IMG/VR virus record: IMGVR_UViG_3300023245_000021
Location: 1-51,643 of that record
Length of the DNA: 51,643 nucleotides
Direction: 5' to 3' (one strand)
Source: a virus
Position 1 is the first letter of the stretch. Each line of letters starts with the position of its first letter. The notes beneath the pieces were generated by a model. It was not told the DNA's origin, did not search any database, and saw only the letters and a list, made by a program, of their open reading frames with translations. Below, in pieces: positions 1-51,643 of the stretch. The translations under genes were made by a program, and so were the position numbers.

Positions 1-1
1 T

Positions 2-67
2 GATGTTGCTATGGGTTCCCCATACGACCATGCCACACCTTATTTAAAACCAGTGGGGGTGAAGTGA
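2..67 (+). CDS. 3' end of a small phage protein (truncated by window start)
   Basis: The frame is open from base 2 and ends DHATPYLKPVGVK then TGA at 65-67. The LKPVGVK tail recurs in other small genes here because it is encoded by the junction cassette, so this is very probably the end of a real gene. The gene cut by the right end of the window (51512 onward) is a candidate for its N-terminal half, but a direct join of the two ends is out of frame. No function can be assigned. Confidence 0.55.
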   Translation, partial: DVAMGSPYDHATPYLKPVGVK

Positions 68-69
68 TG
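46..69 (+). repeat. Junction cassette copy 1 (stop, SD, start)
   Basis: Copy of AAAACCAGTGGGGGTGAAG followed by TGATG. It encodes the KPVGVK end of the upstream frame, contains the SD-like GGGGGTGA, and overlaps stop and start (TGA 65-67, ATG 67-69). Shorter copies or variants lie at 467-481, 674-688, 1268-1285, 1572-1586, 46765-46779 and 51500-51514. Confidence 0.85.
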
Positions 70-291
70 GACGAATTTAAAGAAAAGGTTACAAGTGGCT
101 CAGTCTACCTAGACCCTGCGGAGATATGCTTTTTTACACAGCCAGAGTATTCCGATTGGAAGTGTTACCTGTTTGGCGGGTCGGGCACGAGTCTGACTTG
201 GACTCCACATAAGGGAAAAGAGCCTAATTGGTTTTGGCGAAAGATGCAGTATTTGATACTCGGCAATCGCTGGGTAAAGGAGAAAGAATAA
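67..291 (+). CDS. Small hypothetical phage protein (74 aa)
   Basis: Starts at ATG 67 inside the TGATG overlap, with GGGGGTGA as SD seven bases upstream; a GTG three bases earlier is less likely. The C-terminal part has the aromatic stretch NWFWRKMQYLILGNRW followed by VKEKE, a type of tail I associate with small uncharacterised proteins of marine podoviruses. No catalytic motif or signal peptide is visible. The stop overlaps the next start. The last bases of this gene are echoed by a degenerate copy at 50743-50774 (29 of 32 bases identical), so this gene type has been duplicated and lost once. Function unknown. Confidence 0.75.
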   Translation: MDEFKEKVTSGSVYLDPAEICFFTQPEYSDWKCYLFGGSGTSLTWTPHKGKEPNWFWRKMQYLILGNRWVKEKE

Positions 292-479
292 TGGAAAATA
301 ACCTAATCATGCCTGCAATTCTTGTGTGTCTCGCCGCCTTTATAATAGGCATTGGTCTTGGAGGCCTCGTGAAAGGCGGCACGGCAGAAGAAAAATGGCA
401 GAAAAACACCGCACAAACAGAATGCGCTAGATTTCACCCCGCTACTGGGAAATTTGAATGGATAAAGGGGGTGAAGTGA
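291..479 (+). CDS. Small single-pass membrane protein (62 aa)
   Basis: Starts at ATG 291, overlapping the previous TAA, with GGTAAAGGAG upstream. Residues about 7-28 form one hydrophobic segment rich in Ile, Leu and Gly (FIIGIGLGGLV), so it is probably an inner-membrane protein. The C-terminal part (CARFHPATGKFEWI) resembles small membrane proteins found in many tailed phages. It ends in KGVK, supplied by the junction cassette at 467-481, and overlaps the next gene by one base. Function unknown. Confidence 0.75.
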   Translation: MENNLIMPAILVCLAAFIIGIGLGGLVKGGTAEEKWQKNTAQTECARFHPATGKFEWIKGVK

Positions 480-673
480 TGAGTAAATTATATAGGTGCG
501 GATGGTGTGGACGGCCTACAGATAAAGAAGGTCGAGTGACTTCCATGTTTGAAGTTGGGCGCATATCGGATATTGATGAGGTTTGGAAAGACGCAGACCA
601 TGTGCGTGGTGATTGCTGTAGGGTGATAAGCAAGACGAAGAGGATTATTACAATCGACAGATTTCTGAGTTAG
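479..673 (+). CDS. Small zinc-ribbon-like hypothetical protein (64 aa)
   Basis: Starts at ATG 479 within TGATG, SD GGGGGTGA. The N-terminus has a CGWC knuckle (residues 8-11) and a GDCC pair near residue 48, which could bind one zinc ion. No other domain is recognised. It is one of several tiny Cys-knuckle proteins in this arm. Function unknown. Confidence 0.7.
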   Translation: MSKLYRCGWCGRPTDKEGRVTSMFEVGRISDIDEVWKDADHVRGDCCRVISKTKRIITIDRFLS

Positions 674-685
674 AGGAGTGAAGTG

Positions 686-820
686 ATGAACAGAGAAGAG
701 AAAGAGTTGAGAGAGTCGATAGCAAGGTTTGAGCGGGAGAGAGACATCGCAGAAGATCGCTTGCTCAAGGCAAAGCACACCCTTAAATTTTATCTATTAA
801 AACCAGTGGGGGTGAAGTGA
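686..820 (+). CDS. Short charged coiled-coil-like protein (44 aa)
   Basis: ATG 686 follows the SD-containing stretch AGGAGTGAAG by the usual spacing and overlaps a TGATG. The first 30 residues are almost all charged (many Glu and Arg) with heptad-compatible hydrophobic positions, so a short helix or coiled coil is likely. It ends LKPVGVK then TGA 818-820, the tail being encoded by the junction cassette at 799-822. The identical arrangement in unrelated neighbours argues that it is translated. Function unknown. Confidence 0.65.
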   Translation: MNREEKELRESIARFERERDIAEDRLLKAKHTLKFYLLKPVGVK

Positions 821-822
821 TG
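799..822 (+). repeat. Junction cassette copy (stop, SD, start)
   Basis: Same 24 bases as at 46-69: AAAACCAGTGGGGGTGAAG plus TGATG. It ends the 44-residue gene and starts the next. Confidence 0.85.
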
Positions 823-1017
823 TATTTGCCAGAGATTAAATACCCGCTAAGACTGTGTGTTGAGATGATGCATTATTGCACGTGGTCAAACGAGAAAACG
901 GCAGAGATAAGACCTAGTGAATTGCTTGTCAACTTAGAAGTGTTTTTTAGTAAAGAGCTAATTGAAGAATCGCGAAAAATACTTTGCGGTGAAATAACAC
1001 CAGTGGGGGTGAAGTGA
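820..1017 (+). CDS. Small hypothetical protein (65 aa)
   Basis: Starts at ATG 820 in the TGATG overlap. The body contains CVEMMHYCTW and a predicted helical C-terminal half; no family is recognised. It ends EITPVGVK, again written by the junction cassette (996-1019, one base different from copy 1). Function unknown. Confidence 0.7.
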   Translation: MYLPEIKYPLRLCVEMMHYCTWSNEKTAEIRPSELLVNLEVFFSKELIEESRKILCGEITPVGVK

Positions 1018-1019
1018 TG
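996..1019 (+). repeat. Junction cassette copy (stop, SD, start)
   Basis: AACACCAGTGGGGGTGAAG plus TGATG, differing from copy 1 at one base. It ends the 65-residue gene and starts the zinc-ribbon gene at 1017. Confidence 0.85.
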
Positions 1020-1283
1020 CAAACAACACACTATTGCGACGAGTACGGAGGGTTCCTACAGTACCCAACAAAAGAAGTTAAATCCAAGGAAGTTAATGTA
1101 TGGATTCATGAGAGCCTCTTGGCTGCTACGCACGATTATAGCTGTACCGCTTGTCGAGAGAGGAAGGCGGTGCTGGATATGCAGACTGGAATAATGCAAC
1201 CCTGTTGGCGCTGTCAAGAGGAAGGTTACAAAGTGCTGAAGGTTAGACGCAACTGGCTATTACGGTTAGTGGGGGTGAAGTGA
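1017..1283 (+). CDS. Zinc-ribbon protein (88 aa)
   Basis: Starts at ATG 1017, SD GGGGGTGA. Two CxxC knuckles, CTAC and CWRC, are separated by about 18 residues and followed by a basic strand (YKVLKVRR), the layout of a small zinc ribbon that could bind nucleic acid or another protein. It ends LRLVGVK, the last residues coming from the cassette at 1268-1285. Function unknown; a host-directed regulator is possible but not shown. Confidence 0.75.
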   Translation: MQTTHYCDEYGGFLQYPTKEVKSKEVNVWIHESLLAATHDYSCTACRERKAVLDMQTGIMQPCWRCQEEGYKVLKVRRNWLLRLVGVK

Positions 1284-1570
1284 TGGACATGAAAGAGATT
1301 AAAATAAAACCGAAAAATATTATATGGTCAGACGAAAAAGATTGTGACGAAAGTTGTAGGTATAACCATGTTCGAGGGGCAAGTGGACTCGGTGAATTTT
1401 TGATTACATGGAAGGGTTGGAAAAAGTTTCCTAGTTTTGACATAGAGGGGCCACTAGAGGATTTTAATAACTTTTATGGTTGTGGTTCTTTAAATGAAGC
1501 TAAGGAAAAAGCTAATAAAATGTATGAAGAAACAATACTGGGTTGCATTGAGTCAACAGAGTTAGGTTAG
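1283..1570 (+). CDS. Hypothetical protein (95 aa)
   Basis: ATG 1283 overlaps the previous stop. Contains FLITWKGWKKFP and a Gly/Asn/Asp-rich middle; four Cys residues are scattered without a clear zinc pattern. It looks like a compact soluble protein of alpha/beta type. The stop at 1568-1570 overlaps the next SD region (GGAGGTGAAG). No function recognised. Confidence 0.7.
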   Translation: MDMKEIKIKPKNIIWSDEKDCDESCRYNHVRGASGLGEFLITWKGWKKFPSFDIEGPLEDFNNFYGCGSLNEAKEKANKMYEETILGCIESTELG

Positions 1571-1583
1571 CGGAGGTGAAGTG

Positions 1584-1769
1584 ATGAGTATGTACAACTG
1601 CGGAATATGTGGAGCTTGGAAGGACAATGATTACGAACCTGCTGAGTTTATAAAAGAGAACAGCAGTGACGAAGAGTACCCAGTGTGCGAAGATTGTTTC
1701 GCTGAACATGAAGAGAATAAGAATGACTATACCCACCACGACTATGAGTCTAGTAATGAGCAGAAGTAA
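1584..1769 (+). CDS. Acidic zinc-ribbon protein (61 aa)
   Basis: ATG 1584 is preceded by GGAGGTGAAG, a near-perfect extended SD. Two knuckles, CGIC (residues 6-9) and CEDC (about 35-38), are followed by an acidic His-rich tail. This four-Cys pattern suggests one zinc site. It resembles the gene at 49840 (CGIC and CNLC), so the two arms carry related designs. Function unknown. Confidence 0.75.
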   Translation: MSMYNCGICGAWKDNDYEPAEFIKENSSDEEYPVCEDCFAEHEENKNDYTHHDYESSNEQK

Positions 1770-1920
1770 AGTATACACTACCTTAGCCTTCCTTATGGCA
1801 GCGTGTATGATCTATAAGGTATCCGCAGACCCTGAAGGCTATGGGTTGGATACCACCTTTTTAATCTGGGGAGTCTACATGGCCTCTGGTGTATTGTATT
1901 ATATTTGGAGTGAGACATGA
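1744..1920 (+). CDS. Small membrane protein, two TM segments (58 aa)
   Basis: Overlaps the previous gene by 26 bases in another frame. Starts at ATG 1744 or ATG 1756; neither has a strong SD, so the start is uncertain. Hydrophobic segments lie near residues 13-25 and 37-52, separated by a short polar loop, predicting a two-pass membrane protein. Its stop overlaps the next ATG (ATGA). Function unknown. Confidence 0.55.
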   Translation: MSLVMSRSKVYTTLAFLMAACMIYKVSADPEGYGLDTTFLIWGVYMASGVLYYIWSET

Positions 1921-2114
1921 GAGTAATTGATGATGATGATAAGACTATAGCTGTGTTTAGGAAGCACTTTGGCTTTGGGTTTAGTAGAGAACACTACTAT
2001 CCTATATTGGCAAAGCTTAGAGAGGAGTTAGCCGAAGATTCTTTCGACGAGATATTTGATGCCGTAGCTAGACACGAGACTAAACTAAACAAAGAACAGG
2101 AGAGTGATGTATGA
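1917..2114 (+). CDS. Small acidic hypothetical protein (65 aa)
   Basis: ATGA overlap with the membrane gene upstream and SD TGGAGTGAG. It begins RVIDDDDKT; the 18 coding bases for RVIDDD are identical to those at the start of the gene at 8453, suggesting shared ancestry or reuse of a 5' end. The rest is helical and charged. Function unknown. Confidence 0.7.
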   Translation: MRVIDDDDKTIAVFRKHFGFGFSREHYYPILAKLREELAEDSFDEIFDAVARHETKLNKEQESDV

Positions 2115-2200
2115 TGGATACTATGGTTATCAAAAACCCGGCAGATGATAAGCCGAGTGATCAAGAAGATTTGTTTGAAGCCGTGGCTAACTGCTCATGA
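2114..2200 (+). CDS. Very short ORF (28 aa), possible leader or micro-protein
   Basis: ATG 2114 overlaps the previous stop and its own stop overlaps the next ATG (TCATGA). It encodes a 28-residue acidic peptide with no motif. Tight overlaps on both sides support translation by coupling, but the length makes it uncertain. Confidence 0.4.
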   Translation: MDTMVIKNPADDKPSDQEDLFEAVANCS

Positions 2201-2379
2201 GCTCTTCAACCCACGGAGGTAAAGGAGACAGGCAGCGGCCTAAAGATACAGAGAGGTTTAATACTAATTGGGATTTAATATTTAAAGGAGAAAAGAAAGA
2301 TGATAAAGAAGTTGGCTACACTGCTCGGCGAGAAGCTCCTGTCTTGGATACAACAAGAGACAATAATCCTAAAGAGTAG
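2197..2379 (+). CDS. Small conserved phage protein with NWDxIF motif (60 aa)
   Basis: Starts at ATG 2197. The N-terminus STHGGKGDRQRPKDTERF followed by NTNWDLIF is a pattern I associate with short conserved proteins of tailed phages; its role is unknown. The F-x-x-NWD-x-IF signature also occurs in the late gene at 35857 (FDANWDAIF) on the opposite strand. The last 80 bases are overlapped by the gene starting at 2300 in another frame. Confidence 0.65.
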   Translation: MSSSTHGGKGDRQRPKDTERFNTNWDLIFKGEKKDDKEVGYTARREAPVLDTTRDNNPKE

Positions 2380-2473
2380 GTTTGAATCGAGGTTCATAAA
2401 GACAGTGCGCTCAGTGGTTGTATTGGCTTGTGTGCTGACACTCATTAATGTTATAATGGTTTTAAAAGGATAG
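2300..2473 (+). CDS. Small membrane protein with C-terminal TM (57 aa)
   Basis: ATG 2300 has a strong SD (AAAGGAGAAAAGAAAG) lying inside the preceding gene, which it overlaps in a different frame. The N-terminal half is a basic amphipathic helix; residues about 38-55 (VVVLACVLTLINVIMVL) form one TM helix. Both overlapping frames look plausible. Function unknown. Confidence 0.55.
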   Translation: MIKKLATLLGEKLLSWIQQETIILKSRFESRFIKTVRSVVVLACVLTLINVIMVLKG

Positions 2474-2479
2474 AGCACT

Positions 2480-2593
2480 ATGAATATAATATTAGGAATG
2501 CTTGTAGGGGTGGCAGTAATTTTATGTATTAAAGTCCTGTATGAATCAGAGCTGATGATAGAGGAACTAAAGAAAGAAAGAGAAGAGGATTAA
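2480..2593 (+). CDS. Tiny single-TM protein (37 aa)
   Basis: Begins ATG 2480 six bases after the previous stop, with AAAAGGATAG upstream as SD. Residues 2-20 are hydrophobic (IILGMLVGVAVILCI), followed by a charged helix rich in Glu and Lys. The pattern is that of a small single-pass membrane protein. Function unknown. Confidence 0.55.
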   Translation: MNIILGMLVGVAVILCIKVLYESELMIEELKKEREED

Positions 2594-2597
2594 AGTT

Positions 2598-2900
2598 ATG
2601 ACTAGACGAATAGATAGTATGGATGGGGAGCAACTATACGCTTCTTGGATGAGGTACTCAGGCCCTCTAGCATTATGGCTACTCGAGATGACTGAGCCAG
2701 AACCAAGATGGCAAGACGACCTGAAGAAGGGCCCTATAATCTGTTGGGTTTGGGATAGAGAAAGAGTAAACCCTAAAAAGTATATGTATAATATAGATTC
2801 AATAAACCCTGAAACTGCTGACTACCGCGGAGGTATTCTTAGTTGGGAGTTTGCCGAGCCTGTAAGACCCCACGAAATCTACCAAGGAGGTAGCAGATGA
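2598..2900 (+). CDS. Hypothetical protein, paralogue of the gene at 48914 (100 aa)
   Basis: ATG 2598 with SD GAGAAGAGG. Residues 4-53 align well with the protein at 48914: both have RRID, SWM, YSGPL, EP, PRW, DDLK and CWVW in the same order, while the C-terminal halves differ. No known catalytic motif is visible; the conserved Trp-rich core suggests a small globular fold. It overlaps the next gene by ATGA. The pair on both flanks of the early unit implies duplication. Function unknown. Confidence 0.75.
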   Translation: MTRRIDSMDGEQLYASWMRYSGPLALWLLEMTEPEPRWQDDLKKGPIICWVWDRERVNPKKYMYNIDSINPETADYRGGILSWEFAEPVRPHEIYQGGSR

Positions 2901-3106
2901 ATATATTAATAAGCGCTGAACTACTACAAGAAATGATAGAGTATGTTGAGTCAGCCGAACAGGGCTACGACGCCGAGCATGGGCTAGTGCGGAAGATCCC
3001 GCAGGTTTCACCTGACGACATGATGCCTGATCTCTATGCCACCTTAAAGACTCTAGAAGCGCGGCAACACCCAAACAGAACGGAGGACAACCGCGGCAAT
3101 AAATAA
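2897..3106 (+). CDS. Hypothetical acidic protein (69 aa)
   Basis: ATG 2897 overlaps the previous stop; SD AAGGAGGTAG. Mostly helical and charged, no motif recognised. It is the last of the small left-arm genes before the promoter at 3115. Function unknown. Confidence 0.65.
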   Translation: MNILISAELLQEMIEYVESAEQGYDAEHGLVRKIPQVSPDDMMPDLYATLKTLEARQHPNRTEDNRGNK

Positions 3107-3114
3107 AAAAGAAC

Positions 3115-3143
3115 TTGACAGACTTAACAGACTATGCTATACT
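3115..3143 (+). promoter_or_regulatory. Sigma70 promoter with extended -10 for the replication module
   Basis: TTGACA at 3115-3120, a 17-bp spacer ending TGC, and TATACT at 3138-3143. This is a near-consensus extended -10 promoter. Expected transcription start is near 3150, about 35 bases before the SSB start codon. The same TATGCTATACT block recurs at 9427-9437. Confidence 0.8.
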
Positions 3144-3184
3144 TCACCCTCAATTTTAAAACAACTTAAAAAGGAAATATCAAC

Positions 3185-3619
3185 ATGGCAATATTAGAAG
3201 GCTCAGCATACTGGGCATCAGTTTTAACACCCAACACCACTTTTGAACCGGCCTACTCGGTCAATCTGGTTGTAGACGAAGCGACTGCCGAGGACTTTAA
3301 GGCCCGAGGGTTTAATATTAAACAGATGGACGAAGGCCCTTCTATTCTTTTCAAGCGTAAAGTCGAAGGCAAAGGCGGAACAATTCGCAGCGCGCCTAAG
3401 CTCATGGATAAGTTCAAGAACCCTCTGGACGCACGGGTCGGCAATGGCTCAGCCGTTAAGGTTCAGTACAGCGAGTGGGAAACCACCAATAAGTTTGGTT
3501 CTTTTCGGGGCTTAGACTTTCAGGCTATGCAGGTCTTAAACTTAGTAGAAGTAGGGACTGAAGATGGCGCAGAGTTTGATGCCGAAGACGCAGACGACGA
3601 TATGGACGGAGAACTATAG
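3185..3619 (+). CDS. Single-stranded DNA-binding protein (144 aa)
   Basis: First gene after the promoter, SD AAAAAGGAAAT. The middle of the protein is beta-rich (KVQYSEWETTNKFGSFRG), as expected for an OB fold, and the C-terminus is a strongly acidic tail (EDADDDMDGEL), the hallmark by which phage SSBs of the T7 gp2.5 type contact polymerase and helicase. Position just before primase-helicase supports the call. It would coat single-stranded DNA at the fork. Length is shorter than T7 gp2.5 (232 aa). The stop overlaps the next GTG by one base. Confidence 0.75.
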   Translation: MAILEGSAYWASVLTPNTTFEPAYSVNLVVDEATAEDFKARGFNIKQMDEGPSILFKRKVEGKGGTIRSAPKLMDKFKNPLDARVGNGSAVKVQYSEWETTNKFGSFRGLDFQAMQVLNLVEVGTEDGAEFDAEDADDDMDGEL

Positions 3620-3840
3620 TGGGTATCATTACCGTAGACGGGACTCAGTACGAGTCCGACAACCTCTCGGCACTGGGTCAAGGCATCTTAGCTCGCCTCA
3701 TCGAAGCAGACAAGCGAACAAGCGAGGCTTCGCAGACTGCCGCGATTTTTCAGGCCGCTGTGCTTCAGTTGATCATAGAGCTTAAAGATAACCATCTCTT
3801 TGACGAGGCGCTTGTCACAGAGGAAGTAACCGAGGAGTAA
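3619..3840 (+). CDS. Small conserved replication-neighbour protein (73 aa, DUF6447-like)
   Basis: GTG start at 3619 overlaps the SSB stop. The N-terminus ITVDGTQYESDNLS and a following long helix resemble the short DUF6447-type proteins (T-I-D-G-x-Y, then helix) as I remember them. No catalytic residues. Placed between SSB and helicase, so a minor replication role is possible but unproven. Confidence 0.6.
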   Translation: MGIITVDGTQYESDNLSALGQGILARLIEADKRTSEASQTAAIFQAAVLQLIIELKDNHLFDEALVTEEVTEE

Positions 3841-3845
3841 GCCCA

Positions 3846-5516
3846 TTGCCTTTTGTTAAACACAAACTACCGTGTCCTGAGTGTGGCGGAAGCGACCCAG
3901 TATCTTTAAACGATAATGGGTCAGGTTGGTGCTTCAGCGGGTGTGGCTATCTGCCAAACTACGGAGCCAAAAAGGAAGAGACTTTAACCGACACTGTTAT
4001 AGACTTTGAAATGCACCAAAGGAACAGTAAGATGAATGACGACGGAACTGCCGCCTTTAATGAATTGACTGACCGCAAGATAAGCTTAGCTACTGCTAAG
4101 AAGTACGGCGTCAAATCAACAATGGTTGGCGGGAAGATAGACAAGCACTACTATCCTTATTATAACGGGCATGAGTTAGCCGCTACTAAAATCCGTAAAC
4201 AGAACAAGGATTTTCCGTGGACAGGGAGTCCAAAGGAAGCGGGGTTGTTTGGCGAGAACCTGTTTAAAGCCGGAGGTAAATTCATAACCCTAGTAGAAGG
4301 AGAGTGTGACGCGATGGCCGCTTATGAACTTATGGGGAGTAAGTGGCCTGTTGTTTCTTTAAAGAACGGGGCGGATGGAGGCGTCCGAGATGTAAAAGAG
4401 AACTTAGAATACCTTGAGTCTTTTGAGTCCATAGTAATTAATCTGGACAACGACAAGCCCGGAAAGGCTGCGGCTCTATTGATCGCCAAGCTCTTAACGC
4501 CGGGCAAAGCCAAGATCATGACACTGCCCGTGGACTACAAAGATGCCAACGATATGTTGCGCCAAGGTAGACACGCCGCATACGTCAGTGCTTTTTGGGA
4601 TGCTAAACTCTATACGCCCTCTGGTGTATTGAATATGTCCGAGCAGCTAGAGGCTTATCAACAGCTAAGAGCCGAACGAAAACCGGCCATCCCTTATCCT
4701 TGGTCTGGTTTAAACCGCAAGCTAGAGGGCCTGAGATCCGGCGAGCTTGTTACGCTTACTGGCGGCACGGGCTTAGGAAAGTCCTCTGTTACTCGCGAGG
4801 TTGAGCATTGGTTGATTGAACACACTGACGACAATGTGGGTGTCCTAGCCCTTGAAGAGAGTTGGGCCCGTACTGCGGAGGGTATCATGGCAGTAGAGGC
4901 AAACGCCAAGCTGCATCTTGATAGCGTCAAGGCTACGTTCGCCGACGAACAACTAGACGACTACTATAAGAAAGTCTTTATGGGCGAGAACGAAGGAAGA
5001 GTGTGGGTACATGCTCATCATGGTGTCAATAACCTAGAAGAGATCTTCAGCAAGCTACGATATATGATCATAGGATTAGACTGTAAATGGGTTGTAGTTG
5101 ATCACCTTCACATGCTTGTGTTATCTACTTTAGAGCACGACGAGCGCAAAGCCATTGATGGCATCATGCACCGCTTACGGACTATGGTAGAAGAGACAGG
5201 CTGTGGTATGATACTGGTGTCACACTTGAGGCGAGTCGATGGAAACAGAGGCCACGAAAACGGAATAGAGACAGGGCTATCACACTTGAGAGGCTCTCAA
5301 TCTATTGCTCAGTTGAGTGATTGTGTTATTGCCTTGGAGCGAAACCAACAATCCGAAGATCACATAGAGGCATCAACCACTAAAGTTAGGGTGCTTAAGT
5401 CTAGGTACACTGGCGATGTTGGCGTAGCTTGTCATCTCTTGTATGATCATACGACAGGACGACTGCGAGAGCTAGATGACTTTGATGACTCGCAGTTTGA
5501 CGGAGAGGTTATGTGA
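3846..5516 (+). CDS. Bifunctional primase-helicase, T7 gp4-like (556 aa)
   Basis: Synthesises RNA primers and unwinds DNA at the fork. Order: zinc-binding module with Cys 10, 13, 29 and 33 (CPECGG, WCFSGCG); TOPRIM domain with LVEGECDA (Glu151) and LDNDKPG; RecA-like DnaB helicase with Walker A GGTGLGKSS (Lys312) and Walker B VVVDH (Asp419), then SHLRR and the LRGSQSIAQLSD segment. Length matches T7 gp4 (566 aa). The start is TTG 3846 behind GAGGAGTAAG; no ATG is suitably placed because the zinc motif begins within ten residues. It overlaps the HNH gene by four bases. Confidence 0.95.
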   Translation: MPFVKHKLPCPECGGSDPVSLNDNGSGWCFSGCGYLPNYGAKKEETLTDTVIDFEMHQRNSKMNDDGTAAFNELTDRKISLATAKKYGVKSTMVGGKIDKHYYPYYNGHELAATKIRKQNKDFPWTGSPKEAGLFGENLFKAGGKFITLVEGECDAMAAYELMGSKWPVVSLKNGADGGVRDVKENLEYLESFESIVINLDNDKPGKAAALLIAKLLTPGKAKIMTLPVDYKDANDMLRQGRHAAYVSAFWDAKLYTPSGVLNMSEQLEAYQQLRAERKPAIPYPWSGLNRKLEGLRSGELVTLTGGTGLGKSSVTREVEHWLIEHTDDNVGVLALEESWARTAEGIMAVEANAKLHLDSVKATFADEQLDDYYKKVFMGENEGRVWVHAHHGVNNLEEIFSKLRYMIIGLDCKWVVVDHLHMLVLSTLEHDERKAIDGIMHRLRTMVEETGCGMILVSHLRRVDGNRGHENGIETGLSHLRGSQSIAQLSDCVIALERNQQSEDHIEASTTKVRVLKSRYTGDVGVACHLLYDHTTGRLRELDDFDDSQFDGEVM

Positions 5517-6178
5517 GTAAGGCGTGTTCTAGATGTGGGGAGATTAAAGCGCTTGAAGAGTTTTATAAACGCAGGCGCACTAAGGAGGGGCGCAGGTCTG
5601 AGTGTAAAGAATGTTCAAAGGCTTCTGAAAAAGAATATTACCTAGCGAACAGAGAGGCTGTTAATTCGAGGACTCAGGCGTGGGCTAGAGCCAATCCAAT
5701 GAGTGCTAGGGCTCGGAGCAAGGCGTGGTACGAAGCTAACAAAGAAAGGAAGGCGGCGAAGGGCAGGGCTTGGCGCGAAGCAAACAAAGAAAGAGATCAG
5801 AATTATAATAAGGCTTGGTACGAAGAGAACAAAGAAAGATCTGCGGCACTGAGCAGGGCGTGGCGCGAAGCTAATCCCGAAAGGGTGAAGGCTAATAATA
5901 AGGCTTGGCATCAGACACACTTAGACAAGAGAAACGCGAGTGGGGCTAAGTACAGAGCCGCAAGACTACAGCGCACAGTGGCATGGTCTAACAACGAGGT
6001 AATAGAAGAGGTGTACGCCGAAGCTCGAAGGCTGTCAGAAACTACAGGCATCCAGTTTCATGTCGATCATGTTATTCCGCTTCAAGGTAAACTGGTCAGC
6101 GGCCTTCATGTTGAAACAAATTTACAGATACTTATGGCACACGATAATAGTGCTAAGTCCAACAACTTTAAAATCTAA
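5513..6178 (+). CDS. HNH homing-type endonuclease with 15-residue repeats (221 aa)
   Basis: GTG start overlaps the helicase stop (GTGA). The N-terminus has a CSRC...CKEC zinc knuckle pair (residues 5-34). Residues 56-145 are six tandem 15-residue repeats of the type AWxEANKERxxAxxR, probably helical, forming a linker or DNA-contact arm. The C-terminus holds the HNH core FHVDHVIPLQGKLVSGLHV followed by NLQIL and N-x-x-K. Such free-standing nucleases sit between replication genes of many phages and spread by cutting uninserted alleles. Its presence between helicase and polymerase fits that pattern. Confidence 0.9.
   Translation: MSKACSRCGEIKALEEFYKRRRTKEGRRSECKECSKASEKEYYLANREAVNSRTQAWARANPMSARARSKAWYEANKERKAAKGRAWREANKERDQNYNKAWYEENKERSAALSRAWREANPERVKANNKAWHQTHLDKRNASGAKYRAARLQRTVAWSNNEVIEEVYAEARRLSETTGIQFHVDHVIPLQGKLVSGLHVETNLQILMAHDNSAKSNNFKI
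5678..5947 (+). repeat. Six 45-bp tandem repeats inside the HNH gene
   Basis: Six successive 15-codon units begin with Ala-Trp and usually continue with (Y/R)E-A-N-K-E-R. DNA copies are diverged but share blocks such as GCTTGG and GAAGC. Copy number could vary by slippage without breaking the frame. Confidence 0.85.
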
Positions 6179-6190
6179 AGGAAGAAGAGA

Positions 6191-7963
6191 ATGGTTAACC
6201 TAGTATTCGATATAGAAGCTAACGGTTTAGACCCTACTAAGATCCACTGTATTGTGGCCCAAGACGCCTTCACCAAGGCGGTATTTAAGTTTGATAACAC
6301 TCAACTAGAAGAGGGCTATAAGTTCCTTAGCTCTGCAACTAAGCTCATAGGCCATAATATTATAGGCTATGACATACCCGTCATTAAAAGGCTAGCAGGC
6401 GTGGATCTATTTGATAAGAAGATTGTAGATACTCTAGTTTTATCTCGGCTCTTTAACCCCACCCGCGAGGGGAACCACGGCTTAGAGGGATGGGGCTATC
6501 GCTTAGGCTTTAAGAAAGGTGACTTTGGAAAAGCCGAGGGTGCTTGGGAAGTCTACACGCCCGAGATGTTGAAGTATTGTAAGAATGATGTGTTGTTGAA
6601 TACTAAAGTCTATGAGGCTCTTAAGATTGAGAGCCGCGGGTTTACGCCGCAGTCTGTTCAAATAGAACACGCAGTTGCTAGGATTATAGATCAACAGCGC
6701 AACAACGGCTTTGTTCTTGATGTCGAGAAAGTCATGGGCTTGATGGCTATGTTCGAAACCCTCCTGCATGATTTAGTTGAGGAGGTTCATGAGGAGTTTA
6801 AGCCTGTTATAACTACGCAGATACTTAGCCCTAAGTTTACTACCAACGGGTCATTAGCTAAGACAGCAACAGACCAACACGGAGCCGGGACAAGACTGAG
6901 TGACGAAGAGTACGAGAAACTTTTAGTAGATGAGGGCTCTAAGCCTATAGCTCGACACACCGAGACGCCCTTTAACCTTGGCTCAAGGAAACAAATAGGC
7001 GAATACTTAATCCGCTTCGGTTGGAAGCCGCAGAAGTTTACGCCCACAGGTCAGCCGATGGTAGACGAGGGGATACTTAAACGAGTTAAGAGGATTCCGC
7101 AGGCCGCCTTAATCGCCCGCTACCTTATGGTTCAGAAGCGCTTGGCACAAACTAAGAGTTGGATCAAAGAACTGAACGAAGAGACAGGCAGAGTGCATGG
7201 TTATGTTAATCCTAATGGCGCAGTGACAAGCCGCATGACTCATTCGCATCCGAACATGGCTCAAATTCCTAGTAGCACTTCGCCTTATGGCCCCGAGTGT
7301 CGTGCTTGTTGGACAGTCCCAAAAGGCTACAAGCTTGTAGGCATTGATGCCTCTGGCTTAGAACTACGAATGCTAGCACACTACTTAAACGACGAGGGCT
7401 ATACTAATGAAATCCTTAACGGAGACATACATACCACTAATCAAAACCTTGCAGGGCTTGAGTCAAGAGATCAGGCTAAGACTTTCATCTATGCCCTCCT
7501 GTACGGAGCCGGAGATGCTAAGCTTGGATCAGTGGCTAAAAGAGGCAGAGCAGGTGGTAAAGGACTTAGACAACGCTTCTTTGATAACCTCCCATCATTT
7601 AAAGCTCTTACAGATCGCGTACAAAGAGAAGCAGCAAGCGGATTCATTAAAGGCTTAGATGGCCGCAAGCTCACGGTTCGCTCGGCTCACGCTGCCCTCA
7701 ACACTCTTCTTCAAGGAGCAGGCGCAATAGTCATGAAGAAGGCGCTGATAATCCTTGATGATCTTATAACCTCTAAAGGACTTGATGCTAAGTTCGTAGC
7801 CAATGTCCACGACGAATGGCAGATAGAGTGCCACAAAGATCACGCAGAAGAAGTAGGAAAGCTAGGTGTACGAGCCATCAAAGAAGCAGGCTGTATGCTT
7901 GCGCTTAATTGTCCATTAGACGGCGACTATAAAGTCGGGGAGAACTGGAGTGAAACACATTAA
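6191..7963 (+). CDS. Family A DNA polymerase, T7 gp5-like (590 aa)
   Basis: Replicative polymerase with proofreading. Exonuclease domain: DIEANG (Asp7, Glu9), HNIIGYD, and YCKNDV near residue 134. Polymerase motif A VGIDASGLELRML (Asp386), motif B RDQAKTFIYALLYG (Arg426, Lys430, Tyr434, Tyr438) and motif C VHDE (Asp541). Tyr434 aligns with E. coli Phe762, and Tyr there is the T7-type state often linked to virulent phages. It is shorter than T7 gp5 (704 aa). SD AAAGGAAGAAG. Its last 14 bases overlap the GIY-YIG gene. Confidence 0.97.
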   Translation: MVNLVFDIEANGLDPTKIHCIVAQDAFTKAVFKFDNTQLEEGYKFLSSATKLIGHNIIGYDIPVIKRLAGVDLFDKKIVDTLVLSRLFNPTREGNHGLEGWGYRLGFKKGDFGKAEGAWEVYTPEMLKYCKNDVLLNTKVYEALKIESRGFTPQSVQIEHAVARIIDQQRNNGFVLDVEKVMGLMAMFETLLHDLVEEVHEEFKPVITTQILSPKFTTNGSLAKTATDQHGAGTRLSDEEYEKLLVDEGSKPIARHTETPFNLGSRKQIGEYLIRFGWKPQKFTPTGQPMVDEGILKRVKRIPQAALIARYLMVQKRLAQTKSWIKELNEETGRVHGYVNPNGAVTSRMTHSHPNMAQIPSSTSPYGPECRACWTVPKGYKLVGIDASGLELRMLAHYLNDEGYTNEILNGDIHTTNQNLAGLESRDQAKTFIYALLYGAGDAKLGSVAKRGRAGGKGLRQRFFDNLPSFKALTDRVQREAASGFIKGLDGRKLTVRSAHAALNTLLQGAGAIVMKKALIILDDLITSKGLDAKFVANVHDEWQIECHKDHAEEVGKLGVRAIKEAGCMLALNCPLDGDYKVGENWSETH

Positions 7964-8453
7964 AAACTGTATAGAATGTGGCGTAGTCTTAGAAGCACCC
8001 GTCAACTGGTGGCGTTCTTTTGTTGATAAGAAGCACTATAAATGCACTGACTGTTATAATACGCGCCGCACTGAGAATGAAGTCAAGAAGAAATATCAAG
8101 ATGGCGAGCAGCCAAGTTCAAAGCTACTGGCTAAGCTCTTTAAGACTCGACACAAAGCAGAATATGACGACATCAAACACGGCTATGTCTATATCATATC
8201 TAACCCTGCGTGGCCGGGGTGGTACAAAGTGGGCATGGCACTCGACGCAAATGACAGGTGCTCTAGTTATCAAACCTCCTCGCCGCTAAGAGACTATGTA
8301 GTTAGATACTCTAAGTTCTTTGCAGATCGCCGCGAAACAGAAAAGACCGTGCATTTAAAACTTAAAGAACTTGACCTAGAGAACACAAATGAATGGTTTA
8401 AAGGGTCGCTGAGTCTGATCAAACGAACCATCCGACAGCAAAGGAGTAAGTGA
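7950..8453 (+). CDS. GIY-YIG/T5orf172-like endonuclease (167 aa)
   Basis: GTG start inside the last codons of the polymerase gene. The N-terminus has two Cys knuckles (CIEC, CTDC), a likely zinc ribbon. Residues 78-155 read GYVYIISNP, WYKVGMA, R-x-x-x-YQTSSP and a late Glu (ETEKTVHLKL), the pattern of T5orf172/MUG113 GIY-YIG domains with G-x-V-Y in place of GIY. Probably a mobile nuclease acting on DNA. Its position right behind the polymerase catalytic motif is a classic homing site. Confidence 0.8.
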   Translation: MKHIKNCIECGVVLEAPVNWWRSFVDKKHYKCTDCYNTRRTENEVKKKYQDGEQPSSKLLAKLFKTRHKAEYDDIKHGYVYIISNPAWPGWYKVGMALDANDRCSSYQTSSPLRDYVVRYSKFFADRRETEKTVHLKLKELDLENTNEWFKGSLSLIKRTIRQQRSK

Positions 8454-8767
8454 TGTCTAGAGTAATTGATGATGATCGTCTAGCCGAAGAGGTACTACTA
8501 GAGTGGCGCTGTGAGGGTAGCCCTCTTGAGTATTTACTTCGGGATCTAAGAAAAGAAACCCCTAACTGGTGGAATGATATAGACATGAAAAACCCAGCAA
8601 CTTGGGTTGATGCGTGGGCTTGGAATTTGGGTGAGCGAGAAAGAGTCCTGATAACGCACCGCCAACATGAGCCTAACCTTGCTGGAATCCGTCTTTACTA
8701 TTCGTCCACAAACCGAACTTATGTTAATGCTACACCCTTTATTAAACCGGAGAAAAATAATGCCTAA
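8453..8767 (+). CDS. Hypothetical protein (104 aa)
   Basis: ATG 8453 in a TGATG overlap with SD AAAGGAGTAAG. Begins SRVIDDD, sharing 18 identical bases with the start of the gene at 1917. The central part is Trp-rich (NWWNDID, WVDAWAWNLGE) and resembles no family I know. It overlaps the exonuclease start by eight bases. Function unknown. Confidence 0.7.
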   Translation: MSRVIDDDRLAEEVLLEWRCEGSPLEYLLRDLRKETPNWWNDIDMKNPATWVDAWAWNLGERERVLITHRQHEPNLAGIRLYYSSTNRTYVNATPFIKPEKNNA

Positions 8768-9620
8768 AGACCTAAACACCTTAGTACCTGACATCTATAG
8801 CCACTTGGAGAAACTTTCTAGCGGCACACCTTTGCCCTTGACAGACGCCGACATCGACCAAGCCGCAGAGGGTATGAAGGCTGCGCTTAAATCTTGGGCA
8901 AACCCCGAAGAGCGAGACACCAACTTCACGGTTCGTATGTCTAATGTTGGCAAGCCTGCGCGTCAGTTGTGGCACCAGAAGCGAGATCCAGAAAGACGAG
9001 GCGGTATTGATGGCCCGACGCAGATCAAGTTCTTATACGGCCACTTGCTTGAAGAGATTGTTCTTATGCTTGTACGCATGGCAGGCCACGAAGTTACCGA
9101 CGAACAAAAAGAAGTCAAGGTAAAAGGCATAGTAGGCCACATGGACTGTAAGATTAATGGCGAGGTGGTTGATGTTAAGACAGCCTCAAGGTTCGCTTTT
9201 AATAAATTCAGAGAAGGGCGCTTAGCCCAAGACGATCCGTTTGGATACTTGGGTCAACTGGCGGGCTACGAAGCAGCAGAGGGTACAGACAAAGGCGGCT
9301 TCTTAGTATTAAACAAAGAGAGTGGCGAGCTGTGCATGTATGTGCCAGATGACCTAGACAAGCCCAACATTAAATCGTCTATAAGCCGCTTGTTGCCTGC
9401 ATTAGAGCTTGACACGCCGCCTGCTTTATGCTATACTCCCATACCTGATGGCAAGAAAGGCAACATGAAACTCCCCAAAGGCTGTAGTTGGTGTAAGTAT
9501 AAGTACAAATGCTATGCAGACTCTAATGACGGAGCAGGCTTGCGGACTTTTAAATATTCTAATGGCAATACTTACTTAACTCAAGTAGTTGCCGAACCCA
9601 AAGTAGAGGAGCTACTATGA
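8760..9620 (+). CDS. PD-(D/E)XK exonuclease, RecB/Cas4-like (286 aa)
   Basis: Likely degrades host DNA or processes ends, the position held by gp6 exonuclease in T7. The nuclease core shows GHLLEE, then GHMDC (Asp129) and EVVDVKTAS (Asp138-x-Lys140), followed by the QLAGYEAA helix typical of RecB-type nucleases. Near the C-terminus CSWCKYKYKC (Cys242, 245, 251) looks like part of a Cas4/AddB-type iron-sulfur or zinc site. Start ATG 8760 follows GGAGAAAAATA. The promoter-like sequence at 9409-9437 lies inside this gene. Confidence 0.88.
   Translation: MPKDLNTLVPDIYSHLEKLSSGTPLPLTDADIDQAAEGMKAALKSWANPEERDTNFTVRMSNVGKPARQLWHQKRDPERRGGIDGPTQIKFLYGHLLEEIVLMLVRMAGHEVTDEQKEVKVKGIVGHMDCKINGEVVDVKTASRFAFNKFREGRLAQDDPFGYLGQLAGYEAAEGTDKGGFLVLNKESGELCMYVPDDLDKPNIKSSISRLLPALELDTPPALCYTPIPDGKKGNMKLPKGCSWCKYKYKCYADSNDGAGLRTFKYSNGNTYLTQVVAEPKVEELL
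9409..9437 (+). promoter_or_regulatory. Putative internal sigma70 promoter (extended -10)
   Basis: TTGACA 9409-9414, 17-bp spacer ending ATGC, TATACT 9432-9437. It shares TATGCTATACT with the promoter at 3115. It lies within the exonuclease gene and could drive endonuclease I and the nucleotide genes. Because it is coding sequence, chance cannot be excluded. Confidence 0.6.
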
Positions 9621-9886
9621 ACGGAAGACGAGCCAAACGAATAAGAGCTCATGCGCGGACTATCTTTGTTTCTTGGTTCAAGACATTAGTTAATGACGAA
9701 GAGGGCGCTAAGATCAATACTAAGAACTATGCGGACTATATGCCTCTTCAGACTCACTTCATGGCACATGGCACTATGCACCGCAATGCCTATCATCCTA
9801 AGTGGATAAGAAGCAAGATCCGGCAGCTACTTAAAACCAACCCTAAGCGAACCATAGAAGACATTACTCTAGGAGAGATTAAATGA
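9617..9886 (+). CDS. Small basic hypothetical protein (89 aa)
   Basis: ATGA overlap with the exonuclease. Rich in Arg, Lys and His (NGRRAKRIRAHAR at the start), with no visible catalytic pattern. Conserved-looking size and position between exonuclease and endonuclease I suggest a DNA-associated accessory role, which is inference only. Confidence 0.7.
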   Translation: MNGRRAKRIRAHARTIFVSWFKTLVNDEEGAKINTKNYADYMPLQTHFMAHGTMHRNAYHPKWIRSKIRQLLKTNPKRTIEDITLGEIK

Positions 9887-10041
9887 CTCAACTGACTATC
9901 GAAGAAATGATCATAGCCACAGGGAGTTTTTTGTACAACGACGCCGCTAATTCTATTACTGATATAGATGCCGAGTTCTTAGCCGACTTGAGGTTGTTGA
10001 TTGACGCTGAGCTAGAGAGACGCGAGGTTACTTTACATTGA
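9883..10041 (+). CDS. Small acidic helical protein (52 aa)
   Basis: ATGA overlap with the previous gene and SD AGGAGAG. The sequence is acidic and predicted helical (DIDAEFLADLRLLIDAELERR). Its stop overlaps the TTG start of endonuclease I, giving full translational coupling. No family is recognised. Confidence 0.6.
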   Translation: MTQLTIEEMIIATGSFLYNDAANSITDIDAEFLADLRLLIDAELERREVTLH

Positions 10042-10505
10042 GTAAAATAAGAAAAGGGTTCCGTAAAGCCAGAGTAACGCGCCCAGTAGAAAAGGATCTA
10101 GTCAAAGGTTACGATTCTAATTGGGAGTATGAGTTGCATACAGGGATTTTAGATAACTGGAGTTTTCATACTGACAAGGTTGCGTACACTATAGATCATA
10201 ATTATCATCCTGATTTTCTCCGCGTGGTTGAGGGCAAGAAGATACTTCTCGAAGCCAAGGGAAGGTTCTGGGACTATGCAGAATACAGTAAATACATCTG
10301 GATTAGTAAAGTGCTGCCGGATGATACAGAATTAGTGTTTCTTTTTGCTAACCCTAGTTCGCCGATGCCTCAAGCTAAGCGCCGAAAGGACGGGACTAAA
10401 AGAAGCCACGGCGAGTGGGCAAGTGCTAATGGGTTTAGGTGGTTTAGTGAAGATAGTATCCCGGACAGTTGGATCAACCCTAAGAAGAGAGAGAGCTTTG
10501 ACTGA
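10038..10505 (+). CDS. Endonuclease I, Holliday-junction resolvase (T7 gp3-like, 155 aa)
   Basis: Cuts branched DNA and degrades host chromosome. The catalytic set of the family is visible: Glu30 or Glu32 (NWEYEL), Asp59 (YHPDF), Glu72 and Lys74 (LEAKG), matching T7 E20, D55, E65 and K67; length 155 against 149 in T7. The start is TTG 10038 overlapping the upstream stop; there is no nearby ATG. Located with exonuclease and polymerase as in T7. Confidence 0.92.
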   Translation: MSKIRKGFRKARVTRPVEKDLVKGYDSNWEYELHTGILDNWSFHTDKVAYTIDHNYHPDFLRVVEGKKILLEAKGRFWDYAEYSKYIWISKVLPDDTELVFLFANPSSPMPQAKRRKDGTKRSHGEWASANGFRWFSEDSIPDSWINPKKRESFD

Positions 10506-10623
10506 CATCAGCCGTAAAGACGAAAGACGCGACAGGTTTGTGCGAAAGAAGAAGTTTAAAAAGATTACTTCAAGCGCAAAATTAAAAGAATCTAGGCGTA
10601 AAGAAAAGGTAAAGGCCACATGA
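10498..10623 (+). CDS. Very basic short protein (41 aa)
   Basis: TTG start at 10498 overlaps the endonuclease stop by eight bases, with GAAGAGAGAGAG upstream as SD. More than 40 percent of residues are Lys or Arg (RKDERRDRFVRKKKFKK), suggesting nucleic-acid binding. It ends in ATGA overlap with the next gene. Reality is supported by the tight packing rather than by a known family. Confidence 0.5.
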   Translation: MTDISRKDERRDRFVRKKKFKKITSSAKLKESRRKEKVKAT

Positions 10624-10838
10624 TTAAAAATTGTAGAGAACTTTCGACAAAAATTGAGCAACGGTACAATGCCATTCTTAACTGCGATTACTATGAGATT
10701 ACTACCACTGTCACTCTTAGCGGGAATAGGATTTGGACAGCTACAGCTAAGGGGCCTGTAGATCGTCTAAACACAGATATTGAAGATTACCACACACGAC
10801 ACATGAGAAAATTCCATTTAGAGCATCCACAAGACTAG
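10620..10838 (+). CDS. Hypothetical protein (72 aa)
   Basis: ATGA overlap start. A beta-like stretch YYEITTTVTLSGNRIWTATA is flanked by helices. No family is recognised. It lies ten bases before the nucleotide hydrolase gene. Confidence 0.6.
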   Translation: MIKNCRELSTKIEQRYNAILNCDYYEITTTVTLSGNRIWTATAKGPVDRLNTDIEDYHTRHMRKFHLEHPQD

Positions 10839-10848
10839 GAGCAGGACA

Positions 10849-11712
10849 ATGACACGCTTAAATGACGCAACACCCGCAGACTGGGATAGACTTAGAACTA
10901 AGTATCCGGCTATAGAGCCAAGTACTACAGTACCTTTAGAGAAAGGAGAGACACACGAAGACGCACTAACCCGCGCTAATTCTGAAGCAGAAGACGCCCT
11001 CGCAAAACTCCTTGCTACCAACAGTGCCGTAGTAGAGAATCACTTTGAGCCTTGGAGGACAGGCGCAGAAGAAGAGAGTTTAAGAGATATTAACGAACCA
11101 CACACCAAGGCTAAACTTTTAAAAAAGATTGACACGTTATTAGATAGGGCCTCTCTTCTGTTAGATCAGGCGTATGAGGGACACCTAGAAAACCGCCAAA
11201 AGCGAAAGGTAGAAGAAGAGATAACTAGAATCCCATGGCGGCAGGATCACGACGATAAGCAAGACGCGGCCGCGCATTTAGACTGGTCAGATCCTCTGTT
11301 TAGGCTAGGCCCCGGAGCCTCAGATATGGAGTGGAAGCACTTCACGCTACCTTTAAACCCAGACCACAAGACAGACGCTTATCACAGACACATTTTAGAT
11401 TCTGCCGTCTATCAGTTGGAGACGACTATGAACCCCATACTCCCTACAGACGCAGCAGAGCGTAAAGCCATCCCCATATATACAGGCTTTATCAAATACT
11501 TCCCAAGGGCTATAGCGGAGGTGGCAAAGCTAAGTTTAGTCGGCGGCATTCAACACGGGCAGACTGCTGAGACACTACACTGGGATCGAAGTAAGTCCGG
11601 CGATGAGTTAGACGCAATGATGCGACATATACTAGACGGCGATTGGGCGCAAGTAGCATGGCGAGCGATGGCTAATCTTGAGAAGAAAGAAGAAGCAAAG
11701 GAGAAAGGATAA
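10849..11712 (+). CDS. Putative dATP/dGTP diphosphohydrolase domain protein (287 aa)
   Basis: The C-terminal 75 residues (FPRAIAEVAKLSLVGGIQHG, then LHWDRSKSGDELDAMMRHI and DWAQVAWRAMANL) match the pattern of the MazG-like dATP/dGTP diphosphohydrolase family (formerly DUF5664), with conserved Glu, Lys, His, Asp and Arg-His residues that would bind metal and nucleotide. The first 200 residues are acidic, helical and not recognised. Placed two small genes before ribonucleotide reductase, so a dNTP-pool role is likely. ATG 10849 with SD AGGAGCAGG. Confidence 0.65.
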   Translation: MTRLNDATPADWDRLRTKYPAIEPSTTVPLEKGETHEDALTRANSEAEDALAKLLATNSAVVENHFEPWRTGAEEESLRDINEPHTKAKLLKKIDTLLDRASLLLDQAYEGHLENRQKRKVEEEITRIPWRQDHDDKQDAAAHLDWSDPLFRLGPGASDMEWKHFTLPLNPDHKTDAYHRHILDSAVYQLETTMNPILPTDAAERKAIPIYTGFIKYFPRAIAEVAKLSLVGGIQHGQTAETLHWDRSKSGDELDAMMRHILDGDWAQVAWRAMANLEKKEEAKEKG

Positions 11713-11864
11713 TGAAGATAGCCGCTATAGACATAGCATTCCTGATTATGTTTACCCTAAAGCTTCTAACCTTAATATCAATCTCTTGGTGGATTGTATT
11801 TTCCCCAGTGATCCTAAAGTGCGGGATTATCTTAACGCTTAAAGCACTAGGAGAAGAAGTGTAA
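11712..11864 (+). CDS. Small membrane protein (50 aa)
   Basis: ATG overlaps the previous TAA (TAATG) with SD GAGAAAGGA. Residues 6-45 are almost entirely hydrophobic, with a break near SISWW, consistent with two TM helices. Similar tiny membrane proteins are common before metabolic genes of podoviruses. Function unknown. Confidence 0.65.
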   Translation: MKIAAIDIAFLIMFTLKLLTLISISWWIVFSPVILKCGIILTLKALGEEV

Positions 11865-12091
11865 TGGATGGACTAAAAGGACAGGCAGTTAGGCCACTGC
11901 TGAAGACCCTTGAAGAACACAACAAAGAGGCATATCGTTCACCCTTTGGTGTGACTTTACGCAACGGTATAGCCTGTCCCGACTGCGGCGCAGAGCTGAT
12001 AGACACTAACCCTACAGTGGCATTAGCTGTATACCCACCAAAATACAACACGAACTGTTTGTCCTGTGACTACAGCGGCTACCGATACTAA
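11864..12091 (+). CDS. Zinc-ribbon protein (75 aa)
   Basis: TAATG overlap start with SD AGGAGAAG. The C-terminal half carries CPDCGAEL and CLSCDYSGY, a typical four-Cys zinc ribbon; the N-terminal half is a helix. It could be a nucleic-acid binding or adapter protein. It precedes the reductase gene by 18 bases. Function unknown. Confidence 0.7.
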   Translation: MDGLKGQAVRPLLKTLEEHNKEAYRSPFGVTLRNGIACPDCGAELIDTNPTVALAVYPPKYNTNCLSCDYSGYRY

Positions 12092-12109
12092 AAATAAAGA
12101 GGAAAAGTA

Positions 12110-14740
12110 ATGGATCAATATCAAGAATTTATACATCGCTCGCGTTATGCACGTTGGATACCGGAGCTTAACCGCCGCGAGTCTTGGAGTGAGACAGTGC
12201 ATCGTTATGTCAACTTCTGGCTTGAGCGCGAGCAAATCACAGCAGCTGAGGGTAAGAAGATATACAACGCTATCTACAACCTAGAAGTCATGCCGTCTAT
12301 GCGGTGTCTTATGACAGCCGGGCCTGCGTTAGCTAAAGATAATGCAGCAGGTTTTAATTGCGCCTATGCTCAAATTGACTCACCGCGTTCTTTTGACGAG
12401 CTAATGTATATTCTTATGTGTGGCACCGGCAAAGGGTTTAGCGTCGAGCGGAACTTTATAAACGAGCTACCTATTGTCGCCGAGAGCTTTCATACGACGG
12501 ACAGCGTTATTGTCGTTAGCGATAGTAAAAGTGGATGGGCCTCGGCGTTCCGCGAGCTAATAGCCTTGCTGTACGCAGGTAAAATCCCTCAGTGGGACGT
12601 AAGCAGAGTAAGGCCCTCGGGGGCTAGATTAAAAACCTTTGGCGGGAGGGCATCTGGCCCAGAGCCTTTAGTAGATCTTTTTAATTTCTGCGTAGGTATT
12701 TTCCCTAAAGCCAAGGGCCGTAAATTAACCTCTATTGAGTGTCATGATATTTGCTGTAAGATAGCAGACATTGTAGTAGTAGGAGGCGTCAGGCGCTCAG
12801 CGCTTATTAGCCTCTCTAATCTTTCAGACCAACGAATGTCTAAGGCTAAGTCCGGCGACTGGTGGAGAAATGAGGGGCATAGACGCTTAGCCAATAATAG
12901 TGTTGCTTATACTGAGAAGCCTGACTTTCAGTCTTATTTGGCCGAGATGCAAAACCTCTATGAGTCTAAGGCCGGCGAGCGCGGAATCTTTAGTCGTGTT
13001 GCGGCCCAGAAGATAGCCGCTAAGAACGGACGACGCGACGCTGATCAAGACTTTGGCACAAATCCTTGTCTCCATCCTGATTCTCTAGTTCAGACGATAC
13101 ACGGCGTTGTGCGCATAGCAGACATAACCGAGCCTACTAAGGTCTATACTATGCAAGCAGACGGCTCTTTAGGTATACGCGACTGTTCGGCTTCTTGGGT
13201 TAGTAAAAAGAATGCTGCTACGCTAAACATCACCATAGCGTCAGGCAAGGTAGTAAGGTGTACGCCTGACCATAAGATCTTCATAGAGGGCAAGGGTTGG
13301 ATAGAAGCCAAAGACATTCAGATTAAAGACCGTGTTGTTCACTTGGTGCGTAGTCGAAGAGGCGCGGCCTACTCAGGGGTTAAGCTAACAACCCAAGGGC
13401 CTCGGGACTATATCATGGAGCATAGGTTAGTGTGGGCTAGTGAGTATGGCCCTATTCCCGAGTACCACGACATACATCACATAGATGGAGACACATATAA
13501 TAATGACATAGATAACTTAGAGTGTCTTAGCCATAGTGACCATGCCAGACTCACAGCCTTAGAGCAGCCCAACAACCACGCGGTGTGCGGGCTCAGAGAC
13601 CATTCGCCGGGAAGACACGGCAGCTTACAGGGTTTTGTCTCTCCGGCCAACAGTAAGCACGGGGCCAAAACCATAATCCCTATGCCAGAGGAGTTGAAAG
13701 CAGGGTTACATCAGGTGGCTTCAGTGGTTGCTATTAGCGAAGGAGAGACTACAGACGTTTATGACCTAACAGTAGAAGATACTCATAACTTTATAGCAGA
13801 CTTTGTTGTTGTCCATAACTGTAGTGAGATTATACTAAGATCTAATCAGTTCTGTAACCTCAGCGAAGTAGTTGTGCGGGCTGATGATACTGTAAAGACC
13901 CTTAAGAAAAAGGTCGAGATGGCAGCTATCATAGGAACCCTCCAAGCTACGCTCACTGACTTCAGATACTTACGAAAAGTCTGGAAGAAGAACACAGAAG
14001 AAGAGGCGTTACTTGGTGTCAGCTTGACGGGCATCATGGACAATAAACTACTTAATAACTGTACGGATAAACTCAATGAAACACTTGAAAGTCTTAAAGC
14101 AGTGGCTGTTGTTACGAATAAGAAGTGGGCGTCTAAGCTTGGTATCAATCAGTCTGCGGCTATTACATGCGTTAAGCCAAGCGGTACTGTCAGTCAGCTT
14201 GTTAATTCTGCCAGTGGCATTCATCCTCGTTTCAGCAACTATTATATTCGAAGAGTACGCTCGGATAAAAAAGACCCGTTGGCAGTCTTCATGCAAGAAG
14301 CCGGATTTGCCGCCGAAACAGACGTAACCTCTAAGGAGACCCTAGTGTTTGGGTTTCCTATTAAGTCGCCAGAGGGCTCAGTGACTGTAAAACAAGTAGG
14401 GGCCATGCAGCAACTAAAGCTCTGGAAGGCTTATCAGGATCATTGGTGCGAACATAAGCCAAGCATCACTGTCTACTACACCGACGACGAGTTCCTTCAA
14501 GTGACTCAGTGGATCTGGGAGAACTTTGATAGTGTTAGCGGGATTAGTTTATTGCCGGTCAGTGATCATGTCTATCAGCAAGCCCCTTATGAGGACATAA
14601 GCGCCGAAGAGTACGAGCGCTTAGTCGCCGAGATGCCAAGCGGCATAGACTGGAACGACTTGCAGAACTTTGAAACCGAAGATAACACAACAGGCTCTCA
14701 AGAACTTGCTTGCGTAGGAGGTACTTGTGAAATTGTCTAA
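12110..14740 (+). CDS. nrdJ: Class II ribonucleoside-triphosphate reductase with intein (876 aa precursor)
   Basis: Adenosylcobalamin-dependent, single-chain reductase making dNTPs from NTPs. Extein features fit the L. leichmannii RTPR type: FNCAYAQ (Cys84), GGVRRSALISLSNL, NPCSEI with radical Cys571 and Glu573, Cys582 eleven residues on, the phosphate loop KPSGTVSQL, and the C-terminal redox pair CVGGTC (Cys868, Cys873). Residues 320-570 are an intein, so the mature enzyme has 625 residues. No B12 synthesis gene is present; the host must supply cobalamin. SD AGAGGAAAAG. The end overlaps the next gene by 14 bases. Confidence 0.95.
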   Translation: MDQYQEFIHRSRYARWIPELNRRESWSETVHRYVNFWLEREQITAAEGKKIYNAIYNLEVMPSMRCLMTAGPALAKDNAAGFNCAYAQIDSPRSFDELMYILMCGTGKGFSVERNFINELPIVAESFHTTDSVIVVSDSKSGWASAFRELIALLYAGKIPQWDVSRVRPSGARLKTFGGRASGPEPLVDLFNFCVGIFPKAKGRKLTSIECHDICCKIADIVVVGGVRRSALISLSNLSDQRMSKAKSGDWWRNEGHRRLANNSVAYTEKPDFQSYLAEMQNLYESKAGERGIFSRVAAQKIAAKNGRRDADQDFGTNPCLHPDSLVQTIHGVVRIADITEPTKVYTMQADGSLGIRDCSASWVSKKNAATLNITIASGKVVRCTPDHKIFIEGKGWIEAKDIQIKDRVVHLVRSRRGAAYSGVKLTTQGPRDYIMEHRLVWASEYGPIPEYHDIHHIDGDTYNNDIDNLECLSHSDHARLTALEQPNNHAVCGLRDHSPGRHGSLQGFVSPANSKHGAKTIIPMPEELKAGLHQVASVVAISEGETTDVYDLTVEDTHNFIADFVVVHNCSEIILRSNQFCNLSEVVVRADDTVKTLKKKVEMAAIIGTLQATLTDFRYLRKVWKKNTEEEALLGVSLTGIMDNKLLNNCTDKLNETLESLKAVAVVTNKKWASKLGINQSAAITCVKPSGTVSQLVNSASGIHPRFSNYYIRRVRSDKKDPLAVFMQEAGFAAETDVTSKETLVFGFPIKSPEGSVTVKQVGAMQQLKLWKAYQDHWCEHKPSITVYYTDDEFLQVTQWIWENFDSVSGISLLPVSDHVYQQAPYEDISAEEYERLVAEMPSGIDWNDLQNFETEDNTTGSQELACVGGTCEIV
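13067..13819 (+). mobile_element. Intein with HNH endonuclease inside the reductase (251 aa)
   Basis: Begins at Cys320 (NP|CLHPDSLV) and ends VVVHN570 before Cys571. Splicing blocks are visible: N1 block CLHPDSLVQTIHGVV, block B CTPDHKIFI, block F YDLTVEDTHNFIAD, block G VVVHN|C. An HNH_3-type nuclease, HRLVWASEYGPIPEYHDIHH followed by IDGDTYNNDIDNL, occupies about residues 436-482. All catalytic positions (Cys1, block B His, terminal His-Asn, Cys+1) are intact, so it should splice and may home. Confidence 0.95.
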
Positions 14741-14963
14741 AGGAAAAGAAGCGACTATTATAGGCTTTAAGGTTTTGATAAACTGCGAAGGTGTCATTGT
14801 TACGGAGATTAGCGGTATGCCGGCTGCTGATCTCCATAAGGTCTTTAAAGACAATGAATTGGTCATTATGAGAAACATTGTAAAACTTACGAAACAAAAG
14901 ATAGAGCCGCTGCATCAGTTTTTAGAAGATGAGCTGACTGCGCTAAACCACCCAATAGACTGA
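14727..14963 (+). CDS. Small hypothetical protein after the reductase (78 aa)
   Basis: GTG start 14727 with a clear SD TAGGAGGTACT inside the reductase tail. A beta-rich N-terminal half (ATIIGFKVLINCEGVIVTEI) is followed by a helical C-terminus. No family is recognised. It is the last rightward gene; its stop is nine bases from the stop of the convergent gene. Confidence 0.7.
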   Translation: MKLSKGKEATIIGFKVLINCEGVIVTEISGMPAADLHKVFKDNELVIMRNIVKLTKQKIEPLHQFLEDELTALNHPID

Positions 14964-14972
14964 GGAGCTATC

Positions 14973-15221
14973 CTAGCGTTTAGACTTAGCCCCCGAACAC
15001 TGCCAACGCTTGCGAGATAAGTTGTTAGGAGTGTTTGGGTCATTTTGTTTCTTCTTAGATAAACCCTTCTTTATACCCTGACTCCGCGCACAATAGCTAT
15101 CCCCCTTCGCAGTCCCGGCACGTACTCGCGGCCCGCCGTCTTTGGCTTTGCCGGCTTGACCGTAGCTTACTTTCTTTCCACTAGCCGTTATCTTTTCTTT
15201 TGCTTTGCCTTTTTGTGGCAT
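14973..15221 (-). CDS. Small basic phage protein, DUF6321-like (82 aa)
   Basis: Lys-, Gly- and Ser-rich protein ending GDSYCARSQGIKK, LSRKRWQCSGAKSKR. The pattern GD-x-YCARS...NLSRKRW-x-C is one I associate with short proteins near the ends of marine phage structural operons. Two or three Cys might bind metal. It is the last gene of the leftward unit. Role unknown. Confidence 0.65.
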   Translation of the reverse strand: MPQKGKAKEKITASGKKVSYGQAGKAKDGGPRVRAGTAKGDSYCARSQGIKKGLSKKKQNDPNTPNNLSRKRWQCSGAKSKR

Positions 15222-15243
15222 TGTTATTTTCCTTTCGTAGGTA

Positions 15244-15642
15244 TTATTTTATAATCAGCGTAAACGCCTTGGCCTCTAGCTCAGATCTCATAGCCTTTAA
15301 AGCCTTTAAAGACGACAGCACTGCATCCTCTCCGCCTAAGTGACCGTGCTTTAAACCCACAAGAATACAACCGAGAGTGTCGCGGACTAGATTGCCGGCA
15401 TGAAATAGAATCTCGGTTCGGCCCTCTACGTCCTGTAGGTGCCAGACTTGTACATACTTTCCAGACCCAGAGCTCTCAAGCCAAGTGCATTCATAAGTCC
15501 CTTCGGGGATACAGCTTATGTTTGTTTGGTTGTTTAGCCACGGGCGCTCTAAAGTCTTTAGGGTTTTGCCGGACGGCAGCGATAAGGTGCCTAGAGTTAT
15601 ATACGGCCTATATGTTCGGCTTAGGGTTAAGGTATGTTTCAT
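15244..15642 (-). CDS. DUF5675 protein, candidate lysis enzyme (132 aa)
   Basis: The sequence shows LGTLSLPSGKTLKTLERPW, CIPEGTYEC and ILFHAGN...GCILVG, the landmarks of DUF5675. The HAGN-x(n)-GCI pattern with one His and one Cys recalls L,D-transpeptidase-type active sites. It overlaps the holin gene by four bases (ATGA), and no other peptidoglycan hydrolase was recognised in the window, so it is a candidate endolysin. That role is inference; the family is officially of unknown function as far as I know. Confidence 0.75.
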   Translation of the reverse strand: MKHTLTLSRTYRPYITLGTLSLPSGKTLKTLERPWLNNQTNISCIPEGTYECTWLESSGSGKYVQVWHLQDVEGRTEILFHAGNLVRDTLGCILVGLKHGHLGGEDAVLSSLKALKAMRSELEAKAFTLIIK

Positions 15643-16013
15643 TTTCCCAAGAGCTTCATAAACTTGGTAGCCCCTTTAACTCCAAAGGATGCAGTGACGC
15701 CTACGCCCAGTAGATATTGATACCAAACCGGAAGGGTGCTAAGGACTGCAAAGCCTGACTTTACTCTGGCAATAATCTCAGGGTCATTAGTCAGCGCACC
15801 GTACATGATTAATATCATCGGCAGGGTTAATAGCAGTATTAAGTATTCGTCTTTCCAAGAATCCCCCGAGGCTTCGGCCATCTTAGTTTCCCAATCAGCC
15901 GCGTTGTTTATAGTACTGAGCTGTCGTTCGTGGGTGGCTTGGGCTTTCTCTGCTTTGTTCTTTAGCCAACCCCCAAGGAGTCCTGTTACTGACGAGACTA
16001 TAGAGCCTATCAT
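15639..16013 (-). CDS. Three-TM holin (GTA_holin_3TM type, 124 aa)
   Basis: Forms the membrane lesion for lysis. A polar helix with DWETKMAEASGDSWKDEY is followed by hydrophobic segments near 57-74 (LILLLTLPMILIM), 86-100 and 98-115, matching the 3-TM holin family of Gram-negative phages. Translation is coupled to the DUF5675 gene by ATGA. It starts two bases after the large ejection protein gene ends. Confidence 0.85.
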   Translation of the reverse strand: MIGSIVSSVTGLLGGWLKNKAEKAQATHERQLSTINNAADWETKMAEASGDSWKDEYLILLLTLPMILIMYGALTNDPEIIARVKSGFAVLSTLPVWYQYLLGVGVTASFGVKGATKFMKLLGK

Positions 16014-16015
16014 TT

Positions 16016-19000
16016 CTATTTACCTCCTGCTTTATTACAATTTCTTTTTAGTTTGCTTAAGACTTTGCCGCCCTTTGCCATGCTTAAAGCCCTTAGCGGA
16101 TCATCTCTGTCCATGTACGCAGTACCCGCGCCTTCATTGTACGGCAACCCAGTGAGCTTATTGATACGCTCGTCGGGCTCAGAAGGTGCGTTAGGTACAT
16201 CCACTTCGCCGCCGCCTGCTTTTCCGAGTCTTTCTAGTGTTTCTTCTTCGAGGTCAAACGGGTTTAAAGTTGCTTCGCCATATAGTGTTAAGTCTTCTAA
16301 GGCTTTAAAAACCGAGATATACTCTCTTTTAGTTTTAAAAATCTCAGAGTAAAGATTAGCATCTTCAGACTTTGAAGCCTTTAAAACCTCTTCAAGCCTA
16401 TCATCAATAACGGGAGGAGCTGTAGGCTTAAACTCTCCTTTTAACATGCTCATTGCTGCGGGTCTAGAGAGGCCGCTTTCTTTTAACATGCTTAGAGTCT
16501 TGTAGCGCCCATAAAGAGACGAATAGGCGTTTACTTTTTCAAATAACTCTTGTTGATATTCGTAGTTTTTGCTCTGACGCGCAACATAGTTATCTAGCAT
16601 TGAGATAGCCGAGTCTTCGCCTACTTTATAAAAAGGCTTGACGTTAGAGCGCATCTTCTTATTATAGTCTGACACCGCAAAGTTCATCTGCGAATCGGGG
16701 TTGTGATTAGTAAACTTAATCCCTGTGAAGTTGGCAATCAGCGCATGTTTATTCACAGGCCCTAGTTTCTCTTCTTCTTCGCCAGTGTAAGCATCTACAT
16801 AATCACCAAGCTTCATAACACTTGTAACAGTTCCCGGCTCGACGGACTTATAGAGGTGCGTAAACATGGTTGCTATTTTCTCAGCGCCTGAATCGCTAGG
16901 AGGGAACAATAACTTGCCTCCAAGGGTTCTTCCGTCGGGGCTTGCCAGTGCAGTACCTACGTCGCCAATAGCCTTTGTAGCGATGGACTCCGTAAGAAAA
17001 GGAGTTGATAAAGTCCAAACACCTTTAAAGGCTGCATCAACTAAATAGTCGTCAAGCTGTTCGCCGCGTAGTTCGCCTTCTATAATCCTGTCTAAGACAG
17101 CTAATACAGGTTCTTTTATAGTATTATAAGAGTCTAAATACTTAGTAGACACCTTAGTTATATCGCCGTTCTCTTTTCGATACCAAATAAAGTTACTATT
17201 CTTTTCAAACTTTCCTTCGGCCATCTTTGTGTGGTGCATTCTTTCTTCGTCTGTCCAACCCATCAAGTCTGCTGAGAGTTTAGATGCTTCGCCTACGCCA
17301 ACCATAGCGGTAGTGAAACCTGCCATTCTTTTAAGCCCGCGATTCCGTAGCACAGCATTCCCGGAGTTTAGCTCCTTACTAGCTTGCTTAACAATATGAT
17401 AGCTCGTTCTAACTATCTCAGCCGGAAAAGATATAAAGTTTCCGATCGGAAGATAGTTGAGTTTCTTTAAGCCCTTAGCAACCCTATCATAGTTAGGAAT
17501 AGTGTTTTGCACAATGTCTGCTGCTTCGCGCTCTAAGGCATCTATAGACGAGCTAGGCTTGGCGCGCTTTAAAGTGTCTAGCTCTGTCATAAACCCAGAC
17601 ATTTTAAAGTAGTCATCTGTAGCCATATATGAGTCTTCCATGAAACGCAGGACTCTGTTATTCTTAATTTGATTAGTTATTGGTGTAGTGCCAAAGTCCT
17701 TAGAAGAAAGTTTTATAAGTTCTTTAAACTGATTAATTTTAATGTTGGTGTTAATCACCCCCAAGTCTACAAACTTAGCATAAATCGTATCTAGTTCTTT
17801 ATCGCCTTTCCCGTCCATCTGATTCCACAAGACTTTCATGTGTCCTCTGTTTTTAGAAAAAGGGTTGAACGCGGCCAAGTCTCCGTTAGCTATTGCAAAC
17901 TGCGCGCCACCAATTATGTTGCGAAGCCCTGTAACGTGGCTGTAGATAGTTTTAGATGCTTGTGCCGCGCCTTTATATTTTAAAAAGACTTTGTAGGCTT
18001 CAGCAGCTCCGTTAGTGCTAGTAGATAAAAACGCAAGCGAGTCTTCTTGGCGCGCTAGGAACTTAGCCATTTGAGGCGTAGTATATTTGCCATCAAGAAT
18101 CGAGTTAGTGCTCTGTATTTTTGTAGTTAATTTGCCTTCTTCAACAGCTATGCTTTTAGGGCCTTGAATATACTTGCCGGACTTCCCAAGTTGGTTAGCT
18201 ATTTGATAAAAGTTATTAACCTCGTAGATCCTCGCGGCTTTACTTAAACTAAGAATTATGTTTTCAGCAGGGTCTTTTATCTCACCTAATAGGTTTTTAA
18301 TTTCTTGAGGCATATTAACATTCTTTTGATGGAACTTAGCCACGCGCCGAACTTGCGTCATGTGGTCAAGCACTTTCTTATCTGATTTACCAAGGAGCTC
18401 GTTTATTTCTTTGGTGGCCAAGCGGCGCGCCTGAACTTCAGTTAGCTTAGGATTGGACACAAGCTTAGAGTCTTTTAAAACTCCAATAGCTTTTCGCTTC
18501 AACTCTGGGTCAATAACAAAGTTCGCCGCGTCATCAAAGGCTTTATAAGAAGTGCGTAAGTATTGTCCGACATTCCCCTGAATGCTTTCAATCGTGTTTT
18601 TTAAAAACCCCTTGCTTCCGGCAAGCTGTAGAGATACTTTATCAATTAAATAACGAGCGTCTAAAACAGACTCGGCAACGCCTACCGAAATCTTAGAATC
18701 TTCGGCTAGCTGTATTGCTTGTTGTTCAAAGGGCAAGTCAGTATATTTAGAGACGTCGGTGGTTAACAGCTCTTGGGCCTTATCAGCATTCATAGTCCTA
18801 GCAGTCTTATCCGTAAACGAATCAAGAGCATTAGTTAGACGCCTAGAAATCTGCGTAGCTTCTACAAGTGTAGCGCGTTGTTGGGCTTGGCTCTGATTAA
18901 AGAAAGTAAACATCTTTGGAGTTGCATAGCCCCTAGAGGTAAAAATCTGCTGTTGGACTTGGTTTATTTTAGCCTTCGCCCACTCAACCCCTTTCTTGCC

Positions 19001-19957
19001 CTCGGTGTTTTGATCATCAAGCTGCTTTAACCCACTGACATCTTCTGTAAGGACTTCTTTTTCAGACGGTAGATCTGTTCGGATAGCCGGGGTTTTGCCC
19101 ACAGCTCTGGCTTCTGCATCAGTTCTACGCATACTCATGCGCGCTAGCTCTGCGCCTTTGCCGGTCAAAGCTTCGGTAAGCTCATCGACTGAGGGGTTCT
19201 TGGCAGTCAATATATTCTTAAGAGCCGGCACAGCTTTAAATAAACCATCAAGCGCAAAGCCTAAACCCACATCGCCTATAAGAAGCTTTAATCTTTTAGC
19301 CGCCTGTGTGTCATTTTCGTCTGCTTGGAGCGCTTCAATGACTGTGTTTTTAGAACCTTCAGGGAAGATCGAAGCAACAGCATCAAACAAATTGTCGTCT
19401 AAGTCAGTAAGAACCTGCGAGGCTCCTGCACCTGCTAATGTATATTGTACAGCTTTGGGCACATTGCGCGCCGCAAGCTTAGGTGCCACTTTTAAAGCAG
19501 TCTTAGCGCCTATCTTAACTAAAGCTCCCGTGCCTGCAATGTAAGGGATAATAGAAGCCGCCATGCCGACCATAGTTTCAGGGGCTTTGATCTTACCGGT
19601 CAGCGGATCAATGTGCTTAGACGTCTCTAAGTATCCAAAGCCTGCACGTTTGCTTAGTTCTTTTTGCTTTGCAACATCTCCTAAGTCATCTGTTCCGAAA
19701 GCATCACCGGGCAAATAATCTATAAGGCTTACGAAGTCCCGTTGAGTATCAAGCAAGACGCGCTTTAGATCCGCACCTATGCTTGGTTTTTCAGAAGCCT
19801 CTTCTAGCAGGCTTTGGGCCGTCGTGGGCGTAGAGATTGTATCAGACGTTCTATACTTATCCTGCACAAAGCTAAGCAGTTCCTCTTTAGTGGTTTCATC
19901 GGGATGCTCTAAAGTAACTGTCTTTCCGTCTGGAAGCTGTAGAGTGGTTGTCGCCAT
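16016..19957 (-). CDS. Large internal virion/ejection protein, gp16-like position (1313 aa)
   Basis: Size and order (last of the large virion genes, after a 628-residue protein) match T7 gp16. The N-terminus TTLQLPDGKTVTLEHPDETT resembles a short module seen at the start of many large phage ejection proteins. Hydrophobic stretches lie near residues 125-180 (VGMAASIIPYIAGTGALV); the rest is long helices. I do not see a transglycosylase active site. It probably enters the cell with the DNA to form part of the trans-envelope channel. It overlaps nothing and has a 2-bp gap on each side. Confidence 0.75.
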   Translation of the reverse strand: MATTTLQLPDGKTVTLEHPDETTKEELLSFVQDKYRTSDTISTPTTAQSLLEEASEKPSIGADLKRVLLDTQRDFVSLIDYLPGDAFGTDDLGDVAKQKELSKRAGFGYLETSKHIDPLTGKIKAPETMVGMAASIIPYIAGTGALVKIGAKTALKVAPKLAARNVPKAVQYTLAGAGASQVLTDLDDNLFDAVASIFPEGSKNTVIEALQADENDTQAAKRLKLLIGDVGLGFALDGLFKAVPALKNILTAKNPSVDELTEALTGKGAELARMSMRRTDAEARAVGKTPAIRTDLPSEKEVLTEDVSGLKQLDDQNTEGKKGVEWAKAKINQVQQQIFTSRGYATPKMFTFFNQSQAQQRATLVEATQISRRLTNALDSFTDKTARTMNADKAQELLTTDVSKYTDLPFEQQAIQLAEDSKISVGVAESVLDARYLIDKVSLQLAGSKGFLKNTIESIQGNVGQYLRTSYKAFDDAANFVIDPELKRKAIGVLKDSKLVSNPKLTEVQARRLATKEINELLGKSDKKVLDHMTQVRRVAKFHQKNVNMPQEIKNLLGEIKDPAENIILSLSKAARIYEVNNFYQIANQLGKSGKYIQGPKSIAVEEGKLTTKIQSTNSILDGKYTTPQMAKFLARQEDSLAFLSTSTNGAAEAYKVFLKYKGAAQASKTIYSHVTGLRNIIGGAQFAIANGDLAAFNPFSKNRGHMKVLWNQMDGKGDKELDTIYAKFVDLGVINTNIKINQFKELIKLSSKDFGTTPITNQIKNNRVLRFMEDSYMATDDYFKMSGFMTELDTLKRAKPSSSIDALEREAADIVQNTIPNYDRVAKGLKKLNYLPIGNFISFPAEIVRTSYHIVKQASKELNSGNAVLRNRGLKRMAGFTTAMVGVGEASKLSADLMGWTDEERMHHTKMAEGKFEKNSNFIWYRKENGDITKVSTKYLDSYNTIKEPVLAVLDRIIEGELRGEQLDDYLVDAAFKGVWTLSTPFLTESIATKAIGDVGTALASPDGRTLGGKLLFPPSDSGAEKIATMFTHLYKSVEPGTVTSVMKLGDYVDAYTGEEEEKLGPVNKHALIANFTGIKFTNHNPDSQMNFAVSDYNKKMRSNVKPFYKVGEDSAISMLDNYVARQSKNYEYQQELFEKVNAYSSLYGRYKTLSMLKESGLSRPAAMSMLKGEFKPTAPPVIDDRLEEVLKASKSEDANLYSEIFKTKREYISVFKALEDLTLYGEATLNPFDLEEETLERLGKAGGGEVDVPNAPSEPDERINKLTGLPYNEGAGTAYMDRDDPLRALSMAKGGKVLSKLKRNCNKAGGK

Positions 19958-19959
19958 TG

Positions 19960-21846
19960 TTAAATAGTCCCTTCATCAATCTTCTTCTGGATATGCGTCG
20001 GGTATACTCCGGTTTCACGATGTGTGCTTCTCTCCTCTCGACTCATGTCGTTATAGGCTTTTCGTTTTATTTTAGTTTCTTCTTGCCTAGAACGAGCGTT
20101 GGCTAAAAGGCTTTTTAGAGAATCAGAGCTTGCTAGCCCCAGAGAACCATATTTATTTCTTGTGGGCGCGAACGCAACATCTGGTTTAACTCCAGAACTA
20201 TCTTCGGGCTCGTAGCCTTGTGTCTCTACTAAATAAGCTTCTATTTCTGAAGCCCCTTTACTGGCAGTAATAAGATCGCCCATTTCTTCTTGGGTCAGGG
20301 TTCCGCCTCGTTTATCAACGAAAGTTTTAACTCTGTCTAAAGCAAACGCATCATCGCCTATGACAGTATTTTCACTTGTTTGACCTATGAAATCTGTAGT
20401 AATGTTAGCGCTTGTTGTACTTTTAACTATTATTCCCCCGACACCACTAGGTTTCCCGTCGGCCCTTTTCGCAGTATCAGCATCATCAGCAGTTTTTGGC
20501 CCGAGTATTGGGTTGTTTTCTTTAATCTGTTCCATCTGAGCATTCTGTTGCTGAAAGATAAGAGATACTTCGAGTGTTAGATCTTTAATTGTTTTGTCTG
20601 CATCATATAAAGATTCTAAAGCTATCTCGTCGGCTTCGGGATTGTTTTCTTGGATGGACTGCTTAGCTTTTGCAATTTCAATATTCGCCGACATAGTTTG
20701 ACCGACAAACTCTTGCCAATCTGTAGACGATGTTAGCGCTCGCATAGCATATCTTCTAGCGTCCATACTGTCGGATTCAGCCTTGCTTACAAACGCAACT
20801 CGGTGAGAAGCATAAAACTTATCATACAGCTCGTTATTTTTCGTAACCTGCGCAGTGGTGGCAGGCACCATTGTAAACCCGTTTTCTTTGTTAACCATCA
20901 GGTTAATTCCGTCAGGAGTTATAGTAGATTGTAACTGAGCGGCAGCATCAAACTGACCAAGCATGGCCGCTACTTGACCTGCTTCTGTGTTTAAATTTAA
21001 CTGCTTCGCGTCTGAAAACGTGGTTATTCCATCAGCACCTGTAACTTTTTTAGCTGACACCACGACACCATTTTCTATTGCAGACACTGTTTCTGTGGTA
21101 GAAAGCTGCTCTAAAGCGCTTTGATCTAGTTGAAAGTCTTTGCTAAGCTCTATAGCCTGTACAAAATCACCGCCTGTCTCTTTAAGAATCTTATCAAAGA
21201 TAGCAAGCCCGCTAGCGCTTTTTGCATATAGGCTGTTTCTAAAGCTATCTTGCGCTTCTTTCTGTTTGCCGCTCTGGTCTACAAGACCCGTTAATCTATT
21301 CCCAAGCTTGCTTCTTGCCATTGTCTCGGCGTCTTCTTTAGTTCCACTAGCTGCAAACTTTTCTCGATTAGAAAGCGCGTCTTCGTATTGAGCGGTGGCT
21401 GATAAGGCAGAGGCTTTAGTAGACTCTAGATCTCTAATCTGCGGAGCAAAAGCAGCCCTAAATTTCTGTCTGCTTGCTTCGTCTTTATTCCAGTTTATAT
21501 TTTCTTCGCGGAGCAATAGGTTGTTGAGAGTTTCGTCAACACTTCTATTAGTAAAATAGTCGCCTACAGAGTTTCCAGAGTCTGTAATTTTAGTCTCTAA
21601 GCCGCCAATACCCGTATTAGCTTTCTCAGCCGAAGAGATCATTATGTTTGTATTCAACACATCAGAGTTTTTACTAAAGGTGTCCCACTGGCTAGAAAGC
21701 TTTGAGTTTCCAAACTGCATTAAACCCATAGCACCTAAGCTTAAAAGATCACTCTTGCGCTGACGTTTACGGCTGTCGCTTGCTCTTTTATCATTTCTTG
21801 CGCGTACATCCTGAAGAAGCGATTCTCCAAATTCTCTAATAGCCAT
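19960..21846 (-). CDS. Internal virion protein, gp15-like position (628 aa)
   Basis: Mostly helical, charged, with a basic N-terminus (NDKRASDSRKRQRKSD). No enzyme motif is visible. It sits between the 206-residue and 1313-residue virion genes and is near the T7 gp15 size (747 aa), so an ejected core role is likely. The start ATG 21846 is four bases from the preceding stop. Confidence 0.65.
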   Translation of the reverse strand: MAIREFGESLLQDVRARNDKRASDSRKRQRKSDLLSLGAMGLMQFGNSKLSSQWDTFSKNSDVLNTNIMISSAEKANTGIGGLETKITDSGNSVGDYFTNRSVDETLNNLLLREENINWNKDEASRQKFRAAFAPQIRDLESTKASALSATAQYEDALSNREKFAASGTKEDAETMARSKLGNRLTGLVDQSGKQKEAQDSFRNSLYAKSASGLAIFDKILKETGGDFVQAIELSKDFQLDQSALEQLSTTETVSAIENGVVVSAKKVTGADGITTFSDAKQLNLNTEAGQVAAMLGQFDAAAQLQSTITPDGINLMVNKENGFTMVPATTAQVTKNNELYDKFYASHRVAFVSKAESDSMDARRYAMRALTSSTDWQEFVGQTMSANIEIAKAKQSIQENNPEADEIALESLYDADKTIKDLTLEVSLIFQQQNAQMEQIKENNPILGPKTADDADTAKRADGKPSGVGGIIVKSTTSANITTDFIGQTSENTVIGDDAFALDRVKTFVDKRGGTLTQEEMGDLITASKGASEIEAYLVETQGYEPEDSSGVKPDVAFAPTRNKYGSLGLASSDSLKSLLANARSRQEETKIKRKAYNDMSREERSTHRETGVYPTHIQKKIDEGTI

Positions 21847-21850
21847 AGTA

Positions 21851-22471
21851 TTAAATTCCTGTGGGTGGAGACATTAAACTTTGTTTGTTCGGATCAAGAG
21901 CCTCATCAGGCGCTGACAATAAGCTACCTTGTTTAGCCTTTAAAGCGGGTATTTCAGGCAGCTCTTCTAGCTGTTGTTCCATCTGCGGTGTAATAGTATT
22001 CGCCGGGACGCGCCCAGACTGCCCTGCTTTCTGAAGTTTCTTCAAACGCTCTTCGGAAAAAGAAACTCCTAAGATTTGTTCTTCTTCGTCTTCGTCTTCT
22101 AGCTCGCCACGATAAACAGTAATATCTAAATCGAGTTTTTCGGCCAAGGCAATAAGCATATAAGCAACAGGCTCAACTAGCATTAACATTAAGTCGGGGT
22201 TGAACTTACCTTCCTGAAACTCTGAAAACAACACAGACTGAACAATGTCCATAACAGCCGCACCGTCATCAATGGCCGTCATGAGCGCTGTGTATGTGTT
22301 AGGCTCAATAAACTTACCAAACATATACTCTGAAGCCGCGTGGACTGAAGTAAACTCAGGGGCTTTTTCATACGGCGCAGGGTTCTCGGGGTCATTAGTC
22401 AAAGACTGGCCGGGAAGAGGACGTTTGCCGCTAGCTTGGATTTTCTTATATTCTTCTTCTACTGATGCCAT
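21851..22471 (-). CDS. Virion-associated protein of unknown role (206 aa)
   Basis: Begins MASVEEEYKKIQASGKRPLP, then a compact helical centre with FIEPNTYTALMTAI and PDLMLMLVEPVAYMLIALAE, and a Pro/Gln-rich tail. The layout is one I associate with proteins before the ejection genes in marine T7-like phages, perhaps the gp14 analogue or a core assembly factor. No signal peptide. SD AAAAGGTTTAA lies in the short gap. Confidence 0.65.
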   Translation of the reverse strand: MASVEEEYKKIQASGKRPLPGQSLTNDPENPAPYEKAPEFTSVHAASEYMFGKFIEPNTYTALMTAIDDGAAVMDIVQSVLFSEFQEGKFNPDLMLMLVEPVAYMLIALAEKLDLDITVYRGELEDEDEEEQILGVSFSEERLKKLQKAGQSGRVPANTITPQMEQQLEELPEIPALKAKQGSLLSAPDEALDPNKQSLMSPPTGI

Positions 22472-22483
22472 AATTTAAACCTT

Positions 22484-23878
22484 TTAAGCTGTTATGCCGT
22501 ATTGAGACATATAGTTGCCATATTGAAAAGCAGTATAGCCGTAGGCCATAGGGTTGCTAGTTACTTGTTGTTCAAAAGCCCGAGCATTCATAGTCTCTGG
22601 AGCGCCGTAAGAACCTACGTCGGCTGTTTGAAAAGTAGGGACGTCTGCGTAAATAGTATTTCCTTGATTATAAACCGGCTTGTTCTCAAGCCCTATGCCT
22701 TGTAAAACTTTAGTTTGTAAAGCGCCTGTGGCTTTTGTGCCTATGTCTCCAAAAGGATCATTAAGGAACTTCGTGCCCTCTTCTATAGCTTTTTTAGGAA
22801 GCCCTGCAACTGCGTTTCCTACGGAAGCTAACAAGCTTTCAGGCTTAGGCACACTAACCGCCTCATATTGAGCACTATTTAACGTATCATATAAGGCGCC
22901 TATTCCTTGTTCACCCGAAGCTCTTTGTGTAGCCGCGTCAATAACAGAAGTTTTAAAGTTATTAAAATAATTAATATCGTCTACTTTTCCTAGCTCTGTT
23001 AAACTTTCTGGCGACATGAATCTTATCCTGTCACCAAAAGTAAACTTCTGATCGCCGGCCACTCCTTCTAGTTTAAACTTATAATCGTTCAACATCTCGT
23101 CAGACAGATCAGCTCCAAAGGACTTTATTTGCTCACCTGTCATTGAAGAAGAAGATGACACAAGATCAGCGGGGGCTGTAGCGGCCTTTATAGAGCTTTC
23201 AACTGGAGGGGCCTTAAAGGCGTCCGGGAGGTTTGTTACTATGTCTGCTTTTAAGCCTTCTACTTGAAGTGCTCGGGACTCTTTAACACCTTTGAAGAAC
23301 TCCGAGCCTTTAGTCAAGTTCTGAAACCGTGCGTCCGCACCAAAGCTTCTGGAGAATGCAGAGTCTGCAACTTGCTCACCTGCTGAGTTTGTAATCATAG
23401 TTCCGGTAGATCCAGATGTAGGGCCAAAGAAGTTCTGGGCTGCGTCCGCAAACACATTATCCATGCCGACGAAATTAGCTAATTTATTAGTGGCCGTCTT
23501 AGCAAAGTTTCCTAGAGTCTCCATAACTCCGCCAGTGATGTTGCTAAACACAGACTTTACCGTTGCTATCTTCTGGCCTACCCATACTGCGGCTTTGCCG
23601 GCTGCTACGCCTACTGAACCCAGAGCGCCTCCTAATAAACCTGACGCGGGGACAGCCGCTACATAACCTGCCGTGCCTGCAACACCCACAGCCGCTGAAC
23701 CTGCCGCTCCCAGAAGGGCATTGCCGATAGCGGGCATAATAAAGAACATAGCCACCTGACCAAGAATACCAATCTTGTTCATAAATTTGCCGAACTTTTT
23801 AAATGCGCTCTTAATGCCTTTGCCGATTTTCTTAAAAACCTTCCCAACGCTTTTAAATATCTTGCTAAAAAATCCCAT
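22484..23878 (-). CDS. Internal virion protein with amphipathic basic N-terminus (464 aa)
   Basis: Residues 1-38 are Lys/Phe-rich repeats (FSKIFKSVGKVFKKIGKGIK), resembling a membrane-active amphipathic helix. Residues about 40-115 are long Gly/Ala-rich hydrophobic segments (FFIMPAIGNALLGAAG). The remaining part is soluble. It could insert into the host envelope during DNA ejection, the role of T7 gp14, but this is inference from composition and position. Confidence 0.65.
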   Translation of the reverse strand: MGFFSKIFKSVGKVFKKIGKGIKSAFKKFGKFMNKIGILGQVAMFFIMPAIGNALLGAAGSAAVGVAGTAGYVAAVPASGLLGGALGSVGVAAGKAAVWVGQKIATVKSVFSNITGGVMETLGNFAKTATNKLANFVGMDNVFADAAQNFFGPTSGSTGTMITNSAGEQVADSAFSRSFGADARFQNLTKGSEFFKGVKESRALQVEGLKADIVTNLPDAFKAPPVESSIKAATAPADLVSSSSSMTGEQIKSFGADLSDEMLNDYKFKLEGVAGDQKFTFGDRIRFMSPESLTELGKVDDINYFNNFKTSVIDAATQRASGEQGIGALYDTLNSAQYEAVSVPKPESLLASVGNAVAGLPKKAIEEGTKFLNDPFGDIGTKATGALQTKVLQGIGLENKPVYNQGNTIYADVPTFQTADVGSYGAPETMNARAFEQQVTSNPMAYGYTAFQYGNYMSQYGITA

Positions 23879-23935
23879 TATCTTGTATCCTTTATGTGTG
23901 TTTGATTAGGCTAAGTCCAACTTTAAGTATTAATA

Positions 23936-26900
23936 TCACTGTCCCCAAGGGCCGGGGCCTGATGGAGTTGTTGTAGACGTTCCGCTGTAGCCATAACTTT
24001 TTAATATATTAATTAACGCTGATGTTGTAGTGCTCGTATCTTTACTGCTTGTCGCACTTTCATTCCCAATAGCTGTAGCAATCAACTGAGCTTCGCGCTG
24101 CTCGTTATTTTCAAACGACTGGCGGACATAGGCCGCTTCGTCTCTAAGCTGTTGCCAGAGTTGCGTCTGATCCAAGGCCGAAATATTATAAGCATTCTGA
24201 ACATTCTGTTGGTTAGAAGCGTTTGCGGCTGCTGTATCGGCTGTATTGGCCTGTCGTCTCCAAGAGACATTAGACTGTTCTATAGCTTGAGCATTTGCCG
24301 CATTCCAAGTATCTCTTTGATTATCAATACTAGCATTAAACTTATTAATATCTGCTTCAAGCTGTGCAGTAAAGGTATCAGCCTGTAGCATATTACCGGC
24401 CTCAATAGCTGCTGCGCGGTTTGTCTCGGTAACATTGAAGGACTCCATAGCGTTTCGGGCGCTTGTATTAAACTGCTTCATGTTATTAGACTGGCTGATT
24501 AAAAATGAATCTAGCTGATTCTGAGACGTTGCGCCAAACTGCTTAGCGGCATTCTGTGCAGCTTGATCAGACAACAAACTCTGTTGAGCCATCTGTTGAT
24601 CCATAACAATGCCTTGTTGTGCGTTGCTAAGGTTCGCCATATCCATAGTCAAGAAGTTCTTAGCATTCTCTACTGAGACGCGGGTTCTTGCGTCTGCATT
24701 AGCTAAATCAGTTTGTGTTAGAAGTGTTGCGTTCTGAACGGCTGATTGTTGATCGGCGCTAAACTGGGTGGCTGTCATAGTCTGCATGAACTTGCTATTA
24801 GCCATCTCCATCTGTTGTTCGTTAGACATCTTACTCATGTCAAAGTTAGCGTTGATTTGAGCGTTGAACATCGCGGCGCTCTGCTCGTTGCTTAGATTTG
24901 CTAAGCCCATAGCCTGAGCTAACTGTGCGTTAACTTGGCCGGCTTGCATCTTTTTCTCGTAGACTTGAAGCTGAGCCGTGTTTTCAGCACTCATGCTCTC
25001 CGAATCTGCTTGGTTCTCAAAAGTAAGATTAGCTAACTGTACTTTTTCAGAGGCGCTTAACTGAGCCATCTCTGCATTCTGTCGCAGATCTTCGTTCTTA
25101 GCCATCATGCTTGTATAGATAGTAAGCTCTTGAAGCTTCATGCGATTAGCTTCAGTCATGTTAGCGCCGTCAGTTGCGGCTCTTTCCGAGAGATTAGCTA
25201 GTTCCATTTGCTGATCGTTGTTTAGATTAGCTAAGTCCATCTGTTGAGAAAGATTAGCATTAGTCTTTTTAAAGTCTACAAGAACATTGAGGTCTGCTAA
25301 GCGCCCTTGGTTAACTGCCGACATAGATTCTCGGTCTGTGGCGTTTGCTTCGGTCAAGTTTTTCATTTCAAGCTGAAGCTCATTAGAGAGATTAGCTTTC
25401 GTCATGTCTTGATCTAGCTCTGCTTGACGCATAATTCTAGAAACTTGAGCATTATAGCCTGCAAGCTTAGACTGCTGTTCGGCTGTCATGTTTTGCGAGC
25501 CTGCGGCATTCATAGCTTGTAAGTTAGCTAAGTCTGATTGAACCTCTGCGCCTAGAGTAGATATAGCGGCCTGTTGACGCTGTGAAGACTCTTGCTGTGA
25601 TCGCTGTTGAGCCATCTGAGCATTAGTTAAATCTGTTTCTTGTTTCTGTTGCGCAGTAGTCATTACTGCTTGTTGATCAAAGGTTCCTTTCTGGACTTTA
25701 ATCTGCTGTGCCATATCTGCTGTTTGAGATGCAGAGGTCTGTTCGTTTGCAAGGTTCTGAAGGCGTATCTGCATCGTGTTCTGAGCAGTGCCTAAATTAG
25801 CTTGCTGTTGGTTGCTAAGGTTCTGTTGTGCTCGCGTCTGTAGTGCCTGAGCATTACTTTGAGCAATAGGTAGTGCACTCTGAATAATAGCATTGAAGAG
25901 AGCATCACGGCCTACAGTCGAAGTACTTAAACCCCTCTGAGCCATCTTAGCTTCCATAGCCGCTATAGCGGGTCGAGCCCAAGCAGGCGTATTGCCATCT
26001 TCCATTCCGGCCAATAAACCTTCCATTTGTGTAGAGACTAGGGCTTCAAGTGGCAGGGCGGCTACTGCGGCTACAACAACTGGATCAGCGCCCGAATCTA
26101 TCTGAGCTATAACTGTTGCAGGATCTTCGACAAGAGCCGCTGAAACTTCTTTCGGCACATTTGCAACTACTGCTAACATATCTGCGGCGGCTGTCTTACG
26201 TGCCTCGCCCGTTACTGCATCCATTTTAGCGGCGGCGGCTGTAGGAACACCACCAATTTGCGAGGCATCTCCTTTAGAAACTTCGCCGGTAATGCCTTGG
26301 CGTTCTTGCATATCAATAGGCGGCACACTGCCAATCTCAGAAGCTTTACGGCTCTTGGCCTCGCCTACTTGTGCTACACGTTCTTTAGCTAGTTTAAACT
26401 CGGGAATATCTTCAAGTACTACACCCTCTTTAGAGACTATATCTAGAAGATCTCTTTTCTCTCTTTCAGACATTGTTTGAGCCATGCGCTCAGCTACTTC
26501 AGGGTCTTTAGCTTCAATGACTGTATAACGCTCATCTGACTGAGCGGCTATTGCATAATCTGTATATGCGGGTCTATCAGCGGCAACACCCATTGCGGCC
26601 TTTTCAGCCTCTGCATCGCGCTGTGCGGTGTCAACACTCGCGGCTGTTCCTTGGCCCGCAACGCCCGTTATGCTTACTTCACCCTGTGCGGCTACAGTAT
26701 CAGCCATCTGACCAGAGGTGGTTGTAGCTTTGTATGTTTTTGCTTTTCCGTCTCCTAGTTCAACATCTGCTTGGTCTACATCACCCTGTGTGGCTGTTAA
26801 AGCTCCTGCTTCGACTGTACTAGAAGTTGCGTCTGTAGCGTCGCCGAGCTGTTGGATATCATCTTCGCCTGTTATAGTTCCTTCGGGTGCTTGTGCAGTC

Positions 26901-28192
26901 GTGTCGTATGTCATGCTGTTGCTAGCTTCAATGCCCTTTAAGAAATCATGGTTGCCTACAAACCAAGCAGGCATCTGTGCGTCACTACCGGCTCTGTTTG
27001 CTACTGCCCATGCTTGCATTTCAGTTCTTTCTGCATTAGTGAACTCAGGATATTGATCAACAAACTTATTAGCCCATTGCTCAGCTTTTGGGACAGGTTT
27101 AAGTATTGATTCCGCTTCCATCTGCTTCAGATCAGGAACACCCGGATCATAGGGAGCTAGATTTATAGGCGCAGCGCCATCTGGGACATATTCAGGAGAC
27201 TTAAAGCCTCGCTCGCCTTCGGGGATTGGTGTAGTTCCGCCATTATCTACACCATCCGGATTTGTTTCTTCGGTTCCAGAGCCTGACGGATCTGTTTCGT
27301 CGCTACTTGCTGTAGTGCCTGTAGTGCCTCCAGTGCCTGTAGTGCCTCCAGTGCCTGTAGTGCCGTTTTCTGTTTGTGTTCCTTCTGTATCTGGATTATA
27401 TCCTCCTCCGTAGTCTTCAGCAAGTTTAGCTAACTGAGCAGGAGTAAGTCCTGTGAAACCACTACCCATCATGCTTCGTTTCGTCACATTTTGAGATTGT
27501 TGGGATTGGGGCATAGATTGTTGCTGTACTCTTTGTTCAACATTTCGTTGAGCATACGCACGATCAGTAGGCTGTACAACATAATCAGGAGAAAACTCTA
27601 CTCTTTTTCCTCCGCGACCTTCTGTAAGAACCATATTATCCGGTAAATTTTCTGGATCAACTATATTACCGTTTGGATCACGTAGTTCGTTTCCGACTGC
27701 TTGCTTTAAGCCCTGAGTAGGAGCATTTCCTAAAGCAGCAGATTGCATATTAGAAGGGACGCCGTGACTAAAGTTTAAACTTTCATTAATAGGCCCACCA
27801 GACCCTCCAGTAGAAGAGCCTCTTCTTCCGCCCGTTGAGCCTACGCGCTCAACGGGCTTAATATCTCTAGGAGTCCCTAGCTTTGGATCAGAAAAGAGCG
27901 AGGGGTTTATAGGCTTTGGAGCCGGATCAGAGATCACAGGGTTTTTAACTTTAACCTGCTTGGGCTGTGGAGCCGCTTTAACTTGCTTAATGGGTAGTTT
28001 AATTCCCCCACTTTTAGGAGGCGCAATAGGCTTAACGCTGTCGTCATATAGCTCTCTTGGCACAGGTTTAGGGACTGCTTTAAGTTGCTTAGGCTCTAGA
28101 GCCGACACAGACTTTCCGCCTCTAGCCAACTGCTTTCGCTTCAGAGCCTTCAGAGCCTTATTAATATTACGTGCATGTCTTTTATTACTCAT
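23936..28192 (-). CDS. Giant Gln/Asn-rich virion protein with coiled repeats (1418 aa)
   Basis: Three zones: a basic Pro-rich N-terminus (1-200), a Gly/Thr-rich and acidic spacer (about 275-330, GTTGTGGTT repeats), and from about residue 780 a 550-residue zone of degenerate heptad-like repeats such as QMELANLSERA, QQMEMAN and MANLSNAQQ. The last zone should form a long coiled coil or fibre. It lies between the tail fibre and ejection genes. It may be an internal core or tail-length component; no homologue is firmly recognised. Start ATG 28192 overlaps the upstream stop. Confidence 0.65.
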   Translation of the reverse strand: MSNKRHARNINKALKALKRKQLARGGKSVSALEPKQLKAVPKPVPRELYDDSVKPIAPPKSGGIKLPIKQVKAAPQPKQVKVKNPVISDPAPKPINPSLFSDPKLGTPRDIKPVERVGSTGGRRGSSTGGSGGPINESLNFSHGVPSNMQSAALGNAPTQGLKQAVGNELRDPNGNIVDPENLPDNMVLTEGRGGKRVEFSPDYVVQPTDRAYAQRNVEQRVQQQSMPQSQQSQNVTKRSMMGSGFTGLTPAQLAKLAEDYGGGYNPDTEGTQTENGTTGTGGTTGTGGTTGTTASSDETDPSGSGTEETNPDGVDNGGTTPIPEGERGFKSPEYVPDGAAPINLAPYDPGVPDLKQMEAESILKPVPKAEQWANKFVDQYPEFTNAERTEMQAWAVANRAGSDAQMPAWFVGNHDFLKGIEASNSMTYDTTAQAPEGTITGEDDIQQLGDATDATSSTVEAGALTATQGDVDQADVELGDGKAKTYKATTTSGQMADTVAAQGEVSITGVAGQGTAASVDTAQRDAEAEKAAMGVAADRPAYTDYAIAAQSDERYTVIEAKDPEVAERMAQTMSEREKRDLLDIVSKEGVVLEDIPEFKLAKERVAQVGEAKSRKASEIGSVPPIDMQERQGITGEVSKGDASQIGGVPTAAAAKMDAVTGEARKTAAADMLAVVANVPKEVSAALVEDPATVIAQIDSGADPVVVAAVAALPLEALVSTQMEGLLAGMEDGNTPAWARPAIAAMEAKMAQRGLSTSTVGRDALFNAIIQSALPIAQSNAQALQTRAQQNLSNQQQANLGTAQNTMQIRLQNLANEQTSASQTADMAQQIKVQKGTFDQQAVMTTAQQKQETDLTNAQMAQQRSQQESSQRQQAAISTLGAEVQSDLANLQAMNAAGSQNMTAEQQSKLAGYNAQVSRIMRQAELDQDMTKANLSNELQLEMKNLTEANATDRESMSAVNQGRLADLNVLVDFKKTNANLSQQMDLANLNNDQQMELANLSERAATDGANMTEANRMKLQELTIYTSMMAKNEDLRQNAEMAQLSASEKVQLANLTFENQADSESMSAENTAQLQVYEKKMQAGQVNAQLAQAMGLANLSNEQSAAMFNAQINANFDMSKMSNEQQMEMANSKFMQTMTATQFSADQQSAVQNATLLTQTDLANADARTRVSVENAKNFLTMDMANLSNAQQGIVMDQQMAQQSLLSDQAAQNAAKQFGATSQNQLDSFLISQSNNMKQFNTSARNAMESFNVTETNRAAAIEAGNMLQADTFTAQLEADINKFNASIDNQRDTWNAANAQAIEQSNVSWRRQANTADTAAANASNQQNVQNAYNISALDQTQLWQQLRDEAAYVRQSFENNEQREAQLIATAIGNESATSSKDTSTTTSALINILKSYGYSGTSTTTPSGPGPWGQ
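27312..27364. repeat. Short 18-bp tandem repeat inside the giant virion gene
   Basis: About 2.5 to 3 copies of TAGTGCCTGTAGTGCCTC-like units, encoding TGGTTG repeats on the minus strand. It keeps the reading frame, so copy number may vary. Confidence 0.8.
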
Positions 28193-28362
28193 TTTTTAGT
28201 CTGCCTCTTAGCAATAAGCTTCTGAATGGTTTCTGATTCAAATATACGGATGCCTAACCACACAATCGTAAACAACGAAGCAATAGGCGGAAGCCAACTC
28301 ATTAGTGCAAGAATCCCGGTACTTGCGGCGGCTATGTCTACTACGTCTTTGGTTTCGTTCAT
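28189..28362 (-). CDS. Small holin-like membrane protein (57 aa)
   Basis: ATG 28362 with SD GGAGAGCTT just upstream; its stop overlaps the start of the giant gene (ATGA). Sequence MNETKDVVDIAAASTGIL, then WLPPIASLFTIVWLGIRIFE, is the pattern of small podovirus class II-like holins: short polar N-terminus, two hydrophobic segments, basic C-terminus (AKRQTKK). It may act in lysis together with the gene at 28386, or as a pinholin/antiholin to the holin at 15639. Confidence 0.7.
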   Translation of the reverse strand: MNETKDVVDIAAASTGILALMSWLPPIASLFTIVWLGIRIFESETIQKLIAKRQTKK

Positions 28363-28385
28363 GATGCTAAGCTCTCCTTTTTTAG

Positions 28386-28580
28386 TTATTTAGCGTTTAA
28401 GGGCACAGTAGTGACTGATCTAAGCACCACAATACATACTGCAATACCTATTCCGATGAGTGCTTGTGAGCCTTGACTAACAGGCAATAAACCAGTGTAC
28501 CCTTGAGCCATGCTTAAAACAGTCAACGCAATGCTAAATTGTATCGTCCTAGACTTGAGGCTCTGTAGTATTAAGTCCAT
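28386..28580 (-). CDS. Small two-TM membrane protein, holin-associated type (64 aa)
   Basis: Begins MDLILQSLKSRTIQFSIALT and ends VVLRSVTTVPL. Two hydrophobic segments (about 15-32 and 40-55) and the LKSRTI...VLRxxTTxPL pattern match short membrane proteins encoded after tail fibre genes in many phages. Its start overlaps the upstream stop. It may assist the holin; function unknown. Confidence 0.7.
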   Translation of the reverse strand: MDLILQSLKSRTIQFSIALTVLSMAQGYTGLLPVSQGSQALIGIGIAVCIVVLRSVTTVPLNAK

Positions 28581-28816
28581 TATGATATGTACTCATTGCC
28601 AGAGCTAATGGCGGCACTAACCGCAGTCATGTCTTCATCGCCCCAATCGTCTTTAGCAACCATAAGCTCTAGGTGCTGAACATTACGCTCAACTGTTCCT
28701 TGGCTATCTTCATCAGCTTCTGCGGCGATAGTGGCTGTGATAAGTACTACACTATCACCCATTGCTGAGTAGTCTTGTGCTAGTTGTTCTGCTTTACGAT
28801 CTTCTACTTGTGACAT
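28580..28816 (-). CDS. Small acidic protein after the tail fibre (78 aa)
   Basis: Acidic, helical, with no motif (KAEQLAQDYSAMGDSVVLIT, DDWGDEDMTAV). It starts one base after the fibre gene ends (TAATATG context). Position suggests a tail-fibre assembly or chaperone helper, but nothing in the sequence proves it. Confidence 0.6.
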   Translation of the reverse strand: MSQVEDRKAEQLAQDYSAMGDSVVLITATIAAEADEDSQGTVERNVQHLELMVAKDDWGDEDMTAVSAAISSGNEYIS

Positions 28817-28817
28817 A

Positions 28818-31800
28818 TTATGCCTCCAGTGCTTCGAGTCTTGCGGTTAAGTTTGTGATAATGTCGGCTTGTGCTATTGCTTGATCAGACAAGTCCTGTA
28901 TGGCTTTAACCAAGATTGGTATTAGTGCGGCCTCTGCTACTTCCTGAGAACCATCTTCTCTTTCGTCCCAAAGTTTAAAGCCATCCTTCAAGCCGCTATC
29001 AGCATCAATAGCCTCCTTGGTGTGCTGAGCAATAAGGCCGTGGTTAGTTTGAGTGTTCTTAAAGACTTCAGTAGAACCTTCTTCATAGGCGCTAAAGGTT
29101 TCTGGGAGTTCGCCGAGAGTCTTGTAGTTCCAAGTTACTGATCGCAATGAGTTGATGAAGGAAAGCCCTGTTGTGCAGTCTTCAATATCCTTCTTGTATC
29201 GCTCATCTGACACTGTCGCCCAAGTTGCTACGCCGTGTTGCGCTCTTATGTCGGTAGTCTGCTGGCCAATTGTTGTGTAACCTGCCTCCCCTGAAACGTC
29301 ATAGCCTATAGCTATAGCAAACTGAGCACTAGCGGCAGTTACATCCGCGTATGCACCTATAAGAACATTATAATTGCCAGTAGTAAGACTAGGACTGTGA
29401 TCACCTGCTGATTCACCAATTATGACGTTACGAATACCTGTTGTGAGTGCTCCTCCGGAATTATTACCTACTGCTACGTTGTTAGCACCCGAGGTACAAG
29501 CGTCTAACGATTGACCCCCCAAAGCAATATTAGACGACCCTGTGGTACAGGCTGTCAAAGCTCTAAAGCCAAAAGCGTGGTTTCCATTAGAGGTAGTGTT
29601 GTTGGCTAAAGCCTCATAGCCAACTGCGGTAGCATTAGCGGCTGTGGTAGAGTCCTCCATGGCTAGATAGCCTACTGCAACATTACCTGAAGCAGTTGTA
29701 TTAGCCTTTAAGGAATTATGACCTAAAGCAGTGTTGTTACTGGCTGAGTTGTTGTTTAAAGCATCTCGACCCATCGCTACGTTATTAGCGCCTGTAGTAA
29801 CAGAAGCCAAGGCGTTTGTACCAAAGGCGTTATTATCGCTACCTGTTGTGTTACTAATTAAAGAGTTAAAACCAAAAGATGAGTTAAAATTGGCGGTTGT
29901 GTTGGTACCTAAAGAACCATAGCCAGTCGCTGTATTGCCTTGACCTGTTGTGTTGGCGTCTAGTGCCCACGAACCCACCGCAGTGTTATTCCCCCCTGTC
30001 GTTGTGCCTCCTAGAGCCGAGCGCCCTACTGCTACGTTATAATCTGCTGTTGTGTTGGCCGCTAAAGAGCTAGTACCTACAGAAGTATTGTTATGTCCCT
30101 CAGTATTACTAAGCAGGGCGTCTTGCCCGACTGCTACGTTAGAGCTTGCTGTTGTGTTGGCCGTTAAAGCCTGACGCCCTAGTGCGACGTTGCCCGCGCC
30201 AGTGGTATTAGCACCAAGCGAAGCATAGCCTACAGCAGTGTTGTTGTCTGCCGTTGTGTTGGCGTCTAGTGCGCTTGTTCCTACAGCAGTGTTATTACCG
30301 CCTGTGGTGTTCGACAGTAAGGCGTTTGTACCGGAGGCGGTGTTGTTATCGCCTGTTTCGTTTAAAGATAAAGCTCCTCGCCCTAGAGCCGCATTACTAA
30401 AACCTTCAGTATTGGCGCTTAAAGAAAGGTAGCCTACAGCGGTGTTGTTATTAGCTGTTGTGTTGGCGTCTAGTGCTAGGCCACCTACGGCAGTGTTTGA
30501 TACGCCAGTTGTGTTAGCGGCTAAAGTGTTATAGCCAACTGCTGTGTTGTTATCTGCTGTTGTGTTTCCTATTAAAGCCTGAGTTCCTACAGCAACGTTG
30601 GCCGCCCCAGTAGTGTTAACTCGTAGCGCAAAGCCGCCTATGGCTGTGTTATTACTTGCGGTGGTTGCGGCGGTTGCGGCTTCATGCCCTAATGCGGTGT
30701 TATAACTTCCTGTAGTGTTTGCGTCTAAAGAAAGAGCGCCTAAAGCCACGTTCGCTGTGCCTGTAGTATTAGCACCTAAAGAAGCATACCCCACAGCAGT
30801 GTTGTTGCTTGCTGTTGTGTTAGCGTCTAGTGCTAGTGCGCCTATGGTAGTGTTGTTTGTGCCTGTGGTTATTTGTGATCCGGCTCCATAACCCACAGCT
30901 GTATTGTAAGTTGTTGTAGCTGAAGTAAAATTTTGGTTCAGTAAAGCACTTGGCCCTATTGCGGTGCTTCCTGTTCCCTGTGTATCTGATAAAAGAGCGC
31001 GATAACCTAAAGCAACATTATAATCACCCGTAGTAATAGCAGTACCTGCCTCATCACCCACGACAGTATTATAATTACCACCCGCGATGATGGAGTTACC
31101 TGCGTTTACGCCTAGTCTTAGGTTTGAGGTTCCTGAAGTTGTAGATGAGTAGTCTCCTGTTACTGCTAGACCGCCAGTGCCTGATAACGCTAAAGATTCT
31201 GCACTAGCATCCCAGAAAAACTTGGCTGTGGTGCCTGTATCTTCGTACAGAGACAGATCATTATTGTTAGCAAAGTTAGCTAAGGTTTTTGTTGATGAAC
31301 CATCATCGCTTGAAAGAAGCCGCACCGACCCACTGGCTGAACCTGTTGTTACAGTAGAAGTTAAAGTTAAAGCTCCGCCAGACTGGTTAATAGTTCCATA
31401 CTGAGCGCTTTTTAAGCTCACTGACCTAGACACCCTAAGACCCACGAATTGGTCATTAAGTTCTGCATCTGTGGGTACAATGTGCGCGTATGCGGCAGGG
31501 GAGGCGGTGCCTATACCGATATTACCATCTGACCCTTGAACAAACAGCGCATGAGTATTCGTATTAGACTCAACACGGAAGTCTACATCAGCACCAGACT
31601 CGTTAAAGACCGCCCCGCCGTCTTGAGTCAACGCGCCATCTATATCCACAACATCCAAGTTAGTAACGCCATCTACGTCAATGTCTCCAGAGATGTCTAA
31701 GGAAGCGCCTGTTAGGACTCCAGTAACGCCTAGAGTGCCTGCTATGCTTACCCCCGAAGGCGTGATAGTCATGTCTGGCGTTATGTTGCTTTGATGGTCT

Positions 31801-33470
31801 GCATTAAAACTTAGTGAGTTATTAGCGACGGAGCCGTCTGCCCCTGCATCAAAATAAATAGCCCCTTTATTTCCAGCACCACCATTATCCGCAATAGCTC
31901 CTAAATAGATTGCTACTGGTTCTCCAGTTGCGGTGTTATTAAACGTAGCCAATGCAGCATTGGCCGCATGAGTAAGTGAGCTACTAAAGCTAGAGTTGGC
32001 ATTAGAAGCAAAACCACCATTAAACACAGTAGCCGCTGTAGTGGTCAAAACCCCTGTAACCAGTGCAGTGCTAGCCATATCCACAGCGCCATCTATATCC
32101 ACAACGTCCAGATTAGTGGTGCCATCTACGTCTATGTCGCCTGAGATGTCTAGAGAAGCCGCGATTATTTCCCCACTAACATCTACAGCACCGTTAATAT
32201 CAACGGTTGTAGCAACAATCTGAATCTCGGTATCGGCAACAATGTCTAGCTGACCGTCGGCGCTAGAGTTTATGTATATCGCGGCATCTCTGAACTGAAC
32301 CTTGTCGGTAGTAGTAAGCTCTACGTTTGTGCCGCCAGAGGTGTTACCAATAGCAAGTATCTCAGCTAGTGTGTCAGTAGTATCTACCTGTGCATCGACA
32401 TAGGCTTTAATACTTTGCTGAGTGGCTAGGGCTGTAGCGCTATCAGACACAAGATCATCTTCGTCAAGAATGTTTGTGACACTTACAGCGCCTGTGCCTG
32501 ACAGGTTATCAAACTCTACGGTTGTCGCGTCTACGGTGCCAGTGGCGGTTAAGTTTCGTATCCCGGTATAGTCTTTGTTGGCGTCTAGTATTACGGCCTT
32601 TGAAGCCACCGCAGTTCCAACGGCTGTTGCGCCTAAATCCAGAGCGTTCAATTCGCCGACTACAGCAGTTATACCATCCAGTGCATTTATTTCAGCCGCG
32701 GTGGACGTAACACCATCAAGGATGTTTAGCTCTGCGGTTGTAGAGGTCACACCGTCTAAAAGGTTTATTTCAGCCGAATCAGCCGTAACACCGTCTAGGA
32801 TGTTTAGCTCTGCGGTTGTAGAGGTTACGCCGTCTAGAAGATTCAGTTCAGTGAAAGTAGACGTAACACCATCTAAGATATTGAGTTCAGCAGTTGTAGA
32901 AGTTACTCCGTCTAAAAGATTCAATTCTGCCGCAGTACTTGTAACAACAACACTAGCAATAGATAGAGCATCAGTTTCTAAAGTTCCATCAACGTCAACG
33001 TCTCCAGAGATGTCTAAAGATGTTGCAGTCAAGACACCTGTGACACCCAAAGTCCCTGCCACAGTTGCATTGGCATCTACATCCAAGGTATCTACGTGGA
33101 TTGTGCCGTCAAAGAAGCCGTCTTTAAACTCTAAAGAGGCTGTACCCAAGTCAATATCATTAGTAGTTACAGGAACAATAGCACCATCTTGGATGCGAAT
33201 TTGTTCTACGGCACTTCCGCCTACTTCTACAAAAACCCCAAAGCGATTATTAGTCCCGTCAACCACTAGCTTATTTAAAAAATCTTGGTCGCCGATGATC
33301 TCAATGTTTCCGCCCTCGCCAGCACCCCCATCATGTTGGTGTCCTGTCGTTCCTGTAGCAGAATACGAAAACGCGGTGACTAGTTGATTATATTCAGCGT
33401 TAAAGAGCAGCGCAGTAATCGTATCGCCATCAGTAAGTGTACTTTGTCGTGTGTAGCTTGTTCCTGCCAT
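28818..33470 (-). CDS. Tail fibre with S74 intramolecular chaperone (1550 aa)
   Basis: Host-recognition fibre. N-terminus (SYTRQSTLTDGDTITALLFN) is of the type that attaches marine phage fibres to the tail. Residues about 170-275 hold eight 13-residue repeats (TSTTAELNILDGV). Residues about 800-1330 hold two to three dozen 17-residue YadA/Hep_Hag-like repeats (NNTAVGYASLGANTTGA). The C-terminus has VSDERYKKDIED near residue 1420, the conserved start of the Peptidase_S74 chaperone that trimerises the fibre and then cleaves itself off at the Ser. Confidence 0.92.
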   Translation of the reverse strand: MAGTSYTRQSTLTDGDTITALLFNAEYNQLVTAFSYSATGTTGHQHDGGAGEGGNIEIIGDQDFLNKLVVDGTNNRFGVFVEVGGSAVEQIRIQDGAIVPVTTNDIDLGTASLEFKDGFFDGTIHVDTLDVDANATVAGTLGVTGVLTATSLDISGDVDVDGTLETDALSIASVVVTSTAAELNLLDGVTSTTAELNILDGVTSTFTELNLLDGVTSTTAELNILDGVTADSAEINLLDGVTSTTAELNILDGVTSTAAEINALDGITAVVGELNALDLGATAVGTAVASKAVILDANKDYTGIRNLTATGTVDATTVEFDNLSGTGAVSVTNILDEDDLVSDSATALATQQSIKAYVDAQVDTTDTLAEILAIGNTSGGTNVELTTTDKVQFRDAAIYINSSADGQLDIVADTEIQIVATTVDINGAVDVSGEIIAASLDISGDIDVDGTTNLDVVDIDGAVDMASTALVTGVLTTTAATVFNGGFASNANSSFSSSLTHAANAALATFNNTATGEPVAIYLGAIADNGGAGNKGAIYFDAGADGSVANNSLSFNADHQSNITPDMTITPSGVSIAGTLGVTGVLTGASLDISGDIDVDGVTNLDVVDIDGALTQDGGAVFNESGADVDFRVESNTNTHALFVQGSDGNIGIGTASPAAYAHIVPTDAELNDQFVGLRVSRSVSLKSAQYGTINQSGGALTLTSTVTTGSASGSVRLLSSDDGSSTKTLANFANNNDLSLYEDTGTTAKFFWDASAESLALSGTGGLAVTGDYSSTTSGTSNLRLGVNAGNSIIAGGNYNTVVGDEAGTAITTGDYNVALGYRALLSDTQGTGSTAIGPSALLNQNFTSATTTYNTAVGYGAGSQITTGTNNTTIGALALDANTTASNNTAVGYASLGANTTGTANVALGALSLDANTTGSYNTALGHEAATAATTASNNTAIGGFALRVNTTGAANVAVGTQALIGNTTADNNTAVGYNTLAANTTGVSNTAVGGLALDANTTANNNTAVGYLSLSANTEGFSNAALGRGALSLNETGDNNTASGTNALLSNTTGGNNTAVGTSALDANTTADNNTAVGYASLGANTTGAGNVALGRQALTANTTASSNVAVGQDALLSNTEGHNNTSVGTSSLAANTTADYNVAVGRSALGGTTTGGNNTAVGSWALDANTTGQGNTATGYGSLGTNTTANFNSSFGFNSLISNTTGSDNNAFGTNALASVTTGANNVAMGRDALNNNSASNNTALGHNSLKANTTASGNVAVGYLAMEDSTTAANATAVGYEALANNTTSNGNHAFGFRALTACTTGSSNIALGGQSLDACTSGANNVAVGNNSGGALTTGIRNVIIGESAGDHSPSLTTGNYNVLIGAYADVTAASAQFAIAIGYDVSGEAGYTTIGQQTTDIRAQHGVATWATVSDERYKKDIEDCTTGLSFINSLRSVTWNYKTLGELPETFSAYEEGSTEVFKNTQTNHGLIAQHTKEAIDADSGLKDGFKLWDEREDGSQEVAEAALIPILVKAIQDLSDQAIAQADIITNLTARLEALEA
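29480..31075. repeat. Array of 51-bp repeats in the tail fibre gene
   Basis: Two to three dozen diverged 51-bp units encode 17-residue repeats with N-T-A-V/L-G at fixed spacing and ANTT at the end. They predict a long beta-roll or trimeric beta-helix shaft. Recombination between units could change fibre length in frame. Confidence 0.85.
32640..32950. repeat. Eight 39-bp repeats in the tail fibre gene
   Basis: Eight near-identical 13-residue units (TSTTAELNLLDGV and variants ending LDGV or LDGI) follow one another. The opposite strand also reads open here, which is a repeat artefact and not a gene. Confidence 0.85.
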
Positions 33471-33476
33471 TTTGGG

Positions 33477-35081
33477 TTATCTCCTACCGGATGGGACATA
33501 ATTTATGTATATACCATTAATGGCATACGGGGGTTTTTGATCCGAGCTTTTAATTTGAAAATTACAAACAAAGCCGCTTCCTTCTATTGCTTGGCGTAAC
33601 ATCGGGTCAGTGCTCGCACCCAATACAGCGGTGCCAAAAAGCGCGCTTCCAAAAAGAGCCGGCGTTGGTACATTATCAAGCACATACTCTGCGGGCTGCG
33701 GTATATTTGTGTCTTCGTAGTCGTAGCGTATTCGCATTGTAGGGCTTACTGAACCCTCCGGGGTAAAAGAGAGTTTGACGTACTGCATAGTCTTTCGGGT
33801 TCCGACGTCGCCAAAATCATAATGAGGTGTTTGATATCGCGCCGTAATATCTAAAGCAGTGCCGCCAAAATAAAAGCTGTTGCCGCTATTGTGGTTATAA
33901 ACATAGCCTTGGTTGTCGCCGTGATAAAGCTTTTCAACACCTGTATACGAAAACCCCGAAGTAAAGCCCGTGGCTTGGATGCCTATTGTTTCTGACCACT
34001 CAAAGCCGTTGGCCGTCAAGGTGCCTATAATGCCTTTTGCGGCTGCTGTTGAGCCACCATCTGTATTATAGAACAGCCTGTATTGAGATTTGCTTCTTAA
34101 AACAGCACTAGTGATTGTAAAAGAATTAATCGACCTAGCAATAGCTGATATAATAGATTGTATTTGTCGGCTGACGGAGCCTAGCTCAACGTCGCCAATC
34201 CGTGATGTTCCTGCCACCGAGCGTATGCCATCAGGACTAAGGAAAACTAAATCTCCGCCAATCTCTTGGATGCTGTGTGAGCTTAAGCAGCCTACGTTCT
34301 GCGTAACTGGGACTATTGCAATGTTCGTAGCATCATTTATGTTCACAAGCTTATGAATACTGTTTCTGCAAAATATAATTAGATCGTCTCTAAAGCTCCT
34401 TAAACCCACTATCTGATCGGGTAATAAAATGCTGCCTGACCCAGAGCTTGAAAAACTCTCGGGGTCAAGAAGGCCGCTAAAATAAACTGTATTTTTAGCC
34501 GATGGAGCCCCTGCAACTACTAAGTGACTATCGTGAATAACACAGACTGTCGGAGCTACAGTGCCGCTGACCGTTATTTCCTCAGCAAAGAATGTACGGG
34601 TTGTTAAACCGCCCGTCCCTGTCATGTAGAAAAGAAAAGGCTTATTAACGCCGTCTGTAATGATCAGCTTGCCGTAATCTGTGTTGCCTTCAAAGATTGC
34701 GAAGGTTGTTTGTTCTTGAGCGGTTCGCGCATCCATGCTACGGCCTGTAAAGGCTGTGTGATCATCGCCGCCGCCAGCCACGCTTGCTCTGTTAATTTGG
34801 AGCCATGTGTCTTCGCCGTCTTGGCTAAAGAAAATCCCGTCGTCTGAACACACTACTAAGCCGTCTGCATAAACAAACATGCCTAGCACTTCATTAGCAC
34901 CATTAGGCCGCGTGTCTCCAAAGGCTGTGTAGCCATTGATGCGCCTATAGCCCCCGTCAGGATCAACTTCAAAGTTTACTAACTTCGTAGCTAAGCCGGG
35001 CTGTGCGAGCATCTCTAGTTGGTTGAGGTTAGTATTTAAACCACCTTTACATGAGACACCAAAAGGTTGCGATGCGGCCAT
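33477..35081 (-). CDS. Tail tubular protein B-like / tail nozzle protein (534 aa)
   Basis: Begins QPFGVSCKGGLNTNLNQLEM and continues NFEVDPDGGYRRINGY, the signature of the beta-propeller tail proteins that follow tail tubular protein A in marine podoviruses. Many short beta strands with repeated D-G-I, L-V-V and F-S-x-DG turns fit a propeller. It would form the lower tail tube through which DNA exits. It starts one base after the tubular A stop. Confidence 0.82.
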   Translation of the reverse strand: MAASQPFGVSCKGGLNTNLNQLEMLAQPGLATKLVNFEVDPDGGYRRINGYTAFGDTRPNGANEVLGMFVYADGLVVCSDDGIFFSQDGEDTWLQINRASVAGGGDDHTAFTGRSMDARTAQEQTTFAIFEGNTDYGKLIITDGVNKPFLFYMTGTGGLTTRTFFAEEITVSGTVAPTVCVIHDSHLVVAGAPSAKNTVYFSGLLDPESFSSSGSGSILLPDQIVGLRSFRDDLIIFCRNSIHKLVNINDATNIAIVPVTQNVGCLSSHSIQEIGGDLVFLSPDGIRSVAGTSRIGDVELGSVSRQIQSIISAIARSINSFTITSAVLRSKSQYRLFYNTDGGSTAAAKGIIGTLTANGFEWSETIGIQATGFTSGFSYTGVEKLYHGDNQGYVYNHNSGNSFYFGGTALDITARYQTPHYDFGDVGTRKTMQYVKLSFTPEGSVSPTMRIRYDYEDTNIPQPAEYVLDNVPTPALFGSALFGTAVLGASTDPMLRQAIEGSGFVCNFQIKSSDQKPPYAINGIYINYVPSGRR

Positions 35082-35082
35082 A

Positions 35083-35853
35083 TTATACGAATCTCATTCT
35101 GTCATCTTTAATGTAGGTGGGTGCAGGTTCAATAAGATTTGAACGCATACTCCGTAGACCTTTCTTAAAGTCGTCTAGGGCGAAAGCGGCTGCTTGCGGG
35201 TTGTCTTTAAACTGCCAGATATAATATCGGGCCTTAGCTAGCAACACAGCCGAGTACATCTCCGGGAAGACTACTTCGTCTGTGGCGCTTGACAGCTTTG
35301 TCGGAAGGCTCCACGCATAGAACCAAATGCGATAAACCTTGTCGGGTATAGGGCTGAGTCCAAACTTGCGCGAGTCCGGGCTCCGGATAACAGCAGAGGG
35401 AATTGCATACTGTTGCGTGTCTGCGTCGTCTAAGTTCTCGGAGATTCTGCGAAAGTCTTTCCACGCTTCGGTGGTCATGAATCTTAAGTTGCGGGCTTGG
35501 TAGGGGGCTACTTCGTCCGTCACGCCTACGGTTGTAAGATAGAAGTTTTCCCAATCTATAGAACCGTAGTCGGTAGTAATGCTTGAGCTTGCGGGTTTTA
35601 ATTCATAGAACCGTGTGCCGATGACTGTCTCGACGTAGGTATTACCGTACATCGGATCTGTATCACCACTCTCAGCAACAGCTAAGAAAGGCCACTTGGT
35701 TTCTTCGTTTATAATATCAAAGTATGAACGGTTAATAGCGTCTTTAACGTGTTGTTGAACACCAACAGCGTTTGAAAACGTACCATTTGTCAACGTCACT
35801 TCATTTAGCTCTCTGAGAAGTTCGTTAGTTAAATCAAGATAGGTTGTTGACAT
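35083..35853 (-). CDS. Tail tubular protein A-like / head-tail adaptor (256 aa)
   Basis: STTYLDLTNELLRELNEV followed by AINRSYFDII, EETKWPFL and R-x-Y-x-L is the typical fold start of gp11-like adaptors; later come PDSRKFGLSPIPDKVYR and ALLAKARYYIWQFKDNP-type helices. It links portal to the nozzle. Size is close to T7 gp11 (196 aa) and cyanophage homologues (about 200-250). Confidence 0.85.
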   Translation of the reverse strand: MSTTYLDLTNELLRELNEVTLTNGTFSNAVGVQQHVKDAINRSYFDIINEETKWPFLAVAESGDTDPMYGNTYVETVIGTRFYELKPASSSITTDYGSIDWENFYLTTVGVTDEVAPYQARNLRFMTTEAWKDFRRISENLDDADTQQYAIPSAVIRSPDSRKFGLSPIPDKVYRIWFYAWSLPTKLSSATDEVVFPEMYSAVLLAKARYYIWQFKDNPQAAAFALDDFKKGLRSMRSNLIEPAPTYIKDDRMRFV

Positions 35854-35856
35854 AGT

Positions 35857-36030
35857 TTATTGCGCCTTTGTTTCTGTTTTAGTATTGGGTTCGCTGAAGA
35901 TCGCGTCCCAGTTAGCGTCGAACTTTGCTTTGTTTTCTGGCTTGTACCAACTTCCTGTATCGCCTAGTATCTTTCCTTTTCTTTTGCCTTTAATCATTAT
36001 AGGCTTTTTGTCGCTTCCTAATATTGCCAT
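35857..36030 (-). CDS. Small basic protein with NWDxIF motif (57 aa)
   Basis: ATG 36030 is preceded by SD AAGGAAGTGAG and the stop lies three bases before the tubular A start. Basic N-terminal half (KGKRKGKILGDTGSWY) and then FDANWDAIFSEPN. The F-x-x-NWD-x-IF core also appears in the early gene at 2197. Located between capsid and tail adaptor, so it may be a minor head or tail protein. Function unknown. Confidence 0.65.
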   Translation of the reverse strand: MAILGSDKKPIMIKGKRKGKILGDTGSWYKPENKAKFDANWDAIFSEPNTKTETKAQ

Positions 36031-36052
36031 GCTCACTTCCTTCTTAAAGATT

Positions 36053-36073
36053 GAGGGGCTTTTTACACCCCTC
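36053..36073 (-). terminator. Hairpin after the major capsid gene
   Basis: GAGGGG and CCCCTC form a six-pair GC-rich stem with a nine-base loop, 18 bases past the capsid stop in the leftward direction. No long U-run follows, so it may be a weak terminator, an attenuator or an mRNA stabiliser. T7 has its main late terminator in the same place, after gene 10. Confidence 0.5.
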
Positions 36074-36090
36074 TCTCTAATTACTTAACT

Positions 36091-37080
36091 TTAGTCAATA
36101 CCATAGAACGCAGAAACAAGCGCAGCAGGTCGTAAAACCTTAGCACCATATACGTGCAAGCCACGACAGATGTCACCGAAGCTGTCTGGATCACGGATGA
36201 CCTCAGTGCTTGTGATAGTCTGTGCAGTTGCAGTAGAACTAATGTGTCCTGCAACAATCTGTCCTGCCGCACTCGAAGGAGCAGCGATATTGTTTGACTT
36301 ATACATATCAAAGCCACGTAGCTTGCCAGAAGATACCAAACCGTTGCGGATTGATCCCTGACCTGAGTTGAAGTCCACTGACATGAGCTTAGAGCTAGTC
36401 TGAGAAAGCTGCTCGTAGAAGCTAGGTGGAGCTAAGAACCAACGTCCTTCTTCTGGTACGTTCTGCTCGTCAAGTAGACGGGCCATGTGTGCCATAACAT
36501 CTAAAGGATCGTGCTCGTCAGCAGCAAAACCAACGTCCAAGTTACCAGTACCATCAAAAGTTCCGGCGGCTAGGTCAGTAGCACTGTCGCTACCAAGGAT
36601 GTGGTTAGGACTTGAAGCTGAAACGCCTGCAATGATCTTAGCAATTACGCCTGCGTCGAACGCGTCACGTAGAGCATAAGCAGCAGATGAAGATGCAGCT
36701 TCTTTAAAGTTGACATGAGACATTGCTGTTTCAATATCATCAACGATGAACTTAAACGCGTTTGCTACATCAACAATCAAAGTAGTTTCTTGATCCGTCA
36801 ATGCTGTTTTAGTTACATCAGCGCCACGCTCGTACTCATAGACAGTGATTACTGGCTCTTTGATGATCTTTACAGAATCACCGTAGCCTGAAATCTCACC
36901 ACTATAATCAGTGTTGGTGATTGCTTCAGCTACCGAAGCTTTTCGGAAGAAGTTAAGAACCTTCTTAGAAAATACTGAGGGTAGGAAAAAGCTGTTAGTT
37001 TGACCGGCTACTGAGTTACCGAAGTTAGCATCAGTATCTGTACCGGGCTCAAATAGAGCGTTTGATTGGTTATAAGCCAT
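36091..37080 (-). CDS. Major capsid protein, T7-like HK97 fold (329 aa)
   Basis: Forms the icosahedral shell. Landmarks of the marine T7-like coat: N-terminal FFLPSVFSKKVLNFFRKASV (N-arm), GDSVKIIKEPVITVYEYERG with LTDQETTLIVD (E-loop and P-domain), VPEEGRWFLAPPSFYEQL, and C-terminal GLHVYGAKVLRPAALVSAFY. Length is close to T7 gp10A (345 aa). SD AGGAGTAACAC. It follows the scaffold gene by 30 bases. Confidence 0.93.
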   Translation of the reverse strand: MAYNQSNALFEPGTDTDANFGNSVAGQTNSFFLPSVFSKKVLNFFRKASVAEAITNTDYSGEISGYGDSVKIIKEPVITVYEYERGADVTKTALTDQETTLIVDVANAFKFIVDDIETAMSHVNFKEAASSSAAYALRDAFDAGVIAKIIAGVSASSPNHILGSDSATDLAAGTFDGTGNLDVGFAADEHDPLDVMAHMARLLDEQNVPEEGRWFLAPPSFYEQLSQTSSKLMSVDFNSGQGSIRNGLVSSGKLRGFDMYKSNNIAAPSSAAGQIVAGHISSTATAQTITSTEVIRDPDSFGDICRGLHVYGAKVLRPAALVSAFYGID

Positions 37081-37110
37081 TATGTGTTACTCCTAAAAAG
37101 ACAATAATAT

Positions 37111-37971
37111 TCAATCTACTATTCTGCCTTCCATTACCGCCAAATCAATATCTTTTTCATATCTATCAAATTGGGCTATAGACAGTTTAGAGATCTCCCG
37201 TTGTGACCAAATCTTTGGTTCTTTAGCGTTGATCTGAGTTGTCCGTGTAGACACCATATCAGCGGCTGAAGATTTGGGGGCTTGTGATTTCTTTGTCGTC
37301 TGCTTAGTTCCAATTGAAATACCGTTTTCCATCTTATAAAGGTCGATAGCTTTGATTGCTAGTGCAACATTATTTGGGTTCTCATAGATCCAACTTTGAA
37401 TTGCTTCGGGTTGTTCTTTGGCCCAATCATGAAACTTTTCATCGCCTCGTATATCCTCAAAATCAGGATGACGAGAACGCAATGTAGCTTCAGCCTCTTT
37501 CCGTTGCATGTTTGATTCTCGTTCTTCGAGAACAGACAGCTTGCTTTGTAAGGCTTGCATCTGCTGTTCACTTTGTAAGTGCGCAACAGTCTCTACGGTT
37601 TCATATAAGTCAGGATACTGCTCTCTAAAGCTTTCAAGTTCTTCAGGTGACTTAGTCGGGGCATACGCAGGTTGCGTTTCTTTTGCCATCGCTGTAAGCT
37701 CTAGTTCTCTTTGCTTATGAGTAGCTATCTTCTGATCATAATGCTTCTTTAAATCATCGTATCGTTTTTTATAATTAGTTCTTCCTTTGGGTTCTTCCTC
37801 TGATGCTTCTTCAGGGGCCTGTTTAGGGGTGGCCTGCTTAGAGGGTTCTGCAAAGAAAAGCCCGTCTGCTTTACCTCTACTTGGTGCGTCTGGCGTATGC
37901 CAGTCCTTTCGAGAATTATACATATTAGCTACTGGTTCTTCAATCTGTTCATTTGCATTTGACATATACAT
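37111..37971 (-). CDS. Capsid scaffolding protein (about 286 aa)
   Basis: Highly charged, helical protein directly before the capsid gene, as expected for a scaffold (T7 gp9, 307 aa). Contains a coiled coil around HLQSEQQMQALQSKLSVLEE and a basic-acidic C-terminal helix-turn-helix. Two start codons, ATG 37971 and ATG 37965, lie four and ten bases after AGGAG; either may be used. Confidence 0.82.
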   Translation of the reverse strand: MYMSNANEQIEEPVANMYNSRKDWHTPDAPSRGKADGLFFAEPSKQATPKQAPEEASEEEPKGRTNYKKRYDDLKKHYDQKIATHKQRELELTAMAKETQPAYAPTKSPEELESFREQYPDLYETVETVAHLQSEQQMQALQSKLSVLEERESNMQRKEAEATLRSRHPDFEDIRGDEKFHDWAKEQPEAIQSWIYENPNNVALAIKAIDLYKMENGISIGTKQTTKKSQAPKSSAADMVSTRTTQINAKEPKIWSQREISKLSIAQFDRYEKDIDLAVMEGRIVD

Positions 37972-37974
37972 CAC

Positions 37975-38105
37975 ACTCCTGTTGGGGCTTGCTAGTCTTT
38001 CAAGGTGGCTATACTACTCGCGTTTGTAATATAGGGTCTTGATACTTCAAGGTGGCCTCTAGGTATTAAAAAATGATAAAGGGTTTAGTTAAAACTAAAG
38101 TAGCT
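37975..38105 (-). promoter_or_regulatory. Intergenic region before the scaffold gene with short repeats and a hairpin
   Basis: About 130 bases without a gene, the largest gap in the late unit. It holds two direct copies of TTCAAGGTGGC (37999-38009 and 38046-38056) and an inverted repeat TTTAGTT/AACTAAA (38084-38099). A late promoter or processing site here is plausible, but I see no convincing -35/-10 pair. Confidence 0.4.
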
Positions 38106-38900
38106 CTATCGTACACTTGGCATTTGGTTAGATGAGATCATTTGTTTCTTGACCTCTTCTTCGCTGTCATAAACCCCTGAATCTGGGGTGTTTGTCAAGC
38201 CTCCAAAAGCCTTCTTCATTAAACCACCATCATAGGCCATCTCAGCTTCGTCCATCATAGTTTGTAGCTGAGCTGCTCCCATTTGATCGGTAGCCTTTTT
38301 GGTGAAAACAAATTCACCGTCCGATAACCTTGCGGGAATCGAATCTGATACTCCGGTTCCGGGGCCGTCTACAGCTCCTTCGCCTGAGAATTCTCCGGCA
38401 ACATCCATGACTTTATCAAAGATGCTGCTTAAACGCTCGTCTGTTTCTAAGACGCTCATTAAGTATTCTTGTTCTTCTTGGTCGAGTGACTCGCCTAGTA
38501 CATAGCCTGTGTAGTCTTCTTCCATCTCGTCGTCTGAGAGCTGTGAAGCTTCTGCTTCGGCCATCTCGTCTTCGGGGATGTTGTCGTATGTATCTACAGG
38601 AATCTCTTCTTCTTCTAGTGCCATCTCGGGGGCTACAAGCATAGAGCCTTCGGCGTATTTGACTTTTAAAGGGTCTGCTTTACCGCCCTTATTTAACTTC
38701 TGGGCCCTGTCCATACTGTCATCCATAGCCTTTTCAGCCGCCTCTTGCTCTAGTTCTTTTGAAACCTCTTCAGAAACCTCGCCATCTTCTAGAGCCGCAT
38801 TGTCAGCGTCTATTCTTTTCTGCGTCTCGGCGTTCATAGCCTTAATACGCTCCTTGTTCTCCATCATCATTCTATAGCGCTTATCGTCAATGCTTTCCAT
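38106..38900 (-). CDS. Acidic head-associated protein (264 aa)
   Basis: Very acidic, Glu/Met-rich, with the stretch GAVDGPGTGVSDSIPARLSD followed by GEFVFTKKA. This G-P-G-T-G-x-S-D-S-I-P-A-x-L-S-D-G-E-F-V block is common in phage structural proteins of unknown role. It lies between portal and scaffold, suggesting a head-assembly or minor capsid protein. Confidence 0.7.
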   Translation of the reverse strand: MESIDDKRYRMMMENKERIKAMNAETQKRIDADNAALEDGEVSEEVSKELEQEAAEKAMDDSMDRAQKLNKGGKADPLKVKYAEGSMLVAPEMALEEEEIPVDTYDNIPEDEMAEAEASQLSDDEMEEDYTGYVLGESLDQEEQEYLMSVLETDERLSSIFDKVMDVAGEFSGEGAVDGPGTGVSDSIPARLSDGEFVFTKKATDQMGAAQLQTMMDEAEMAYDGGLMKKAFGGLTNTPDSGVYDSEEEVKKQMISSNQMPSVR

Positions 38901-38902
38901 AT

Positions 38903-39139
38903 TCAGTTACCTTCTTCTTGTCTTTGTTTGGCTTCGCGTACTTCGTCTTTTAGTTGAAGGAGATTATCCAGAGAACTCACTCTCCCCTGCTTGCGGTACA
39001 GCTCCAGTTCCGATGTTGCCACCACCAGTCCCTGTAGCTCCAAGATCCGGCGATTGTTGAGATGCTCCTTGAGGGCCTCCCATAGCTCCTTGTTGCTCGT
39101 TAGGGGCGACAGGCGCGCCGCCAATGCCTTGTCCAACAT
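38903..39139 (-). CDS. Small helical protein overlapping the portal 3' end (78 aa)
   Basis: Its first 176 bases overlap the portal gene in another frame. The sequence EALKEHLNNRRILELQG, then YRKQGRVSSLDNLLQL, resembles short helical proteins (size, QG-R-x-x-x-L-x-x-L pattern) found after portal genes of related phages. Both frames appear to be used here, so I treat it as real. Role unknown. Confidence 0.6.
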   Translation of the reverse strand: MLDKALAARLSPLTSNKELWEALKEHLNNRRILELQGLVVATSELELYRKQGRVSSLDNLLQLKDEVREAKQRQEEGN

Positions 39140-41141
39140 TCTGTGCTCCTATGATTTTAGCCATTAACGCGGCTTCTTCTGGGTCGTTTAAGATTTCATC
39201 GGGATCAAGATCAAGACTATAAGCCAATTCACTAACAATCTTAGAGATCTTAACAAACGGTGCAATTGTAGGGTTCTGTGCAGTCTGAAGGAACATCGTC
39301 AAGCGTTGGCTTCGTACTTCTTTTTGCATTAGGCTATTTGTGCCCATCGCGTTTATCTCTAAGTCGCCTTCTAGGGCTAGCTCGCCTTCGAAGAACTGCA
39401 TGTTCCACTGAAAGTACGAGCGCCCGAGGGGCCTTAAAAGAAAATCATCAATATTCTTGACAACTGTTTTAATATTCAAGGATGCCGCGCCTAATAGCAT
39501 AGACATCCCTGAAGCAGTACGAGTCATAGACTGAACACCTGTCTGGCCGTGTGAATAACTAGGTATTCCTGTCTGCTCGTCTGCAAGTTGGCGGAATTTG
39601 TCGAACATCATCATGTTTTCTTGAGAGGTATTAGGAAATTTAAGCCCATGAATTGCTTGGCCTTGCATTCCTGCTTGCCTTCTAAACACTTTTCCGGGGT
39701 ATATCTCCATTGATTGTCCACCAACCAACGCTGATTCATCAACATCAAAGACTAAAGAGCCGCTGAGTGCTAAGTTATCAATTGCCATACGTGCGTGGCC
39801 ATTCATTATTTGTTGAGAGTCGTCCATATTTTCAGCAACGCCAATACCAAAGAAAGAGTAAGGATTACGCTCGTAAGGAAAGGCATTGTAGGGGAGTCGG
39901 TACGGAGTAAAAGGATTAACAACCCCGCGTAGCAGCTTACCATTACTAATCCACGCATTAACTTGTACTTCATCTAGATCATCTACCTCTTCTGGGAGTT
40001 CCATTCCTGCTTCTCTAGCGTATTGTGCATCCATCACGCCCCAATACTCTAATACTTCAAACAGGCCATCGCCATAGTCTTTGGCAGCATGATCATCTTT
40101 TAATGCAGACTCGTAATCTTTCTCAACATAATTAGATCCCATTCCTAAGCACTCGCGGATCTGGTCTTTGTTGAAGTGCGGGAGTTTAGCTAAACCTCTT
40201 AACTGCGAGCGGTTCATTTTGTGCCGGTGGAAAGTAAACTCGCAGTCATCCATGGTTGTTGCGTTTGGATCAGGAAAGAAATCCCATATAGAAACAAACT
40301 CAATGCGCGGAACGCGGACAACTAGCGGGTTATAAGTTCTTTCGCCCGTCTCTTCGTCTTTTTCCCAACGGCTCAGCGTCTTGTTGTAATTAAAGGGCCC
40401 TTTAACAACCCCTGTGCCAAAGAGCGCTGCTTCAAACAAAGCGTTGCGCAGCTCCGAAGACCCATTAGACTCTTCTATTTGGTCGTGAATGAGCTTTTCC
40501 ATGACGCGGGCCGCATCTTTAGCCGGTGAAACCTGTAGAGCCTGCGGGCTAGGGTTAGGCCCGTCAACGAACTTAGCGTCTGAGTCCTTTATGGCATTCT
40601 CTAAGGCTGTTTCGCCTGCTGAAAAGGTTGCGCCTGCTTTTAAAGCGCGGCCATCTCCTTTATAGCCTACATCAAAAGGGTTGGGCGCTTCTTCTTTTTC
40701 TTCTTCTTTAGGCGCGACAGGTGTGTTTTCTATTCCCGGAGCGCTATCAAGATGCTTATAAGTCGAAACACCCTCGGGGACGTTAGTTTCCTTAACACCT
40801 ATTGGAAACTGGCCAGTGCCAAAAATAACATCTACTAGCTGACCAAAAGCCGCAATGACTTTAGTCTTAGTAACTTTAATAAAGACGCGTGACTTCTCGG
40901 ACTCGCGAAACTTAATACTTTTGCCATACAGTCCGCGGAAGTTATGATAGGCTTGAAGCCATCTAGCTTCGTCGTGCTCGCGAGCTCTTTCAGCTTGAGC
41001 AAAACGCTCTTCGACTAAAGCAACAAACTTGAGCCTTACTGATTCTTCAAGCGTCAGGTCAAGCCCACTTTCGCCTTCTACTGGCGCAAAGTAAATCTCT
41101 CCTGCTGTCCCGAACGGACTAGTTTCTTCACTCATATACAT
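38964..41141 (-). CDS. Portal (head-tail connector) protein (725 aa)
   Basis: Dodecameric ring at the packaging vertex. Begins with a helical segment (RFAQAERAREHDEARWLQAY) followed by SRVFIKVTKTKVIAAFGQLVD, then a beta-rich wing (WDFFPDPNATTMDDCEFTFH), the long central helix region and a Gly/Gln-rich C-terminal tail. Larger than T7 gp8 (536 aa) but of normal size for marine podoviruses. Starts at ATG 41141 overlapping the TerL stop (TAATG); a second ATG lies two codons on. Confidence 0.9.
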   Translation of the reverse strand: MYMSEETSPFGTAGEIYFAPVEGESGLDLTLEESVRLKFVALVEERFAQAERAREHDEARWLQAYHNFRGLYGKSIKFRESEKSRVFIKVTKTKVIAAFGQLVDVIFGTGQFPIGVKETNVPEGVSTYKHLDSAPGIENTPVAPKEEEKEEAPNPFDVGYKGDGRALKAGATFSAGETALENAIKDSDAKFVDGPNPSPQALQVSPAKDAARVMEKLIHDQIEESNGSSELRNALFEAALFGTGVVKGPFNYNKTLSRWEKDEETGERTYNPLVVRVPRIEFVSIWDFFPDPNATTMDDCEFTFHRHKMNRSQLRGLAKLPHFNKDQIRECLGMGSNYVEKDYESALKDDHAAKDYGDGLFEVLEYWGVMDAQYAREAGMELPEEVDDLDEVQVNAWISNGKLLRGVVNPFTPYRLPYNAFPYERNPYSFFGIGVAENMDDSQQIMNGHARMAIDNLALSGSLVFDVDESALVGGQSMEIYPGKVFRRQAGMQGQAIHGLKFPNTSQENMMMFDKFRQLADEQTGIPSYSHGQTGVQSMTRTASGMSMLLGAASLNIKTVVKNIDDFLLRPLGRSYFQWNMQFFEGELALEGDLEINAMGTNSLMQKEVRSQRLTMFLQTAQNPTIAPFVKISKIVSELAYSLDLDPDEILNDPEEAALMAKIIGAQNVGQGIGGAPVAPNEQQGAMGGPQGASQQSPDLGATGTGGGNIGTGAVPQAGESEFSG

Positions 41142-42814
41142 TAATACCCAAAGGTTGAGTCCACAGGACGATAAAGCCTTTCTCTATGGAGCTGTCTCAT
41201 CTGGCTCATCGTATCGTTTATACGGGGCCTAGACATAATCAGATAACGTAGAGCATCATAAGCATGATCTGGTGCATTGGTATCTACGTCTTCTGGGTTT
41301 TTCTTATCCAGAGGAATACTTTGAAGTTCGCGTATTAGGTTTGGGCACGTATTAAAGATTTGAATCCTTGGCCTACCGCTTGGCATAACTTTTAAGTATT
41401 CGTGGACTTGTATCTTTCCTTGTATTCTGTTCTTGTCTGCTCGCCTGAGCTTGTGTCCGGCCCTTACAAGCGTTTCGCCAATAGTAGGGCCTACGGTACC
41501 TGTCCTACTCCAACACGCTGTATCAAGCACTCCTTGGACGCTAAAGGGGTCTTGGAGTTCCATCTCTGTTATGATAGAAGCAAGATCAGTTCCTAATAGC
41601 CCTTTGCGATATAACTCTCGGTACATGATAAGAGTACCGTCGCTTGGATCTACTGCTCCCCAGACACAAGCACTCTCGGATGCGTAGCCATAATCTATTC
41701 CTTTTATACGTTCCCAATGAAGCGGGATCTGAAAAGGCGGTATAACGTGTAGCTTTGGATCAAGCTCGGTAAAGGCTGCACCCTCTGCAACATCCCAGTT
41801 CCCTTCAAGTAGCTGTTGGCGCTGAGTAGGCGGCAAAGCCTTTAGCATCTTCTCATAATTGCCATCATTGGCTAAGTACGGGTTGTCCTGAAGACGCGCC
41901 GGTATAAACTTCCGTGTTAAGCCCTCGGAATATTCAAAGGCTGTGTAAGGTGGAGACGGATCAATGTATCGTTTCTTAACCCATGTAGCTCCGACTCCGC
42001 CGGGGTTTGCTGTACAACGCATGTAGCATAAAATCTCTGGGTCTGTAGTTCGTAAGCGCGAGGCTAAATAGTTCCAAGCAAATTCTGTTGGCAACTGAGT
42101 AATCTCATCAAACCCTATCCAACTATACGACTGGCCCTGATAGCGATAAACATCTGCATCTCGCTCCAAGAAACCAAACTCGATCTTTGCGCCGCTTGGA
42201 AAGTTCCAAAGCTTTTCGACCTCTTTATATCTACAGCCGGGAAATGCTTTTGGATACAGCTCTCGGCTCTTGTCGATCAATTCTCGCAGTTCTGGCATCG
42301 AGCGTCTTAAAATTAACCCTCTATGTGCTGCGCGATGCGCATAGCGAAGCGGGTCTGCTAGCATGGCGTATGACTTACCACCTCCTGCTGCACCGCCATA
42401 AAGAACATCTATTTCGCTAGCAGCTAAGAAGTCCTCCTGCGGGCCTTCGTTGGCTTTAAAGATTACATCTGCTTCAGCCGCTAAAGAGTTTGGAAGCTCT
42501 TTTAGTTCCGAAGCTTCTAAGACATTAGAGCTTGAGGTGCCCTCCAGTTTCTTCAATGTCTTGTTGGTTGTCTGTATTGATCTTTTGTAGTTCTCGGCTT
42601 TGGCCTGTGCTGCCTTTAGTTTCTTTACTTTTTCTCTGACGGCTTTGCGGGCGTCCATCGTTGCTTTAGTCTTTGAATGAAAGGTATAACCTCGGCTCTT
42701 TGAGCCCTTGGCTCTTCCTGACTTCTTGCGCGGAGTCCCGTCAACCTTAAGGACGAAATGGCCTTCTTCGTCTTTGAGATAAGCATCAGGATTAATGTCC
42801 CAATCATTTTGCAT
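41141..42814 (-). CDS. Terminase large subunit (557 aa)
   Basis: ATP-driven DNA packaging motor and nuclease. The first 110 residues are a basic extension (KSGRAKGSKSRGYTFHSKTK). Walker A GGAAGGGKS (Lys147), Walker B IGFDE (Asp236, Glu237), coupling TANPGG near 269, then the RNase H-like nuclease with GIDYG (Asp374), GVLDTA and PDHAYDALRY near the C-terminus. It overlaps the preceding small gene by 11 bases. Confidence 0.95.
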   Translation of the reverse strand: MQNDWDINPDAYLKDEEGHFVLKVDGTPRKKSGRAKGSKSRGYTFHSKTKATMDARKAVREKVKKLKAAQAKAENYKRSIQTTNKTLKKLEGTSSSNVLEASELKELPNSLAAEADVIFKANEGPQEDFLAASEIDVLYGGAAGGGKSYAMLADPLRYAHRAAHRGLILRRSMPELRELIDKSRELYPKAFPGCRYKEVEKLWNFPSGAKIEFGFLERDADVYRYQGQSYSWIGFDEITQLPTEFAWNYLASRLRTTDPEILCYMRCTANPGGVGATWVKKRYIDPSPPYTAFEYSEGLTRKFIPARLQDNPYLANDGNYEKMLKALPPTQRQQLLEGNWDVAEGAAFTELDPKLHVIPPFQIPLHWERIKGIDYGYASESACVWGAVDPSDGTLIMYRELYRKGLLGTDLASIITEMELQDPFSVQGVLDTACWSRTGTVGPTIGETLVRAGHKLRRADKNRIQGKIQVHEYLKVMPSGRPRIQIFNTCPNLIRELQSIPLDKKNPEDVDTNAPDHAYDALRYLIMSRPRINDTMSQMRQLHRERLYRPVDSTFGY

Positions 42815-43031
42815 ATTTAGCGGCTATCTTCTTTAAGCCGGCATGAGACAACTTCCGCCCGGTAATGCTCTCAAGATACAAGCTGCCTTCGCGAAGACTA
42901 ATAGTACGATCATGTATCATAGGTATAATGGTATTAAGGGCCTCAAGCTGAGCGGCTACTGGGTCTAGAAGGGCTGAGTTAGATTCGTTCAGCTCATAGC
43001 CATAAGGAATCGTACTACTAGCTCTCCTCAT
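42804..43031 (-). CDS. Small conserved protein between TerS and TerL (75 aa)
   Basis: IPYGYELNES followed by DPVAAQLEAL and a C-terminal GRKLSHAGLKKIAAKY. The pattern resembles the C-terminal recombinase-type helix bundle and a helix-turn-helix, and I recall short homologues beside terminase genes in marine phages. It may bind DNA during packaging. It overlaps TerS by 14 bases and TerL by 11. Confidence 0.65.
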   Translation of the reverse strand: MRRASSTIPYGYELNESNSALLDPVAAQLEALNTIIPMIHDRTISLREGSLYLESITGRKLSHAGLKKIAAKYAK

Positions 43032-43416
43032 AAATGCCCTCGATGATTGTTTGTTGCTTGGCAGGCAATATAAATAAACCTCCCTGTGTATTCACGGTCA
43101 CATCAAGCCTGTCTGTTTTGCCTAAGCCCACTCGATCTAAGATTGTTTGGGCTGCTTGGATTCGCATGTTTGCTTGGGGTATTGGCTCGGCACTATCCAT
43201 GATAGCCACTAGCTTTAGAGCAGCTTTTGGCGCGCTCTGTGCTAAGATATTAGTAGCTAGATCAAGTATCTCAGTCTTTAAAGTCTTAACAGCCCCATAA
43301 ACACTAGTAGGAGAATAACCTGCCATTTCACCGGCTATACCCACATCACCATTACAGGCGACAAGGCTATCCAAGAAGGTTTGCTGCATAGTAGTTAATT
43401 CTTTATTGTTTGTCAT
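43018..43416 (-). CDS. Terminase small subunit (132 aa)
   Basis: Recognises phage DNA for packaging. The N-terminus LTTMQQTFLDSLVACNGDVG and IAGEMAGYSPTSVYGAVK is the typical small-terminase helix-turn-helix. First gene of the late unit. The -10 box of the promoter lies only eight bases before ATG 43416, so the expected transcript would begin at or next to the start codon. An internal ATG at 43389 would leave a short leader but removes the conserved ELT start. Confidence 0.85.
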   Translation of the reverse strand: MTNNKELTTMQQTFLDSLVACNGDVGIAGEMAGYSPTSVYGAVKTLKTEILDLATNILAQSAPKAALKLVAIMDSAEPIPQANMRIQAAQTILDRVGLGKTDRLDVTVNTQGGLFILPAKQQTIIEGIYEES

Positions 43417-43423
43417 AGGCTAT

Positions 43424-43452
43424 ATTATACTACTTGATTTGGGTTTTGTCAA
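43424..43452 (-). promoter_or_regulatory. Leftward late/terminase promoter (consensus sigma70)
   Basis: On the minus strand TTGACA (43452-43447), 17-bp spacer, TATAAT (43429-43424): full consensus. Expected start is about 43416-43418, at the TerS ATG, predicting a leaderless or nearly leaderless mRNA. Confidence 0.85.
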
Positions 43453-43501
43453 GTCTTTTTTTAGTTATTTTAGTTTATTTGCTAAATAGTTACGAAATAG
43501 C

Positions 43502-43530
43502 TTGACAAAACCTGAATCAAGTAGTATAAT
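43502..43530 (+). promoter_or_regulatory. Rightward early promoter (consensus sigma70)
   Basis: TTGACA 43502-43507, 17-bp spacer, TATAAT 43525-43530, with AT-rich sequence upstream that could act as an UP element. Expected start near 43537; the first recognised gene begins 685 bases later. Confidence 0.85.
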
Positions 43531-43648
43531 ATACTTTAAGACCGGGGCGGTTGCATAGTAAATATATCCATGCACCTGATTAAAAGAAAAGAAAGAAAAT
43601 AGTTAAAAGACTGTATAGTCTATAATGTCTATAATGCCCCTCCTCAGC

Positions 43649-43708
43649 TATAAGCTTCTATAAGCTTCTATAAGCTTCTATAAGCTTCTATAAGCTTCTA
43701 TAAGCCTA
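43649..43708. repeat. Iteron-like tandem array, 10-bp period
   Basis: Five perfect copies of TATAAGCTTC followed by one degenerate copy (TATAAGCCTA). The period of one helical turn places every unit on the same face of the DNA. Confidence 0.9.
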
Positions 43709-44073
43709 TAAAACCCCGGATCTATCCTCAAGTCTTTAGAGTCCTTTAAAGCTCTATAGCCCCGCCGCTATCTGGTACACAAGCTAAACCCCTTCAAAAT
43801 GTATAACCTTTAGTATATATAGGGGGGAGGGGCCATGGCGACCTGCCCGCCCTCTAAAGTCTCTACAGCTATCAAGACTTGTCAAGATTCAACTCAATTT
43901 CTATAGCTTCAAAGTCTCTTTAGCCTTTAAAGAGTGCGGCGGGGTGATAGAGTTTGACAAGTTTACAGACTGTAGGGACTTTGGAGTCTGTGAAGTTTAA
44001 TAGCTATAGAGCTCTACAGTCTCAATAGTTTCATAACCTTATAGCTTTAACCCCCATTCCTTTATTCTTTTGT

Positions 44074-44112
44074 TATAGATCTTTATAGATCTGTATAGCT
44101 ATATAGTATCTA
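44074..44112. repeat. Second 10-bp-period repeat block
   Basis: TATAGATCTT, TATAGATCTG and TATAGCTATA follow at 10-base steps (44074, 44084, 44094), trailing into TAGTATCTATAG. Confidence 0.75.
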
Positions 44113-44183
44113 TAGACTAGCAGTGTCGTTTATAGATAAATAAGCGACGGTATTAAGTAAGCAAGCATTAGTTATAGGTCTAT

Positions 44184-44218
44184 TATGTACCTACATTCAT
44201 TTTATATATAGGTACATA
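44184..44218 (+). promoter_or_regulatory. Inverted repeat over the ribosome-binding region of the first early gene
   Basis: TATGTACCTA (44184-44193) and TAGGTACATA (44209-44218) are perfect 10-base inverted arms with a 15-base AT-rich loop, ending three bases before ATG 44222. As RNA it would fold over the only SD-like bases (AGGT); as DNA it could be an operator. Confidence 0.75.
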
Positions 44219-44221
44219 CAT

Positions 44222-44410
44222 ATGTTCATACTTCAATCAAATACAGAGTCTTTTGAGTTATCTTGTTCTATTCAAGCTTGTCAGGCTTATAGAGCATTAA
44301 AGCAAGATGATCCACAGGGATCGTATACATTAAAGAGAGGCGACGATATCCTAATGTCTCATAACTCTGAAGATAAGAGCATTTATTTTAACTGTAATAG
44401 CAATGCATAG
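44222..44410 (+). CDS. First early protein, hypothetical (62 aa)
   Basis: ATG 44222 directly after the inverted repeat; the only SD-like element (AGGT) is inside the repeat arm. The protein has IQACQAYRALKQDD and beta strands around YTLKRGDDILMSH. No family recognised. Being first in the early unit, it may act on the host, which is inference from position. Confidence 0.65.
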   Translation: MFILQSNTESFELSCSIQACQAYRALKQDDPQGSYTLKRGDDILMSHNSEDKSIYFNCNSNA

Positions 44411-44420
44411 TAGCTTTATA

Positions 44421-44444
44421 TAGTCACTTAGCAATAGGTGGCTA
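44421..44444 (+). ncRNA. Leader hairpin 1 (TTAG loop)
   Basis: TAGTCAC pairs with GTGGCTA (one G-U) around the loop TTAGCAATAG, 31 bases before ATG 44475. Two relatives lie at 45071-45094 and 45424-45448. Candidate RNA element; no experimental basis. Confidence 0.5.
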
Positions 44445-44474
44445 CATTAAACCAACTAACGGAGTAATAGCACC

Positions 44475-44891
44475 ATGAAAAATAAAACATACGATATATA
44501 CATATCAAGCGATAGACCTGCGTTAAACGCTCTTAAGACTAAACAACGACGCATAGCATTAGTAGACGCTTTACAAGATCTAGGCCACCACCCACAAGTA
44601 ATAGAGGGCCAATATAATGGCGTGAGTGAACAGTCTTATAGACTAAAGGGCGTTTCTTTAGGCTCAACCGCTAATCAGATTATAAAGATCGCCGCGGCAT
44701 TGGACCAAGAGTCTATTTTGTTGGTTGAGACTTTAAAGCATACTAAACTAGCTAGTCTATATTATCTTAGCGGTGCGTATGCGAAGACTTTAGAAGCTAT
44801 CGGTTATTTTAAAGAGGAGCGCGAAAAACCTAGTGATGGACGCGATTATTCGTTTAATATAAAGAATAAAACTTATAGTTATGTAGTTTAA
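44475..44891 (+). CDS. Early hypothetical protein (138 aa)
   Basis: ATG 44475 behind GGAGTAATAGC. Contains YDIYISSDRPALNALKTKQR, then GQYNGVSEQSY and a second half with QESILLVETL and LYYLSGAYAKTLEAIGYF. It looks like a soluble alpha/beta protein and resembles short phage proteins of the type that modify host responses, but I cannot name a family. Preceded by hairpin 1. Confidence 0.7.
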   Translation: MKNKTYDIYISSDRPALNALKTKQRRIALVDALQDLGHHPQVIEGQYNGVSEQSYRLKGVSLGSTANQIIKIAAALDQESILLVETLKHTKLASLYYLSGAYAKTLEAIGYFKEEREKPSDGRDYSFNIKNKTYSYVV

Positions 44892-44914
44892 TGAACCACT
44901 AGAGGAATATAGAT

Positions 44915-45055
44915 ATGAAAGAATCAACATTCATAACACTATGCAACGCACAATATATAGAGCCACAAATAGCATTAGAAAATAATGATCTATGCGATGC
45001 ACTACGAGACAATGACGACGTTGAAGTACAGCGCATATTGATAGAGGAATTTTAA
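44915..45055 (+). CDS. Short acidic protein (46 aa)
   Basis: ATG 44915 with SD AGAGGAATA eight bases upstream. Acidic, helical (ALENNDLCDALRDNDDVEVQ), with two Cys. No family recognised. Followed by an intergenic stretch holding hairpin 2. Confidence 0.55.
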   Translation: MKESTFITLCNAQYIEPQIALENNDLCDALRDNDDVEVQRILIEEF

Positions 45056-45070
45056 ATAGTTTGTTTACCT

Positions 45071-45094
45071 ATGGCCGTTAGAGGTGGCGGTCAT
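45071..45094 (+). ncRNA. Leader hairpin 2 (TTAG loop)
   Basis: ATGGCCG pairs with CGGTCAT (one G-U) around the loop TTAGAGGTGG, 36 bases before ATG 45130. Same design as hairpins 1 and 3. Confidence 0.5.
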
Positions 45095-45129
45095 TAGTAA
45101 ATTAATTAAAAGTAAAGGAGTAATGCAAC

Positions 45130-45228
45130 ATGGATATTCTAACCGACGGCCTATTACTATGCACCATAGCTAACGTGATAGCGTGGTGCTACATAATCAA
45201 ACAGGAGCGAGCAAGATGCAAACATTAA
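45130..45228 (+). CDS. Tiny membrane protein (32 aa)
   Basis: ATG 45130 with SD AAAGGAGTAATG. Residues 7-22 are hydrophobic (GLLLCTIANVIAWCYII) followed by a basic tail, so a single TM helix is likely. Its last 13 bases overlap the next gene. Function unknown. Confidence 0.5.
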   Translation: MDILTDGLLLCTIANVIAWCYIIKQERARCKH

Positions 45229-45413
45229 ACTTAGAAACATTAGAACATGGTGAGCTTATTCATATATGGCAGGGTAGCCGTCAAAAGATAATGGTATCGT
45301 TTGAGAATACTAAAAGATTATGGGGATTTTCAAACTTTAACCATGCCATTACTGATTTATATGCGTTGGGCTTTAAAGAAACCGCACGGCTTTTAAATAA
45401 AGCTAAACATTAG
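45216..45413 (+). CDS. Small hypothetical protein (65 aa)
   Basis: ATG 45216 chosen because GGAGCGAGC lies just upstream; an earlier GTG at 45183 has none. Sequence HGELIHIWQGSRQKIMVSFE, then FKETARLLNKAK. Soluble mixed fold. No family recognised. Confidence 0.65.
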   Translation: MQTLNLETLEHGELIHIWQGSRQKIMVSFENTKRLWGFSNFNHAITDLYALGFKETARLLNKAKH

Positions 45414-45423
45414 TTGTATTATC

Positions 45424-45448
45424 ATAGCCATTAGATTATAGTGGCTAT
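45424..45448 (+). ncRNA. Leader hairpin 3 (TTAG loop)
   Basis: ATAGCCA pairs perfectly with TGGCTAT around TTAGATTATAG, 31 bases before ATG 45480. The clearest of the three related hairpins. Confidence 0.55.
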
Positions 45449-45479
45449 TATTAAAACAACTGTTAAAAGGAATGATAGA

Positions 45480-46091
45480 ATGTATAACACTCACGGACTA
45501 AAATGCCAGAAGTATGCTCAAAGATCCGCGGATAATATGGCAGATGTTACATTAATGGTAGTCTTAAGCATTCAACAAAATTGGCTAAGCATTGGCAACC
45601 AATTGGCAGATGTTCGCGCCAATAAGTCAGAGTCAAAGTTTTTATGGGGTAATAAGATTAAAACCTATGAATATTTAGAGGCGAATAAGCATAAAATATA
45701 TGCTCAATCAATGGCAGTTATTAATTCTAAACAAACTGATACTCAAAAATCAATCTCTTTAATGAACATATTCCTGAGAATTGATGGCCTCGGTCTACCT
45801 AAAGCAGGTTTTATGTGCCAACTAGTAGCAGGTTTAGTTGGTTGTATGGATACGCACAACATAAAACTGTATGGTTTAGATCCTAAGAGCCTCGCATTGA
45901 GCAAGAACCCGAAGACTCAAAAGGGTTTAGACACAAATAACCAAAAGATTCTAGCGTATATAACTCTATGCCACAACTATGGCACCGAAAACCTCTGGAA
46001 TAGTTGGTGCAGTTTATTGGCCACCAAATCTAAGAGATGGGTTGATTCGAATCACGTGAGCGAAGTACACTATAGATATTTAGTAGGCTAA
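45480..46091 (+). CDS. Hypothetical protein with helix-hairpin-helix-like segment (203 aa)
   Basis: ATG 45480 after AAAAGGAATGATAG; the GTG at 45441 lies inside hairpin 3 and is unlikely. Near residues 97-125 IFLRIDGLGLPKAGFMCQLV followed by GLVGCMDTHNIKLYG resembles the HhH-GPD core of base-excision glycosylases (G-x-G-x-x-K-A), including an Asp that could be catalytic. It is the largest early protein in this arm. A DNA-binding or glycosylase-like role is a hypothesis. Confidence 0.7.
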   Translation: MYNTHGLKCQKYAQRSADNMADVTLMVVLSIQQNWLSIGNQLADVRANKSESKFLWGNKIKTYEYLEANKHKIYAQSMAVINSKQTDTQKSISLMNIFLRIDGLGLPKAGFMCQLVAGLVGCMDTHNIKLYGLDPKSLALSKNPKTQKGLDTNNQKILAYITLCHNYGTENLWNSWCSLLATKSKRWVDSNHVSEVHYRYLVG

Positions 46092-46276
46092 ACAACGGCG
46101 ATATGTGCCGAAGTTTGACAATAGTTTAAACTGATTGACTTTTAGGTAGTATTAATACCTATATATAGATAATAAGTATGCAGATATATAGACTAATAGA
46201 TAATGGGCAGTTTTAAACACAGCCATTCTAAGCGAGGCTAAAGAGACCTAGTACATCGGGTCATAAGTCGCTAGCA

Positions 46277-46342
46277 ATGAGCTTAGACGAGCTTAGAGAC
46301 GCCTTACGGGGCATGTATACATATAACTGGAGAGATTTATGA
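46277..46342 (+). CDS. Possible 21-residue leader peptide
   Basis: ATG 46277 to TGA 46342, overlapping the next ATG (ATGA). Codes a short peptide ending YNWRDL. No good SD is seen. It may be only a chance frame, or a translationally coupled leader for the gene at 46339. The rest of 46092-46338 has no gene and no clear terminator. Confidence 0.3.
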   Translation: MSLDELRDALRGMYTYNWRDL

Positions 46343-46587
46343 AAAGCTTAACTAATGTAGAAGTTCGAACAGTCATTGGGTTTTTAAATGAAGGCAGGCA
46401 GGTACAGAAAATCAACAAGTGGAACGTCGAACAGTTGTATCTAGATTACAAGAATGGCTTTTTCAATCTAGAGAGTTTCAGGGACTACCATTCTCTGTCA
46501 CTATTAAAAGCCAAACAACTGATACGAGTAGGCGCAAAATTACATGCTGGACGGAAAGCATACTATAAACTATATGGTCTTGTTTAG
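46339..46587 (+). CDS. Small hypothetical protein, helical (82 aa)
   Basis: ATG 46339 with SD TGGAGAGATT. Basic and helical (NKWNVEQLYLDYKNGFFNLE, SLLKAKQLIRVGAKL), possibly with a helix-turn-helix. Role unknown; a DNA-binding function would be a guess. Confidence 0.65.
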   Translation: MKSLTNVEVRTVIGFLNEGRQVQKINKWNVEQLYLDYKNGFFNLESFRDYHSLSLLKAKQLIRVGAKLHAGRKAYYKLYGLV

Positions 46588-46609
46588 ACACTATTGAAAG
46601 GAGCAGGTT

Positions 46610-46777
46610 ATGAACTATGCTAAAAAGCTATTAACACTTACAGAACTACATAAAGAGAGACGTCAAGCATTAATTGTGACTACAATAGGTTGGTCAGTCT
46701 TGATAATAGGTTGGTCACTTTTGTCAGTAGTCTGGTTCACTTTTGTGGTGGTTATGTTTGGTGAGGGAGTGAAGTGA
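46610..46777 (+). CDS. Small membrane protein ending GVK (55 aa)
   Basis: ATG 46610 with SD AAAGGAGCAGG. A basic N-terminal helix is followed by hydrophobic residues 21-50 with two GWS turns (two short or one long TM segment). The C-terminus GEGVK and TGATG are written by a variant of the junction cassette (46765-46779). Function unknown. Confidence 0.65.
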   Translation: MNYAKKLLTLTELHKERRQALIVTTIGWSVLIIGWSLLSVVWFTFVVVMFGEGVK

Positions 46778-46995
46778 TGGGATTCATGTATCAGGTCTTA
46801 AGGGCGCATATCAGCGCGTCACTTACTGTTAAAGAGTTGAGCGTGGCGCGCGGCGGCGTAGAGTATTGCCTGAATAAGAGCTATATAACGGCACAGGACT
46901 ACATAAACTTAACAACCCTTTGCAATAGTCACAAAGATCTGCTAGACTTAGTGGCTACTATTCAAGAGTCTTATTTAAAGGAGGAAGAGTTATGA
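46777..46995 (+). CDS. Small hypothetical protein (72 aa)
   Basis: ATG 46777 in a TGATG overlap with SD GGGAGTGA. Helical (AHISASLTVKELSVARGGVE). Ends YLKEEEL, encoded by the SD of the next gene (TTTAAAGGAGGAAGAG). No family recognised. Confidence 0.65.
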   Translation: MGFMYQVLRAHISASLTVKELSVARGGVEYCLNKSYITAQDYINLTTLCNSHKDLLDLVATIQESYLKEEEL

Positions 46996-47309
46996 ATACT
47001 AGCGGAGGTTGGAACGGCAGCGGCGAGGACTGGCTACACGGTGACGAAGATTTGATTGACGAACACGACTACCCTGCCTTAGAACAATGGGAGATTGATG
47101 AAGCATTGGCAGATGTGCGTGCTAAGGAGCTTAGAGAACAAGAGATAGAGCTTGACTTTGACCTGCTCTTAGAGAGTGTAGAGCAGATGGACGCTATCAG
47201 GAAGGGCGGGCATCGTCTTGCTACGGAGACAGAGATTGAGAACAGTTTAAGTCTTAGGCACAGTATCACACAACCTGTATTAGATTATTTAAAAGGAGAA
47301 GAGTTATGA
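46992..47309 (+). CDS. Highly acidic hypothetical protein (105 aa)
   Basis: ATGA overlap start. More than a quarter of residues are Asp or Glu, with a long helical region (WEIDEALADVRAKELREQEI). Small acidic phage proteins sometimes act as DNA mimics, but nothing here proves that. Ends LKGEEL, again written by the next SD (TTTAAAAGGAGAAGAG). Confidence 0.65.
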   Translation: MNTSGGWNGSGEDWLHGDEDLIDEHDYPALEQWEIDEALADVRAKELREQEIELDFDLLLESVEQMDAIRKGGHRLATETEIENSLSLRHSITQPVLDYLKGEEL

Positions 47310-47515
47310 TAGGCTACATAGGAGTATCACTACTACTAACAGCAATGATCTGGGGCGAGTACAAGCCAAGAGGTGTGCTTTATTATGCGCTTAACTCGGC
47401 AGGCTCATTAACTTTATTGACTTACGCCTCTCTGAACGGTGACACACCCGTGTTTATATTGAACTTAGTGTGGGTTGCTGTTAGTCTGCTTGGGCTAGTC
47501 AAGGAAACTAAATAG
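47306..47515 (+). CDS. CBU_0592-like two/three-TM membrane protein (69 aa)
   Basis: ATGA overlap. The sequence YKPRGVLYYALNSAGSLTLL, ILNLVWVAVSLLGL matches the layout of the short CBU_0592-type membrane proteins of bacteria (Y-x-x-N-x-x-G then N-x-x-W-x-x-x-S-x-x-G). Probably sits in the inner membrane; role in infection unknown. Signs of bacterial origin are only motif-level. Confidence 0.65.
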   Translation: MIGYIGVSLLLTAMIWGEYKPRGVLYYALNSAGSLTLLTYASLNGDTPVFILNLVWVAVSLLGLVKETK

Positions 47516-47526
47516 GAGAGAAAGGT

Positions 47527-47715
47527 ATGAGAATTATATTAAACGACGATGAAATACGTGAGGCACTTGCTAAGGCATTGGCCGAGAAGGTTTTTTTTAA
47601 CTTCGCCATTGACCCGGATAACTGCTGGTTCGAAGGGAAAGCGGGGTTGATTGAGGGCGATGAGATTGAGGATATAAATGATGTGGAATTCTGCTTCGAC
47701 ACAACAAGCGCATAG
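47527..47715 (+). CDS. Small acidic hypothetical protein (62 aa)
   Basis: ATG 47527 with SD AGGAGAGAAAGG. A basic-acidic helix (DDEIREALAKALAEKVFFNF) followed by an acidic beta-like tail. No family recognised. Confidence 0.65.
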   Translation: MRIILNDDEIREALAKALAEKVFFNFAIDPDNCWFEGKAGLIEGDEIEDINDVEFCFDTTSA

Positions 47716-47724
47716 GAGAAAGGT

Positions 47725-48039
47725 ATGGCACTTGAACCAATAGTATTAACCCTCACCCTAGTCTTAAATCAAGGCGTGACGAACGATGAATGCAGGGCGA
47801 TACTGTACAACACTTATCCACCCGACCTTATACAAGAACTAGCAAACCACAAGACTACCTTCTCTTGTCGCATAGATGTAATGGGCAGGATACACGAGTT
47901 GGGTGTTGAGAACGACGCGAAGCTAGATCGAAAGTACAAGCGCGAGACAGCGGGTAGAGAAATCTATGAGATATGCGGCGATCAGATGTGTAGGGTTGAG
48001 CAACGCGACCCGTTGTTGGAGAGAGCGAGCAATGAATAA
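47725..48039 (+). CDS. Hypothetical protein (104 aa)
   Basis: ATG 47725 with SD AGGAGAAAGG. N-terminus EPIVLTLTLVLNQ is hydrophobic but has no clear signal cleavage site. Four Cys are spread through the protein. Its end overlaps the secreted-protein gene at 48032. Function unknown. Confidence 0.6.
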   Translation: MALEPIVLTLTLVLNQGVTNDECRAILYNTYPPDLIQELANHKTTFSCRIDVMGRIHELGVENDAKLDRKYKRETAGREIYEICGDQMCRVEQRDPLLERASNE

Positions 48040-48358
48040 ATTAATATTAGCATTGGCACTCATGTCGCCACTGGCTCAAGCATCTGTACTCACCTCGCAT
48101 GTTTGGAAAGGAGAGGCTCAAGAACCTAATGAGTCCATACAGACTGGCCGGCTAGTAAGCAATGCAAGCTGTCAGGCTTTAATGAATAAACTATACAGGG
48201 CTACACTGCTTGACATGAAGCAGACATTTGCGGGCCAAGAGCTTGTATTTCGTAAATGGATAGGTTACTATGGAGACTACAACTACGAGATAGCCCTAAG
48301 ACGAGAGGGTAAAATAATAGTTACTTCGGTGGCTAAGTGCGTACCGACTACAATATGA
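48032..48358 (+). CDS. Secreted (periplasmic) small protein (108 aa)
   Basis: ATG 48032 chosen over an upstream in-frame ATG because it starts a clean signal peptide: MNKLILALALMSPLAQA, cleavage after AQA. The mature part has two Cys (NASC, AKC), able to form a disulfide, and a Tyr-rich centre. It probably acts in the periplasm, for example in superinfection immunity, but that is inference. Confidence 0.7.
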   Translation: MNKLILALALMSPLAQASVLTSHVWKGEAQEPNESIQTGRLVSNASCQALMNKLYRATLLDMKQTFAGQELVFRKWIGYYGDYNYEIALRREGKIIVTSVAKCVPTTI

Positions 48359-48433
48359 GTAACACTTTTATGGACTATAAAGTGTAAACAATTGACAGTT
48401 TAATGCGCTAATAAATGCGCGAGGAGAAAGCTA

Positions 48434-48730
48434 ATGAGACTTTATTTAGTAACACAAACTTTAATGAAGGGCTATGACACCTATGACTCAATGGTGGTAG
48501 CGGCTGAGAGTGTTTCAGACGCAAGGACTATTCATCCATACTACGGAGACGCCTTTGATTTGTATGTAAAGGAGGGCAAGTGGTGGGTGAAGCGCAAAGA
48601 TTTTGGGGACTATGAGTTTAAGCGCGGCGGTTGGCCTGAGCCGAAGGACAAAGCGTCGTTGTTAGTTAAGTTCTTGGGGTTGACCGAAGAACCCAGAGGT
48701 GTCATACTTGCCTCGTTTAACGCGGGATGA
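48434..48730 (+). CDS. Conserved small phage protein (98 aa)
   Basis: ATG 48434 with SD GAGGAGAAAGC. The pattern YLVTQT...GYDTYDSMVVAAESVSDAR with the C-terminus GVILASFNAG is widespread among short proteins of marine and soil phages as I remember them. Compact alpha/beta fold. Function unknown. A hairpin ACACTTT/AAAGTGT lies upstream at 48362-48385. Confidence 0.75.
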   Translation: MRLYLVTQTLMKGYDTYDSMVVAAESVSDARTIHPYYGDAFDLYVKEGKWWVKRKDFGDYEFKRGGWPEPKDKASLLVKFLGLTEEPRGVILASFNAG

Positions 48731-48741
48731 GGAGAAGAGTG

Positions 48742-48921
48742 ATGACTGAGCGTAGAATCTTGAGTGAGAAGAACCACGCAGTATTACAGATTATATTAGA
48801 CACTTTAATAAAAGGAGAAGCCTCTGATACAGAATCAGTAGAGCTTTATCGCGAGATTAAAGACCAGTTGATCTATACTATGTGGATACATGAAGAAGAA
48901 GAAGAGAAAGATGATGAATAA
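48742..48921 (+). CDS. Small acidic protein (59 aa)
   Basis: ATG 48742 preferred to 48727, because AGGAGAAGAG precedes it at normal distance. Helical, ending in a run of Glu and Asp. The stop overlaps the following gene. Function unknown. Confidence 0.55.
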   Translation: MTERRILSEKNHAVLQIILDTLIKGEASDTESVELYREIKDQLIYTMWIHEEEEEKDDE

Positions 48922-49240
48922 GCAAAAGAGACGAATAGATAACATCAATGCCGAAGAGATGAATCACTCTTGGATGCAATACAGCGGCCCGTTAGAGTCG
49001 TGGTTTGAATATATATGCGAGCCTCTGCCTAGATGGGAAGATGATCTAAAGAACGGCAGTATCCTTTGTTGGGTATGGAATGGGCGCGACAACAACTTCG
49101 ACAACCCTAGGGTGGTCAGTCACTATGTAAAAGACAACGCCTACCCCTATAGATTTGCTGGAGGAAGCGTAAGCGCGAGTGCTGGCGTACACGCCACGCC
49201 TGTATTGTCTGTCGATCTATACAGCGGAGAAGGTTTATGA
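48914..49240 (+). CDS. Paralogue of the 2598 gene (108 aa)
   Basis: ATG 48914 (another ATG lies one codon upstream). RRIDNINAEEM, SWMQYSGPLESWF, EPLPRWEDDLK and ILCWVWN line up with the protein at 2598, about half of the residues being the same over 50 positions; the C-terminal half is different and Ser/Gly-rich. No enzyme motif. Its end overlaps the next gene by ATGA. Confidence 0.7.
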   Translation: MNKQKRRIDNINAEEMNHSWMQYSGPLESWFEYICEPLPRWEDDLKNGSILCWVWNGRDNNFDNPRVVSHYVKDNAYPYRFAGGSVSASAGVHATPVLSVDLYSGEGL

Positions 49241-49455
49241 ACAAAGATACTTATTTTAATAAGTTCATAGATAGATTGAACACGCCGCCGAGCCCCGAGG
49301 GATTACTAACGCCCCGTAGCTGTGGGATCTTGATAGATCTATTAGACGAAATGAAACACCAGTTGGTTGAAGATGCTGATCATCTTGACGAGATCAAACG
49401 CCAGTTGGACTTGACGATGTTGATGCTGAAGAAAGGAGAGAGAGGTTATGAATAA
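49237..49455 (+). CDS. Small helical protein (72 aa)
   Basis: ATGA overlap start, SD GGAGAAGG. Long helices with heptad-like Leu (ILIDLLDEMKHQLVEDADHL, DEIKRQLDLTMLML) predict a coiled coil. No family recognised. Confidence 0.6.
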   Translation: MNKDTYFNKFIDRLNTPPSPEGLLTPRSCGILIDLLDEMKHQLVEDADHLDEIKRQLDLTMLMLKKGERGYE

Positions 49456-49669
49456 ACTAAAGAGCCAAATAGACTTGACAGAACCCATCGAAACCTATAA
49501 GATAATGGTATCAGAAGTTCGCGGCTTCTTCATAGATGTTGCGGCCTCTAGTGAGAAAGAGGCTTTAACATACGCAAAGCTAAACAAAACCTACAAACAA
49601 TATGGATCTGCGATAGTCGATACACACTATCAAGTCTTTAAAGAAGCGGGGGTTGATGAAGATGAATAA
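49448..49669 (+). CDS. Small alpha/beta hypothetical protein (73 aa)
   Basis: Overlaps the previous gene by eight bases; SD AAAGGAGAGAGAGG. Beta strands ETYKIMVSEVRGFFIDVAA and an EKEALTYAK helix recall the start of the 48434-type protein (aminoacid pattern strand, A-S-x-x-E-A-x-x-x-A). Function unknown. Confidence 0.6.
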   Translation: MNKLKSQIDLTEPIETYKIMVSEVRGFFIDVAASSEKEALTYAKLNKTYKQYGSAIVDTHYQVFKEAGVDEDE

Positions 49670-49847
49670 ATGGATAAGTGTTAAGGATAAAAAACCGCGT
49701 CTAAAAAAGAAGGTCTTGGTTTATATTCCGTGCATTGATGGCTATGCAAGTGGATGGCTACTCTCTGGCGGTTACTGGCTAATACTAGGCGAGGCCAACT
49801 TTGATACAGAAGATGTTACTCACTGGAAGGAGATAGAACATGAATGA
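49656..49847 (+). CDS. DUF551 protein (63 aa)
   Basis: WISVKDKKPRLKKKVLVYI followed by a YWLI strand and DVTHWKEI matches DUF551 (WI-x-V-x-D-x-x-P ... VTHW), a short domain common in phages and of unknown function. Start at ATG 49656 or 49662; both are close to the SD GCGGGGG. Confidence 0.8.
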   Translation: MKMNKWISVKDKKPRLKKKVLVYIPCIDGYASGWLLSGGYWLILGEANFDTEDVTHWKEIEHE

Positions 49848-50040
49848 GTGCTATGATTATTATGAATGCGGTATATGTTTGATAATGTTTAAAGAACACA
49901 ATGGCCAGACAGACCTGTGCAACCTATGCTATAAAAGCTTGATAGGCTTCGAAGACCTTGAAGATGTATATGTCCACGAAGATGATTATGCTTTAGAGGT
50001 TGATGAGTTTGATGAGGCTAAGGGTGCGTTTACTATATAG
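49840..50040 (+). CDS. Zinc-ribbon protein (66 aa)
   Basis: Starts at ATG 49840, overlapping the previous stop. CGIC and CNLC knuckles and a very acidic tail (DVYVHEDDYALEVDEF). Same design as the gene at 1584, so likely a distant relative. Function unknown. Confidence 0.7.
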   Translation: MNECYDYYECGICLIMFKEHNGQTDLCNLCYKSLIGFEDLEDVYVHEDDYALEVDEFDEAKGAFTI

Positions 50041-50170
50041 ACTATAGAGAGCTTATCGCCAGTGTTCTTTTTCCTCTTTTCTTTTATTTCGTTATAACTT
50101 TAAAGTAGAGTATAGCATATATGGTTTTAAAAGTCAAGAGGTTTATAAGAAATAAAACTAAAGGAGGAGG

Positions 50171-50199
50171 TTGACAACAGGTTAACATTGTGTTAAGCT
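50171..50199 (+). promoter_or_regulatory. Putative sigma70 promoter before 50232
   Basis: TTGACA 50171-50176, 17-bp spacer ending TGTGT, TAAGCT 50194-50199 as a weak -10. It lies in a 190-base gap without genes, and the predicted start suits the gene at 50232. Stem-forming T-rich sequence at 50067-50090 (TTCTTTTTCCTCTTTTC) may end the previous unit. Confidence 0.5.
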
Positions 50200-50231
50200 C
50201 TATAAAATTTTAAAGGAAGGAGAAAAGAAAA

Positions 50232-50432
50232 ATGACTACAGGATTTGGCGAATACTTTTTAACATTCAACTTCCGCAACGGCGTGGGCTTAGACTTAGAG
50301 TTTACAGACAGTCGGCCAGTGTGGATAAGCGACAATGCTACGGGTTCTGTAGTTGCGGCGTCGTTTGAAGGCACTGTAGTGTTGGTTCCGTTTGTGATCA
50401 TAACGCTAGGTAAAATTTATCAGGAGGTATGA
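50232..50432 (+). CDS. Small hypothetical protein (66 aa)
   Basis: ATG 50232 with SD AAAGGAAGGAGAAAAG. Beta-rich (GEYFLTFNFRNGVGLDLEF) and Val-rich, ending in a hydrophobic VVLVPFVII. Resembles a small beta-barrel; no family recognised. Confidence 0.65.
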   Translation: MTTGFGEYFLTFNFRNGVGLDLEFTDSRPVWISDNATGSVVAASFEGTVVLVPFVIITLGKIYQEV

Positions 50433-50436
50433 GGTT

Positions 50437-50733
50437 ATGAATAAAGAACAAGAGCTACAAAAAGCACTACAAGCCGCACAGGATGCACTATATTCAACGG
50501 TTCAAGGGATAATCAACCAAGTCTGTCTTAATGTTGAGTCTGATTTTGTACCTGATTGGAATGTCCATTCTTACAAGTACATTGTTATCTACCACAAAGG
50601 GAAGTGGGTTTCCGATTCGATTGACTACCCTGAAGGACTTAGCTATCTGTCCACAAAAGCCAAAGCCCAACAAGTCTGCGACATCTTGAATGACATTGGT
50701 TTAAAACCAGTGGGGGTGAAGTGGTGGAGCTAA
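50437..50733 (+). CDS. Hypothetical protein with read-through of a cassette stop (98 aa)
   Basis: ATG 50437 with SD CAGGAGGTATG. N-terminal helix, then YKYIVIYHKGKWVSDSIDYP. It ends DIGLKPVGVKWWS: the usual KPVGVK tail runs on three codons because TGATG of the cassette is here TGGTGG. The next start is also lost. The gene probably still works; the extra residues are a trace of decay. Confidence 0.7.
   Translation: MNKEQELQKALQAAQDALYSTVQGIINQVCLNVESDFVPDWNVHSYKYIVIYHKGKWVSDSIDYPEGLSYLSTKAKAQQVCDILNDIGLKPVGVKWWS
50703..50726 (+). repeat. Junction cassette copy with mutated stop/start
   Basis: AAAACCAGTGGGGGTGAAG followed by TGGTG instead of TGATG. Together with six bases upstream it is identical to the copy ending at 51220 over 29 bases. 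Confidence 0.9.
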
Positions 50734-50777
50734 GGTGGCTAATGATACTTGGCAATCGTTAGGTAAAGGAGAAATAA
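50724..50777 (+). pseudogene. Remnant of a gene like the one at 67-291
   Basis: Bases 50743-50774 match 254-285 at 29 of 32 positions, covering the LILGNRW-VKEK end of that gene. Here the Trp codon TGG is TAG and the upstream part is gone, so only the last dozen codons survive between the cassette and the next gene. Confidence 0.7.
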
Positions 50778-50778
50778 C

Positions 50779-51018
50779 ATGTACCTAGTTCAAATAGGTG
50801 AAGATATTTTTGTAGATCTAACCGAAATCCGAGGGGTGTTTTCAACTACCTCCGAAGGAGTCAATATCCTCCACCTTATGTTTAAAGGATGCGAGAACGA
50901 AGCTTCTATGATGGTCAGCTACAAGTACCGTATGAGCGTTATAAACAGTATTATCAGCAATAACCAAAATCCAAGCCAGAGCCTTGAACGGGCGATTAAA
51001 TCCATGGAGAAAGAGTGA
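50779..51018 (+). CDS. Small hypothetical protein (79 aa)
   Basis: ATG 50779 with SD AAAGGAGAAAT inherited from the degraded upstream gene. Beta-rich (YLVQIGEDIFVDLTEIRGVF) then helical (SVINSIISNNQNPSQSLERA). No family recognised. The stop overlaps the next ATG. Confidence 0.65.
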   Translation: MYLVQIGEDIFVDLTEIRGVFSTTSEGVNILHLMFKGCENEASMMVSYKYRMSVINSIISNNQNPSQSLERAIKSMEKE

Positions 51019-51221
51019 TGAGTGAATTAAAAGATGAAATAATGGTTAAAATTAAAGACGAAATGGTCGAGTCTTACCTCAAAGGCTACGATCATGGGAT
51101 AAAGGATACAGTTGAATGTCTAAAAGAGTGCAAAGAAAAGATTGGCGGGGGAGCCATATTTAGCCTAGACGATATTATTGCATTTGTCAGCATTGGTTTA
51201 AAACCAGTGGGGGTGAAGTGA
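51018..51221 (+). CDS. Small helical protein ending KPVGVK (67 aa)
   Basis: TGATG overlap start; SD GGAGAAAGAG. Helical and charged (KIKDEMVESYLKGYDHGIKD), with Cys in ECLKECKEK. Ends SIGLKPVGVK, written by the cassette at 51200-51223. Function unknown. Confidence 0.65.
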   Translation: MSELKDEIMVKIKDEMVESYLKGYDHGIKDTVECLKECKEKIGGGAIFSLDDIIAFVSIGLKPVGVK

Positions 51222-51223
51222 TG
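51200..51223 (+). repeat. Junction cassette copy (stop, SD, start)
   Basis: AAAACCAGTGGGGGTGAAG plus TGATG, perfect match to copy 1. The preceding TGGTTT makes a small palindrome with AAACCA. Confidence 0.9.
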
Positions 51224-51493
51224 GAAGAATACGAAAGATGCAATCAGACGGGTAAGAAAGATGCAATTAGACGGGTACTTATACCAAGCCTTCTTTTGCT
51301 CTCTGCCTGTAATGTTGATCAGCAAAATGATGCCAGTGAATCTAAGTTTATAGGCACTACTTACACACTTGATCACATGCATGAGGTCCATGAGTTCACG
51401 CCAAATGAAGCACCGACCATGCTGTGCGTTGTATTAACGTCTCGCATCCCCTTAAAGGCCGCATCTGGCATTACCTGTTTTAAGAAAATATAA
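51221..51493 (+). CDS. Predicted lipoprotein (90 aa)
   Basis: ATG 51221 from the cassette. After a charged start (GKKDAIRR) comes VLIPSLLLLSAC with lipobox LSAC at residue 30, then a polar mature part. This is the layout of a bacterial type II signal peptide, so the protein is probably lipid-anchored in the envelope, where small phage lipoproteins can block superinfection (as T5 Llp does). A 23-base tandem duplication lies in the first codons (51234-51277). Confidence 0.65.
   Translation: MEEYERCNQTGKKDAIRRVLIPSLLLLSACNVDQQNDASESKFIGTTYTLDHMHEVHEFTPNEAPTMLCVVLTSRIPLKAASGITCFKKI
51234..51277 (+). repeat. 23-bp tandem duplication in the lipoprotein 5' end
   Basis: Two copies of AAAGATGCAATYAGACGGGTA (51234-51254, 51257-51277), one base different, start 23 bases apart. 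Because 23 is not a multiple of three, the two copies are read in different frames. Confidence 0.85.
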
Positions 51494-51511
51494 CCGACTG
51501 GAGGTGAAGTT

Positions 51512-51643
51512 ATGAGTAAAGAAGTGAAAAATGCAATGGATGTTATTAAAAAAGCTATGGTCGAAGACGGTATGGAGGTTGGAAGCCTAGCACACGGGTG
51601 GCATTGCAACATAGCTATGGCTTGTTACGACTCTATGAATCTT
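51512..51643 (+). CDS. 5' part of a small hypothetical protein, cut by window end
   Basis: ATG 51512 with SD GGAGGTGAAG (a cassette variant). The visible 44 residues include VGSLAHGWHCNIAMACYDSM, typical of short conserved phage proteins of unknown function. It is still open at the last base. If the window ends meet, the fragment at 2-67 may be its C-terminus, one or two bases being missing at the junction. Confidence 0.6.
   Translation, partial: MSKEVKNAMDVIKKAMVEDGMEVGSLAHGWHCNIAMACYDSMNL

Follow-up and report, generated by a model that had tools for sequence, protein, structure and literature searches.

A repeated stop-RBS-start cassette as a likely joint for the exchange of small early genes in phages

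Conserved sequences at phage gene borders

It is an old question whether phage mosaic borders come to lie at gene ends because random joins are selected afterwards or because joining is guided by border sequences that the partners share. The boundary or linker sequences of lambdoid phages and the promoter stem-loops (PeSL) of T4-type phages are short conserved gene-border sequences that have been proposed as recombination points for module shuffling. In integrons, small genes that can be exchanged are arrayed as cassettes with a repeated joint between them. The Cluster K mycobacteriophages contain short asymmetric repeats (SAS/ESAS) with the 13-bp consensus GGGATAGGAGCCC (PMC3203893). In lambda, ATGA overlaps connect one nin gene to the next (Kroger and Hobom 1982, cited in PMC8022706). 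Phage Rad52-like relaxed recombination has been studied for exchange in long diverged homologies of hundreds of bp (PMC3945230, PMC2327257).

Here, we analyzed a stretch of viral DNA of 51,643 nucleotides (the window), which is a near-complete podovirus genome with a T7-like polymerase. Small early genes in it are joined by a repeated unit of stop codon, ribosome-binding site (RBS) and start codon, called the cassette below. SAS (PMC3203893) come closest to it in appearance. Both are short asymmetric repeats in many copies, with a Shine-Dalgarno (SD) core just upstream of ATG, nearly all in one orientation, in the non-structural half of the genome, before genes of varied families, and with some conserved bases outside the pairing with 16S rRNA. 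The cassette lies directly upstream of starts, mostly ATG, on the plus strand and outside the structural genes. However, the SAS consensus has no match here with up to two mismatches. SAS mostly follow intergenic gaps of more than 50 bp, whereas cassette genes overlap or abut, and the cassette, unlike SAS, is a stop-start overlap that is coding in the upstream gene. A role of SAS as exchange points is not described in the parts of that paper drawn on here, whereas the cassette marks block ends between unrelated phages.

The likeness to the nin region lies in packed small non-essential genes, stop-start overlaps and a content that varies between phages, and one carrier of the cassette (G002) has a NinB/Orf gene near its array. 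However, the starts of the ten lambda genes from ren to Q have no sequence in common beyond a purine-rich SD, whereas a near-identical 18-nt core links the genes here. The array also lacks the nin-type setting, a lambdoid early right operon with replication genes on one side and the late activator on the other, as the layout of the window is HTVC103P-like, not lambdoid. The machinery is likely the same as in Rad52-like recombination (Erf-type annealing proteins, exonuclease, Orf), but here only the short RBS cassette provides homology where the blocks join. As in homology-mediated mosaicism, block ends coincide with sequence common to both parents. PeSL are promoter-hairpin elements between genes, whereas the cassette is an RBS with a stop codon and has no conserved fold. 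Since SAS differ in sequence and context and the lambda nin junctions share no such sequence, cassette exchange is a variant form of phage mosaicism at short border sequences and not a new class.

The cassette in the window phage

The window encodes a primase/helicase, DNA polymerase, a gp2.5-like protein, a Cas4-type exonuclease and ribonucleotide reductase, and its late genes are on the minus strand. Its large terminase is 62-65% identical to those of the Pelagibacter phages HTVC115P, HTVC103P and HTVC104P, a group for which HMO-2011-type morphogenesis genes have been described (PMC8528129). The contig was opened within the cassette array. A contig that is 99.9% identical (3300022836_000079, L006/G001) bridges positions 51643 and 1 with about 361 extra bases, contains in full the genes that are truncated at either end of the window, and has one further cassette copy in the bridge, making 12 in the same phage. 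The gene order is the same in three contigs (the window, L006 and L009). When positions 1-8000 were compared with the best 20 of 38 INPHARED records, nucleotide matches were found only in the primase/polymerase part and none in the early array. A bacterial source of the repeat was also considered, and a 20-mer matched only two genome_contigs entries, both from Streptomyces, which were taken as chance.

The 18-nt core of the cassette is AGTGGGGGTGAAGTGATG, for which the chance expectation is none. Eleven start-associated copies, all on the plus strand, are present in the early small-gene arms of the window:

46..69, plus strand: cassette copy AAAACCAGTGGGGGTGAAGTGATG, at the start of gene 67-291 and the end of the gene cut by the contig start
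464..481, plus strand: cassette copy (AAAGGGGGTGAAGTGATG) between genes 291-479 and 479-673
671..688, plus strand: degenerate copy (..AGAGGAGTGAAGTGATG), the upstream gene having stopped beforehand
798..822, plus strand: cassette copy AAAACCAGTGGGGGTGAAGTGATG between genes 686-820 and 820-1017
995..1019, plus strand: cassette copy ACACCAGTGGGGGTGAAGTGATG between genes 820-1017 and 1017-1283; in L007/G002 the upstream gene is the same and the next gene different
1264..1285, plus strand: cassette copy TTAGTGGGGGTGAAGTGATG between genes 1017-1283 and 1283-1570; a different next gene in L010/G004
1569..1586, plus strand: cassette copy AGCGGAGGTGAAGTGATG, the upstream gene having stopped beforehand
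46762..46779, plus strand: degenerate copy (TGAGGGAGTGAAGTGATG) in the left arm
50694..50726, plus strand: cassette copy with the stop lost (TGGTG), then a remnant of a 67-291-type gene
51191..51223, plus strand: cassette copy between genes 51018-51221 and 51221-51493
51492..51514, plus strand: cassette copy CGACTGGAGGTGAAGTTATG; in L007/G002 the 67-291-type gene comes next instead

These are the eleven places named in the initial annotation, and the copies are far above chance. The exact sequence CCAGTGGGGGTGAAG occurs five times in the window; with up to three mismatches it has eight matches against 0.68 expected, a count reached by no shuffle. GGGGGTGAAGTGAT is common to six ATGs, compared with a maximum of two in 500 order-3 Markov sequences. 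Some pairs of copies in the window have 23-35 nt in common at 96-100%, and a longer form, TTTAAAACC, represents a sub-lineage of copies. The spacing of seven bases between SD and ATG was confirmed. Each copy had also been said to end one frame and to start the next gene by a TGATG overlap, which describes most of them. Eight of the 11 upstream frames enter the cassette, but at 674, 1572 and 51500 the gene stops just before it (TAG, TAG and TAA), and the junction is TTATG at 51500 and TGGTG at 50703.

The window phage and six other carriers gave 34 distinct junctions, and the start codon is ATG at 33 of them. The conserved core spans -15 to +3 relative to ATG. In the 29 junctions with GTG before the start codon, information is 0.9-2 bits from -15 to +3, where invariance is partly imposed because the inner bases of the core belonged to the search pattern; it is 0.2 bits at +4, and conservation fades upstream of -15. 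Neither the drop after +3 nor the AGT at -15 to -13 was imposed by that pattern. The core holds an SD of up to 8 nt (GGAGGTGA), and the conserved AGT lies outside it. Other genes of the window use other SDs (AGGAGAAA, GGAGAAGAG).

The genes between the copies, with the family numbers used below, are as follows:

50437..50733, plus strand: F05, 98 aa, ends in KPVGVKWWS
51018..51221, plus strand: F06, 67 aa, ends in LKPVGVK
51221..51493, plus strand: F12, 90 aa, 96% identical in G002
67..291, plus strand: F01, 74 aa, found in five carriers with different neighbours
291..479, plus strand: F02, 62 aa, ends in IKGVK
479..673, plus strand: F07, 64 aa, 98% in G002
686..820, plus strand: F08, 44 aa, ends in LKPVGVK, 100% in G002
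820..1017, plus strand: F09, 65 aa, ends in TPVGVK, 100% in G002
1017..1283, plus strand: F03, 88 aa, ends in LVGVK, 79% in G004
1283..1570, plus strand: F15, 95 aa, PHROG 33319, function unknown
1584..1769, plus strand: F10, 61 aa, whose relative in G007 ends in LKPVGVK

Searches for small-gene functions with Pfam, PHROGs and PADLOC gave no convincing match except PHROG 33319 for gene 1283-1570. The common C-terminal tail on unrelated proteins, noted earlier from the window, is borne out by about 14 families that end in GVK or EVK and are unrelated after trimming. The KPVGVK form is shared as well, but several copies have lost or extended it and still keep the RBS. TGA occurs in two frames of the cassette, and nearly all upstream genes that enter take the one overlapping ATG. 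In G004, one G fewer changes LLRLVGVK to LLRLVG, and in G002 the protein at the F06 end is read in the other frame and ends in ...PHLRG; the RBS is kept in both. The lost stop at 50703 extends the protein to ...LKPVGVKWWS, and this copy is followed by an apparent 3' remnant of gene 67-291. At three copies in the window, the upstream gene does not extend into the repeat. Since the tail is lost under a frame shift while the RBS stays, the RBS is the thing kept, and the GVK/KPVGVK tail looks like a passenger, namely coding read-through of the RBS. A functional peptide tail as the main point was rejected on these frame changes and the stop loss. L218/L215 (tail KHFGVEE, head MNERI), considered as a second case, proved to consist largely of paralogous proteins that share a conserved core and gives no clean parallel.

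Carriers and exchange borders

The nearest contigs were chosen by the major capsid protein, and 80 with 81-91% amino acid identity were kept. The portal and terminase of one of them, G009, are 90% and 85% identical to those of the window. No GGRGGTGAAGTGATG and no repeat at starts was found in the capsid relatives G009-G016, several of which are fragments that miss the early region, while G009-G012 cover it. The matching interval is about 1-1.4 kb in G009 and G012 versus about 5 kb in the window. The small genes are present in G002/G004, G005/G006, G007 and G003/G008. We read G002/G004 as P22-like by their portal (PHROG 1216) and capsid (PHROG 1328); G005/G006 have a DNA transfer protein (PHROG 1745), and G007 has a siphovirus-like portal and tape measure. 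Between the window and G002, identity is 22% for the portal and 87-100% for most of the small proteins in common. The gene orders are:

Window phage: F18-F05-(F01 remnant)-F19-F06-F12-F20-F04-F01-F02-F07-F08-F09-F03-F15-F10
G002: F21-F20-F04-x-F22-F07-F08-F09-F06-F12-F01-F23-F24
G004: F21-(small ORF)-F05-F03-F23-F24
G006: F04-F06-F22-F01-F13-F14-F02-F26-F01-F27
G005: x-x-x-F01-F13-F14-F02-F26-F01-F27
G007: F25-F10-x-F14-F02-x-F01

The order is not fixed across phages, and a given gene can have other neighbours in another phage. In the sister phages G002 and G004, whose longest aligned blocks are 92-98% identical, the array is flanked alike by F21 and by F23-F24, but the cassette genes between these flanks differ. 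The rearranged order and the switches at the cassette support the proposal of the initial annotation that the cassette is a modular recombination joint through which small genes are shuffled.

Exchange has taken place at the repeat. In ten cross-phage pairs that share the gene after a cassette, the gene body is 84-100% and the 18-nt core 83-100% identical, while the 45 nt before the core (-60 to -16) are 24-42% identical, which is the random level. In BLASTN, the left ends of homology are mostly at -12 to -36 from ATG and the right ends at about +2. When each distinct end in the arrays was counted once, 32 of the 45 left ends lay between -40 and +2 from a cassette ATG (5.3 under the rotation null and at most 18 in 5000 rotations), and 21 of the 41 right ends lay between -5 and +12 (1.9 under the null and at most 12 in 5000 rotations); all sequences are metagenomic contigs, and the exchange events are few and partly related. 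Many of the missed ends sit at the 3' end of F01, a second joint with another SD (GGTAAAGG), and some exchanges end inside genes (F04, F06). Because many borders are gene borders anyway, cassette starts were compared with other gene starts in the same arrays. A border is carried by 26 of 36 cassette starts and 10 of 23 others (Fisher p=0.033), a modest difference between units that are not independent.

The two-sided overlap of homology is the stronger point. Homology of the upstream block reaches about +2 and that of the downstream block starts at -12 to -36; the two overlap inside the cassette, and thus both parents carried the core. The similarity therefore goes beyond the SD, as it also does in the conserved AGT and in the TTTAAAACC shared by some copies. 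Twelve re-joined junctions were tested. Exact shared crossover segments of 8-21 nt were found at nine of them, and G006 F04/F06 and G004 F03/F23 have little or no exact overlap; the test of the window F02/F07 junction used only a distantly related partner.

The clearest comparison is within one pair of contigs. G005 and G006 are 99.9% identical over 8915 bp, with identity starting 16 nt before the ATG of F01, and they differ by a single 840-bp block of three genes, F04-F06-F22, which lies exactly between cassettes. Before F04, G006 has the end of the 55-aa gene that directly precedes F01 in G005. As the joint in G005 has the G at -10 of the upstream copy and then F01, the crossover was within GGTGAAGTGATG. 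The block may have been gained or lost.

Joining at the cassette and alternative explanations

We consider it likely that the cassette is a compact stop-RBS-start unit that serves as short homology for the exchange, insertion, deletion and reordering of small early genes. Annealing proteins are present in several carriers. Erf is encoded in G002 and G007, and G002 also has an exonuclease in addition to NinB/Orf. The window has two candidate recombination factors:

3185..3619, plus strand: gp2.5-like ssDNA binding/annealing protein, PHROG 112
8667..9620, plus strand: Cas4-domain exonuclease, PHROG 1990

Annealing of single-stranded DNA by an Erf or gp2.5-like protein, together with an exonuclease, could link the 3' end of one gene to the 5' end of any other gene. 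With the crossover inside the stop-RBS-start unit, the products would keep the stop, the strong SD seven bases from ATG and a putatively coupled start. Selection would then keep those products that preserve stop, SD and start, the presumed benefit being that working junctions are retained, and it may also favour shuffling as such. The gene pool would be common to phages of different virion types, probably in the same host. By published values, Red-beta needs at least 23-27 bp for pairing and RecA 31-34 bp (PMC3945230), and the exact joint segments of 8-21 nt are shorter than the Red-beta length.

If the cassette were only a strong coupled RBS under selection, genes joined by illegitimate recombination at their ends would carry their own RBS and the similarity would be convergence on the most effective SD. 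The SD of up to 8 nt, the exchanges at SD junctions other than the cassette and the tolerance of peptide changes when the SD is kept are in line with this. However, the same phage uses other SDs at other genes, the AGT outside the SD is conserved and TTTAAAACC occurs in a subset, none is found in the closest capsid relatives, and homology of an upstream gene runs through the cassette to ATG even before an unrelated next gene, which makes this explanation unlikely. It is still less probable that the repeat is a binding site for a protein or RNA polymerase controlling the early genes, with exchange incidental. SAS repeats and their inverted-repeat extensions are discussed likewise (PMC3203893), and two window copies contain the palindrome TGGTTTAAAACCA. 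However, the palindrome is limited to those two, conservation is centred on the SD and ends at ATG, and regulation alone would not place block ends there, although it may be an added function.

An assembly artefact, in which contigs from mixed populations were misjoined at repeats, is very improbable. The records all come from metagenomes and the repeats measure 18-36 nt, but three contigs agree on the window order, and G002 closes with an exact terminal repeat of 127 nt, from which the assembly k was probably far above the cassette length. The joined blocks are also mostly several per cent apart between contigs (gene bodies mostly 84-98%), and thus are not simple copies of one another. Least credible of all is an integron-like site-specific system, in which every gene would be a cassette that carries a recombination site, with a recombinase dedicated to the system. 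The small-gene arrays, the repeated site in one orientation and the content that differs between related phages resemble such a system. However, no Phage_integrase (PF00589) or Resolvase match, and so no counterpart of the tyrosine recombinase IntI, was found in eight records, some of them fragments, while control genomes were positive. Folding of four copies gave no common or conserved structure of the attC hairpin type, and breakpoints also occur at other SD joints and inside genes. We therefore rejected it; the lack of both recombinase match and conserved fold favours annealing or template switching at short homology. 

A more specific version of joining at short homology is that phages of different families that share a host maintain the RBS joint for compatibility with a common pool of small early genes, perhaps for anti-defence, as integron-like arrays that need no site-specific recombinase. 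We regard this as possible but rather doubtful.

For the question of guided joining, phages that are otherwise unrelated share a short repeated joint in near-identical form, and parents and products can be compared. The near-identical pair that differs by one cassette block makes guided joining directly testable. The results suggest that RBSs, which are among the few sequences that many genes share, can act as points of recombination after which the operon still works. GVK-type ends on putatively coupled starts could also help to find exchanged early genes whose function is unknown. Outside the arrays, window tail-region genes at 28386-28816 are 93-98% identical to genes of G002, and this identity hints at a shared host.

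Recombination within cassette genes and duplication

The N-terminal stretch of F04, one of the small cassette-gene families, reads MSRVIDDDEK and is similar to two non-cassette genes of the window. The loci concerned are listed below.

1917-2114, window, likeness to the F04 N-terminus
8453-8767, window, likeness to the F04 N-terminus
L116:6342-6650, listed with these two

In the copy of F04 carried by another phage contig (G006), the N-terminal part differs. Together, these likenesses and this difference indicate that the genes also recombine internally. A further phage contig, G005 (L123), holds the cassette gene F01 twice in one array (7558-8899), with copies 95.5% identical; such a duplication is expected from exchange between cassettes.

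Further joint sequences

The sequence TTATTTAAA(A)GGAG(G)A(A)GAGTTATGA is a second joint, common to 46971-46995 and 47285-47309, and writes the ends SYLKEEEL and DYLKGEEL on two successive proteins. Another phage, represented by L218 and L215, has six consecutive GGAGTTGAAGAATG starts at L218 3885-6141. Most proteins of this array have MNERI heads, HFGVEE tails and the conserved core EKFAELIVREC in common, and the gene at 5526-5711 has the tail only, without the head or the core. Among viral contigs, at least 120 stretches contain the joint sequence.

Other features of the window

The virion genes of the window and of the phage contig G002 are unrelated apart from the following.

28386-28816 (-), genes 93-98% identical to G002
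28818-33470 (-), adjoining large gene, 76% identical to G002 over part only

These genes form a second exchanged module, possibly one for host recognition.

The class II ribonucleotide reductase domains of ORF 12110-14740 (+) enclose Intein_splicing (residues 334-570) and HNH_3 domains, and from this placement the ORF appears to contain an intein.

Between the late (-) and early (+) arms, a large imperfect inverted repeat (43412-43542; arms of 59 nt, 78%, spacer of 13 nt) has TTGACA/TATAAT-like boxes and probably represents divergent promoters. In a stretch that separates the two arms, ATAAGCTTCT is repeated in tandem at 43650-43706.
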